Shown here: one piece after another, positions 1 to 64,000 of the stretch
Layout of the letters: each line of letters begins with the position of its first letter
How positions within the stretch are numbered: position 1 is the stretch's first letter
NCBI RefSeq assembly: GCF_041260155.1
Contig: NC_091934.1
Location: 42,782,898 to 42,846,897, forward strand
Direction of reading: 5' to 3'
From: Ptychodera flava
Taxonomy: Eukaryota; Hemichordata; Enteropneusta; Ptychoderidae
DNA: 64,000 nucleotides
Notes under the pieces: model-generated
What the model was told of the DNA's origin: nothing
The model's database searches: none
What the model saw: only the letters and a program-made list of their open reading frames with translations
Program-made: the position numbers and the translations under genes

Positions 1-1477
1 TCAATGCAGAGGCCAGAAAAAAGTGGCTAAAATAAGCTGCAAAAATACACAATTGAAGATTTCATCATACTTTGAATATATGACATCCGATCATCCCTAA
101 GAACATGTCAACCAAAGTTATCTGATGAGTAGTTTTTTGAGAATAAAATTTTCTGACCAAAAATGGCAACAATTGCCCCAAAAATGAAATTGCAGATTTC
201 ATCATAATTTCAAGAGATCAAATTTAGTTCATAACTTAATCTATAGAAACCTGAATACCAAATTTCAAAGCTGTTAGACCAGTACTTTTTTTGAGAAACA
301 CATTTTTGACCAAAATGGGAAAATTGCCCCAAAAATTCAAAATTGCAGATTTCATCATTATTTTTTAATAAATATCATTTAGTTCATCTATAGAAACCAG
401 TATACCAAATTTCAAAGCTATCGGATGAGTAGTTTTGGAAATACACGTTTTGACCAAAAATGGCAAAAATTGCCCCCAAAATACAAAATTACAGATTTCA
501 TCAGAAATTCATTATATATTACTGAACTCATCTGTAGAAACCTGTATACCAAATTTCAAAGCTATCAGACCAGTAATTTTTGAGAAACACATTTTTTGAC
601 CAAAAATGGCAAAAATTGCCCCAAAATTACAAAATTGCAGATTTCATCATAATTTCAACAAATATCATTAAGGTGATCTGTAAAACCTGTATACCAAATT
701 GCAAAGCTATAAGATGAGTAGTTTTGGAAATACACATTTTTTGACCAAAATTGGCAAAATTGCCCAAAAAATACAAAATTGCAGATTTCATCACAATTTC
801 AATAAATATCATGTAGTTTATCTGTAGGAACCTGTATACCAAATTTCAAAGCTATCAGATAAATAGTTTTGGAAATACACATTTTTTGACCAAAAATGGC
901 AAAAATTGCCCCAAAAATACAAAATTTCAGATTTCATCAGAAATTCAATATATATTACTCAGTTCATCTATAGAAACGTGTATACCAAATTTCAAACTAT
1001 TAGACCAGGACTTTTTGAGAAATACATTATTTGACCAAAATGGCAAAAATTGCCTTAAAAATGCAAATTTGCATATTTCTGCACAATTTGAACAAATCTG
1101 AAATAGATCATCCCCAGGGACATATGTACCAAATATCAAAGCTATCTGACTGGTAGTTTTGAAGAAGAAGATTTTTAAAGATTTTTTTACCAAAAATGAC
1201 AAAAATTGCCTTAAAAATACAAATATGCAAATTTCACCACGATTTGAACAAATCTGACTGAAGTCACCCTAAGTAAACTGCATGTCAAATTTCAAAGCAA
1301 TCGGACAAGCGGTGTAAAAGAAGAAGATTTTTTACCAAAAACACCAAAAATTGCCCAAAAATACAAATATGCAAATTTCACCACGATTTGAAAAAACTTA
1401 AGTGTGGTCACCCCAAGTGAACTGCATATAAAATTTCAAAGCAATTGGACTTGCAGTTTCAGAGGAGAAGGCAATTG

Positions 1478-1530
1478 TTGACGGACGACGACGGACGACG
1501 GACGACGACGGACGACGGACGACGACGGAA
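1478..1530. repeat. GACGACGG microsatellite
   Basis: Short tandem repeats of GACGACGG/GACGG sit between the core-repeat array and the end hairpin of the pearl-like element. Confidence 0.85.
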
Positions 1531-1547
1531 AATCAACCTATTTGATA

Positions 1548-1573
1548 AGCTCCGCATCGCTGACAGAGGAGCT
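1548..1573 (+). repeat. end hairpin of the pearl-like element
   Basis: AGCTCC and GGAGCT form a perfect 6-bp stem around a 14-nt loop, followed directly by an A-run (CTAAAAAAA). A hairpin close to a CTRR-like end is expected at the 3' end of Helitron-type elements. Confidence 0.5.
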
Positions 1574-1580
1574 AAAAAAA

Positions 1581-3783
1581 GTGAAACTCATCACCTATTA
1601 CATTACTATCACATCTCAAGCAAATTCTTTCATTTAAAGGTAAATGAGGTTTACATTTCCTACCAATTTCAACACGCAAATTATGATCACTCAGTCTTTC
1701 ATGGAGAACATCTTATCAATAGCAGTCCTTTAACAGAAAACACAGTCTGATGTACGTCTGTTTTTTCGAAAACCAAACTGGAAGTTAGAAAAAAGATTAT
1801 TATCCTCAAGATACTTAATAAGCCTCCTATATATATATTCATCACTGATGTAAAAAGTTTTGTAAAACAACTTGAAAGAGCAATTGCTCTATAATTATTC
1901 GGATCACACTTATCCCCCGACTTGTGAAGTGGAACTAATAAAGTGGATTTCCAAACTGCTGGAAATTGCCGCTTTGTAAAATGTGATTAAATAACTTAAG
2001 AATGCTACTTATACAAAGACAATTACTGACTATAATCATTTCATTTATGAGTCTTCTCCTGGCGCTTTATCTTTTAATTGTTTTATAGCAAGCAATAACT
2101 CATTGTGTTTTGTTGGCATATTAAGATACGTATTCAATCTCTTTACTTCTTCAAGATCATTTAGTTCATGTGAAATAACATTTTCATCGACAGTTGTTGA
2201 TGAATTGTAAAGTGACTTAAAATATTTTACCCAGTCCTTACAATGTATAGCCTCATCTACAGATGCCTCTGATTTGGAACGAAGATTAAATATTCCAATA
2301 CTTAGTTGAGTTATTATTTGTTGATTCTAATCTGTCTATTAAACATCTGCTATACTGTTTTTTATTAAATTTCAGAAGTTTTCTATATTTTTTCCTCAAG
2401 CTGAAATAATTGCATCTCAAAAAATAATCATTGGATTCTTATCATCTCAAAAATAATCATTGGGATTCTCATCAAAGGCTTTCATAGTGATCCTTAGTTC
2501 TTTGCGTAAATTATTACAATCTTGGTCAAACCACTGATTTCTTTTCTTCTTTTTTCCAGGATTGCTGTACTTAATTTTTAAACTTTCTCGGGCTCCTTTA
2601 GAAAAAATTTTAGTTAACGTGATAGCTGCTGAGTTCGTATCAACAAGACAGACCTTCATTATATTTCAAAAACTTATCAAATGTATTTGTAAAATCTTGA
2701 TTACTCATCACACTATTGAAAGCATCAGCACTACTTCTTTCCCAAACATATTTGGCGGAAGCTTATTTGGAGGAGAGTCTTGAACTACTCTGTAATTACA
2801 ACTCAATGAAGTACTAATGGCACAATGATCAGACATGGCATTAAAATCATGCACTTTAAGTATTGCAAATTCTTATAATTTGACCTAGATGTGATACAAT
2901 AATCAACAGCACTAGATCCCATTGGATGATGATAGGGATATTTTCCAGATAAGTCTCCAACAGTTCTTCCATTAGCAATTAACAGATTGTTATTCAGACA
3001 AAGATCAATCAACTGTTTACCAAACCGATTACCTTTTGGTAGCGAGGAATCTTTAGAATTCTTACTCTAAAATTATCAGATGTATAAAAATTGGGAACCG
3101 GAGTATATACTGTATCATCGTTCTGGATAAAGTCTGTTAGAAATCCAACTCTACTATTAAAATCATCCATTACAACAATATCACCTCTCAAAGAGTATTG
3201 AGCTATTTCCCTCTCTAATGCATCAAAATAATCATATTTCACATGTACAGAAGAATTTTCAGGTGGAATATACACAGCAAATGTACACATCATTGTTCAA
3301 AGAAAAGATCTGCTTATCAAGTTTACACCATAAAAAATCAGAAACACTAGATTTTAACTTTAAAATACCTTTTTTCAGTGATGATCTGAACATGATTGCT
3401 GACTCTCCAGCACCTCTACCTCTTTTTTTACATTACAACTTCTTTCAGAACGAAAAACACTTAGCACTTGATATGGAAAAACTCCTTACTACAAGTCAAC
3501 CAGGTTTCTTGTAAACAAGCTACATCAAACTGTTTGATAAAATCTAAAAACTCGTCCGCAAAAACATTTTTATTGGTAAGACCATGCACATTCCAAGAAC
3601 AGATAGTTATTACTTTGACAAGAAACTGAGGTTTTATCTTGACATGTTTTAAGCTTTGGAAAATACTTGCCAGCAAGTTTACACATGGAATGGTAAAAAA
3701 TGTCTGAAAGACAGTGATTTTTGCAACTAAGATCAGTACACTCTACACTACAAACTCTGAAAATAATGTCCATTTTTGATCAA
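1581..3783 (-). mobile_element. LINE relic (endonuclease, start of RT, C-terminal zinc region), internally deleted
   Basis: Read on the minus strand from about 3776, a Cys/His-rich stretch is followed by an APE-type endonuclease (SWNVHGLTNK, CLQETW, a GDxxxxDDFNSRVG-like segment, SSAVDYCITS), a linker with KRNQWFDQDCNNLRKELR, and the start of the reverse transcriptase (KDWVKYFKSLYNSS, IKQLKDKAPGEDS, NNYRAIALSSCFTKLF, then QFGFRKNRRTSDCVF in a shifted frame). At about 1700 it jumps to the C-terminal region of such proteins (RVEIGRKC, NERICLRCDS, GDEFHF). Most of the RT palm is therefore missing. Several frame changes show it is dead. Clade is L2/CR1-like by general resemblance. Confidence 0.75.
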
Positions 3784-3786
3784 TGA

Positions 3787-4335
3787 ATGGATATAGATAG
3801 ATATACTTTATTGTCCATAAAAACATGGAAAGTTGTCTTTGAACATCAGGACCGCTATAAAAACACCAAATACGGACAACACCATACAAAACAATACAAT
3901 AGTTACAGACAAACACAACACTATATTAAAAGTTCCTACTTAAATGGTGTTTGCTCTGGTTCTCCGGATGGAATCAGACATATTCATGTTTAAAACAGCA
4001 ACTGCTGACGGTATAAATGACTTCTTAAACAGATTCTTCCTAGCCCTGGGCACAAGTAGACGGCGTCCCGAAGGCAGATATTGAAACTTGTCATTCAATG
4101 GGTGAGATTTATCACCAAGAATGGATAAACTTTCCTACGAAGAGCATAAGTATACAGTTCTCCAAGATCTTTTAACTTTGTCCCGACAAGTCGACTACAT
4201 ATGTTTACAATTTTCGTTAGTCGCATAAATGAATGGAAGGGGAAAAAGAGCCTTACTTGTCTAACTTTAAGTATAAATACACAACCCCACGATTTAGAAC
4301 AGGTCATATGAACTGCTTCATTATAACTTTTGGCA
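3787..4335 (-). mobile_element. 3' fragment of a second LINE
   Basis: On the minus strand the C-terminus of an L2/CR1-like RT protein is readable: VNICSRLVGTKLKDLGELYT, then after a one-base shift DKSHPLNDKFQYLPSGRRL, VPRARKNLFKKSFIPSAV. It ends in an AATAAAG-type 3' end and an ATCT-type microsatellite tail at 3787-3805. It lies head-to-tail against the 5' side of the neighbouring LINE relic, suggesting two separate 5'-truncated insertions. Confidence 0.7.
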
Positions 4336-4429
4336 TTTATATCAGTAATGCGTTCAACCAATCTCAGTAGAACACTTGACACAGCAACAAATGCTTTCGG
4401 GAATTTATTGAACACTTTGTTCAATATGC

Positions 4430-4836
4430 ACGTCGATTTTCTTTGTGATACGATCCAATATGGCCGCCAGGCGGCCATTTTATTACTTTTTTTCATGTAC
4501 AGAGCCATAACTCAAGCATATATCTCAACTGATTGTATTCAAAGTTGGTACACGGACATTGACCTATGTCATACATTATATGCACGTTGATCTGTTTTGT
4601 GATACGATCCAATATGGCCGCCAGGCGGTCATTTTGTTATGATTTTTTCATGAACAGAGCCATAACTCAGACACAGTCCCTCTATCCACGTGGATAGAGG
4701 GACTGTGACTCAGACATGTTTCAACCGATTTTACTCAAAGTTGGTACAAGGACATTGACCAATGTCATAGACGTGCACGTCATTTGGTTTGTGATACAAT
4801 CTAATATGGCCGCCAGGCGGCCAATTTGTTACGATT
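4430..4836. repeat. about 150-bp tandem repeat, two and a half copies
   Basis: The word GTGATACGATCCAATATGGC recurs at 4445 and 4599 and, with two changes, at 4791. The units also share AGCCATAACTCA and CAAAGTTGGTACA. The second unit is interrupted by a palindromic insertion. Contains no coding sequence. Confidence 0.8.
4673..4707. mobile_element. micro-palindrome insertion with 8-bp flanking duplication
   Basis: A perfect palindrome centred on CCACGTGG (ACAGTCCCTC ... GAGGGACTGT) is flanked on both sides by ACTCAGAC (4665-4672 and 4708-4715). The neighbouring 150-bp repeat unit shows the uninterrupted site. Removing the palindrome plus one copy of the 8-mer restores the alignment apart from small indels, so this is an insertion and not an in-place change. 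Confidence 0.7.
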
Positions 4837-4907
4837 TTTTGACCTCCAACGTATTCAGTGCGTTGTACACAGTGCGTTGTACGCACTGAATACGTTGGAG
4901 GTCAAAA
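4837..4907. repeat. foldback, 26-bp perfect arms
   Basis: Arms 4837-4862 and 4882-4907 (TTTTGACCTCCAACGTATTC outward) are exact reverse complements around a 19-nt spacer. It sits at the edge of the third 150-bp repeat unit. I see no clear flanking duplication. Confidence 0.8.
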
Positions 4908-5130
4908 GTTCAAATTCATCGACAACTCACTGAAAAACGGTCGAAAATACATGTTGTCACTGTCAGGTTCGTTAGTAGGAGTAGAAGATGAGTCGTAGAT
5001 AGTCTGATACAGTAGGTATAATTTTATTTATTGCAAGGTATATCTATTTTATTATTTTGCAAGCTTAATCTACGACACCGGTCGGTCTCGTCGTAAACTG
5101 CCAACGAAGCCTATGGTTTGGCTCGCAGCG
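4908..5130. other. no feature recognised
   Basis: Non-repetitive sequence with no reading frame I can support. Confidence 0.5.
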
Positions 5131-5676
5131 GGACTGTGGTGATGACCCAATGACCCGAGCGCGTTCGATATTTACCCCACAAGTACCGCTGCGATATCAC
5201 AGCTATGCCAGAACATGTTGATCAACTTGTGTTATGATAAGATACACCAGAATGCATGGAAATTACTTTGTATCACGAAATATCGAGAAATACCTGTATT
5301 CTATGATAAATAGGCTTCAGCTAGTCTAGTAGCTGTCGCAACTGGCTCGATCGGTTTCCGTCATTTGTTACAGTGCGATCCAGTTTTAGTGTTTCGCAGT
5401 TTGCCCCGCTCTACAACTCTGTTCTGCAGGTCACTCCATAAACTTTCAGCAGTACTATTTTGGGGGACCAATCAAGCCGCTAGCCGTAGATAGCTACTTT
5501 TTTTCAACAAAACTCTGAATAGAAATGCAGCAACTATCAACTTTCGATTGATATTTTGTAGGCAAGAGAACAAAACTCAAACGTATATGCGCATTGAATC
5601 CTAGCTGTGATATCGCAGCGGTACTTGTGGCGTGTATCGAACTCGCTCGGGTCATTGAGGTCATCGCCACAGTCCC
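5131..5676. mobile_element. foldback element, about 75-bp arms
   Basis: The arm at 5131-5205 (GGACTGTGGTGATGACCCAA inward) is matched in reverse complement at 5602-5675, with a few mismatches. Both arms carry the words GATATCGCAGCGGTACTTGT and CTCGGGTCATT. The 400-bp centre has no coding sequence. It ends about 40 bp before the large inverted-repeat element. Confidence 0.65.
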
Positions 5677-5771
5677 ATCCATGGTCTGTTCTACATAATT
5701 GCAGTCGCTACCCGGCAGATATGGCGCGTGATCCATGCCAAAATTAACACCTTACATTTTGAGCCAAACTT

Positions 5772-5950
5772 CATTCGGCTCTCGCCCAATGCGACCCAAC
5801 TCTGGCCGACTTCATTCGGCTCTCGCTCAATGCGACCCAACTCTGGCCGACTTCATTCGGCTCTCGCTCAATGCGACCCAACTCTGGCCGACTTCATTCG
5901 GCTCTCGCTCAATGCGACCCAACTCTGGCCGACTTCATTCGGCTCTCGCC
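5772..5950 (+). repeat. 41-bp minisatellite, left array
   Basis: Four full copies and a partial copy of a 41-bp unit beginning CATTCGGCTCTCGCTCAATG. Because 41 is not a multiple of three, the array reads through in all frames as different repetitive peptides. These are not evidence of a protein. Confidence 0.9.
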
Positions 5951-6880
5951 AAATTCCATCCAATATTGTCGCCAACCTATCCAACTTTCATGACACTCAA
6001 TGCGACTCGTGAAATGCATTCGCTTTGCGCCGCGACTCGTTTGAATCATGCTCCCTAGATTACCTTTGAAGCTCAACTCATTTGATGACTCTGCATTCGT
6101 CTTGCTTTTGAGCTGAACGCAACGTGTCGGGGGATATTCCGTGTTTTGGGGGGCTTGGTTGGGGCGAACCATTTTTGAAATGGGCCCACAGCATGCAGCA
6201 TCCGATTCAAATGAAGACATTTTTGAGTTGAAACATACCACACGTGATTTAGAGTCCACTGCATTTACTTTACTTATGTGAAGGTGATTCTATGTTATGT
6301 TATCGACTCTGATTTTACTTCCAATTGACCGTGCCAGAATGTGGTTCATGGTAGCCAACCCATCATTAAAGTGACCAACTTTGCCATACAACACGAGACG
6401 TCACAGCGCGTCATAGCGACGTCACATGACGTCATTAATATATTCAGGTGTTTTCTGTCATTGTCCTGGGGGATCCAAAAATTAACCCGAAAGTCTGTTG
6501 CGGAAGTCCAGATTTACAATTCCAACAATTTCTCTCTACCTCCATGGTTGTTGTCACAGTTAAAATGCATTTTGTTTCTGTGATGAACACGTCACTCAAC
6601 TTGTCATGTAATGAGAAAAGGATATCCGCGACACCTACGTCGCTAATCAAAGTCACAAACAAGTGCTAAAGTGAAGTATCAAACCTCAAAACAAGCACAC
6701 TATCGTTTGGTGTTGGAACATGTCAATCGGGAACGGTTCTATCGTTCTGGCGATACAATTCCACTTGGATTTCGCTACGTAAATGAACATTAAAAGAGTT
6801 GGATTTTTGAGCGTCTCGATTCTAGTACAATGTAGTCTTTTCGTCACTGTCATTTTTCTAACGTCAAAATATGCAGATTT

Positions 6881-7231
6881 TTGAACATCTTGATCAAGTA
6901 CGAATCGAATATTTCGATGCCATTTGGCTACCATAACATGAACATTACGATAGTCGGGTTTTTGAACGTGTCGATCAAGTACGATTTGCTCATTTCACGT
7001 GGTGAAAAATCGTTCCTTTCCACGGGTATCGCGAATGCGCTCGACGGAACTGAAGACAACATGATTTCCGAGGAGATTCCGGTACTCGATGACGACTTAT
7101 CAAATGAAGCCCTGGGACTCGTGTTTGATGACGAGGGGGAAGATGACGATATAGACTTCGATGGGTTTGACTTCGATGAAGAGGGCAATTGTATTGACAA
7201 ACGCGACATCCGAAGTTTCTTCCGCGCATGA
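6881..7231 (+). CDS. acidic reading frame inside the large element, function unknown
   Basis: The open frame has a convincing C-terminal half: an internal Met at 7061 (MISEEIPVLDDDLSNEALGL), a dense Asp/Glu tract (DDEGEDDDIDFDGFDFDEEG) and a terminal NCIDKRDIRSFFRA before TGA. The N-terminal half resembles translated repeat, so the true start is more likely 7061 or an upstream splice acceptor. It lies near the middle of the TIR element and is the only candidate product of it. It could be the acidic tail of a transposase or an accessory protein. I do not recognise a family. Confidence 0.35.
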   Translation: MNILIKYESNISMPFGYHNMNITIVGFLNVSIKYDLLISRGEKSFLSTGIANALDGTEDNMISEEIPVLDDDLSNEALGLVFDDEGEDDDIDFDGFDFDEEGNCIDKRDIRSFFRA

Positions 7232-8868
7232 ACTGAAAACACTTTGAATATCTCTCTTTATGTTTTATCAATTTTGTACATTTTTTTCTCATGTTATAAA
7301 TGTATTTATTGTTTGAACGGCATGTCTTGCTTGAGTGTGTCCTTTTCCTGAACTAGTCCCGGCAATGAGTGAGCGATAGTGTAACAATTTTCAAGATTAT
7401 GCATGCTTTCGAAAGTCTTGCGAGGGAAAAATACCCAACTTCAAAAACGTGCATGTTCATACCATTCCGAACAGATGATCATAGATGACTGAATTCCACA
7501 TCAAGAGACATTTCGTTCATCGATACAAATAAAAAAAACTTCAAAGTTTTATTGCCAAAAATTCAATTCATCAAATTGTAAGCATATTGGCGTAGCAATC
7601 TTTCGTCTCGGCCAGCCCGCCGATGCTTCAACACTTTATCAGTTCGAGCCACAGTTGCGAGTGCAGTGATACGTACGCGGCGGCCGGTACGTATCACTAC
7701 ACTCGCAACTGTGGTGCACCACACTGTATGCATGTGCTGAACAGAATTTTACTCTGACCTCATGCACTGACACCTTTGACCTATTGCGTAATTGACCAAT
7801 CACAGCCAGCGGAACTTTAGGGACTTTCCCTTTACTCCTTGTCTGACCTTTGCGGCCGTGCTATGCATGCTATGGGGAGCTAGCTACTGCTGGAGCGTAC
7901 TTGTTGCAACGAAGCATCGTGGTGATTATCTATATACAAAATACGAAGATTTATTGCTATCGTATTTTTTAGCAAAAGAGGGTATGGCAAATACGCTAAA
8001 TTTCAAAACTTGTCGATCTCCATTAATTTATACGGTACAGATTCGCTGTCAGTACGACACAGCATACCCATGACACAGTAAGTGAGGTACCCCACTGAAC
8101 TGAAGCAAATTTCTTCTGTACACAGAACAACTCGGGCATATTTCAAAATTCTGGCAACATAGTTCTGATAATCATAATTTTCTGATTTCTCATTGTGAAC
8201 AATGAGAAGATCAACCCCTTTTCCGCGGAGGAGATAGCAATTTTGTAATTTTGTCGACACAGATTTTTGACAGCCATACACAATATTTCCAAGGAAACTA
8301 CAGGTAATTTGCATCTGTGTTGACAAAAGAAAGGGTATTGATTTTTTTTAATGTTCGTGACAAAGGAAATTAGCATGTCTAACATGTGGCATCTTAGTTA
8401 CTGATAACTTTATCTTGAAAAGTGTGCAATTTTTAGCACCTCCAAACATCGACTTCTCATTCAATTTACTCTTGAATTTTAAACATAATTACTAATTTTG
8501 GAACACAGTTTTAACAAATAATCCTGAACTTCAATTGTAAGTCAAAAATTGTTAAGAAACTGATAAAATTGAAAAGCCTTTAGCAAAAAATGTCTGAGTG
8601 AACAAATCAAGAGGATTGTGGGTAGCCTCACTTACTGTGCACGAGTCGATATCACGAAGTATGAGTTGTCTGCAGCGCTCACGTGAATCAAAAGCATTGC
8701 CATAAGTTTTGCATAACATTGCACAATTAGCATAAATTAAGTACGACGTTCGATTTCGCGGTGACATCCGTTTATACAACGCCCCACATGTTTTCCGTAC
8801 CTTTCGTTCTGAAAAGGGGGTTTTAGAATCGGAGGAATACGGTATAGCTAGACGACGTGATAACAAGA
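7232..8868. other. central part of the large element, no gene recognised
   Basis: Contains CpG-rich sequence with an inverted CCAAT word near 7795 and one foldback (7649-7714). Short open frames lack any recognisable motif or codon pattern. Confidence 0.5.
7649..7714. repeat. foldback, 28-bp arms
   Basis: Arms 7649-7676 and 7687-7714 (CCACAGTTGCGAGTG inward) pair with a single mismatch around a 10-nt GC-rich loop. Confidence 0.8.
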
Positions 8869-9446
8869 ACTATGTTGGAACTGTAAATCTGGACTTCCGC
8901 AACAGACTTTGGATTGAATACTTGGATCCCCAGGACAATGACAGAAAACACCTGAATATATTAATGACGTCATGTGACGTCGCTATGACGCGCTGTGACG
9001 TCTCGTGTTGTATGGCAAAGTTGGTCACTTTAATGATGGGTTGGCTACCATGAACCACATTCTGGCACGGTCAATTGGAAGTAAAATCAGAGTCGATAAC
9101 ATAACATAGAATCAGCTTCACATAAGTAAAGTAAATGCAATGGACTCTAAATCACGTGTGGTATGTTTCAACTCAAAAATGTCTTCATTTGAATCGGATG
9201 CTGCATGCTGTGGGCCCATTTCAAAAATGGTTCGCCCCAACCAAGCCCCCAAAACACGGAATATCCCCCGACACGAATGCGTTCAGCTCAAAAAGCAAGA
9301 CGAATGCAGAGTCATCAAATGAGTTGAGCTTCAAAGGTAATCTAGGGAGCATGATTCAAACGAGTCGCGGCGCAAAGCGAATGCATTTCACGAGTCGCAT
9401 TGAGTGTCATGAAAGTTGGATAGGTTGGCGACAATATTGGATGGAA

Positions 9447-9776
9447 TTTGGCGAGAGCCGAATGAAGTCGGCCAGAGTTGGGTCGCATTGGACGAGAGCC
9501 GAATGAAGTCGGCCAGAGTTGGGTCGCATTGAGCGAGAGCCGAATGAAGTCGGCCAGAGTTGGGTCGCATTAAGCGAGAGCCGAATGAAGTCGGCCAGAG
9601 TTGAGTCGCATTGAGCGAGAGCCGAATGAAGTCGGCCAGAGTTTGGTCGCATTGAGCGAGAGCCGAATGGAGTCGGCCAGAGTTGGGTCGCATTGAGCGA
9701 GAGCCGAATGAAGTCGGCCAGAGTTTGGTCGCATTGAGCGAGAGCCGAATGAAGTCGGCCAGAGTTGGGTCGCATC
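9447..9776 (-). repeat. 41-bp minisatellite, right array
   Basis: About eight copies of the 41-bp unit in inverted orientation relative to the left array, with scattered single-base changes. It is broken off by a nested foldback at its right edge. Confidence 0.9.
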
Positions 9777-10356
9777 ACAGGCGACCCAATAAGTACTACT
9801 GAGTTTTTCACAGTGTTTTCTCTATCATTTTCTCTTCTTTCTTCATGCTCTGAATGATCGGAATAAATAAAATAAATGGTTTATATAACATAACCTAGCC
9901 TCTGTGACTCTTTATTTATTTTACACTCCATTACAAGGACGTATATCTCTCATACACACATGCTGTAATTAATTAGTCAACACAACTAATTATGCTAATC
10001 CGTGGACTTATCAGGGATTTTACGGGTTGGTCAACATCGCGAAAGATAGGAATGGTTACTCCTTTTTCATTAACATCACTATCTTTCCGATGTTGACCAC
10101 CCTCTGATAAGTCCACGGATTAGCATAATTAGTTGTGTTGACTAATCTATTACAGCATGTGTGTATGAGAGATATACGTCCTTGTAATGGAGTGTAAAAT
10201 GAATAAAGAGTCAAGTGGCTATAGGTTAGGCTATATAGTCATTTATTTTATTTACTACGATCAGTCAGAGCATGAAGAAAAGGAGAGGGACTGACAGTGA
10301 CAGAGAAAACTGAGAAAAACTCAATAATAAGCTTATCAATATGTATGGGCCGCCTA
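9777..10356. mobile_element. foldback element nested in the right minisatellite
   Basis: Two arms of roughly 250 bp pair across a short centre near 10030-10060. Both contain CTAATTATGCTAATCCGTGG or its complement, GGACGTATATCTCTCATACA and a TTTATTTTATT run. The end words are AGGCGACCCA and its near complement. 41-bp repeat units lie on both sides (9447-9776 and 10357-10435), so it inserted into the array after the array formed. No coding sequence. Confidence 0.75.
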
Positions 10357-10435
10357 TGGTCGCATTGAGCGAGAGCCGAATGAAGTCGGCCAGAGTTCGG
10401 TCGCATTGGGCGAGAGCCGAATGAAGTTTGGCTCA
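10357..10435 (-). repeat. 41-bp minisatellite, remainder beyond the nested foldback
   Basis: Nearly two units of the same 41-bp repeat, leading directly into the right terminal inverted repeat of the large element. Confidence 0.85.
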
Positions 10436-10475
10436 AAATGTAAGGTGTTAATTTTGGCATGGATCACGCGCCATA

Positions 10476-10949
10476 CGGCAGATGTGCCATGATATTTCAA
10501 CAAAGTTGCTTGCTATTTAGATCTAGCTGAAAACAAAAACCTTTATGAAACAGGCTAATCCAGTCCAAGCTTGATGAAATCGATGCTTTGATCTGCTTTC
10601 CAAAGGACGATTTCCGGAAATGGTCTAGCCGGTTACATGCCACTAACGCAAATATTCATTACGCACGTGAACGCATAAAACATGTTGCAGTTACTGGTTG
10701 CTTGTTTTCCCTTGTCAGCTATATTTTGATGACATTTTATGCTGGGATTATGATTGGTTCAATTGAAATGATGTGACAGCACTAAAACTGCTTCTGATAC
10801 TTGATTGGATTGTAGTAAAATTTATCATTAAATTCATGGGATATTTTGACAGATCATTCAAGATAACATCAGCAGACACATTGGCAGCGCTGTGCAGTGG
10901 AGAGAACGCGCTCAAACCTCTGAGTAAGTCCGCTCAACGGCTATGCTTA
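10476..10949. other. no feature recognised
   Basis: Unique sequence between two mobile elements. Two short open frames (10588-10776, 10773-10964) have no motif I recognise. Confidence 0.45.
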
Positions 10950-12645
10950 GGAATGGACCGTTAGACCTTGGGAGGGGGTGGTCAAAAATAAAAAATAAAA
11001 ATTTCAGAGCAGAAAGTCAGAAAAAAAAATCTTCAAACTAGTTTGCAAAATAAAAAAAAATAAATAAGAAGACAAATGCGTAAAAAAAAAATCTGAGAAA
11101 GTCTTTAAAATCTTGAATTTTTTTTAGATTTTACCGACAGGAAGCAACTTTCTGTATTTAGTAGATCCTCCAGGCACATTTTTAATTTTAATTTATACAT
11201 TTAGAGTGACTGTATCCCTTATACTGGAAGTTATGATTATCTTATCTTTTCAGGACTTTTGTATTCTGATCACTTGAAAATTATAAAATTATAGAGCCTG
11301 TTTTCTACTTGTTTCCTGCGTACAAACCAAGCAGGTACACTAGGTAAAACATTGAAACTATGGTATGGTTGTCAAGACAGAAAGTTATATTTGCCTTTTA
11401 AGATCAAGGTAAACAGATGCAGGCCACATCAGGTTCATTTTTTTTCACAGCATTTTATTGCAATGATGAATGCAAGAATGGGTGAACAAGTAGAAACACG
11501 TCAATAATGATAAAACAACATACCAAGTCATTATGTATTATTTTGCTTTTGAAAAGGCATTTTCAATTCTTTTTTCTCAAAAGACAGCCTCAAAAACAAC
11601 AGCAACACATTTTTTAACATTCAACAATACACTACGTAGAATGCCATCTATCCAACAAATCCCAACACAAAAACACACAAAAGGGTTGAACTTTGAAAGT
11701 TTCTCGATAGCAAATACTGAATAAATCTGCATGAATAATCGTTTGTGTGTAGTAAATGCTGAATGACAATTATCTGAAGAAATTTTCCACCACAAAAAAG
11801 AGCATGATTTAAACAAATCTTAAGGGACTTATGTAGCGAATTCAAAAGAAATTGGACAAGCCCTTTCAGAGAATACAGATTTTTTTTGGACCATGAATGG
11901 CATAAATTGCCCTAAAAAGACAATTATTGAAATTTCACCACATCTATACACATCCAATCAGTTTGGACATGCTGCTACAGAGAAATGGATGTTTTGATCA
12001 AAAAGGGCAACAATTGCTGTAAAAACACAAATATGCAAATTTCACTATATTTTGCAAACAGCTTCTCAGCTTCTCAAAATCAATTGTAAATCATGAGGTA
12101 TGCATGATGTTTGGTGGGGTGAATGTAGGCATTTCACCATGCAGTAGAAAGGGAAGCCAGCAAACCAAAATAGTCAATATTCAAAACTATAGGAAGCTAC
12201 TGTTTCAGATGAAGATGTGTAATTTGAAAAAAATGCTCCCCAAGTGCCACCAAATAACACCATTTTAATCTCTATTTTTCAAAAACTCCAATGGCGTCCC
12301 CCTCCTGACCTCCCCGCAAAAATACTCCCCAAGTGCCACCAAATAACACCATTTTCATCTCTATTTTTCAAAAACTCCAACGGCAGGGGGGACACACCCC
12401 CCTCCTGACCTCCCCCCGTGACCGCTTGCGCGGCCGCTTGTGGTGCTTTGCACCACATCTTTGCCCTCTTTATCCTCAGACAGCGACGAACTAAAAAAAT
12501 TATAAATCTGAAAATTTACTCTGAAAAAAAATAAGCACAGCTAATCTCAATTGGAAAAAAATTTTTTTTAGAAATTTACAATAGTAAAAAAAAATTTCAC
12601 AATTTCATTGTGACACCCCCCTCCCAAGATCTAATGGTCCATCCC
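10950..12645. mobile_element. PIF/Harbinger-like non-autonomous element, copy 1
   Basis: Starts GGAATGGACCGTTAGACCTT and ends with the inverted form (GATCTAATGGTCCATCCC). It is flanked by TTA on both sides (10947-10949, 12646-12648). A 3-bp TWA duplication with GG-starting inverted repeats is the hallmark of PIF/Harbinger elements. It has no transposase. The interior holds A-runs, fragments resembling the pearl core repeat near 11860-12060, and a doubled segment containing CTCCCCAAGTGCCACCAAAT. Confidence 0.75.
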
Positions 12646-12648
12646 TTA

Positions 12649-13610
12649 TTCGATGCGTATTTTGGGGTCGCGGCCTTTCGGGACAATGCTCCGTGAACAC
12701 TGAGCGAATACATGTTGTATTTGATCACGTATACGGTATGGAGAAATGTCTTGAAAAAAATTCAGTCGCAATCTCATAAAATTTGGTCGCCTATGCGACT
12801 GAAAATGGTCGCTACTTTGAGCCCTGATTGAATGTAATACATAAATTATCGGTCGGTCCGGTTTTATGTTATTATTGCTCACATCCTTACTCTGAAAGAA
12901 AACTACCTATTGTGATTGATTTCTGTTACTTTCTCCCCTGTAGCAGCACGTACAACTTTGTAGTAACTTGCAATTTTGTAATTTTGCCTTACCGCACTCC
13001 CTGAGTTTTGTAAAGTATTGTATTGTATTGTTATTATAATTTATTTCAGGTCTACGTAGAGTCATATCAAAATCAAGTAAAATACTTGAAATACAAATTG
13101 TAAATGGATAGGATCATTCTAAAGTGAGTCCAAAAGGATGACCGGATGTAACAATTTTCACATTTTTTTATTTAGATGGTTGTCCTGGACAAGTCCCCCG
13201 ATCATCATAGCTTTCAACAGTCACCCGTTTTGCAGCACCTCACAAACATCTGCCCTCCCCGCAAGACAATGGTACAGTCCAGGGCAGCTCCTTTGCATCC
13301 GCTCTCACGAGTCCCATTACTTGGCACTGACCACCTGATTCGGGGTGCATCCAGCTGCCCGGTCAAGAGACATTGGCAAGTGAAGATGCTGCCTTACCAG
13401 ATCCCAACCGATTTTAAGTATTTTTTTTCAAATAAAATGAGGTGAACAAAATTCTTTAAAATCTACAAATGCAAATTTATGTAAATTTAACCAAATTGGG
13501 CAGATGAAATTACGAATCAAATTATCACAATATTTAAACCTCAGTAAATATCGTATATTGCACGTTTCATACCTGAAACCTGGACTAAAAATAACATTTT
13601 CTGTCAGTGA
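12649..13610. other. no gene recognised
   Basis: Unique AT-rich sequence between the two Harbinger-like copies. Short overlapping frames near 13140-13440 are unsupported. Confidence 0.45.
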
Positions 13611-13669
13611 CTCCAATACGAATACGAATACGAATACGAAAACGAATACGAAAACGAATACGAAAATAA
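13611..13669. repeat. CGAATA hexanucleotide microsatellite
   Basis: About nine tandem copies of a CGAATA unit with occasional CGAAAA variants. Confidence 0.9.
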
Positions 13670-13689
13670 CTTCAGCATCGTGTGAGGGG

Positions 13690-13975
13690 TTCAGAAATCG
13701 GTGACCAAATCGCTAACTAGTTGAAGGATTCAGTGAGTGGTTCAGAAATCGCTAACCACTTGAATGTCAGTGAGTGGGTTCAGAAATCGGTGACCACATG
13801 AAGAATTCGGTCAGTGGGTTCAGAAATCGCGAACTAGTTGAAGGATTCAGTGAGTGGGTTCAGAAATCGGTGACCACATGAAGAATTCGGTCAGTGGGTT
13901 CAGAAATCGCTAACCACTTGAAGAAATCAGTGAGTGGGTTCAGAAATCGACAATCAGAATGTGGATGACCGTGCA
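13690..13975. repeat. about 40-bp minisatellite
   Basis: Seven or so copies of a unit containing GGGTTCAGAAATCG followed by a variable part (GTGACCACATGAAG or CTAACCACTTGAAG) and TCAGTGAGT. Confidence 0.85.
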
Positions 13976-14001
13976 GTGGAAAAATTCGGCCAGTGGTGTA
14001 A

Positions 14002-15633
14002 GGACGGACCATTAGATCTTTGGAGGGGGGTGGTTAAAAACAGAAAAAAAAATTTCAGAGCAGAAAGTTAGGAAAAAAAAATCTTCAAACTAGTTTGCAA
14101 ATAAAAAAAAAATAAATAAGAAGACAAAGCATAAAAAAAAAATCTGCAAAAGTCTTTAAAATTTTGAATTTTTTTTAGATTTTACCGACAGAAAGCAACT
14201 TTCTGTATTTTTTAGTACATCCTCCAGGCACATTTTTAATTTTAATTTATACATTTAGAGAGACTGTATCCCTTATACTGGAAGTTGTGATTATCTTATC
14301 TTTTCAGGACTTTTGTATTCTGATCACTTGAAAATTATGAAATTATAGAGCCTGTTTTCTACTTGTTTCCTGCGTACAAACCAAGCAGGTACACTAGGTA
14401 AAACATTGAAACTATGGTATGGTTGTCAAGACAGAAAGTTGTATTTGCCTTTTAAGATCAAGGTAAACAGATGCAGGCCACATCAGTTTCATTTTTTTCA
14501 CAGCATTTTATTGCAATGATGAATGCAAGAATGGTTGAACAAGTAGAAACACGTCAATAATGATAAAACAACATATCAAGTCATTATGATTATTTTGCTT
14601 TTAAAAAGGCATTTTCAATTCTTTTTTCTCAAAAAACAGCCTCAAAAAACAACAGCAACACATGTTTTAACATTCAACAATATACTACGTAGAATGCCAT
14701 CCATCCAACAAATCCCAACACAAAAACACACAAAAGGGTTGAACTTTGAAAGTTTCTCGATAGCAAATACTGAATAAATCTGCATGAATAATCGTTTTTG
14801 TGTAGCAAATTTCAAAGAAATTGGACAAGCTCTTTCAGAGAATACAGATTTTTTGACCATGAATGGCATAAATTGCCCTAAAAAGACAAATATTGAAATT
14901 TCAACACATCTATACACATCCAATCAATTTGGACATGCTGCTACAGAGAAACAGATGTTTTGATCCAAAAAGGGCAACAATTGCTCTAAAAACATAAATA
15001 TGCAAATTTAACTATATTATTTAGCTTATTTGAGCTTCTCAGCTTGTCAAAATCAATTGTAAATCATGAGAATATGCATGATATTTGGTGGGGTGAATGT
15101 AGGCATTTCACCACGCAGTAGAAAGGGAAGCCAGGAAACCAAAATAGTCAATTTTCAAAACTATAGGAAGCTACTGAGGAGCAAGAAGACCATGTTTCAG
15201 AGGAAAATGTGTAATCCGAAAAAAATGTGCCACCAAATAACACCATTTTTATCTCAATTTTTCAAAAGCTCCAACAGCCTCCTGACCTCCCCCCGCAAAA
15301 ATACTCCCCAAGTGCCACCAAATAACACCATTTTAGTCTCTATTTTTCAAAAGCTCCACCAGCAGCAGGGGGACACTCCTCTCCTGACCCCCCTCCCCGG
15401 TGACCGCTTGCATGGCCGCTTGTGGTGCTTGGCACCACAACTTTGCCCTCTTTATCTTCAGACAGCGACGAACTAAAACAAAAATAATAAATCTGAAAAT
15501 TTACTCTGAAAAAAAAAAATTGCACAGCTAATCTCAATTAGAAAAAAAAATTTCAGAAATTTACAATAGTAAAAAAATTTTTTCACAATTTCATTGTGAC
15601 CATCCCCCCTCCCAAGGTCTAATGGTCCATCCC
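14002..15633. mobile_element. PIF/Harbinger-like non-autonomous element, copy 2
   Basis: Collinear with copy 1 over its whole length. Ends are GGACGGACCATTAGATCTTT and GGTCTAATGGTCCATCCC, flanked by TAA (13999-14001, 15634-15636). Copy 1 used TTA, so both obey the TWA rule, which supports two independent insertions over a segmental duplication. No transposase. Confidence 0.8.
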
Positions 15634-15865
15634 TAAGAAAGCGCACTGTATGAAAACGCAATAATTCAGATAAATTCACATTAATGTGTTACATGTATTA
15701 TAGAATAATACATGTGAATTCACATGAATCCACATGAATACAGGCTTGCTGAATACAAGAATTGGATTCTTGACTGTATTAATCTGTATATGCACTATTC
15801 GGATAAAATACAGGCAATAATCCATGCTAATACAATAAGCATTATTTGGGTTTTTTATGCAGTGG

Positions 15866-15990
15866 CGGATGTTAATTTTGGCATGCATTACGCGCCATAA
15901 GCGAATGTGAGGGCTTTGAGTGAGGGCTCTCACAATCGAAGACGGTGCGAGTGAATCCCGGAGAGAATGTGAGGGCTTGAAGTGAGGGGC
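15866..15990. repeat. element end with 40-50-bp subterminal repeats
   Basis: GTTAATTTTGGCATGCATTA then CGCGCCATA closely match the inverted terminal repeat of the 5720-10475 element. They are followed by diverged repeats of GAATGTGAGGGCTTGAAGTG. The same subterminal repeat appears inverted at 30918-31020. Probably a solo end of a related element. Confidence 0.5.
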
Positions 15991-17070
15991 GCCTTGAACC
16001 GATCAAATTCGGGCTCAGGCATACGAAAAATGAGAGTCAAAGTCGTTTTCAACGTTGAATGAAAACTTACCGGTACTACAGTCGCGGGGCGGCATAGCTT
16101 TGTGAACAGTTGAACGGCTGAGCGCTGAACGAGTACACAATAACATGCGTGCAGATCATGACCCATTACATCACTTCAGTCTTTTTCGTTAACCTTTTCG
16201 TGTTTTTTAGTCAATGCATTTCAAATATCACAGATATCCTTTTTATTATTAATACATGCAACTCAAGCGAGCGATACTTCTTCTAGTACCATTGTACGAC
16301 TATAGCGCGACTGATAAATGCGACTTCAGTCAAACCAGTTCACGACCTGGGCACGTGAACTCTGATACTGTTTATCTGACATGGCGTCGTATGCGGAGTT
16401 TTTGCCGGAGAATTTTTGAAGAAAATGGAAACTTTTTTGAAGAAATTTTAGAGTGGCTTGTTCACCAGATAAAGTAAGATCATGGGATAATGTATTTTTG
16501 GAGACTTGTCTGGTTCTCTATGATTGATTTTTTGAGGATAAAAAAGATTCAATAGCTACTAAAACTGAGAAATCAGACAACAGCAAATGACAAGTTCTGT
16601 TTTTACATTTGTACTTACAATATGCTTTTACTTTCTCAGTACACAAATTTTGACAATCATTTCAAAAGATCAATTGCATCAGAACATCAGGGGTCATGAA
16701 TGCTTTACATTTTGTTATAACAATGATGGATATTCTACCTCAATAAAGTATGCCATTTTGGTCAACGAGCCCTTGAATATTGTTCACTGAATCAATCTCA
16801 TGGTCAGTTATATTTTCACAGAAATCATAGCAGTAAGTTCTGTGTAGTCAGCGATTGACCGGTCATAGCTAGAAATTTGACTGTCTCCTTTGTTTCATAC
16901 TATATGATGGGAAAGAATTGAGGCAATCAGTATTTTTGCCCCAAACCTGCCTACTTCTTAATACATCCTATGTCTACAGGTAACTTGGGTCTTGGGAACT
17001 TTAGTCCATAGGTTAGTTATCTGTTAATTAGTTGTAGTTAGCCTAGGTTTGCATTGTTTGACCCTATGCC
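15991..17070. other. no gene recognised
   Basis: AT-rich unique sequence. The open frames at 16256-16477 and 16587-16790 show no recognisable motif. Confidence 0.45.
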
Positions 17071-17117
17071 AGCGACTGATGAGAAATCACACTTGGGTTT
17101 CGAAACGCAAGCGACAA
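17071..17117 (+). ncRNA. hammerhead-ribozyme-like motif
   Basis: CTGATGAG (17076-17083) and CGAAAC (17101-17106) are the two conserved core boxes. They are joined by a 6-bp stem II (GAAATC with GGTTTC, one G-U pair) and a 7-nt loop. A very short stem III (CG, tetraloop, CG) follows, as in the compact type I hammerheads of Penelope-like retroelements. The cleavage triplet reads GAC where GUH is expected, and stem I pairing is weak, so this copy is probably inactive. No Penelope-type protein is visible nearby. Confidence 0.45.
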
Positions 17118-17382
17118 AGGGCCACTCTATTAACTTTGTAACACCATAGGTCCGGCTGCGTCTCGCCATAAGATTTCCCCACACAAACAAAACGTTACCG
17201 TACACACCAATCTAAACTTTCCTACAAATATCCGAAGCGAAACAAAACATTTCAATAACACAAACAATCGGATAAGAAAGTACGAACACATTTTCGAAAC
17301 GAATCAAACACAAACTCAACACAAAAACATTTTGGATAGTTAGGTGGGGAGCCTCTTCCACATTGATTTCTTTACATTTGAG
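17118..17382. other. no feature recognised
   Basis: A- and C-rich unique sequence between the hammerhead-like motif and the 118-bp repeat. Confidence 0.4.
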
Positions 17383-17965
17383 TCAGTCCTTGAAAGTCGG
17401 GTTTGGCCAGAACTGTAAGGTGGTGAAATCTCCGATATGTATCGAATATTTTACTAGACGATACTAGATTCTGTCAAATCGTAAGTAAATATTATTTACT
17501 ATTTTACAGAATCTAGTATCGTCTAGTATCGAAGCCAGAGTCAGTCCATTGAAGTCGGGTTTGGCCAAATAAGGTGAAGAAATCTCCGATATATATCGGA
17601 TATTTACTTGCAATTTGAGAAAATGTAGTATCTCGTCTAGTATCAAAGCTAGCGTCATTTCTTAGAAGTCGGGTTTGACCAGAACTGTAAATGGTGAAAT
17701 CTCAGATATGTATCAAATATTTACTTACGTGCGATTGGACAAAATCTAGATCCTCTAGTATCGAAGCTAGAGTCAGTCCTTGGAAGTCGGGTTTGGCAAG
17801 AAGTGTGAGGTGGTGAAATCTCTGATACATTCGGATATTTACTTGCGATTTGACAGAATCCAGTACCGTCTAGTATCGAAGCTAGAGTCAGTCCTTGTAA
17901 GTGGGGTTTGGCCAGAACTGTAAGGCACTAGGGCAAGTCATTCTAGTATCGTTTAGTATCGATTT
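17383..17965. repeat. about 118-bp tandem repeat (TCTAGTATCGTC family)
   Basis: Five diverged copies of a unit containing AGTCAGTCCTTG, AAGTCGGGTTTGGCCAGAAC, GGTGAAATCTCCGATAT and TCTAGTATCGTCTAGTATCG. Inside it, 17454-17474 and 17506-17526 are a perfect 21-bp inverted pair. Related sequence recurs at 30030-30290. Confidence 0.8.
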
Positions 17966-18095
17966 GTGGCGAAGGGAAATTCGTCTTGGTGTGACTGATG
18001 GACAGACAAGCACACACGATGTGTTCTGTAATTCTGCTACAACACACATTTTATTCCGTGGTTTTACTTCTATCTGTTCTATATATACACCAAAG

Positions 18096-18260
18096 CATAG
18101 ACCCTCGAGAAAAACGGGACAGGCAACTGCTGTGTTTATTTTTTGTGCGATCTATCTTGGAATATATTAAGTTTATTTGCCAAGCGGTCCCCGACAATAA
18201 TACTTCGTACTTAAAGGCCCGTGAGCTGTAACTTTTAACATTTTATTTACCCTAAAATAA
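18096..18260 (+). repeat. shared upstream block with CATAGACCCTCGAG end
   Basis: Begins CATAGACCCTCGAGAAAAA and, 115 bp on, has TTAAAGGCCCGTGAGCTGTA. The same two words occur in the same order, about 165 bp apart, on the minus strand from 27248 to 27045. Each block lies a few hundred bases upstream of a possible first coding exon. It may be a short mobile element or a shared promoter-bearing unit. Confidence 0.45.
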
Positions 18261-18523
18261 CCCCCAAACGTCTCGAATGTTGATTGAATTCTTGCAATTA
18301 AGCGATATACCCTTCAACTAACATACTAGGACAGTCACAAACGACACAGAACGCAAGGAAATTCTCGCGATATCGCCTCATTTTAAATGTACCGCCATTT
18401 CGCAAAAGCAGTCACGTGACAAAGAACACAGCAAATGCAACGTCACACGGAGGACGAGAGCGGGATCTTACTGTGTGATACTGCGCGATGTGGGAGCGTG
18501 ACCCCATTCGCAACTCGACAACA

Positions 18524-21266
18524 ATGGAGTCTACACATGAGGTAATGTAACTTAGCTTATGTCTATTTTGTAAACAAACTCACGTGTTTTCTCCCCCTCA
18601 AACTTAGTATTTCATGCTGATTGTTCTCCAGTTCGATGTTTCATTTGAACAAAGAGGGTGTTACAACAGTTGTAGGCATAAACGATGCGATTGAAATGAC
18701 AAAGAACTAGAGCTTGTTTGTGAATTTGGCCCGGCCAGGCGGCCGCTGGTCGAAGTCCGGTGAAGCGTACGGGTAGCTGCCCATAGCATAGGCTAGCGTA
18801 CGCTAGAGTCTCGTTGTGGTTCGTTGTTTCGCATGGATTTCCAGAACTAGGAATTCGTTTTGAATCTGGATTTACCCAGAATGGTTTTCAGTTAGCGATA
18901 CGCCGTTCGGGTTTTGTAATTACGAACGTATTCGATTATATTTGGCTTGAGTGAGCCATGCGCATGATGCGTGAACCATGAGCGGCATTGACCAAATGCA
19001 GTCGATCTTATTTCTGAACACTGTCAATTTCCGAGTCATTTTGCAAACGGATTACTTACTTCACATAGATTCGGAATTATTGTGTGAATAACCTTGAGTT
19101 TAACAATGCCTTCGTGTGTTTTTAGTCAGCTCTAATCGAACTGTTGAGACATACGGCCCCGATCCTACTTCTATGTTTGAGAGGACGAGTTTAGCAAGCT
19201 CCGTGATGATTACGGTAGCATTACAACCATGGAGGTAGAAAGAAAGGTACAAGGCGGCTGTGTGATGTGTAGTACAGCTGTAAACTTATGCCAACTCGTT
19301 TTAGAAATTTTCTTTTCAAAGCGGTGAACTTTGAGCATGGAGAAAACGGCGTTGTTCGCACTTGTGACTATAACGTTGCTATGGTGATACAAAAACAAGG
19401 ACAAACAGCTGTTTTATTGTGATTTGTATTTTCGCCATGGCTTTTGATTGAAGTACAATTTGCTGGGAAATTTGAAGGGTAAACAACACATTTTCAGTGG
19501 ATTTCTCCAGGGTCTATGATACAACATAAATGACAAAGGTGGTCCTTTTATGCAGTGGCTTTGAAAATGTCAAATATATATGTTATGCATCAAAAGCATA
19601 TTTCCTTCCAAATTTTTAGTCTGACTTTACACATCTTAATTTCCACCAAGAGTTAACCCACAGTTTACTTGCCATGTTATGGTCAAGAATTAAAGTAAGG
19701 TGTCGACTACTTACTTGGCTTTGTTTAGAAGAGAAGATGGTAACAAAGAAAAACTCAACACTGATCAGTGACCGGCAGAGTGCAGTATATCTACATTTGA
19801 ATCTCCTTTGTAATTTTTCTGATTCTTTCATTTTGCAGACATCACCGACCGATTCTACTGATAGTTCTGTAATAACTGAATCCCAAGCAAGAAGAGGGAG
19901 ACAGGGGTAGAGGGAGAGGCACAGGGAGAGGGTGAGGACAGGGATGCAGAGGTTGGGGCAGAGGAAGAGGGGCTAGATGGGGAAGGCTTGTGACAAGAGC
20001 AGATGAGGCATTGCGAGATGTGCAGCAACGGAAAAATACTCTTCATGTAAGTAAAATTTTTGCTTTGTATACACACCGTGATAATGGGGCATACAGATTG
20101 ACATCAGCATATAGCCATCGCAATAATATCATCTTCTTTTCAGGAGATGCTGCAGAAAATGACACCAGAACAGAAGCATGATCTTCTGTTGCAGGTGGTT
20201 GAGAGGGACATAAGTTTAATATTTGACTTTGCAGTCCTATCTGAACAGGCTGGAGGATCCCATCCTGGACCTTCACAAAGCAGTCAGGATTGATGTGTCC
20301 GTCAAAACTGTCGGCAGATGCCAACCCTTGCTGAGAGAAAATGTTGTGGGGAGGTGCCTGGGCTCTGTATCTCCAGATTGCTAGTCAGCATGTTTATGAA
20401 CTGAATGCAAACAAGCAGACAGTTTGCCATGAAATTTTTCTAAGAAAATCATCATACAAGTTATTAGGGAATTCCTACTTTAACCATATTGTCCCTACCC
20501 ATGATCATTTATGGGCTGAATTGTCAATTTAATGCAATAAATCCAATCAACTGCAAGTCATCCTTTGCGTTTAGATCAGATCTGGTAAACAGTCTTGATG
20601 CATATGTAATAATTGTTCTAAATGTGATGAATACCAACTGACTGAGATGGAAAGCCATGTGTGCTGGGCAAATTATTTATGTAATGACTTTTGGATACGT
20701 AATGCTCTTGAGTGTTGAGAATGCACTGGCATGGTCACAGAGGAATTCTAAAATGTAAGATGAGACTGTTACATGTGTACATAAAAATCCTCATTTTGGT
20801 ATTTCAAAGGAAGAACACCTCTCAGAAGATCAGCATAGATACTGTAACAGTGTTACTGTTCTTCTAAAAATATTTTTGAGACAAGCAAACTAGTACCAAA
20901 CTCAGAACTTTGGGAAAGGAAGTAGAGATCAATGAGAATTTATCCAATAATGGCAAATATACTCAAAAGCAATACATATTGAAACAAATATCATATTTTT
21001 CATGATTTCAGAGTTATCTGCCTTGACGAAGGAGTCCTTGCAGTTTGCTAGAGCCTATCGGGTGGATATGATGGCCACCAATGACTTTGATGACTACCAC
21101 AAGTGCAACAGGCATGCTGCATACCAGCAATTTATTTTGTGGGAGCATGGGAAACCTGACACAGGAAACTAGAGTGATACCAGGTTGCTGTGTTTGGGAA
21201 ATAAGAGATAACTATCCTGATCAGTTTGGTCAATTTACAGGGTTCATTCCAACACATTTTGCATAA
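18524..21266 (+). pseudogene. P2X7 ballast-domain (C-terminal domain)-like gene relic
   Basis: Four putative exons: 18524-18541 (MESTHE), 19839-20046, 20144 to about 20383, and 21012-21266, joined by GT/AG signals. Exons 1 to 3 connect in phase 0. The order is a Ser/Thr stretch, an RG-rich segment, MTPEQKHDLLLQVVERD, the Cys-rich CVRQNCRQMPTLAERKCC, then CLDEGVLAV, HAAYQQFILWEHGKP and RVIPGCCVWEIRD. This is the zinc-binding ballast domain known from the P2X7 receptor C-terminus and from stand-alone invertebrate proteins. At least four lesions break it: a shift and a stop in exon 2, TGA at 20291-20293 where Trp is expected, and two one-base insertions in exon 4. No channel part is present. Poor assembly could mimic some lesions. 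Confidence 0.65.
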
Positions 21267-21278
21267 AGGGAATTGCAG

Positions 21279-21427
21279 GCACCATTTTACAAGTGATATA
21301 GCCACTAACTGATGACGTCAAAACTGCCATACATGATACACAGTGCCATAACTTTCAGGGCGTCTGTGTCTTGTGTACAGTGATTTGATGTAATCAGTTT
21401 GTGGCTATACCACTTGTAAAATGGTGC
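21279..21427. mobile_element. foldback, about 45-bp arms, in the 3' flank of the P2X7-like relic
   Basis: GCACCATTTTACAAGTGATA at the left is matched by the reverse complement at the right end, with the arms continuing through TAGCCAC. The flanking words GAATTGCAG and GAATTGAAT could be a decayed duplication. Confidence 0.7.
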
Positions 21428-21432
21428 TGAAT

Positions 21433-22137
21433 TGAATAAGGCCAAAGTAAGTAAATTCTTTGTTTTGCGTCCACTCAAAATCCTAAAAGGTACGCGGGTA
21501 AGCGGCTTAAAAACACACACAGAAAATTTAACACAAAATCTGTTTGCCTGAATTGGACAATTTTTCTCAAACCACATGAATACTCCTGTCACAGTGTGAC
21601 ACACTGTATGATCACTGTATGCATTTCATAACAAATGGATCAAAATAAACAGTCATTCTTTGACGTTTGCTTTTCTCTTATTAGTTTTAGATTTCTTTCT
21701 TGTGCATTCAAAGCGTCCACATGTCAATACTATTGCACAGCAACTTTACAGCCTTGGCAGTTTGAGGAATGGGTACACTATAACACTATACAGTAGCAGT
21801 CTTTTGTCCTCAAGTTATTGTACGTTTCTTTCAAGTTTCTTGTAATGTTTATGCTGATGGAATGTCATAGTTTTGCTGAAAGGTGTCTGTTGTGAAAGAA
21901 AACACCAAACAGAAATGGTAACTTGTAGCCTCTGCATTCAATTTTAGAAAGATGGGGCATCAGACAGAAGAAGAAATTGATGATATAATTGACAAAAGTA
22001 TTCCCTGTAGCTTCCTCGGGACCAGCACCTTTCCTTTCCATCAAATAAAAGAAAGCATTTCGCAATTGTCAGTCTCCACACGTACACACAGACTCATCAG
22101 ACCCAAATTTAGGTGGAAGCTTCACATCTATATTCCT
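21433..22137. other. no gene recognised
   Basis: AT-rich unique sequence. Confidence 0.45.
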
Positions 22138-23092
22138 TGCACTTTCAAAGTACCACATACCAGATTGATTGAAAAGATGAAGTATCATGGCATAAATGGA
22201 AATATTCTACAGTGGGTCAAAGCATGATTGAAATTACAAAACAGCGAGTAGTCATAAATGGAGCATCATCTGAATGGAGAATACGTCACAAGTGGTGTCC
22301 CAAAGGGTTCAGTTCTTGGACCAATACTCTTTCTAATCTACATCAATCATACTGGCGGTGAAATTAGTTCTGAACTCAAAAAATTACTGAGACATGTCAT
22401 CCCTTGCGAAATTGTAGTGATCCTGAAATTCTACAAGCTGATTTGGACAAGCTACAAAAAATGAGTGAACACTGGTGGACGCATATTGGCTACAACAACC
22501 CTTCAATAAATACTCAATGTACAATATTTCACTGGGACGTACAACTGAAGAAAATGATCTACTTCATTCTACCTTAAAACCTTCAAGCAAATGTGATAAG
22601 TGTGCAAAAAGGCAAACAGAATGTTGATCTCATCAAACGATCATTGTCGATCAAATCATAAAAGGTCATTCGTCGTCTTTACAAGCAACTTGTGAGACCA
22701 CAGCTCGAATATGCAGTACAAGCTTTGTCACCATGGCTACAAAAGGACATAAAAATCTTAGCACGGCAAATAATACCCAAACTCCAACACTACAATTATC
22801 AAAATAGACTTAAACAGCTTGGTTTAATGAAGAATTCGCGGCGACATGATTCAACGCTAGAATTATTTATCAAAGGCCATGACCACTGTAACCTTTCACT
22901 TGAGTTAGGAGCCAACTCGAGAACTTGAAGACACTGTCCCAAACTTCATAAACTATTCGTTCGACTTAACACAAGAAAGTACTTTTTTCAGCAAGAGTTG
23001 TGGACACCTGGAATAAATTACCAGCCGATGTCATTAATGCAGAAAGTGTGACCTCCTTCAAGAGCAGCTACGACCGCCTACTACAAGTTTGA
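22138..23092 (+). mobile_element. LINE RT relic, C-terminal half
   Basis: Readable segments in order, in changing frames: FKVPHTRLIEKMKYHGINGN, then VTSGVPKGSVLGPILFLIYI (RT motif between domains 3 and 4), RPQLEYAVQALSPWLQKDIK, and the C-terminus RVVDTWNKLPADVINAESV ending in TGA at 23090-23092. The FADD active-site segment is not intact. Several frameshifts and stops make it a dead, 5'-truncated copy of an L2/CR1/Rex-like LINE. Confidence 0.8.
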
Positions 23093-25460
23093 ACTTTCAC
23101 AGAGGGATTCTAATATACTTTCCCATACCCAAACTGAACAAAAAAGTACATAAAGGCCTTTCCTTTACAGGACTGATCACTGGTTTATTTTTTGTTTCAA
23201 GTTAAAACGAATTAACCAAATTTTGGCAAATCTAAAAGACCAATTAACTAGGATAGGCCTCAACACTTTCCGATTTTTCCGTCTGCTAAACTCTCTGAGT
23301 CGTGGTACCCAAGTCCAATCGGCCGACTGAATCTCTCTCTGTTCAAGTCCCGATTGCTCGCAATGACCATGCCTTCAAGTTGCCGTGCAAAGTTTCCTGT
23401 ATTTTAACTTCGATTATTTCCCTGCTTTCATCCATTTTTTATCGTGACGACAAAGCCACAACAGGCAAAGCCACAACAGACAGCGAGAACGTGAGGCCCG
23501 GCGTGAGGCTGAGAGTATCGACAGGTGTAAATGTGTAGAGAGTACTGTTTTTAGTGAAATCTGACTGCCGTAAAGGAGTGTTTCGAGCGCCACGACTTGT
23601 TTTTGCGACAAAATAGCGCCACCAACGGCGAAATTTTGAAAGGAATGTTTGTGTTTTTTTTCCGAAAAATTTCCAAAAACCTAGGCGCGCGCGGACGCAA
23701 AACAAAGAATTTACTTACTTTGGCCTAATTGTGACAAAATGATAACAAGATATATAGCTCATTTAACCCAAACACAGCAGCTTGGTTACCTCCCATTTGG
23801 CACAGTACTTGATATTTCCTATACATGTTAATCATGATTTATACACTCAGAGACTCTTCAGTGAAATCTACAAAGTCTCCCCTGTGTACACAAATTCACA
23901 GACTGGTTTCTTTAATTCTGGAAATGTACTTTTAAGGACACCATTCTTCTAAATTGCCATTTTAAATGACTAAGAAAATTATGCTTGATTGAGAGAGGAG
24001 ATAGTATTTTCATAAATTTCCACTGATTGTGTCCTCAGCCATAAAGAATGTGATTGAAAGTAGGGAGACTAGTTGCACCTGTTTCATGATACAAAAGGAT
24101 ATTGTTTCCCCATCCACCAGAAAGACAAAAGAAATTTACATGCTGACTTTTCTATCTAAGAGAATGACCTCTTCAGTTTGTCATAAATTGCTCACCAAAA
24201 GTATGGCATTTGTCTAGAGAGTTTGCCTTATTGCTTTCAGGCAGAACTGAAAAAGTTACAAAAATTCTAATGTCGTGTGTAGAAATCAAACCAAATTGTG
24301 GGAATTTATTGTGTGGTGTATGTATATATACCAGGGGGAAGTCTCATTAACTGTACTGTTTTAATTTGTTGACCTCAACATATCATGTTTACCGTACCAT
24401 CCATTGTACCGTTAACTGTTGTGTGTCAAGTAGTTGTGGAGTACAGTTGGCTTTGGCCAAACAACTGTATCACCCTTTCATGGTGATGTGTATTGGTGTG
24501 CCACATTTCTCATTTCATGTACAAATTTGAATATCTGCTTCCATCAAATTCATCAATGGCTATCTTCATGTCTATGGAGCAACTGATGTGAATTTTTCAC
24601 GCAAAGTTTTATATGTACACTTATTGTTGTACACGTTTATTGCATATATGTCATGTATTTACAGAGACACTCGTCCAATAACCAGGATTTTGCCAGTCCT
24701 GGGGACAGACATTCCTCAATGTGACAAGACATTCAGTGCAATCATTGTCCTAATTTTTTTATTTATTTCCTGCCTGAGTTCCCAGTAAAGTACCTGAATT
24801 CAGCCTATAAATAGGGGTTAGACCTGAAGGGATTTACCCTAATTGTACATGAATTTTTTTCTTATTTTGAATGTTTTATCTTGCATGCTTACTGTCTCAT
24901 TTACTGTAAAAAAGGTGAAAGCTTTTTTTAAGATTGAAAACAGTGACGATGTGTTGAATAAAAGGTAACGTTTTAAAATGTATACAATTGTCATGCTTTT
25001 TAAGAAAGTTTACATCTCTACTAAAAGGGAAGATGGTAAATGTATCCATATAGAGTACTTTCTGTACATCACAACTTGGGCAGCTATGTGCATACTGAAG
25101 ACACCATTCAATTCACAACATTGCACGGTAGTTTGCAAAACCTGAAACTGAAAGGAATAAAATGTTAGCAGACTTGTGTGATGAAAATTGAAGAAAAAGG
25201 CTGAACAATCTAAACATCTGGCATTATCAGTATTTTGCTTGTCACCATGACCGAATGGCTGAAGTCTACAATCATGAGGTTTGAGTGTCCATGGATAAAC
25301 AGAAATTGGTTACTTTACAAATATGTTTACATTATATTTTGGCTCAAGACACATACACTTGTAAAGCAAATGGAATTTTTTACTTTGCTTGAAAGGATCG
25401 ATAGTTACCCCTTAATTGAATCATGTTGAATACAAATCTTAAATCGTCACTTCCTACTAC
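23093..25460. other. no gene recognised
   Basis: Mostly AT-rich unique sequence, with a modest CpG-richer patch at 23450-23700 that could be an old promoter. Open frames are short and motif-free. Confidence 0.45.
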
Positions 25461-25582
25461 CATAGACCCTCTTTTTTAGTGTCTGTGCTACTACTAAGAA
25501 GTATTACAGGATAAATTATTTATTTCCCATGACCAGATGAAACTGATGATGTGCACGAAATTTCTTGCTGTACTGGCTCAAC

Positions 25583-26199
25583 ACAGGTGCAGCCAATTAA
25601 CAATGCACTTTTAAAGGGGTCATTACTATGACAAGATATATTGTGCATTACAAGTAATGTGAACTGACTTATTTTACATCATGAGAGTAATTAATTAGTT
25701 GTTCATAATTTGCCCTGTCACTGAAAATTTTTCGACTTGCTCTCCCGCACTCAAACTTCATTTTTACCCTCTCCCCACTTATTTTTGCCTGTTTCCCCTC
25801 CCCACTGTCAATTTTTGAAGCTCCCCTGCCCTGTGGCGGAAAAGTTTGCCTATTTCCCCTGCCCTGCAAAAAATTCACCCCTAAATTTCGTCATTCCATT
25901 TCCCCTGCAGACATGGAGCTACCCTACCCTGTGATGAAAACCTGTTGATTTTCCCGAGCCCTGTGAAAAAATTTCCCCTTAAAACATAATGGCTCAACTT
26001 CCCGTCCCCGTTTTAAAAGTGGCTCCCCCTCTCCTCGTTTTCGCAAAGCCCTGTCCCCGGGACAACCAACCGATATCTGCCCTGCCCGACAATAAAATAA
26101 AATTTGCTCCCCTGCCAGCTAAAATATGTCCCCTACCCAAGCAAAATTAATAGTTCCCCTGCCCTCAAATATTGCTGTAGCTCCGTTGGCTGCACCTGT
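25583..26199. mobile_element. C-rich decayed repeat bounded by 14-bp inverted ends
   Basis: ACAGGTGCAGCCAA at 25583-25596 is exactly inverted at 26186-26199. The interior, 25740-26175, is a decayed array of words such as TCCCCTGCCCTG. I cannot see a convincing target duplication. It may be a small non-autonomous element. Confidence 0.45.
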
Positions 26200-26633
26200 C
26201 ACCACATGTTACGAGAGGCGATGTTTGCCAACTCGTAACATGCGCTTAGAACTGGCGGTATTAAAAACAGTAGCAATAGCAGTCGCTTGGTCCGGGGAGG
26301 ACAGTGACTGTTTACTTCGATTCTTGTTGTAACTGCGACAAGATGTGTGAAACGATTCAGTACGTAACTCACTGTGTTGTAAAAGCTTACCGTACGCGAG
26401 TATGAGATTTTGTTGTGATTTCTATTCAAGCTATGGTATTTCCTAGCATTTGGAGAGCCAAAGTTGATCTTTCAAAGGCTAAAACGTGACCTTCTTTGAA
26501 TATTAATACATGTATAGTGAATTTATCAAGGCATCGTTGCACAACCCATGGTGCGTCAAGTACTCGCACGCACTATTCGACACGGCGGTATATATATTGT
26601 GTACAGTCACTCGCTGTCCGGTCCTATACTTAC

Positions 26634-26823
26634 CAATCAATTAACTCCTCCGCCAAATCGGGATTTGCAAGCCCTGTTTTTTTCCTCTAACTGAAGCCAT
26701 CTCCCGATCTGGTTTTCGATGTCTAGTTTGCTAAGGCGTTTAGACGCATTACTGCGCTGTTGTCTCCATTCCTTGTCAGAATCCGATATGACCGGGCGTA
26801 CGTTTCCCACTGTGAGACGCCAT
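26634..26823 (-). pseudogene. orphan first coding exon with frame disruptions
   Basis: Reading down from a strong AAAATGG start at 26823 gives MASHSGKRTPG. A neighbouring frame then carries ISDSDKEWRQQRSNASKRL, SKLDIENQIGRWLQLEEK and, after a 7-A run, TGLANPDLAEELID before a GTAAGT donor at 26633-26628. Two frame changes are needed, one at the A-run, so either the exon is dead or the assembly has indels. The shape (short basic region, then W-x-x-L helix) resembles N-terminal exons of uncharacterised invertebrate proteins. No downstream exon was found. Confidence 0.35.
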
Positions 26824-27044
26824 TTTCTTGTGAGGAATCTAATGCGCATGCGCAACACTCACACTTTATGTGTACTCTTGCGAACTCAAGCCATGGGCGC
26901 CGCCATAATCGGGTGCGGCACCGTTTATTATTTGACTCGTTCAAAGTTACACGTGCGATTTGAGTACGTGGCCAATAACACGTCTTTGCACACCCTTCAG
27001 TAAGTTAATACACATGAACTAATTCTAATTTGAATGTAAAATCA

Positions 27045-27248
27045 TGGAAATAATGCAAAAAGTTAGAGCTCATGTGCCTTTAACACTGAATCCATTAACG
27101 ATCAAACTGACGTTCTGAATATGTACACTTTGCTCTTGCATGGTACGTTCCGAGTAATGACACAGAGAATTTTGAGGGTTTTTTTATACCAGTCATGGTG
27201 AATATTCTGGTAACAATGAATATCACAGTTTTTTCTCGAGGGTCTATG
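27045..27248 (-). repeat. second copy of the shared upstream block
   Basis: Reverse complement begins CATAGACCCTCGAGAAAAAA and later has TTAAAGGCACATGAGCTCTA, matching 18096-18260. It faces the orphan exon at 26823. Confidence 0.45.
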
Positions 27249-27421
27249 ACCAAAGTTAAATGTCAAAGTAGACATAAAATAAAAAACAACGGAAAGGTCA
27301 GATTTGCATATTATGGCTTCATTTAACTAACAAATAAACTAATAGATAAACTGACGCTGTGAAATCGTCATTAGTATGTGTACAGAACCCTGGATAATAA
27401 ATAGAAAAATAGTGTCAATGA

Positions 27422-27484
27422 CACTGTCCTCCATTTTACAGAGATACTAACTCACTGTCCTCCCATTTTACAGAGATACTAACT
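27422..27484. repeat. 31-bp tandem duplication
   Basis: CACTGTCCTCCATTTTACAG plus AGATACTAACT is repeated immediately, with one extra C in the second copy. Confidence 0.9.
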
Positions 27485-27599
27485 ACTGGTACACACATGA
27501 CATTGCATTCTTACAGGTTGACTAAGAAATTCCATTGCAATTCCAAATTAATCTTATGCCCCAGCAATGTGAATGCTCCATCTCATAATGACTTTTACA

Positions 27600-28260
27600 C
27601 GTCTGACAGAAAACAACCCTAGGATCAAGATTATCATGTTTTACAGCAATCCAACTAATACTTTGGGAGAAAATGATTTTTGACAAAAAAATGGAAAAAT
27701 TGCCCCAAAAATACAAATATGAAAATTTCACCACAATTTGAACAAATCTGACAAAGGTCAACCCTAGGATCATACATACAAGTTTTCAAGGCAATGGGAT
27801 GAGTGCTTTCAGAAAAGATTTTTTGACAAAAAAAACGGAAAATCGCCCGAAAAATACAACTTTCAAAATTTTACCACAATTTGAAGAAATGTACCTTAAG
27901 TCACTATAAAGAGCCTGCATACCAAGTTTCAACCAAATCTGGCCAGTGGTTACAAAGTTTTAGCAATTTGCAGGATTTTTCCTTTTTTCCCTTGCATATT
28001 TTGACTTTGACATGTTTATTTTAACAAATTCACATCTCCACCCCTCGATGCACCTGTCCATCAAATACTAAGATGGTAGGTGCTGCGATTTAGGAGTTTT
28101 TAATGTTGACAGACATACATCCGCACATAATAACTAACATACATACATACATACATACAGACAGACCATAGACCCTCCAAAAAACGCGGGTCTACGGACA
28201 GACAGACAGACAGACAAACAGATAGACATGCATACATTTATTTTAACAGCTTTTAACCTC
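27600..28260 (+). mobile_element. pearl-like element, second instance
   Basis: Two core-repeat units (AAAAATTGCCCCAAAAATAC; CACAATTTGAACAAATCTGA) are followed by a degraded third unit, CATA/GACA microsatellites at 28138-28230, and a right end starting AACCTCCAACAGCC. The order matches the element at 1-1580. The partner arm of the end hairpin is not evident. Confidence 0.55.
28166..28197. repeat. micro-palindrome inside the GACA microsatellite
   Basis: CCATAGACCC and GGGTCTACGG pair with one mismatch around a 12-nt spacer. They interrupt the GACA run on both sides. The CATAGACCC word is shared with the blocks at 18096 and 27248. Confidence 0.6.
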
Positions 28261-29269
28261 CAACAGCCGACCAACTTGTCAATATTAGCTTGATCAACTT
28301 GATACTACTGCTTATAATAATATAAATGAGAGTTAATTACATTCTAATTAAAGTAAACAAGACTTGCTTATCAACATTTACGTCATAAAAAAACAGCATA
28401 TCTGTCAGGTTATAAAGAATCTTCAGCTGGTTATCTTTATCAGTATTTCATCCTATTAACCACGCACATTTTAACTTTCAAATTAACATTGCAAGTAAGT
28501 TCTGTTGAATAAGTTGAGCCTGTAGGTACTCAGAGAAAGCACACAGAAGAGACAAATGTTTGCAACTTAAGAAGTTCAAGGTTATCAAAAGCATTATAAG
28601 GAATCATGTAACACTTTCATTGCACTGTTTACACAGATTGCATAATTGCTATAAATAGCACATGAGGAATCTTACAGTCCAGCTTTACCATAAAAACCCT
28701 ATCACTTTGACCACTCTTTTAATTGATCACTCTATTTTTTCCTCAAAAAGTAATTTTATTTTATCCTTACCAAGTCAACCATAAATGGAAATTGGAACTT
28801 TCTCTATCTCTATTTATTTGACCAACCTATCATGACAAACTATTATGAGCAATTTCTTTTAGATAACATACAGAGCACAATATATGACGGTTTAGAATAT
28901 GTCAAAGTTGGGATTCAGGAAAGTTGCCTTTACATGTTTTAATCCTCCAAGATGGTAAGCATTTCACCATGAACTGTCAAAAAAGTTGAACATTCTAATA
29001 ATTCTACTCTAAAATTATTTTGGCTTTGTTGATTCCTAATTAATTCAATTATTTAAAATCATATTAATTATTTTTTTCTGGGTGAATTGATAGGGTTTAT
29101 ACAGTACAAGACTTACATACAATGTAATTCAGTTAAATATCAATTACCATCTATTATTGCATCATTCCTATAAATAACACCTCAGCCTGGAACATCACAA
29201 TTATAATCTGCTCATTCACACAGGCAGTACTTGACTTTGAATGAATGACCTACTACATTTCACCTATGT
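28261..29269. other. no feature recognised
   Basis: AT-rich sequence with no reading frame or clear repeat. Confidence 0.45.
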
Positions 29270-29990
29270 ACCAAATTTGAAAGCATGACAAAAAGTACCA
29301 CAAAATTTGCAAATTTCAGCTTGAGTTCACAGAGTCATCTTCAGGTCACTCCTAGGAACCTGCACACCCAATTAGAAAGTAATGGCATACACAGTTTCAA
29401 AGAAGATTTTTTTAACCAAAAATGGCAAAAATTGCCCAAAAATACAAATTTGCAAATTGTGCCATAATTTTGATGAATTCTATTTTGAGTTTTAACAAGG
29501 TACCTGCACGCCAAATTTTAAAGCGATCCAACCATTGGTTTAAGAGGAAAAGATTTTTTACTAAAATGGCAAAAAAAGAAAAAAAAATTCATTAAAAATA
29601 GAAAGCATCAAATATTGACATCGAATCTATATGGTTAAGGAGTTGGGCCCAAGGTACCTAAAACCCAAATATGACAATGATCAGATGAGTAGTTCCTGAG
29701 TTATTGATTTTTGACCATTTTCCCTTTTTTTTCTACCTCATTAGCATATCTATGGGACTAAAGAGTTCATTTTAACAACGGCACATCTACATCATATATG
29801 GCATCACTACACCAAAAATCAGCTCAATACGTGCAGCGGTTTTTGAGTTTTTGCGTTGGACGGACAGACATCCATCCATACATACATACATACATACATA
29901 CATACAGACAGACATCTCACATACAGACTTTTTTCAACCATATAACCTCCCAATTGCCATATATGTATGGCAAATGGGAGGTAAAAATAG
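29270..29990 (+). mobile_element. pearl-like element, third instance
   Basis: Diverged core repeats (AAAATGGCAAAAATTGCCCA; CCTGCACGCCAAATTTTAAA) run to GGACGGACAGACATCC, then a CATA microsatellite (29877-29910), then a 17-bp-arm hairpin at 29945-29982 (ACCTCCCAATTGCCATA against its complement, one mismatch) followed by AAAAATAG. Same architecture as the first instance with a different hairpin sequence. Confidence 0.6.
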
Positions 29991-30029
29991 AAATATACTA
30001 TCTGATTTGCATTATTTCTGTTGGATTTC

Positions 30030-30290
30030 CTTCCCGACAATATTAGAGTCTTCAAATCGCCGAAAAATATCGGGTAAATATCGGAGATTTCACAGATCCG
30101 GCGTGCCGAGGCACCAAGCAATTTATTCTGGTATCGTGTAGTATCGATATTACAGTCCCCAAAACGCCGGTGAATATCGGCGGTAACACAGACGCGGCTT
30201 CCAACTTGAATGGGACAACCGCAGTTCATTCTAGTATCGTCTAGTATCGATTCTAGTCCCGAAATCCTCGATATGTCAAACTTCGATACT
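30030..30290. repeat. diverged copies of the TCTAGTATCGTC repeat, inverted
   Basis: ATCGGGTAAATATCGGAGAT and TTCTAGTATCGTCTAGTATC match parts of the 118-bp repeat at 17383-17965, mostly on the other strand. About two units. Confidence 0.6.
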
Positions 30291-30917
30291 AGATTGTAAA
30301 TATCCGTTATTTAAAAATTGTGCAAAGTCGCGCCTTCATGTGAATCGAGAGACACTTGAGATTTTGAACGACATGATCAGTCGTGTGTCACTGTCATGGC
30401 ATTAATTTCAATAACGATAATCGCCCGATGGGCTTGTCTCAAGTTTAAAAACTTTACAAGAAAGTGTTTTTCAGTCCTGACAGTGTATAACCTAATCATG
30501 GCGATGACTGATGTTTTAGTATTTCTGCCTGTCGCAAAAAAAAGCGTTCGATTTCACTTTGACAAGCACTTCGAATGTGCGATCCTGCCCGATCAGTCAG
30601 TCGCTGATTTTTTAAAATCAGCCAGACATTATATTCTTAAAGAAACTCAAGGATGTAAAGATTACAAAATGCCTCATTCATATTTTTACGGTGTTTGACA
30701 AATTTTTTCCGTCAGGGACGTCATGTACTTTAATAGCCGTTCGCTCATGTCGTGAAGCTTCGATCGATGCTGTAGCTCCATGCATGCTCATACACAGGGC
30801 TGCGCCGTTTACACTTCAGTGGAGATCGTATCGCGCTTTTAGAAGTGACTTTGATCACAAGTCTTCATTCGATCAAGGTGAATTTAGTACTGATTTTCGC
30901 AAGTCTCAACCCTCAAC
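30291..30917. other. open frame without recognised family
   Basis: A 100-codon frame at 30396-30698 starts MALISITIIARWACLK, but it has no domain I know and sits between satellite fragments. I do not call it a gene. Confidence 0.35.
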
Positions 30918-31020
30918 GCTCGCACTTCGATTGTGAGAGCCCTCACTTCAAGCCCTCACATTTGCTCGCACTTCGATTGTGAGAGCCCTCACTTCAAGCC
31001 CTCACATTCGCTTGCACCTT
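30918..31020. repeat. 46-bp subterminal-type repeat, two copies
   Basis: GCTCGCACTTCGATTGTGAG then AGCCCTCACTTCAAGCCCTC is repeated at a 46-bp spacing. It is the inverted relative of the repeat at 15900-15990. Confidence 0.75.
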
Positions 31021-31389
31021 CACTTTGGCCCCGCACTTGTCGATTTCCGGCACCCTTACATACCTGACTGAGTTGTGATATTCGCAATTTCAACCGAATT
31101 TGTAAACGCAGTCGTTTGTGTTATCCAAGCGAAACAAGTCGTTGAAATCATGGTCAATGACTTTTCAAGTTAGTTGAAAGTCATGAAGTGTGACAAACTC
31201 AATTTGCTTGGCTGGCTCCCATGTTACTAGTAAAACCATCTTCAATGATCTTGACGTACTTATATGGAAAGCAAACCATGCAGGAAAAGATGTGACTGCA
31301 AGATAACAAAACCAGTTGAGAAATGCTAGAGGACATCATACTGACACACACTCATTCATCACCCTATCATATCACAAAAGGTGGCACCT

Positions 31390-31398
31390 CTATATAAA
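31390..31398 (+). promoter_or_regulatory. possible TATA box of DDB2
   Basis: CTATATAAAAG lies about 115 bases before the DDB2 start codon, which would give a short leader. A pyrimidine tract ending in CCATCAG at about 31489 could instead be a splice acceptor, in which case the start codon lies in a second exon and the promoter is further upstream. Confidence 0.35.
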
Positions 31399-31509
31399 AG
31401 CTACACTTCCATAGCAGGTAACATACCGGCCTGCATGGCAAATCAAATCACAGACTCCATATGATCAAACTGTTTTTTCTCTCCATCAGCAGCTAATTTC
31501 ACCATCAAC

Positions 31510-31671
31510 ATGCCTACTTCAAGACAAACCAAGAGAAAGAGGCAACAATACAAAAGCACTGATGATGTCACGCCAGCGATTGAGATTCAACGTAAAAAGA
31601 GACATGTCAAGAATGATGTTAACTGCAACACCGATAAAGAAAATTCAGAAACTGACTTATTATTACCAAAG
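31510..31671 (+). CDS. DDB2: DDB2 coding exon 1
   Basis: 54 codons, [16 protein letters not shown] to LLLPK, ending in phase 0 before GTATTT. Disordered, Lys/Arg-rich, probably carrying the nuclear localisation signal. Confidence 0.85.
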
Positions 31672-34600
31672 GTATTTATCCAATCTGCTAAATACATACT
31701 TTTTCTCAGTCTTTTTTAAGACACTCGTTTCCTTGATTTAAAGGGACAATAACAAAAACTATCGATGACATCATTGATTATTTTTGTTTGATTAAACAGG
31801 TATTTTGTTCTTCATTCCCATTAAAATGGGTTGAAAAACCATGTATCAGCCCTTCAGAAAAGAGCTTAGTATACAACATGTAATTTCTTTTGGACAAATG
31901 ATTTATGTATTTGGACTGAAATTCATTTTTTGAATTGGGGCATCAAACACACACATGTACAAGCTTTATTGACAGATTAAATGCATTTATTTTATTTGCT
32001 CAACTGGTAAGACAACAAAAACTAAATTTTACAAATAGAAAGATTTCACCCATTATATGAAAGCACTTTGTGATATACAAATCTTTTTCTCGCCAACAGT
32101 TCTCATTCTGTGGAGGAAAGGAGCGGAGGGTGCCAAACATTCCCATAATTCCCCCTGTCGGTAAAAACAGCAACAATCTAATGCATCACATGTACAACAC
32201 AGTACTTGGAAGATCAACTCAAAGTAACTTGAGAAAGGTAATGAGTGTTACATTGCCCAAACACAGAAACATTCTTGTGAGTCAATTTTTGGATTGTAGC
32301 AGCTGTGTTTTAAACTTCTACTACCTTCATATGAACCTCAGTGCCATAGTCAAGGTCAGAGGTACCATATTTTGTGCTCAATTAGACAATATGATATTAT
32401 CATAGAATTAGGAAAAAGTTGATATATTGAAATCCTTTGATAAACACATATATAAAGACCTTATGAGACTGCACTACCACCAGCAGATTAATCTCAGTAA
32501 ATTTCTGGGAAACTTCACTGACTAGATTTACTCTCTATCAGAACTATCACTGCAAACCTAGTTAAAAAGGTCACTCCTGTCCTTTCAATGGTGACAGGCC
32601 ATTTCTGATTGTTTACAGAAATATTACAATTGTGCAGATCCAGACATGTTATATCCAGAAATATTTCTTTGATGATGTCAATATTGACAGTATATCTGAA
32701 AATCTTAGGTATCAGACAGAAGAGGAGATGATAATAATGATCTTCATTGCATTTAGATGCAGCGGTTTCCTAACCCCCATTGTATGTCATTTACAGTGTT
32801 TAGCACAGCCATTCATCCGTATGTTGTCCAATTCACGACTCTTCCGCACTGCCAGCCCCTTTGACAGGAGAGTGACTGCCCTGGAATGGCATCCCACAGA
32901 ACCATACACATTGGCTGCAGGGTCAAAGGGCGGTGACATCATCCTGTGGAATCATGCCAGGGTTGACAAACAGGAATTCATCTCAGGGGTAAGCAGTAAA
33001 AGATATACTGTACATGTAGTTCTACAATTCTATTGATTTACATGCTTAAAGCTTGATGATATTCGTGCTACAAGAAGGCATGCGGCAAGTTGTGGACCAG
33101 ATATGAACTGAAAATGCTCACGTGTTTCATTATATATTGCATTTATGTGCAAGTTTGAACCTTTGCTACATGCTTTGCTACATTTTAAGTGTTATGATCA
33201 ACACAATGATTTCACCACAGATCAATTCTAAGGTCATTAAGTATTCAAATATGTAATTAGCTGAAATAAAAATAATTAATTTCTTTGAGTACTGTCATTG
33301 TATCACAATATAGCATGTGTAATTACCTTTGGTCAAGTCCTTCAAGCTCTATATGCCAAACCGTGACAGCTTGTTAGCTATTTATGCAAATTATGAATTA
33401 GCTGACATGAAAATGCAAAATGACTTTCAATACTGTTATAACCTGGTATAATGATCAATGTACACAGCATGTTTCGCCAAATTTTATCAAGTAAATGCCA
33501 GTATATATCCCTAATTTGGAAGGTTCATTAAATATGCATATTGGGAATTGGCTGAAAAAAATGTCAAATGACTTTCAATAATCTTGTATCATAGTATCTT
33601 TAATGTACATAGCAAGTTTTGCCAACTTTGGTCAAGTCAAAACAGATAAATATCGCTAATAAATGCGGGATATCGGACCGCAGGCGGGCGAAGATTGCAT
33701 TATAAGCGCGCCACCCAAACTCACTGCATGGACATCACATTTACGAAATCGAAGTCCAAAGTCAACTACGTCATTGTTAGAATAAGAGAGGTTTTCCATC
33801 ACACGGGAGCATACCACCACAAATTTTGCACAGATGGCGTTGCACTGGCATTGAAAAAGGGTGCATGGGAGCATGGGAACGCGGGCAGTTTCCCTCGCTA
33901 TGGGTAGGAAATGCATTGAGCAAGACACACTTCCGGGTTCGCAAAAAAACGAGGATCCCATTTACGGGGCGCTCAAATATAACTATTTGCTGTGATACAT
34001 AGCAGAGGCGTATATGTTTGTGATGCTGAGAATAACATCAGTAATAAATGACGGGTTTTAAAAGTTGACGTTTTTTGCGATGAAACAGACTTCTGAAGGT
34101 AGCTCGCTTGGGGAACACGTCATCCCGGCCGCTGTCCGCTTTGACCCCAGTAATTCACACTGGTTTTGGTCGGCCCCAGGTACCCGAGTCACTTCGACCC
34201 CGTCACACTTTTGCCTACATGTCCACGGAGACGATTCAACATGTTCCACAACAAAGCCAAGACAAAAATTGAAAATATCAATAAAATAGCTTCACAAAGG
34301 CTGAAATACACGATACTCGATGAAGTATGAAGTTTATGAAATGAAATCAAAATTGACAACACAAGTGTTTGTCTCGGGTAATACCACTTGAAGTTGAACT
34401 ATTCTACAGACTGTTTTTCCATACAGTGCAGTATTTGTCAGTGACAAATTAATCTTTGCAATACATTTTTTTGCGATGAGCTGGAAATTTGATTAATATC
34501 GAGTTAATGTACATAAATATTCCGCTATTTACTGGGACACGTTTATTTTCTCGATCCGCTATCTGCGGACTACGTGCTGAAGTACATTGACTGTTCATGT

Positions 34601-35747
34601 CAACGATCGTTTCTCCCTCTGCAGAGTTTCTGTATCCCGTTCACAACAACGCTGTACCTCGATCACACGATAGTGACGCTATGTAGCTGTGCAGTATTGA
34701 AACTTATCATAAAATGGCCACCTCGTCTAACAGTAACACGTATTGTCGGGATTATCGTACGGAAAAAAGCTGCAAAAGTAAGACTTATGAATCTTCATCA
34801 GAATTGAACACATCATGATTGTACACGAGTATCAACCGTGAATGCACGTTGAGCTCGGCAGTTACACAAGCATGGTACGCTACATGCATAGCCCTACGAG
34901 TATGGCGACAGTGTCCGGCTTTGGCTACGCCGGGGGCTACGCCGCCTACCGGAGGTGGGAGGCGGCGTAGCCAAAGCCGGACACTCTCGCCATACTCGTA
35001 GGGCTAGCTACATGCACTGCCGCGATGCCGATCGTATGCATTCCAAGGCCTATCCCGGAATTTGTTTCACAAACAACCTCAAAGGAGAGCAAACATACTT
35101 CTATGGACAATGACGAATACGTTTCTTGGCGAAGCAAATCAAAACAGTGCAGAAGTACATGAAGTAGGTCATGGCCTTGGACTCTGTGCACGAACCTGAT
35201 TGGACACTTCAATACCTTTGACCCAAAGTTATTATTCATCAGCACTTCCATGCCATGAGGCTAGGTAGAGAACGTATTAGCCCTGCGTACGATGCTGTGT
35301 GTTCCGCTACAGCTAATAGCCCCGCTCACCACAGCCCTGCAAAGACCCGTACGTAGAGTTGGTGACTTCAAATCCATTTTTGGACTTGACGTAAAAAGCC
35401 AAATTACTGCCGAAGTTCAGCGTTCTTGGGCCCAAGTCGTATCCCTGCCTACCTCAGCTACTCGATCGCTTCCAAAAATGCCAGTCTTTTATTCTTTTTT
35501 CGTAAATAACCGTCGATGTCGGCAACTCTCTCGCTAGCCCTGCGTACGTACGCAGTGTACGCTGTGTGTTAGGAACGCACACAGGGAATGCACAGCGTAC
35601 ACTGCGTACGTAAATTAAAACTTTCATAACTTCATTAATATCCAAGCCACGCCCACCAAAACCTTTTCAGTTCTAGCCATTTGAATTCTGAAGATGTCTA
35701 CCAAATTTGACTGAAATACGTTCAGCCGTTTTTGAGAAAATGGACCC

Positions 35748-35786
<39 letters not shown>

Positions 35787-38700
35787 TCGCTGCGACATAT
35801 GCTCACGTGTTCACACGTGAGCAAAAAATGTCGTGTAACAGGCCTTAAATTTGCCAAATCAGCACAAAAAATAGACTTACGTGTAAAACCTTCCTATAAT
35901 TTACCCTTGTTTTGTCATGACAATGGATATGAGTGAATATTTATTTCAAGCAAAGTTGCGGAATCATTCAATTTAAGTTCCAGGGAATTTCAGCTTGTGT
36001 CTGAGTACTGATGATAGATTCTTAAAAAAGATATAAAAACAGATGTCCCTTGCTTTTTCAGATTGGACCAGGTGGCAATATTTCATGCATCAAATTCAAC
36101 AAAGATAACCCAACTCAGATTTACACTTCATCACTAGATGGGGAAGTTAGATTGCAAGATTTTAATGGCAATTACAAGAAAATATTCCTTCAGACAAATG
36201 ACTGGGGGTAAGAAACAAAGGGTTTCAGGATCAGAAACATGGTTTTGTCACTAGACTGGTGTTTCTAGGATATTTCAGAGTAAATTTTTACCTGAATTGA
36301 GAGACACAAGTGTCGTCCTCAAAGTGTACTTGTGTACTAATGGAAATCGAAAGTCTGTCTTTCAGAAAAAAAACCCAAAAAAATCTTCATATAGGGCCAT
36401 AGAGGGTAGCAAACTTTTTCGTATAAAGTTAATAGTCAGATGTGTGTCATGTGAAAATGTAGCTAGGGTTAGTATAGTACCACAATCAACTTTATTCAAG
36501 AAAAAACAAGTGAAGTACATGTATGACATAGAGGGCAGCACAATTTCTAGTAGATATGCAGTGACTGAATTCAGGAATTGAGATATCATGCAGTGATAAG
36601 CAGTGCACATTTTGTGTCTTTATCTTATTTAAGAAAAATCTGCCGCTCTTGATACATATTTATTTCCAAGGAAAAAGGTGGAATGTAGTTTTGAAATCAG
36701 TGTAACGGAATGATCCATAGAGTTGCACTTGTCAGCTGACAAGACCATGGTTCACAGGTCCAAATTTTACTGTACTTTACAAGTTGCATGTGACATCTTT
36801 CATTTAACTCCTACTTTATCCTGCTTAGATTGGCAAGGGAGGATCCATCACTGCCATGAAATTTAATCTGGATGATCCTTGTAGTGTCTTCACTTCTTCC
36901 ATAAATGGCACAGTCAGCTTACAAGATTTCAATGGCAAACATAATCAGATACTCCTCGACACATGTGACTGGAAGTGAGCACCACTTTTTCCTTTTGCAG
37001 TGTTTAATGACACATGTGTCCACTGACATGCTGTGTCATCATGACCGCTTTTGACCTGTTAGATTAACCTGAAAGACAATCACAACATGCAATATTTTCA
37101 TATTTCATATTTTCATATTGGCATGTAGTTTGAAAAGAAAATATTGTCAACTTGAAATGTGTATGCATGAATCTTGTGTAAGGGAACATGTGCCATTTCT
37201 ATAATTCAGTTTGAGGCAAGAGGCAAGGAAATGTTTTCTATTTTGTATTTGCTTTTGAGGTATGGATGCATAGATTTCAAGATAAAACCATCTCTTTCAG
37301 TCTTAAATGAACATGCAAGATGCACTGAGTCTCATAAAATTGTTGTCAGGTACATTTTAAGTTCGTAGTTCATAGGCCTATCTGTCTGCATGAGTTGAAG
37401 ATTTATAACTTTCACTCATCAAAAGTTTTCACCCGAATTTATCAGTTCCAACATATTCTCTGAGATTTCAAGTCAGCAACTGCTTAGTCATTCTATGGTG
37501 CAGAACAAAGCACCCCTAATTTTACCCAACCTTACTTATTTTTATTTTAGTTACTGGTACTGTAGTGTAGATGTCTCCTACACTGCCAATCTCATAGTGA
37601 CTGGTGATAACGTTGGTAACACTGTATTGCTGAGTAGAGATGGCAAAGAGGTGAGTGTGAATAAGCCGATGTGTATGCATATGTGGATTTTCTAAAAGCA
37701 AGTTTTAAGGTCATTTAATATGCAAGCCAGTGAAACAGTCAATTACCATCATGTGTGAGGTCAGCTACTTGATATATTTGGTAGAAGAATAGTGCCTGAT
37801 CAAGAGAGGGGTAACTACTGTGTATGAAGGTTCCATCATCGAAGATTGATTTAGTTAACAGCAGTAGCTAAAATAGTATGCAGGCAGAATTCTTAGCGGA
37901 GAACCATTGATATCTGGGGGGATATGGAGGATTTTGAGAAAAAAAAATTTGTCACCAGGTGAGAGAGAAGAAAAAAAAAATGATCCTGTCATGGCCTGAG
38001 AAAAAAAAAATTGTCATAACAGACAGAAGAGAAAAAAAAATTGTCACAATGCACCAGAAATAAGCAAAATTTGGAAACCTTATTCTCATGTATTCTTTGG
38101 CGGCACGCCGCCATAGGCGGCGCAAATGTTTTACCACAAGCAATTCTTATGTTTCTTTTCCCAGCACTTATGATAAAAGCATGCACTACATAGGTCTACT
38201 TTACACCTCAGTACACTCAATGTTTTCCTTCCCTTTTCTGACCCAAGAATCATATTTCAGGATTTCTGTTGCACTATCTCAATGGCATAGGCACTATCTA
38301 AAGGGGACTATTTGACTTCTGTAAATTGTGAAAATTTAAAACACAAGACAGGAGTCAATAAACTAGTGTTAAACCAATATATTATTTTCTCAATATAAAT
38401 TTGTTAGAAAGATGTAGCTTGACAATGAAAAATTGAGGAATAACAAATATAATGAAATACAATGTGTGAGCCTTGTTTTTCTGACCACAAACACCGGATC
38501 ACAAACATACCATATTCAGGCTTTTCATTAGAAGCTGGCAGCTGGAGAAATGACACAAGAAGGTCACAGATTTTCCGTTCCTGTATATTCATTTGTCTTC
38601 AGTCTCTGGCAAACAGAACTGTTTTTCACACATTGTATTGTCATTGTTTGGTTGTTGAATATTGTGACTCAAAAACTGATCACGCAAAAAATGTAAAAAA

Positions 38701-41700
38701 TATCAGTGTTCAATGTCATTTTCAAACAGTTTTACCGAGTGCAAAATAAACTGAAACTCCTCTCACATTGCACCATTAAACACATCAATTTCTCAAAATT
38801 CCCAATACGAGAGGGGGAACCCCCCTCTCGTGCTCTCCCCCTTGGGGTATTCTGACAGTTTCACTTAGTTAAAAAAAATTCAAAAACACCTCTCAGATTG
38901 CACCAGACTGCACCATTGCACACATCTATATGTTAAAAATTTCCATCCAAGATAGGGGAAAGCCCCTGTGACACTTTCCCCCTAAGCCTCTCTCATGTTC
39001 TCCCCCTGTACTTTCAAATTCTGCCCGGTCAGATATCCTAGTGAAAACCCTGTCATAATATCCATCCAAATTAAACAATATACTATATAATTAGATACTG
39101 CGTGATCTTTTATATCTTTATTTTATTGTGATTTGAATTTCATTTTGATGTGTTCACCTTTTTTGAACCATCATGAGATAACTGATGATAGTCTAGCAGG
39201 GTACATCAGGATTTGAAAGGTCTTTACTGTTGCTGTATTTTGTAAATTTTACAATTACATGTATTGGTATTAAACTTTTCTAAGTGGGGGATCAGTCAAA
39301 ATTTCAGAGTTAGAGAGGGAGGTTACTCAAATTCATCATGGTTGGCGGGGGGGGGGGGTCACTCGAAATTTCGGAGTTTCAGGCCGTAAATAATGACGGC
39401 TCCCTTTACAACGCATTACAAACTTGATGACCAATAAAAAAAAAAATTTGCACTGCTACTCCATTTGAAAAAAAAAAATTGATGCAGGTCTGACAGTAGA
39501 AAAAAAAAATTTCTGTCACTCTGACAGAAAAAAAAATTTGCTTCCATACCCTTTTCCTCCATACCCCCCCCCCCCCCCAGAAATCAAATGGTTCTCCCCT
39601 TACCATGTTACAGAGCAGGCCTGCGGTAATGACACAAGACAAGCTTAGCAAATCATAAATTATTGGAAAATAGTGGAATTCCGTATCTTTTATTATGTTT
39701 CTTTTCAAGTAACTTTATCAAAGAACAGTTGTTATAACAAAGTAAAGTCAGCTTTCGAAATTTGCTTCATTACTATTTTTTGTTGCACATGGCAGCTGTG
39801 GAAATACAGGCTTCACAAACAGAAAGTCAGCCACTGTGAGTTCAATCCGCAATGTGATTGGCTGGTGGTGACTTCATCAGTTGACAAGACTGTGAAATTA
39901 TGGGATATACGGATGGTGAAGGACAGGAAGAGTGCCCTCCATGTGTTGGAGCATCAGAAACCAGTCAATTCAGGTAGGCTAGCCTATGCAGCTTTAGACA
40001 AATTTTCCAAAAACAATTCATGATGAGATATATCTATTTACTGACATGATAAATTTGAAATCACTGCTATACGTACAAGCAGGTTAATCATAAATATTAC
40101 AGATACCTGCGCTGATAATCAGGCCTCCATAGTGTTAACCTGATAACTACCTCAGATCTTGGTGTACAAAAAAAAATCGAAATAAGTCAAATATAGAGCA
40201 GGAAGGTAACTGCAATGCTCACCTGCCTGGTTAAAAATTGATCTGCCAGGGGCAAGAAGATAGGCAGGTAATTTTGACTTTGTTATTTAGATTTATGAGC
40301 TCTTCAGTATGCCATGACCTTGCGCCGAAAACTTTTCACAATGAAGGTACATCAGGTTAACACTGCCAATGATCCCTAGGTTGTCAACAGTTTGTAGTTA
40401 CCGTAGTGTATTCTTTGTATTACAGCTTACTTCAGTCCAGATAGTCACCAGTTGCTTACAACAGATCAACACAATGAGATTCGTATCTATCAATCACCTG
40501 ATTGGAGTAGAGTGAAGCAAACAATCGCACATCCTCACAGGTTCTTCCAACACATCACGCCAATCAAGGTCAGTGAAATATGCCAAAGGAGGGAAATCTT
40601 AATCCCAAGACAAGGCATGACTTCAAGATCTTTCGAGTAAAAGATGTTTAGGATGTTCCAGTCTTTCGGTGATGTCTGGTATATTTGTGTTGATTACTCA
40701 ACACATGTCATCCAACCTCTGCAATGCTATGGGAGTCTTTTTGCTCAGTACTTGACATTTCAACTCTATGTGTTGTAGATCTCGTGTTAGGTCTGATGTA
40801 CAGTAATCATAACGCGTTTCAGTTCTGGTCAAATTTCTGTGTACAGTAGGTATACACAGTGCTGCAACATACCTGTAGAGCAACATTTGTAATTGTCTGA
40901 ACATTTTTTTAAATCTGTCCAGGCAACATGGCATCCAGTGTGTGATTTGGTGGTTGTGGGACGATACCCTGATGAGAATTTCCCAGGATATGTCAAGAAT
41001 GAGGCAAGGACTATTGACCTATTTGATGCAAATACAGGAGAAATTGTCTGTCAGCTTCATGATCCTAAAGCTCCAGGACTGATTTCGGTAAGGAAAACCT
41101 CTGGCTGCATCCTGATTTGCATAAATTATATGCTTAACAGATATTGGTCAATCTAGGGTTAGTTACAATAACAAATTGCAATTTCCTGAATTTGTATGTC
41201 GTGTTACAATTATACAGAACTTAACATTTTATTATTTATGAATGAATGAATATTTTTTGCATTTGTGGGCTTCCAGCCCCTATACATTATATTTCATATA
41301 TTTATGTTCTGCAATATTGTTCTCTCTTTAGGTAGACATGGACTTATATTCCATAATTTCTTTCCCAGTTTAACTAATCATGCATAAATGTACCTTATTG
41401 TTCACTGGAAATCTTATCAGGATTAGAGTTCTTTGACAGTTTCTCAACTTACTCAATCCTCGCGACTCAAATACCTGAAAGTCAACAAACAAAGTAATAT
41501 GGTTTTTTTTTCTCTTTCTTGAAATAATAAAAATAGCTCAACAAATTCAACAAAAGTGGTGATGCACTAGCCTCTGCCATGGGTAAGTTGTAATGTGATT
41601 GGAAAGTTCATTCTTAGGAAGTAATTATAATTAATACTATGGATTTGAAATACCAAAAAACTAGATTCTTCTCATCTCACATTGGAAAAGGTTTGTGGCA

Positions 41701-42380
41701 TGTGCAGGTTGAGTGGCAAACATGTGTAACTTCATTGCAACACGTTTGGGCTGACAGCTGACATACTAGGGACGAGTATTATAACAGCTAAACTTTACCT
41801 GTTGTAGGATAGGATAGGATAAATAATTTATATACATGTAACAGTGTGTCAACATTGGAAGACGTTCACTGCCTGGTGCTTGACAAAAAAATTTTACAGA
41901 TAAGATCCCTTAAAGAATTGATACTTTGTCTGGAAGCAGATAGTAATCTCAAAACCAGATAAGACCGGTCAGAAGAATTGACTCATGCATTTGGTTGAGT
42001 TCTAATTCTTGTAGAAAGCTGTTGAATGGTCACCCTTCCTCACTTGCCAAGTACAAACAAACATTTTTGACAAAGATTACCATGACAAAATCATCACCAT
42101 ATTCTTTCTCTTAATGACAAATTGTATTCATATTGTCAGTGCCAATTCAGGGGTAATTTACTAGTCTATCTTATTTCACATTGAAGGCTACAACATTCTC
42201 ATCTGGCTTGAAGACAAAGATATTGAACAAAGACAGCAGGAACTGGTGGAAAAGATGAAGGCCCAAGGCATTGCGCCGAAAAGCAACCAAACACAGACCA
42301 GGAGAAGGCAACGAAAGACTGACTCAAAGATGGATGCAGCAACTAAAGCTAAAATTGCTGCTAAGCTGCAGCAGAGATAA
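31510..42380 (+). CDS. DDB2: DDB2, UV-damaged DNA-binding WD40 protein (spliced, about 487 aa)
   Basis: DDB2 is the damage-recognition subunit of the nuclear UV-DDB complex: with DDB1-CUL4 it finds UV photoproducts and starts global nucleotide-excision repair. Ten coding positions with GT/AG borders and matching phases give a continuous frame of 1464 nt using one of two versions of exon 4. The N-terminus is basic ([16 protein letters not shown]). The WD40 part keeps residues known in human DDB2: PFDRR (R112), GSKGGD (K132), W at human 203, HKQKV (K244), WDIR (R273), LLTTDQ (D307) and the FQH hairpin ([10 protein letters not shown]). After YNILIWLED a basic helical tail of about 50 residues extends beyond the human end (427 aa). 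Introns hold several mobile elements. A poly(A) signal lies at 43716. Identification is very secure. Confidence 0.96.
32100..32237 (+). CDS. DDB2: DDB2 coding exon 2
   Basis: 46 codons in phase 0, [20 protein letters not shown] to QSNLRK. It corresponds to the helical N-terminal region that contacts DDB1 in the human protein (human VRTLHQHKLGRASWPS segment). Confidence 0.88.
32797..32988 (+). CDS. DDB2: DDB2 coding exon 3
   Basis: 64 codons in phase 0, ending ...KQEFISG before GTAAGC. Contains [20 protein letters not shown] and [11 protein letters not shown], the first WD40 blade with the residues equal to human R112 and K132. Confidence 0.95.
33180..33655. repeat. about 140-150-bp diverged tandem repeat in DDB2 intron 3
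   Basis: Three units share ATTAGCTGA, AATGACTTTCAATA, AATGTACA and CAAGT words. Resembles pearl-type core repeats but lacks a microsatellite or hairpin end here. Confidence 0.55.
34714..34777 (+). other. possible orphan first exon in DDB2 intron 3
   Basis: AAAATGGCC start, [20 protein letters not shown], then a GTAAGA donor in phase 1. It follows a CpG-richer segment (33656-34710). It cannot splice in frame to DDB2 exon 4a or 4b, which need phase 0, so it is not an alternative DDB2 start by simple splicing. Confidence 0.25.
34889..35006. mobile_element. foldback with 10-bp flanking duplication
   Basis: 43-bp arms starting TAGCCCTACGAGTATGGCGA pair with one mismatch around a GC-rich centre. 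GCTACATGCA lies directly on both sides (34879-34888, 35007-35016). This is the clearest target duplication among the foldbacks. Confidence 0.8.
35545..35612. repeat. foldback, 22-bp perfect arms
   Basis: TACGTACGCAGTGTACGCTG(TG) at 35545-35566 is exactly inverted at 35591-35612. Confidence 0.8.
35630..35830 (+). mobile_element. pearl-like element, fourth instance (short), DDB2 intron 3
   Basis: A core-repeat fragment (ACCAAATTTGACTGAAATAC, CGTTTTTGAGAAAATGGAC) runs into a GACA microsatellite (about 35750-35785), then a 10-bp-stem hairpin TGCTCACGTG/CACGTGAGCA at 35800-35823 followed by an A-run. Same end architecture as the other instances. Confidence 0.6.
36062..36207 (+). CDS. DDB2: DDB2 coding exon 4a (alternative)
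   Basis: 146 nt, enters in phase 0 after CTTTTTCAG and leaves in phase 2 before GTAAGA. Encodes [16 protein letters not shown] through [10 protein letters not shown] to TNDWG, equal to human residues 153-201. It keeps the Arg of human RLQDF. About half of its residues match exon 4b. Confidence 0.92.
36829..36974 (+). CDS. DDB2: DDB2 coding exon 4b (alternative to 4a)
   Basis: Also 146 nt with the same phases (0 in, 2 out), acceptor CCTGCTTAG and donor GTGAGC. Encodes [16 protein letters not shown] through [10 protein letters not shown] to TCDWN, homologous to 4a and to human 153-201. Joining 4a to 4b, or skipping both, shifts the frame and meets an early stop, so one or the other must be used. 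Open throughout and with good splice sites, hence not a decayed copy. Confidence 0.9.
37551..37650 (+). CDS. DDB2: DDB2 coding exon 5
   Basis: 100 nt, phase 2 in, phase 0 out. Encodes [33 protein letters not shown]; the Trp aligns with human W203. Donor GTGAGT. Confidence 0.94.
37896..39599. mobile_element. PIF/Harbinger-like element in the intron between DDB2 exons 5 and 6
   Basis: Starts GCGGAGAACCATTGATATCT and ends with the inverted form (ATCAAATGGTTCTCCCC), with TTA on both sides (37893-37895, 39600-39602). The ends share ACCAT and G-run words with the copies at 10950 and 14002, so it is a related family. The interior has A-runs and a short C-rich palindrome near 38812-38834. No transposase. 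Confidence 0.7.
39796..39973 (+). CDS. DDB2: DDB2 coding exon 6
   Basis: 178 nt, phase 0 in, phase 1 out. [16 protein letters not shown] and [15 protein letters not shown] carry the residues equal to human K244 and R273, both sites of xeroderma pigmentosum E mutations. The acceptor has a poor pyrimidine tract (GTTGCACATGGCAG). Confidence 0.94.
40426..40568 (+). CDS. DDB2: DDB2 coding exon 7
   Basis: 143 nt, phase 1 in, phase 0 out. [20 protein letters not shown], then [15 protein letters not shown] with the FQH hairpin that inserts into damaged DNA. Confidence 0.95.
40923..41087 (+). CDS. DDB2: DDB2 coding exon 8
   Basis: 55 codons in phase 0. [40 protein letters not shown]; matches human [20 protein letters not shown] and following. 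Confidence 0.95.
41537..41582 (+). CDS. DDB2: DDB2 coding exon 9
   Basis: 46 nt micro-exon, phase 0 in, phase 1 out: [16 protein letters not shown], equal to human LNEFNPMGDTLASAMG. Donor GTAAGT. Confidence 0.93.
42187..42380 (+). CDS. DDB2: DDB2 coding exon 10 and stop
   Basis: Completes Gly, then [20 protein letters not shown], a charged helix, TRRRQRK (possible second nuclear signal) and [15 protein letters not shown] before TAA. The tail after IW is about 50 residues longer than in human. Confidence 0.92.
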
Positions 42381-43740
42381 TCTGTCTCAGTAATTACCAT
42401 CAAATGAAATGTGACATTTTGGTAAAGAAACACTGAAAGCCACACACTGCCAACTGAAAGATTCCAAGTGAACTAACTCATGATGGAATGGTGTTTTGTT
42501 TAGCGATAAGCAAAGATAGTCACTGCCTATTTAAAAAGGTTTTTGTGAAATGGCTTGAAACTGTAGACAGTAAGGTCTACAAATTTACAATAATGTCATC
42601 TTTACAAGCACATCAGTATTCTATATTGTCAGATTGCAACACTGAACATATCCATACTTTTCATTCCAAGTTAGATTGCATTTTCTTCAATTGAAAAGTT
42701 TTGCCCGTCCAAGGATAAAATATGCAAGAACTCTTTCAGTTTTATTGAAATTCTTCATGCCATAAGGCTATGGAGTTTCAGGTTTATACTTAAGTATTGG
42801 CATTTCAATTTCATTTTCTTGAGCTCATTTTCCATCAGACAGATACAGTGTCTTCTTATAAAATCCAATTCACAAGTACTTTTCAGGTAAACAAAGAATG
42901 TACATCGAAATGGAGACTTCTACTCAAGCTTTCCTCAAAGACACTTTCACTCTTTCTCTTTCATGATAAAGAGTTTAAACCTGGGAATACTTAAACAGGT
43001 TTGGTATGAAAGATACAAATAACCAAACATTTACGTATACTTGAAATTCAAAATGGCAGCCATCCCCATTGAATTTGATTTACTAATCAACAAGACAGAG
43101 TAAACACCATACAATTCAAAGAGGTCCTCACAAGCAGCACACAAGCAAAGTGCTGCAAAATTTTAGAGTCTGAAAACATGAAGTTCATTCTATGTGTAGT
43201 AGGTGCCAACTCTTTAACTCTTGAAAGAGGAGGCAAATTTTTCCTATTTGCACACCAAGAGGACGTAAAGATATATTTTGAAAACCAGAGGTAGTGCTAC
43301 TCTTCCCTGCAGCATTTTCCATGTACTTACTATAAATGAAGATTTTAAAAAACATGGAGAAGTTCCCACAGATCTGAGACTTGTGTAATGTACTGACCAC
43401 AGGTGTGGCAAACTGGAAGATGATTTACTTAAAAGTCAGTGCAGGTCAATTTTGTTTGCAGTGGCCCTCTGCCACAAACTTCCCACCTTTACTTAAACCT
43501 CTGAACCAAGTATAAATTTCTGTCATTACTGTTTATCAGTGTTGATTTTGTTTTGGGAGTTTTTTGTTTGGGAGTTTTGTGAAGCTTATTCTTATGTAAA
43601 CTTTATATTCATGACTTATTTGTAAATTGTTCTTACTTGTAGCTTAGTAGACATAAAATGATAAAGTACAACATACTTAACATTTACTGTTTACCAGAAA
43701 CATAACAATATATGTAATAAAGTTATTTTACAAGATAAAT
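42381..43740 (+). other. DDB2: probable DDB2 3' untranslated region
   Basis: AT-rich, no open frame of interest, ending at the first good AATAAA after the stop codon. Confidence 0.5.
43716..43721 (+). terminator. poly(A) signal AATAAA, likely DDB2
   Basis: AATAAA followed within 25 bases by a T-rich stretch. Confidence 0.5.
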
Positions 43741-45419
43741 CACATTTTATCAAAAATCTGTGCCTCTTAAACCTTTTTATTTCATGACATCACAGATATT
43801 ATACGCATCATAAACAATTTGTTTGGAATTTTAGTGACATATGATGTGAAGAGTTCACTCAAAATTCTACAAGATGTATTTGTATAATATCTGTAGTTGC
43901 CAAGCCCTTTGAAAGGGCTAGTCTGATTGTGTTAATCTTTTTTGCAAGAGATACATCCAGGTATTGTATCAGTGTCTAAGAACATGTTTAAAATGAAATT
44001 GGAAAATACCGTCTTCTAGCACCTGCAATAGTGGGAGAAATGGCTACTTGTCAAGAGAGTTTCTCAAGTAGCCGCATGTGTAAGCAACATTTTTGTCAGT
44101 GCAGGAAACCTCAAAGCCGCAAGTCCATGGTAATTAAACTGCAAATAGAAATGTATAAGGCTCAAGTTCTGTTGGAAATCAATGTTTCAGGGAATGTTTC
44201 AGAATCAGATGCTGAAACTGACCATGATATGGAGACTATTGGGATCGGATATTGCCAAGGCATCAGTGGACATAAACAAATTACATTTCGCCCAAAAACT
44301 GATTAGGCAGCAGGAAAGCTTGGCACCATGAAATAAGTGTTTCCATTTTCTGTCCAAGAGGCAGAGTGTAGTGTTTGACATAAACCTTGAACTCTTCAAT
44401 GTACTTTGAACCTAGTGAATACTCATCATGGTTGTTGGGAGAGAACTCAACCTCAGCAGTTTAATAATCTTGATCACCCATTGAAGTTATGACATACATG
44501 ATCCCTTAGGGGAGACACCAAATTGCAGTTTGTCACAACAGCTTTCAGTCCTCTCACACAACTTGGTTTCAAAGCTCTTTATCTTACCGATCATTGTCTG
44601 GTAGTAGTCATAGGTGATTGCCATATCATACTAGGATCAGCCTGGCACCAGCCTATTTCTAGAAATCATAAATTGCTTCAAAAGTAAATACAGTATTAGA
44701 AGAATTTGGTCGAAATGAAATCTTTGAGGGAAGGGTGAAAGCTGTTTGCAAATACCCAACCATCATGGTTGGAAGAGCTTCCCTCTCTCTACAATTTTCC
44801 TCTCCCCACTCCTTTTATAACTCCGCAGTGCCATCATCCTATTCCCTTCTGCCTTCTCATCAACATACTTTGTCCTCCCCTCTGACATAAAAGGATACTC
44901 ACTTCCCACCTTCTGACAGAATAAAGTAAATGCCAAACCCCTCCCCTGCCACCAAACCACTTGCGAACACTTCTTTTTCGTGGACAGCTTTGCCTGCCTG
45001 GCATATCTGACTTCTGAACATGTCTTTTTAACACTTTGTACCATCAGAAACTGTACAGAGACAATTTCAAAATTGTTGTGTAACAAGACAAGCTGACTTC
45101 GATGCAGACAAATGAGATAAACTGATGGCGTCATCACTGGCATAATAACGTCTACTGTTGAAAGCTACCATGATTTCTTTCCAGAACAGGTTCATCAAGC
45201 GCATAAAATGCATTAGGGTAGTATTCGCCTCCAAAGTGAAAGACTTTAACTTTTGCTCAAGCTTTCCTCAAGCCCGACAGACATTTCTGTCATTGAACGC
45301 ATTTGACAACACCCTCGAACACTGCATGGTTGCATTGCACCACTATCTGTTACAAAGATTCCATCTTTTTCTGTGTTGCACAGAACAGTTAATACTGTAA
45401 TTTCATATTCATAGCTTTT
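43741..45419. other. no gene recognised
   Basis: Unique sequence. Frames at 44031-44306 (plus) and 44763-45143 (minus) have no motif or splice context that I can support. Confidence 0.45.
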
Positions 45420-46096
45420 ACTTGTCTGAAATTCACCTAACGTCACCTACGTCCATTGTTCACGATCAAGAAGTCGAGATTGTTTCGAAGTATACATACC
45501 TTGGTTCAATATTTGACAACAAATTGAAATGGGATCATAACACCGATGCTATACTGAAGAAGGGCAGCAAAGATTGTACTTTTTAAGGAAACTGCGTTCA
45601 TTCATGGTTGATAGACAAATTTTATCTCTTTTTTATAAATCTTACATTGAAAGCGTTATCTCATTTTCATTCATTTGTTGGTATCAAAATCTGTCTGTTA
45701 AAAAAAACTTCACTTGATAGAATTGTTTCACTTAGCTCAAAACTAATTGGTATACCCCAAAGAAGTCTTTCTACGTTTTATAATCAGCAAGTACTCAGGA
45801 AAGCTCGCTCAATTCTTTTGTCTAGTGATCATATTTTATCAGCAGAGTTCGACACACTTCCCTCTGGTCGGCGTTTTAGATACCCGGCTTGCAGGTCAAA
45901 CCGGCGCAAGTTGTCATTCATTCCAACCGCTGTGCGGCTTTTAAATGATTCTTAAACTGTTTTTTGTATAGCCCTGCATCTCCTACCATTTTGTAAATTT
46001 GTATTATATATTTTTGATGTTGTATTTGAGCCACGCTTTTTAATTGCCCGTGTTTGGGATAAATAAAGTTCTATTGAATTGAATTGAATTGAATAA
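45420..46096 (+). mobile_element. LINE 3' end, RT C-terminus and tail
   Basis: Reads KYTYLGSIFDNKLKWDHNTD, then after shifts LYFLRKLRSFMVDRQI, SLSSKLIGIPQRSLSTFYNQ, LPSGRRFRYPACRSNRRKLS, FIPTAVRLLNDS and TAA. It ends with AATAAAG and an ATTGA pentamer tail. 5'-truncated L2/CR1-like copy. Relatively young, judging by how much of the protein remains readable. Confidence 0.8.
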
Positions 46097-47180
46097 CACG
46101 TTTCTACAACAGGAGGCGGCCGGCGTGACCACCCTCCACAAGACCAACTGTCCCTTTTTTCAGTGTCGCTGAAAAGTTGATTTTGGAATTTCTTATTCTG
46201 GTTTAATCTTATTGCTGTTTCACTGTGCCGTAAAATTTTAATCTTGAGATGAAATTATATCACATCTTTGTCAACACAGATAATTTTGTGACGTCATCCC
46301 CCCTGATGATGTATCCAAATGTCCCGTATTGTGGCCTCAGTGTTTTCTACATAAATTCTCTGGCAATGCCAAAACTATAAACCAAAATTAGGGTACCCCC
46401 GTCCCTGACCATAATGGACTCAAGTAAATTTTCCTCTCCATAATAATGTACTCAGCTTCGTATCGTACATTATTTTGTACAATTTTTTCATTCGTCCATT
46501 ATGGTCCGGGAGGGGGGGGACCATTTTCCGTAAATATTGAATAATCATTAGAAAATAATAATTATCACTTTTATATATGTACTGGCATTAAAATCGAGAC
46601 AGGAGGCTCATGAATTTAGGGGAAGACCACGATTTCTTATGCGCTATGTAAAAGTTTGGGGGAGAGTCACCGTTTACCACGCAACCAGTTAATTTTTGAA
46701 TCGCACAACCCATGCCCCTGTTCTAGAAAATGTCCCTACCCTATGTTACCAATCAAGCATACCCATGAAGCCATGACAAACATGTCTCTATAAGAATTTT
46801 CGAAAATGTATAGTTATTTAGTTGGAGTTTCTTATAGTAATAAGCTAGCAGGCTGCTCGTCAGTCTTGCCGACGTGACCTCTCCATGACACAAACTGGAT
46901 TTTGCCCTTTCGTTTATGGAATTACAAGAGTGCGACATAACACGACGCAGCAATAACGACATCGTTCTGGTGAATGGTAACGGAATTTCATAATCGGTCA
47001 TATTGAAAACTTTTTTTAAAGTCCTCCCAGCTTAGAAAGTGTGTCGATAAAGACACTCACATGTGTGTTGTATCTTAACTTAATTCATCTTGCAGGAATA
47101 CTTATCAATTAGGTCGCATTTCCCAACTTGATGAAATTCGATTCGTGATGTCTGGCAAATATCACAAAACAGTATACTCC
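46097..47180. other. no gene recognised
   Basis: Unique sequence with a G-run near 46510. No supported frame. Confidence 0.45.
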
Positions 47181-47199
47181 AAGTATATGTAAGGTGTAA

Positions 47200-47693
47200 T
47201 TGATTGATCATGAAAAAAAACGAATACTTAATTATTTTACTGATACTTTATTGATTGACTTGATGCATTATCAGTTGATTTGAATCTTTATTCTTTGACT
47301 TGGCTACGTTATTGGTTGATTTGATACGTCATTGTTCACTTGGCTACATTATGGGTTGATTGATACGCCATCGAACTATCTATCTGTCCGTCGATAGATC
47401 TATCTATCCATCTATCCATCGATCAACACACACACACTCACACACACATATATATACATAAATCGTTCTATCATTCTATCGATCGATCAATTAATTAATG
47501 CATTCATTCAATCGATAGAACGATCGATCGATTGATCGGTCGATGCATCGATCGATCGATTGATCAATGGATCGATCGATTGATCGGTCGAGGATAGATC
47601 TATCTCCATGAATCTATTCCCTTGAATCACTTGATCCAATACGTCATCAGTTGATATGGTGCTTTATTGGTAAATTTGTTGATACGTTATCGG
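47200..47693. repeat. degenerate TTGATACGTTATCGG minisatellite with CGAT microsatellite
   Basis: Words like GTTATCGGTTGATTTGATAC recur at roughly 25-30 bp. Between 47380 and 47600 lie CTAT, CACA and CGAT/ATCGATCG runs. The same minisatellite resumes at 51067, so a 3.4-kb element splits it. Confidence 0.7.
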
Positions 47694-48063
47694 TTAGGCC
47701 AGAAAGAAAATAATAAAATGTTCGTCGGAATCGCCGATTCTACTTTGCCCGATTTGGAAATTTTTTGATTTCGGCAAATCCATACTTCTGCATATTGCAA
47801 ATACTTTAGTACCTCCGCTGGCGGCGCCCTACACTTCGTCGGTTTTCTGTGGGATTCTGAGTTAGACTTTCGACGTGTCTGCACCCTTGGGTCTGCACTG
47901 AGCTCTGTCAATACATTGTTAGGACGTCTGAATTTTGCAAATCACGACGCAATTTTGGTCAATTTTTGGCTGAAATTTCCCCGTTTTGGCAAGTTTAGTA
48001 TACCATAACTATTAATTTTATCGCCAGCAAAAAAAATCACTCTCAGCTCCTCAAACTAAGTGC

Positions 48064-48503
48064 GTTTCACCTAGGTACCGCAACTCAGCGTATGAGACGG
48101 ACACATTTCACCTACAACACAAACGATAAGCTTGGGTATCACGACACATTTGAAAGTCACCGACTCATTGATTAATTACAGTAAACCAGCATGGAGCAGC
48201 CGCTCTGTCTAGACTGAGAGATACACTTGATCTACAATGTGTGGCTTTTTAGTTAGTTTCTGTTGAGAAAACCTTCCTCTTGAACTTTTAGGTAAAAGTG
48301 TAAAAGAAACAGTTACATTGTAGATCAAGTCTAGTCAACTGTTTATCTCTCAGTCTAGACAGCGGCTGCCCCATGCTGGTTTACTGTAATTAATCGACGA
48401 GTCGGTGGCTTTGAAATGTGTCCGTGATACCCAAGCTTATCGTGTGTTTTGTACGTGGATTGTGTCCGTCTCATACGCTGAGTTGCGGTACCTAGGTGAA
48501 ACG
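48064..48503. mobile_element. 440-bp foldback nested in the Harbinger-like element
   Basis: CGTTTCACCTAGGTACCGCA at the left is exactly inverted at the right end, and arms of about 190 bp pair with modest divergence (both hold ATTAATTACAGTAAACCAGC or its near complement). No coding sequence. Confidence 0.75.
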
Positions 48504-48516
48504 GGTATCTGCTAAG

Positions 48517-48565
48517 TGCGGGCTGCGGGTTGCGGGCTGCAGGTTGCGGGTTGCGGGCTGCGGGT
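48517..48565. repeat. GCGGGTTGCGGGCT minisatellite
   Basis: Seven-base units GCGGGTT/GCGGGCT/GCAGGTT in tandem. An inverted short copy is at 50967-50995, inside the opposite end of the same element. Confidence 0.8.
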
Positions 48566-49940
48566 TTTTAGAATTATGGCTAGATTTCTAATATATGTAA
48601 TATGGCATTTAGTATATAAGAAATAAACCTTTAGAAGGTGTCTATTATCAATAATCATGATCAGGTCTATCGTACAGTATCCCTTTTCCTGCCAAGTCCA
48701 TATTTCAACATCAGGTCAAGATGGTTAAAATTAATGAAACACAACATATTCCATATTGTGTATTTTAACATAATACTGTACATTTGAAGGCTGTTGAAAA
48801 CATATATGCTGTAAAATTGATTTTTTTGGACTAAAGATGCTATAACAGACCAAACCAAGTGGGTGAAAATACGTCATGTTTCTGAAAAAAAAATCAAAAT
48901 CTGCTTAACTAAAAGCGGCGATTCCGAGGACCAATTTATTTGTTCCGAGCTGCCTGGCCATTACAAATAATTTGGGATCTGAAATCACTTTTCTTTCTGC
49001 CATGGATGTGAGTGAGAAATAATACCAGACTGACAAAAAAAAATTCGCGCCTCGGAAATGTCGCCACTTATCGCGGAATGAAAATTGTTACATTTCTAGT
49101 ATCAGGCCATAGGAAGTAAATTCTTTGTAATGCATCTATTCACAATTCGGTTCTAGGGCAACACATACAGAAAATTAAACAATGCCTACTTAAATGCAAT
49201 GTGTAAGGAAAGATTTGACTTCAAAAAGCGTAGAAGTGTTGTGTATTTAAATGCCGTGTATTTTTCATGAAATCTTTAAAAAGAAAAAGACGTACGACAA
49301 TGGACTTAGCTTACTTTGCCGTTTCGGTTCAACCGAGGTCACGACCACAGAGAACGACATTCCGCTAACATTTTACGCGAGAATTTCAGCGGGAAAAACA
49401 CGTCGGTGCGTTGACTTATTTTCAGGAATCGATCTAATAGGAATATTTTTGGATGAGTTTGTGTTCTGCAGCTCTCAATAATTGTGTATCTCTTAATATC
49501 ATGAACATATTCTATGACTTGCACTGCAGCATGATAGTCGCTCCATATGCATTTGATCCAGCGTGCACGACTATGAAAAGTTTCCTAGGACTATTATCCT
49601 GTTCACCACAATAAAATAATTTTAAACGGCATTGAAACGATTCTGAAAATTGTGCTTTTATCGGCGGTTGAACTAATCTGAAGTGTGAGAAGGGCATGGC
49701 ATTCTATGAAAAAGTACAAATTATTAGGCGTGTCGAGTTTCAACGAACTGAAGTTCATCGCCCAGTTCATCTGTGCTGTCAACGATCCGAAACTTACTTT
49801 TAAACTATCCATCCTAATCATACATAAAAAGTTAATATAGCGAGTTGTTGTGAAATCTGTCTTGTGTTCATATTATAACTCATCCGTGTTCAGTCATATC
49901 ATTTCGAAAGCTTCGATCTGCAGTGCGCTTAGTCTGGCAG

Positions 49941-50014
49941 AGACCCTGCGATTCGCGTTCTCCCCTGTTGGAACACGCGCGCCCTTCAGAGACGCGACGC
50001 GAATCCCAGGGTCT
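49941..50014. repeat. foldback, 18-bp arms
   Basis: AGACCCTGCGATTCGCGT and its near-exact reverse complement (one mismatch) enclose 38 nt. Confidence 0.65.
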
Positions 50015-50070
50015 GGACGTTCTTGCAAGCGACCGGTCGGATTTCTGCCTGATCCGGGTACTTTATTAAT

Positions 50071-50187
50071 CTTTACGGCCCTGATACGGGTTTTGCGGAC
50101 CGAGGTTGTACGGCGGAAGGGCCCGAGCGTGCGAGGCCCGTACGCCGTACGACCGAGGTCCGCAAAATCCGTATCAGGGCCGTAAAG
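50071..50187. repeat. foldback, 45-bp arms
   Basis: CTTTACGGCCCTGATACGG at 50071 is inverted at the right end (50143-50187), with a few mismatches around the CCGAGG core. The centre is GC-rich. Confidence 0.75.
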
Positions 50188-50655
50188 GTTTTATCATATA
50201 CCTTATTATTACTGAATATCCATGAAAATTATATATTTTTTTCGCAGACGACAATTTTTGAATCTCGCGCTGATTTGTTTACAAGTTGGGAAGTGTACAA
50301 ATAGCAACGCGCATAGCAACCACACTGAAAGTAGTTCAGAACTGCGCGTGAATGTCCATATTTAGACAAAGTGTGCCGGTCCGTGATACGGCAACTTATT
50401 ACACACCTGTAAGAGCGCCTTTTCCCATAGGTTTACATGGGTACGTGAATCTAGGTATATGATAAGAACTCTACACACCCGTTAATCAAAACAAAATGAC
50501 AAGTAGCATAGCCAAATAAAATGAAAAATGAAAAATAAAAACATACCACGTATATAGGTCTACCGGCTACTAGTATATATTCTCTCCGCCCAGTTAGATA
50601 GGTGTTTCTTTTGAGGTCACTACCCTTATGAATATTCATACCCTTGCAAAAACGG

Positions 50656-50754
50656 ACAGTCGCTGTGTCTGGCAGCGCGTGCTCACAGCTGCATAGCGTA
50701 GTCTTCGAATGCAGGCCCATCGTGGGCGCGCACAAAACAAGGCACAGCGACTGT
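50656..50754. repeat. foldback, 12-bp arms
   Basis: ACAGTCGCTGTG at 50656-50667 is exactly inverted at 50743-50754, in a CpG-rich segment. Confidence 0.5.
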
Positions 50755-51066
50755 GGAGAGTCTACAGTGCGCTGTGCAACGGCGAATGTTGGATGGGAAA
50801 TGGACTATTCTGACGTTGGTGGCGCTTTACCAGATGTAAGCTGAAATAACGGCATTATTCAAGAAGTTCACGGCTTTTATTCCATAAACAAATACATCTA
50901 GATACTCTTTTAGCATTCATTCTAACTACTAGCGAAAATGATACCGAAAATCACGCATTTTTTTATGCCCGCAACCCGCAGCCCGCAACCCGCAAAATAG
51001 CGCATCCGGTGAAACGCACTGTAAGTCCAAAAATTCCGATGAACAAGATTATTTCCTCTGGCCTTA

Positions 51067-51190
51067 CGAAAAATTACTACGTTATCGGTTCGTTACTACC
51101 TTAGCGGTTGATTTGATCCGTTATCAGTAAATTTTCACTACGTTATCGGGCTTGATACGTTAGTTGCTGCGTTATCGGTTGCCATGTGCC
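51067..51190. repeat. right remainder of the split minisatellite
   Basis: CTACGTTATCGGTTCGTTAC and GCGGTTGATTTGATCCGTTA continue the array that was interrupted at 47693. Confidence 0.75.
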
Positions 51191-51289
51191 TGCTAAAAAG
51201 CGCACCATTTCCCCCGTACATCAAATAAGACCGGTTTTTCAACACACATTAAGCATTGCCAAAAGCCCCAGGAAAATTCTCAAAACAGG

Positions 51290-51740
51290 TACAAGTTGTG
51301 CTCTACATTACAGATGCCCCTTTCTCCGGCACTCACATTCGCAAACTTAACTTTCACAAGCCAGGTGCCCTCAATTAGCACTCAAGGTGACACGTGACAT
51401 TCTTCTAACATTGTTCACTGGCCAGGTGCTCACAGCCGTACCCCAGTACTTACCTGCAAATTACCACGGCCGGGTGCCCTCAAATGGCACTCGCGGCAAC
51501 ACTTTCTATTCAATATATCACTTGGTAGGTGCCCAATCGGCAATGCTGTACCTACGAATCGATACTTACCTGAGAAAGTCAAAAACCGACTGCCCTCAAA
51601 TTGCACTCGCAGCGACACTTTCTGTTCAAAATATGACTTCCAGGTGCCAAATCGGCACACTACCGTACATCAAAACTTACCTACGAACGTCAAAAGCCCG
51701 GATACCCTCATATTGGCACTCGTAGCATCCCTCCACAGAC
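51290..51740. repeat. about 112-bp tandem repeat, four copies
   Basis: CCCTCAAATGGCACTCG-like words occur at 51369, 51476, 51592 and 51704. Units also share CCAGGTGCC and ACTTACCT words. Confidence 0.75.
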
Positions 51741-51784
51741 ATCATTATTACCATGTGCCCACCACCAGCACTCGGGGCCACAGT

Positions 51785-51855
51785 TACGTGTGGTTCGTTA
51801 CATAGCGGCCGCATAGAATAATGCATACCACTCGCTATGTATCGAACCACACGTA
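51785..51855. repeat. foldback, 23-bp arms
   Basis: TACGTGTGGTTCGTTACATA(GCG) is inverted at 51833-51855 with one mismatch. Confidence 0.8.
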
Positions 51856-51859
51856 GCCG

Positions 51860-52919
51860 TGCTAGGGGCCGCCTCCACAAAAGACTAGTTCACAAAAAAT
51901 GCTTGCTCTACGTCGGCACTGGGTACCAAATAAATCCAAGCAACAACATAGCCCACAAAGAATCTACATGTAGATAGCCATAGCTGTGCATTGGCGGTGG
52001 CAGTGGTCGTTTGGTCATCCCGCGCAGTGCCAGTGGCAGCCATGCCATCATGCTGAACGCCCTACTCAACAGGTGGTTGTGGAACAGCGGTCGCAGGGGC
52101 TTTCGGAGCATTGATATCAGTCATAGCTGCATTCATAGTAGCTGTGGGTCCATAGCTGTGGTGTTTATGGCTTCTACGTCTCCACCAAAGCTATGGGAAG
52201 TTCCCTAGACAAACGTCCAAGTCAGCTTTGGTCAAGAACTAAAACGGACGCAGGCCAATGCAGAACCGGACAAGAACTCTACACTTGATATTCATGGGAA
52301 AAGTTTGAGACCGATTATTTTCACGATGTCGAATTTTACAGTCCAATAACTACGTAAAACTGTAAGAACCTTAAGTAAAACGTTGTATTTGCGCAGATGT
52401 CATTTACTCGAAACGATAATAAATTTGATAAGTGTTAAAAATTTATTTTGATGTTCGCTGTCGCTTATGCCCACCCCATGATAAACCAGGTACCCCCTTA
52501 AACCGAAGCAGAACCATTACAGAAATTAGGTCATGAAGTACGTTGCCAAAACTTTCGGCCATCATTGACTGTATAATGGGTATTTCAAGTATATTTTCAT
52601 TAGGTCAAAAGTTGTATATTTGACAAACCGTTGTCCGCAAAGCCAGGAATATGACGTTAAACTTATCAAATACTCATTTTCATTCAAGGTAACACATTAC
52701 TAGGTCCATGGGAGATTTGTGATTTATAAATTTAAGTAGGATCATCCTGAACCACTGTAGAAAACGATAAAATATAAATGTTGGGGGAAATATGATTAGC
52801 TCTGAATGATGCACCTGTCCCGATTACTCCTTTCTTGTACCAAATCTATGGTTACGGGAAAGCATTCCCGCAATATCTGGGTCTTTACTGTCCTGCGAGT
52901 GATACTCACCAATAAACAT
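51860..52919. other. no gene recognised
   Basis: Unique sequence. Open frames near 51908-52208 are unsupported. Confidence 0.4.
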
Positions 52920-53056
52920 CCAATTAGATCCTTTGTTCGCAACAGACTGTCTATAGAATCACACCACTCATTTGCTATGATGTAGCGGGTGAGATTGTCA
53001 TCCTCGATGGTGACAAAGGCGGTTATCGGTGATAACAGAGACGCTGTCATTGCCAT
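52920..53056 (-). CDS. possible first coding exon, unknown protein
   Basis: From a GCCATGGCA start, 45 codons read MAMTASLLSPITAFVTIEDD, NLTRYIIANEWCDSIDSLLR, TKDLIG and onward to a good GTGAGT donor (phase 2). The composition is protein-like. I found no downstream exon on the minus strand and no family match, so this stays tentative. Confidence 0.3.
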
Positions 53057-53403
53057 GGCAATAATTTCACTTCAAGTGTCACCAAACAGCTACGATAGTT
53101 CGAGTCGGTATAGTTTCGCTGTCAAACTGTAATGCTCGACACTTGCAATAACCATTGACAGTAGTTTCTCTACTGTCTATGCAATAACTGAAATGTTTAA
53201 TGTGTGTTCAAATTACAGAGAAGTCGGACATAGTCAGGCTTTTTTCTTTTGCATTTACATTTCAGGCCATCTGGTGAGAAATACTATACTTTACCGTTTT
53301 GAAATTGTAAAGCCTGAGCTCTGCAATTCATGATTGACAAATGTTCATCTGATTTGCATGATAATTCCTGGACCAATGAGAAGCAAGAACATCGTTACAC
53401 TGA

Positions 53404-54184
53404 CAGCACGCCAACTGGCATCAAGTCCGAAGTTCTGTGGACTTCAAAGATATCGCTCACATTGAGAATATTGAATATTCCTTTGCCAAACTCACCCTGC
53501 GCGGCGCCAACATCATCCTTCCAGTATTCGTTGACGAAGAATCGCCTGATTACGATGTCAGTTGTGACAACAAGGTCGCAGTGCGCGCTGAGTTGTGAAT
53601 GCCATTCCACTGTCGCCATTCCGGGGTTAGAAATCCCTAAAATAGGCGCACATCAAGTGTACTGCTCGGTCACCGATCTCGATCCTAAGTACACAATGAG
53701 AACACCACCAGCAAGTTGGATATCACTGTTCCGCGGAGGAGTCGTGGGCCAAGATGGTTATATTTCTTATTACTGTGTCAGAGTGAGCGACTTAGCGGAC
53801 GTGGCCGGCTTGCAAGTGTACTGCACCATAAAACGACGTGACTCCAAGGGCCAATTCTGTTGCCCGTTCCCAAAGTGTCGCTTCGTTACAAGGGGCACTG
53901 AATGCATTATGAAGACCCACTGCAAGCGTACTCACATGTCGCCGTTCTTCTGTAGAGAGTGCGGCGATGTCTTTGACAGTCTCCGGGGAGTTGAACGACA
54001 CCGCCGACGAAAACAGCACACGACTTCCGACCTGGGACCGACGACGACGAACAGCATAGCTTCAGCGGGGGAAACAGGTCGCGCCAATGAACTTGAAACT
54101 ATGTCGAAGTTCCGTTACGCTGCAGTTGTACACTTCATAAGAAGATTTTCTAAATTGGTGGAAATCATCGACAAAAGACTTTAG
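53404..54184 (+). pseudogene. uncharacterised two-finger C2H2 protein with an apparent frameshift
   Basis: The first 64 codons (53404-53595) read naturally in one frame: QHANWHQVRSSVDFKDIAHI, SFAKLTLRGANIILPVFVDE, ESPDYDVSCDNKVAVRAEL, then TGA. Around 53590 the sense moves to the frame that ends at 54184: CECHSTVAIPGLEIPKIGAH, GQDGYISYYCVRVSDLADVA, then two C2H2 fingers, CPFPKC-x13-HCKRTH and CREC-x12-HRRRKQH. After the fingers come a Ser/Thr linker and a short basic helix. A longer frame from 53330 is open but its N-terminal third is an out-of-frame shadow. One base explains the shift, so it is either a recent pseudogene or an assembly error. AATAAA signals at 54366 and 54410 suggest a real transcription unit. 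Function unknown; nucleic-acid binding is inferred. Confidence 0.5.
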
Positions 54185-54365
54185 CACTTAGCTAATCGCA
54201 TTCCTTTCTTCTCAAAGTTGTTCTATATGTTCTGATATTCGTTTCAACTTGCGGTTCATCTATGATGAACGAAGGTTTCTTTCATCTATACAGATGCATG
54301 TGATATGGAACTTTGGGGAATTGTTGCGAGTTATTGTGGCAATTTACGGAAGTAGTGCAATTGAA

Positions 54366-54415
54366 AATAAATGAATGCTGCACTTGTTGTTCGACATATT
54401 AAGTAGAGCAATAAA
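54366..54415 (+). terminator. two poly(A) signals after the zinc-finger frame
   Basis: AATAAA at 54366-54371 and at 54410-54415, about 180 and 225 bases after the stop codon. Confidence 0.45.
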
Positions 54416-56319
54416 CTTGCACAATGATATTGTTACAAGATAAATTATCGAACAAAACGTTATTACTTTTCTTTATACGCTACATAGAGTATTCTTAGAC
54501 TAGTATATTATATTTAAGGTCTTACTTGAGTTGCATTACTTGTAGCAGGGACAAACCTGAAATGTGAGGTCACCATTTTGGAAATTTTACCTAAATGCAA
54601 CAGTGAGATGCTCAGGAACGCAGCCATGCTGCTCAAAAACTTACCACGTACAATCCGCAAAAAACCGTGTTATATAGAGTAGATCAGTGAAGCTACCCTT
54701 ATGGTCAAAATGTAATCTTGCAACCGTCCCAGATTGCATTCTTTATTAAACTGTTATAATTCAAAGTATAGTGTTCGTGTTTCTATACCTGGTCATTATG
54801 CTGACACCATCAAAGGTCACTGAAAGCAAGTAAAATTAAAGTTTCGAAAACCCTTGACAATCATACTTAATAACAAGAAAAAACCGAAACACGTTACCCT
54901 TAGTAGGAAACGATGAATCTGGGTAGTGCACCGACAGAGGGCGCAACCACTTCTACAAAAATAAAGCTCTGTGTTTGCTGATAAGTATAGAACACGGTCC
55001 GTTGTGGAGGGACCGTGTATAGAAGAATCGATCAGAGTACCCTAACTTTACGGTAATGAAATTCAAAGCTAATTTCCTAACACTTGCATAGCAAAGTTTT
55101 GTCCAAGCATGGCACCACTGTTAAGATATAGCTCAGCAAGATAAACTTTTCAGTCCTTCAAATCATCTGTGCTCGGTTTTTGATAGACTTCATTATAACC
55201 CAAATCTGTCGCAGCTTTCAAGGGAAGAATGGACGATATGTTAATACGTTCTGTAAAAAAAGAACAGACCTTTTCTATTTTGGGATAAGCAGATATCATT
55301 AAGTGTTGCCTTGTTTCGCCGTGTGTGAAGCCAGACTATTAAAAAACAAACCAACTTTCTTCATTCATTCTTGATCATATAAAGCATGCAATGATAACTA
55401 CGAACAGTTCTCGTTTCTTCGGGAAAATCTCGAAAGTCAACATTGGGTTTGAATAGCAATTGACAAAGAAAATGCTCCATTAACATGTTCTACTATAAAT
55501 AATTTCAGGAGTAATTTCAGATAACATTTCCTTGGTAACACTTTCCCCTACCAATATGCATATCACACCAACAGTCCCCTGTGCAATTTTGCATTCATCG
55601 GATGGATTATTTGGTTAGCTTAGCCTGTTAACTGCAACGTATGTGTGCTTGAATGTACCGCCGTAGTTTAGAAGATTGACAGAGAATGCCTGCTTTAGTT
55701 CCGAAAATTAAATATTCACTCAGAACGTTTATTTAACAATTCGCATTTATCAACATTGATAATTTCAAACGTCATTGTAGATTGCAACGTTTTCATGAAA
55801 TAAAACTGATGAATATATGTGCTTTATCGTTTTCAAACTGAGGAACTAGTTTGAGACCACCTGAACAACACCCTGACGCCAACACAAAGTAGTGAGACCT
55901 TAAAACTAGGAAGGTAGTCTAAGATCAAATATTGTATAAGTTATAAGAATATCGAGCAGCACCTAATACTGGACCGAATGTTGTCCACTTCCAACTTAAT
56001 TTATTATTCGACATTTCGTGGGCTCAGACCTACGTCATCAGAGTAAAAACTTAAATGAACGGAACAGATCGTGAAAGTTGTTTAAAAACTGAGAAAAAAG
56101 TGAGCCTGGAAACATCTTGGAAAAATAGAACCATCACTACATAAATGACCGACTCAACAACATGCAGTCAAAGATGAAGGAAAAAAAATACACTCATAAT
56201 GAATAAAAAGGTTTGTAAGTGTGTGTATGTACATATGTGTGCGTGTATTTGACATATGTAGTAAAGGGGGGAGCAATGCACCAAAATACCCCCTCCCCAA
56301 AAAGAAACGCTCAAGAACA
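54416..56319. other. no gene recognised
   Basis: AT-rich unique sequence with one micro-palindrome (54992-55018) and short TG/TATG runs at 56221-56260. Confidence 0.45.
54992..55018. mobile_element. micro-palindrome with 7-bp flanking repeat
   Basis: ACACGGTCC and GGACCGTGT enclose 9 nt. GTATAGA lies at 54985-54991 and again at 55017-55023, overlapping the right arm by two bases. Its GGTCC/GAGGGACC words resemble the palindrome at 4673. Confidence 0.5.
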
Positions 56320-56325
56320 TTTATT
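56320..56325 (-). terminator. poly(A) signal for the minus-strand membrane protein gene
   Basis: TTTATT on the plus strand (AATAAA on the minus strand), about 70 bases after the stop codon. Confidence 0.45.
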
Positions 56326-56392
56326 GTAATAATATCATTATATATGTGTGTGTGCGTTTGTGCCTGTACATATATGACTTATAGCATGCCCT

Positions 56393-57217
56393 TTATACAA
56401 AATAAACTTCTATATTCCGTTTTTTCTGTTCACAAAAAATCTTTTCAGACATCATGTATGCCATGTATAATGTTGCTATGACAATAATTCCGACGATGGT
56501 AGCCGATTCAATCTTCATTGAAATTGCGTGGTTGTGTTTATCATGAACCGATGTCACCGTCTCCTCCTGACCCGGGCGAGTGCTGAAGTTAATGCAACGT
56601 TGCCTGCTCACTTGTTTTGGGGGACCTGACACAAACACTGTGGCACAGACAATGAAGCGGGAGTCTGGGTGTAGGTTACCCAGGGGGTGTTTAATTGTCA
56701 CGTGATCTCCGATCGAGTGCGCATGAGGCAGTTCAAGTCTGGTGGCGTCTTTGATCACATTCGTACTTCCGGCGACGTGATATTTAAACAGTATATATAG
56801 AAAACTGTGTCCTGGTATTTTATTGTTTGCAACAACTGAAACCACCAAAGTAGCACTCTCACTTGTGACTTCATTTTCTTCGATCGTCATAATCGGTCCG
56901 TCCAACGCCGTTTCGGTACTTGCCCAATCAATGAGATAGTTCACGAGATATCCCTCATAGTCGGTAGTTGGAAGCACAACTTTAGGGTGCACATGTGTTA
57001 TAGCGTCCATGATGTCATCGCGACCTGTCTGTGACACTTGAGTTTCATCAGTCAAATAAGCAGCGTCAGTATTGTATCTGCAGTGGACAAGCATTTTACC
57101 CTTGTCAGTTGTCTTGCATTCACACGTCTCTGGACATGACGGTAAACTTGAAACTCCAATTAGTGAGACAGAAAACAAGTGAAGGAATGTTACGACCGGA
57201 ATGAATGGTATTTTCAT
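56393..57217 (-). CDS. single-pass membrane protein: LRRNT-type cap, FN3 domain, no leucine-rich repeats
   Basis: 274 aa. Residues 1-24 are a signal peptide (VVTFLHLFSVSLIGVSS). CPETCECK...HC (Cys 28, 32, 34, 46) has the spacing of an LRR N-terminal cap. No LRR unit follows; instead a 55-residue linker leads to an FN3-like domain at about 105-214. Its end, FIVCATVFVSGPPKQ...RCINFST, has the two Cys and the C-x-N/S-F-x-T closure typical of FN3 domains in LRR-FN3 neuronal adhesion proteins. Residues about 237-257 (ATIVGIIVIATLYMAYMM) are the membrane span, with a short basic cytoplasmic tail. Type I topology is inferred. A TTTCTTACAG acceptor at 57230 just upstream implies a non-coding 5' exon, and the whole protein lies in one exon. 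Ligand and function unknown. Confidence 0.75.
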   Translation of the reverse strand: MKIPFIPVVTFLHLFSVSLIGVSSLPSCPETCECKTTDKGKMLVHCRYNTDAAYLTDETQVSQTGRDDIMDAITHVHPKVVLPTTDYEGYLVNYLIDWASTETALDGPIMTIEENEVTSESATLVVSVVANNKIPGHSFLYILFKYHVAGSTNVIKDATRLELPHAHSIGDHVTIKHPLGNLHPDSRFIVCATVFVSGPPKQVSRQRCINFSTRPGQEETVTSVHDKHNHAISMKIESATIVGIIVIATLYMAYMMSEKIFCEQKKRNIEVYFV

Positions 57218-58467
57218 TTCATCTGGAATCTGTAAGAAATTATAAAAAAGTTCATAGATAATTGATTATATGTCGATATAGTTGGTACTCATGCAGAATG
57301 AACTATCAAAATGTAAAAATGACAAAAATTCAAAATACATGGAATATAAGCTTTGTAAATTGTATAGTCGGTGCCTCTGTTGCTGGACCATTTGAAATCT
57401 ACAACGGGAAGAAAATAAGCGTTTCGTAGGATGTAGAACAAATGATATAACACGACTAAAGTAACTTGAATACCATTTATTTAAGCAATAAAACGAGATG
57501 TTGACCAACTCTCGACGTACAGTGCACGAGTTCTAGCAAGTGCATAAACATGGAGTGAACTGGTAAAGCCCGATTGCTTTAGCCATTGCTTAGTTGGTTT
57601 TATTGCTAATATATGCTATACCTATTGCTGAATTCGTTTACTACTACTATATGCATTCATGCTATAGATCTATATTCTGGCGTGAAATTTCTCGAACTGA
57701 GAGCTCGCTCGTCTTCAAACCATATCGCGCTTATACCACTGTCTTTTCACGTCTCGACCGATCAGATCGCTGTATTTGCGACATCAATATACTGGTATGA
57801 TACAATAACCGATTATCAATGGATAGGCTACAACCTTAAACGAGCCCTTACGCTAAATTAACTTAGAACATCCTCCAATAAAATAAAAACCATTGTTGTA
57901 TGTTCGACAATGGCCAAAAAGTGTCAGTTGGTTAGTACAGGTTTATGTAATGCCTTCCTACTTGACTGTGATAGTGCAATGTATTCTGTAGGTGAAACCC
58001 AATACAATTACTAATGGGGCTTCTGCTGGGAGTGCACTAGTTTTGTCATTATTAACTTGGTTTCCCAGTTAATGTATCGCGACAAAACAAGATAATCTGT
58101 AAGTTGAAACGAACCCTCAACATTGATAGCTCAGTAATGTAGTGTAAACGTTGGCGGGTCTGTATATCTGTTTAGGCGCATTCTACCTAATCAAACGAGT
58201 AATGGATTGGATACAATGTAGGGAATATGACCGGATAAGTGCGATGAACCTTAAATGAGAAATCCAATTGGCTTTCCATGGCATAGCGAGTGATATTTTG
58301 AATTGAAATTCCCGAGGTTAACTCGGTAAATTTGTTGGGCAGGTGTTAAGTATACATTAATTAATCTGTCTATCTCCCGTCCCTCGACTCAGTGTCAGTC
58401 GAAATCATAGGACGATAGCTTGATGTTCAGGGTTTTAATTGCATGGTCGTAAGGATGAAATATTAAG
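57218..58467. other. upstream intron of the membrane protein gene, nothing else recognised
   Basis: AT-rich. Short frames at 57594-57861 have no motif. A leader exon may lie here, but I cannot place it. Confidence 0.4.
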
Positions 58468-61648
<3,181 letters not shown>

Positions 61649-61759
61649 TTGCCTGAATACATGAGTTTATTTGCCTTCGCAGCAGGAGACGATTTGCCCT
61701 CCTGGCGTCGGGCAAATTGTCACCTGCTCTCGGGCACATAAACCCATGTATTCAGGCAA
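61649..61759. repeat. foldback, 22-bp arms
   Basis: TTGCCTGAATACATGAGTTT(AT) is inverted at 61738-61759 with one mismatch. An inner pair, GACGATTTGCCC with GGGCAAATTGTC, extends the fold. Confidence 0.75.
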
Positions 61760-64000
61760 ATATATATAAAGTTACATGTATATACAATCACGTTTTATTG
61801 AATTGTTGAAAAGAATATGTCAGATTCCTGAAAATAAGTAATATTAATAAATCATAACTTTAGTAGAATAGTTATCGATATTGACAGTAATTCGTCGTAA
61901 TGCTTTTCGTTCCATTAAAATTTCATGGCTCCTGTCTTTACCTAATCACTATAGCGGATGATTCTGACGCGCATACCGTAAATGAGATCAATTTAAAAAG
62001 CCTATAATTCTGATCCAAACCTCTGCATTACGAATAACTGATCGAAGGCTGCTAAATTTGGATATGCGCTTCGTGCACACGTAATTGATGTCCCAGTTAT
62101 GGACTTTCTTGAGAAGTACATTTATTATTGTTTTCAATTTTATGATTCTCTGATCATTTTGTTGAACCGAAAATTAAACATATGACTCGAGGAAAAAGAA
62201 TTGGATTCTTAAATTTTCAAGGAACATATTTCCTTAATCTGACCATACCTTTGTGGATTCCGTTGTAACACTGTACTCTGTGTGTGACTGAATTCTGATC
62301 TGTCATCTCGATTGTTTGTCACGGATATGGACTTATTCCTTAACAAGATAATTTCCGATCTATATATACCCTTTTAGAAACCTGGAATCAAGTTACCATA
62401 TATTATTTATAAGTCTACTCTGTTGTAATACAGATATTAGGTGACAAATTGAATCTTATAAAGTGTTTATTGTAATACACTAAACTAGAATTCAGTATAC
62501 TGCGAAATACAATATTTGGATTCAAGGCCTCTGTCAAGCTCCTCGGAGGGTCCTATGTAATTGCATAATCATCATATAACTGGTGAAAACCCGTCTTATG
62601 ACGGCCATGCATCAGTCTCCATTAGTCTTAATTTCAGGGTTTTGCCTGCAAATTTTCGCAAATTGTAGCATAAATGTGTTAGGATAACCGCAAAACACAG
62701 GAGGTGAATAGTTTATTCCTTTACGGCCTGTTTTTTCTCTCTGTTGGAACAACAGCTGCAACTTGTGGCGTTGTTTTCAATTTTTGGTCTCAAGTTCATA
62801 TTCCTCGACTTCTTCCTAAAGCACGTTGAAATACAATGTATTTCCTTACACTGACAATGCAATAAAATTGATGATGAATGAGTTATCGCTACCTTAAATA
62901 GCTTTTTGTCTTTGTAGGGGAGGGGGGGGGGAGAGGGGCAAACTAGATGGTACTGAAATGCATTGTGGGTAAAAGATCGACTTCTCACCACAACAAGAGT
63001 TTGAGATAGTGATCTCACAAGTACTTTCAACACAAACACAAATGTAATTGCTGTCATGGCAAAAATATTCTGTTTGTTTTTTGAAACCTCATTCATCTTT
63101 TCATCTTTTTTAGGTATTTCTGGCTTTAAATTCCCGTATAACCTAAAACTACACTTTTGATTCTACGGTAATCTTGTGTGTTCTACTTGTAGAAATCCAC
63201 CATATTGAAAATATGGTCGACCGTCTGACACCTTCATGATTCATTGAGATAGCAAAATTGCATTTAAGGTACCGAAAATTGCAGTCCCGACTGGAATTCC
63301 ATTGTAACAATAAAACCGGACATAAATACTATATCAGACTGTGTTGGCAATATAAACCAGGCATTTCGACACGATTTTCGGAGTAAATCAAGAATCTACA
63401 CGTTATAAACAGAACAAGGTGATGCAATGTACCACAAAAGTTAGAACTGGTGAAATACTAACTTTCTTACTGACTTCAAGTGGCTTAAAGCAGGAATCCG
63501 TGAACACATTCCATTATAATGAGTGTAGTCATGTGATCAAGTTGGTCTACTAATTTAGAGGACAATGATATCAAATTATTTTACTGATGTTGCGGCAGTT
63601 TCTGAACATGTACGATGTTGTCCGCGTAGCTTATAGAAAATTAATCAAAATTCGATGGTTTATTTCTTCGTGACCTTGTCTTTACGTGAACAATCATTGC
63701 GATGTCGATGACCGGGGCTACGGAAATGGAAATAATTAAAAACAAGTATTATAGACAAATGGCAAATAATATATGGCCCGTGATATAAAGTGCAACATGT
63801 TACACAGTCATCGGTATGGCGATACACGGTAAACTACTTGTACATTTATCGCAGTCATAAAACCGTAACATGTTCATTAACATAATTAAGTATTACTAAA
63901 TCATAATTGAGTTTTACTAAAACATACACCCGTGGCCTCTTTACTGTTGATTAAGCCCTCTTGATGCAGTCATAAATTCTGTTTGTACAAAAGCAAAACT
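61760..64000. other. no gene recognised
   Basis: AT-rich unique sequence. The minus-strand frame at 62713-63096 has a promising length but no motif and no codon pattern I trust. Confidence 0.45.

What the first reader, a model, noticed from the sequence alone, without database searches (positions are those of the whole stretch)
36062..36974. DDB2 carries two interchangeable copies of one WD40 exon (4a and 4b)
Seen: 36062-36207 and 36829-36974 are both 146 nt, both enter in phase 0 and leave in phase 2, both have good splice sites and open frames, and 26 of 49 encoded residues match. Both align to human DDB2 153-201. Using both puts 4b out of frame and soon reaches TGA; using neither makes exon 5 start out of frame and reach TAG within five codons. 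This is the signature of mutually exclusive exons. Human DDB2 has one such exon. The Arg of the human RLQDF stretch is kept in 4a and is Ser in 4b, so the two isoforms may differ on a blade surface near DNA or a partner. The divergence suggests old, selected duplication.
Basis: partly seen in the sequence, partly recalled or inferred. Interest (0 to 1): 0.88.

Follow-up and report, generated by a model that had tools for sequence, protein, structure and literature searches.

The report
DDB2 with two swappable lesion-pocket exons
This animal's gene for the UV-damage sensor DDB2 carries two alternative versions of one exon, only one of which fits the reading frame at a time, and that exon appears to build most of the pocket that grips the damaged DNA, so the animal may be able to switch how it recognises damage by splicing.

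Summary
36062-36207 (4a) and 36829-36974 (4b) are both 146 nt, enter in phase 0, leave in phase 2, have AG/GT ends, and share 26 of 49 residues. They lie in an otherwise intact DDB2 gene (31510-42380). Either copy alone gives a 487-residue DDB2; both give TGA at 36857; neither gives TAG at 37563. Exon 4 is the only exon with a second copy in the window. Codon-position differences of 17/9/28 and saturated synonymous change against dN 0.35 show that the pair was long kept coding. Mutually exclusive exons is the best explanation, but no transcript or relative could be examined.

A better one emerged. Human exon 4 is residues 153-201; five of the six residues reported to touch the cyclobutane dimer lie in it. 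The swap changes two of them: 155 (Pro in 4a, Lys in 4b) and 201 (Gly or Asn), the latter codon completed at the splice junction. Hypothesis: splicing exchanges the lesion pocket. The kind is known; this case was not found in the papers searched.

The parts
31510..31671 (+). DDB2 coding exon 1 (start codon at 31510), 162 nt
   Evidence: spliced model open, 487 aa
32100..32237 (+). DDB2 exon 2, 138 nt; start of the region aligned to vertebrate DDB2 (DDB1-binding helices, by recalled knowledge)
32797..32988 (+). DDB2 exon 3, 192 nt, ends in phase 0; blade 1, with the counterparts of human R112 and K132
36062..36207 (+). exon 4a, 146 nt, phase 0 to 2; blade 2 version with G-P-G and W-G at the lesion-contact positions
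36829..36974 (+). exon 4b, 146 nt, phase 0 to 2; blade 2 version with G-K-G and W-N at the lesion-contact positions
36208..36828 (.). 621-nt intron between 4a and 4b, too long for steric exclusion
37551..37650 (+). DDB2 exon 5, 100 nt; its first base completes the codon of residue 201 (GG|T Gly or AA|T Asn); holds the counterpart of human W203
39796..39973 (+). DDB2 exon 6, 178 nt; counterparts of human K244 and R273 (WDIR)
40426..40568 (+). DDB2 exon 7, 143 nt; F-Q-H hairpin
40923..41087 (+). DDB2 exon 8, 165 nt
41537..41582 (+). DDB2 exon 9, 46 nt (poor polypyrimidine tract by the matrix used)
42187..42380 (+). DDB2 exon 10 with stop codon, 194 nt; basic C-terminal extension beyond the aligned end of human DDB2

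Best explanation
Exons 4a and 4b are a mutually exclusive pair made by tandem duplication of DDB2 exon 4, which encodes a whole WD40 blade (blade 2). An mRNA that can be translated to the end must contain exactly one of them, because 146 nt is not a multiple of three: double inclusion or double skipping meets a stop codon more than 600 nt upstream of the last exon junction and is expected to be destroyed by nonsense-mediated decay (the stops are shown; decay is inferred). A splicing regulator, not found here, would bias the choice. Most likely consequence (inferred): the two isoforms keep the same DDB1-binding and hairpin machinery but differ in the pocket that holds the flipped lesion, because the two ends of exon 4 supply five of the six residues reported to touch the cyclobutane dimer in human DDB2. 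4a has Pro155 and Gly201, 4b has Lys155 and Asn201 (human numbering); 4a also has two acidic residues in the B-C loop (DGE) where 4b has none (NGT). I expect 4b to bind damaged DNA more tightly or to favour cyclobutane dimers, and 4a to differ in affinity or lesion range. The stated confidence is for the mutually exclusive pair, not for the pocket effect, which I put near one in three.
For: Exact gene model with identical length, phase and AG/GT ends in both copies, and premature stops for both or neither. Both copies identify as DDB2 at the same place. Codon-position differences 17/9/28 of 48; dN 0.35 with pS 0.75, saturated, by counting, and dN 0.31 with dS 1.59 by LWL85. None of 20000 simulated neutral decays of 4a to the same 54 differences kept 26 identical residues (best 25). 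Neither copy looks like the dead one: of 24 residues shared by human and zebrafish, 4a keeps 16 and 4b 14, p 0.77. 4a-4b identity (26/49) is near human-zebrafish identity of this exon (24/49), and the only blastn similarity of note between the two flanking regions is the exon itself, so the duplication is old. Contact residues: passages of PMC12606344, mapped; of the 13 listed contacts outside exon 4, 12 are kept in both isoforms and I394 is Leu.
Against: No transcript evidence and no relative: the window's own genome is not held, and four collection scans gave no DDB2 of another animal. Recent loss of one copy is not excluded: at 0.05 neutral substitutions per site 4b would still be open with AG/GT in 64% of simulations and 4a in 56%. 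4b's donor beats only 1 of 8 other donors of the gene. Differences between 4a and 4b are not concentrated on the assumed DNA side (7 of 15 loop positions, 16 of 34 elsewhere), and 2 of 5 contact positions differ against 23 of 49 overall. Both copies are less conserved than the rest of the protein compared with zebrafish (19/49 and 20/49 against 182/300; p 0.005 and 0.012), less clearly so with human (22/49 and 20/49 against 164/303; p 0.28 and 0.09). Zebrafish and human themselves differ at 155, 200 and 201, so the pocket tolerates change. A review says that the pocket does not give lesion specificity but limits lesion size and chemistry (PMC7555853, passage). No competing RNA pairing was established.
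Confidence: 0.78

Rival explanations
1. One copy (more likely 4b, with the weaker splice sites and lower match scores) is a recently silenced or rarely used exon, and the animal makes essentially one DDB2.
For: 4b has the weaker acceptor and donor (2.19 and 2.84 bits against 7.18 and 4.23), its donor beating only 1 of 8 others, and the weaker PDB match. 4b keeps fewer human-zebrafish shared residues than the rest of the protein (14/24 against 137/164, p 0.010). An exon drifting for 0.05 substitutions per site stays open with AG/GT in 64% of simulations.
Against: 4b's acceptor beats 4 of the 8 other acceptors of the gene; 4a and 4b do not differ in retained residues (p 0.77) and 4a too is below the rest (16/24, p 0.087); no frameshift, stop or lost AG/GT in 146 nt after saturating synonymous divergence.
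Confidence: 0.13
2. The pair is mainly a level control: co-inclusion or co-skipping makes premature-stop mRNAs that tune the amount of DDB2 (unproductive splicing), and the two proteins are equivalent.
For: Both-included and neither-included forms carry stops 750 and 620 nt before the last junction.
Against: A pure poison exon needs no kept protein sequence, yet 13 of 49 residues are identical in 4a, 4b, human and zebrafish, and dN is low against saturated synonymous sites.
Confidence: 0.06
3. Assembly or haplotype artefact (a collapsed paralogue or misjoined allele).
For: None found.
Against: The copies are 90/146 identical in DNA and the flanking introns show no extended similarity, far beyond allelic difference; no other exon is repeated in the window; the 64000 bases hold no N.
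Confidence: 0.02

Closest known systems
Human coronin-1D exons 5a/5b (PMC3203266, passages)
   Same: Two mutually exclusive exons, each encoding almost a whole blade of a WD40-type propeller; made by exon duplication.
   Different: An actin-process protein, pair reported in all tetrapods; the passages seen do not speak of a swapped ligand pocket.
FGFR2 IIIb/IIIc (seen as a reference title; details recalled)
   Same: Two homologous exons swap a ligand-contacting half domain and so change ligand choice; NMD acts against wrong combinations.
   Different: A growth-factor receptor, not a DNA-lesion sensor.
Human mutually exclusive exon clusters of Hatje et al. (PMC5740500, passages)
   Same: Similar length, frame and sequence; 377 (60%) of the clusters have lengths not divisible by three, as here.
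   Different: Those were validated by splice-junction reads; 'DDB2' occurs 0 times in the main text of that paper (its supplements were not seen).
Vertebrate DDB2 (PDB 3ei1, 4a08, 9j8w and others)
   Same: Same protein: 182/300 (zebrafish) and 164/303 (human) identical outside exon 4.
   Different: One version of residues 153-201 in the PDB chains; here two.

Membership tests
Mutually exclusive exon pair | Adjacent internal homologous exons | tested here: met
   26/49 residues, E 1.1e-12 in the window
Mutually exclusive exon pair | Same length and phase, AG/GT splice sites | tested here: met
   146 nt, 0 to 2, AG/GT; matrix scores within the range of the gene's other exons, 4b's donor near the low end
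Mutually exclusive exon pair | Each exon alone gives an open reading frame; both or neither does not | tested here: met
[quoted passage not shown]
   no RNA data at hand
Mutually exclusive exon pair | Pair kept in related species | tested here: inconclusive
   no relative in three scans; a fourth gave 47 loci, all with titles naming bacteria
Exclusion by steric hindrance | Donor to branch point under about 50 nt | tested here: not met
   intron of 621 nt; branch-like motifs looked for in its last 80 nt
Exclusion by U2/U12 mismatch | A U12-type site in the cluster | tested here: not met
   no U12-like donor in the gene; acceptors and branch points not scored for this
Exclusion by competing RNA pairing | One docking site complementary to a selector beside each exon | tested here: inconclusive
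   four layouts; observed score reached in 55, 24, 47 and 3 of 100 shuffles, not corrected for four tests
DDB2 | Homology over the propeller and the helical region before it, with the F-Q-H hairpin and WDxR | tested here: met
   zebrafish 8e-143; residues

The most novel reading that the evidence does not exclude
A DNA-damage sensor whose photolesion pocket is exchanged by alternative splicing: the choice of exon 4a or 4b sets residues 155 and 201, the latter written across the splice junction, and with them the affinity for or range of lesions (cyclobutane dimer against 6-4 photoproduct or abasic site), perhaps by tissue, life stage or light exposure.
Probability: 0.33. Interest if true: 0.85.

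Novelty: new member of a known kind. Interest (0 to 1): 0.6.

Why it matters
DDB2 is the sensor that finds UV lesions in chromatin, and it accepts quite different lesions in one pocket. A natural pair of isoforms that differ only in the blade lining that pocket would be a ready-made experiment: same protein, same partners, two pockets. It would also put lesion recognition among the functions that an animal can tune by splicing.

Tried and rejected
Own genome: none held. Relatives: viral contigs with exon 8 and with alignment A1, and genome contigs with A1, gave none; genome contigs with the exon 6 alignment gave 47 loci, all with titles naming bacteria and partial matches, taken as ordinary bacterial WD40 proteins from titles and match lengths alone and not examined further. 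So there is no dN/dS per copy, no dating and no test of conservation.

Steric hindrance and a U12-type donor rejected. Docking and selector pairing: no convincing signal; one of four layouts reached 3 of 100 shuffles.

Enrichment of 4a/4b differences on the DNA-side loops was looked for and not found (7/15 against 16/34). The charge argument is mixed: 4b is more negative overall (-2 against 0 for 4a); only the assumed DNA-side loops favour 4b (0 against -3), and there human and zebrafish (-2 each) are nearer to 4a. The loop assignment is mine from propeller register, not from coordinates.

Structure prediction was not run: the spliced protein is not read letter for letter from one stretch of the window, which that tool requires.

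Papers: ten searches. Those that pair DDB2 with mutually exclusive exons or exon duplication listed 8, 1 and 0. Of the 8, two with most DDB2 mentions were looked into by passages: PMC9858704 uses the term only for event classes, and PMC11264951 reports intron 2 retention in mouse Ddb2; the other 6 and the 1 were seen as title and abstract start only. [quoted passage not shown] PMC3700808 and PMC4648065 were looked into by passages without use. Nothing beyond this library was searched.

Full report
What is there. The window holds a DDB2 gene on the + strand. Its coding exons are 31510-31671, 32100-32237, 32797-32988, then 4a (36062-36207) or 4b (36829-36974), 37551-37650, 39796-39973, 40426-40568, 40923-41087, 41537-41582 and 42187-42380. 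With either exon 4 the frame is open from ATG to TAA for 487 residues. The 4a protein matches zebrafish DDB2 at 8e-143 and human DDB2 at about 1e-133. The gene looks functional: the residues at human positions R112, K132, W203, K244, R273, Q308, R332, F334, Q335, H336, Y356, R370 and Y413 are kept; I394 is Leu. That these touch DNA is from passages of PMC12606344, except R273, which I recall as part of the DDB1-binding WDxR motif.

Both copies are 146 nt, phase 0 in and 2 out, with AG and GT; 26 of 49 residues and 90 of 146 bases agree. Both included: TGA at 36857. Neither: TAG at 37563. Searching both isoforms against all 64 kb shows a second copy of exon 4 only; other hits were at E 0.49 or worse, one of them a match between two blades of the protein itself. 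Between the two flanking regions the one blastn match of note is the exon itself; next come a 16-base inverted match at E 0.001 and weaker ones.

It is more than chance and more than an old relic. Differences fall 17, 9 and 28 on codon positions 1, 2 and 3 of 48 codons. Synonymous sites are saturated (pS 0.75) while dN is 0.35 by counting; LWL85 gives 0.31 and 1.59. Of 20000 neutral decays of 4a to the same 54 differences, 15% stayed open, the mean identity was 16.5 of 48, and none reached 26. This shows constraint over the summed history of the pair; it cannot show that both are under constraint today. With human and zebrafish as guides, 4a keeps 16 and 4b 14 of 24 shared residues, so neither stands out as the dead copy (p 0.77), but both keep less than the rest of the protein (137 of 164; p 0.087 and 0.010). 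A recently silenced copy could still look like this.

Age. 4a and 4b differ about as much (26/49 identical) as human and zebrafish do in this exon (24/49); each is about equally far from the vertebrates (4a 22 and 19, 4b 20 and 20, human and zebrafish in turn). The duplication is old. Whether it arose in this lineage or earlier with loss in vertebrates cannot be told without relatives; the slightly higher 4a-4b identity leans to the first. The species is not known to me; no animal relative was found in the collections scanned.

How the exclusion works. The 621-nt intron speaks against steric hindrance, and no U12-like donor is present. Competing RNA pairing was tested in four layouts without a convincing result. 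Frame loss is therefore the one shown safeguard: mRNAs with both or neither exon have a stop 750 or 620 nt before the last junction, which by established knowledge calls in nonsense-mediated decay. In human, 377 (60%) of the clusters have lengths not divisible by three, yet reads joining the two exons were found for only 83 of these (PMC5740500, passages), so choice seems usually to be made at splicing. Which regulator would act here is unknown. 4a has the stronger sites and I would expect it to be the default.

What the swap changes. Numbering from PDB chain 9j8w_L makes this exon human residues 153-201, one propeller blade with both its joining loops. PMC12606344 (passages) reports that G154, A155, G156, I200, N201 and W203 touch the cyclobutane dimer, that I200 and N201 read its two methyl groups, and that these two lie away from the lesion with a 6-4 photoproduct or abasic site. 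Five of these six residues are in exon 4. The window has G-P-G and W-G in 4a, G-K-G and W-N in 4b; zebrafish has G-P-G and W-D, human G-A-G and I-N. Residue 201 is written across the splice junction: GG|T is Gly with 4a, AA|T is Asn with 4b. In the B-C loop, by my register next to the place of human K132 in the blade before, 4a has D-G-E and 4b N-G-T. So the exon switch exchanges lesion-facing loops and leaves the hairpin, the basic backbone contacts and W203 untouched. That the isoforms bind lesions differently is inference. Against it: two of five contact positions differ, no more than the 23 of 49 overall; differences are not enriched on the DNA side; human and zebrafish differ at the same positions; and a review holds that the pocket sets size and chemistry limits rather than specificity (PMC7555853, passage).

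The Arg of RLQDF (human R182) is Arg in 4a and Ser in 4b as stated, but Thr in zebrafish and not in the contact list seen. It is unlikely to be the point of the switch.

What is known. Mutually exclusive tandem exons are a well-described kind (PMC9741552, PMC9013439, PMC5740500, PMC6071210, passages), and a swap of almost a whole blade in a WD40 propeller exists in coronin-1D (PMC3203266, passages). No paper describing such exons in DDB2 was seen in the listings or in the passages. I file it as a new member of a known kind, in a gene where the exchanged part would be unusually telling.

Verdict. Mutually exclusive exons: 0.78. A functional difference in lesion handling: about one in three.

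Noticed in passing
window 5720-10475: Long inverted repeats (arms 5768-6109/9291-9632 and 6145-6471/8928-9254, 99% complementary) with arrays of a 41-bp repeat in opposite orientation near both ends: looks like a young fold-back type transposable element (the type is my guess).
   Followed up: partly
window 10948-12505 and 13999-15487: A direct duplication of about 1.5 kb, spacing about 3.0 kb; the two-copy blocks are 79-98% identical, with small shifts in spacing.
   Followed up: partly
window 1699-3742, - strand: Broken open frames that by eye resemble the endonuclease and reverse transcriptase of a non-LTR retrotransposon (recalled motifs); the two pieces scanned against Pfam gave no family at E 0.01.
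   Followed up: partly
window 56393-57265, - strand: A 290-residue open frame whose part from an internal Met looks like a secreted or membrane protein, with a Cys-rich start and a hydrophobic stretch near the end (by eye); no Pfam family at E 0.01.
   Followed up: partly
window 53318-54184, + strand: A 288-residue open frame with Cys/His pairs that by eye resemble C2H2 zinc fingers; no Pfam family at E 0.01.
   Followed up: partly
window 34890-35010: A hairpin seen by eye inside DDB2 intron 3 (two facing copies of a stretch around TAGCCCTACGAGTATGGCG), probably the trace of a small inverted-repeat element; a repeat scan with a 60-nt minimum did not list it.
   Followed up: no
window 42187-42380: DDB2 ends in a basic extension of about 49 residues beyond the aligned end of human DDB2.
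   Followed up: no
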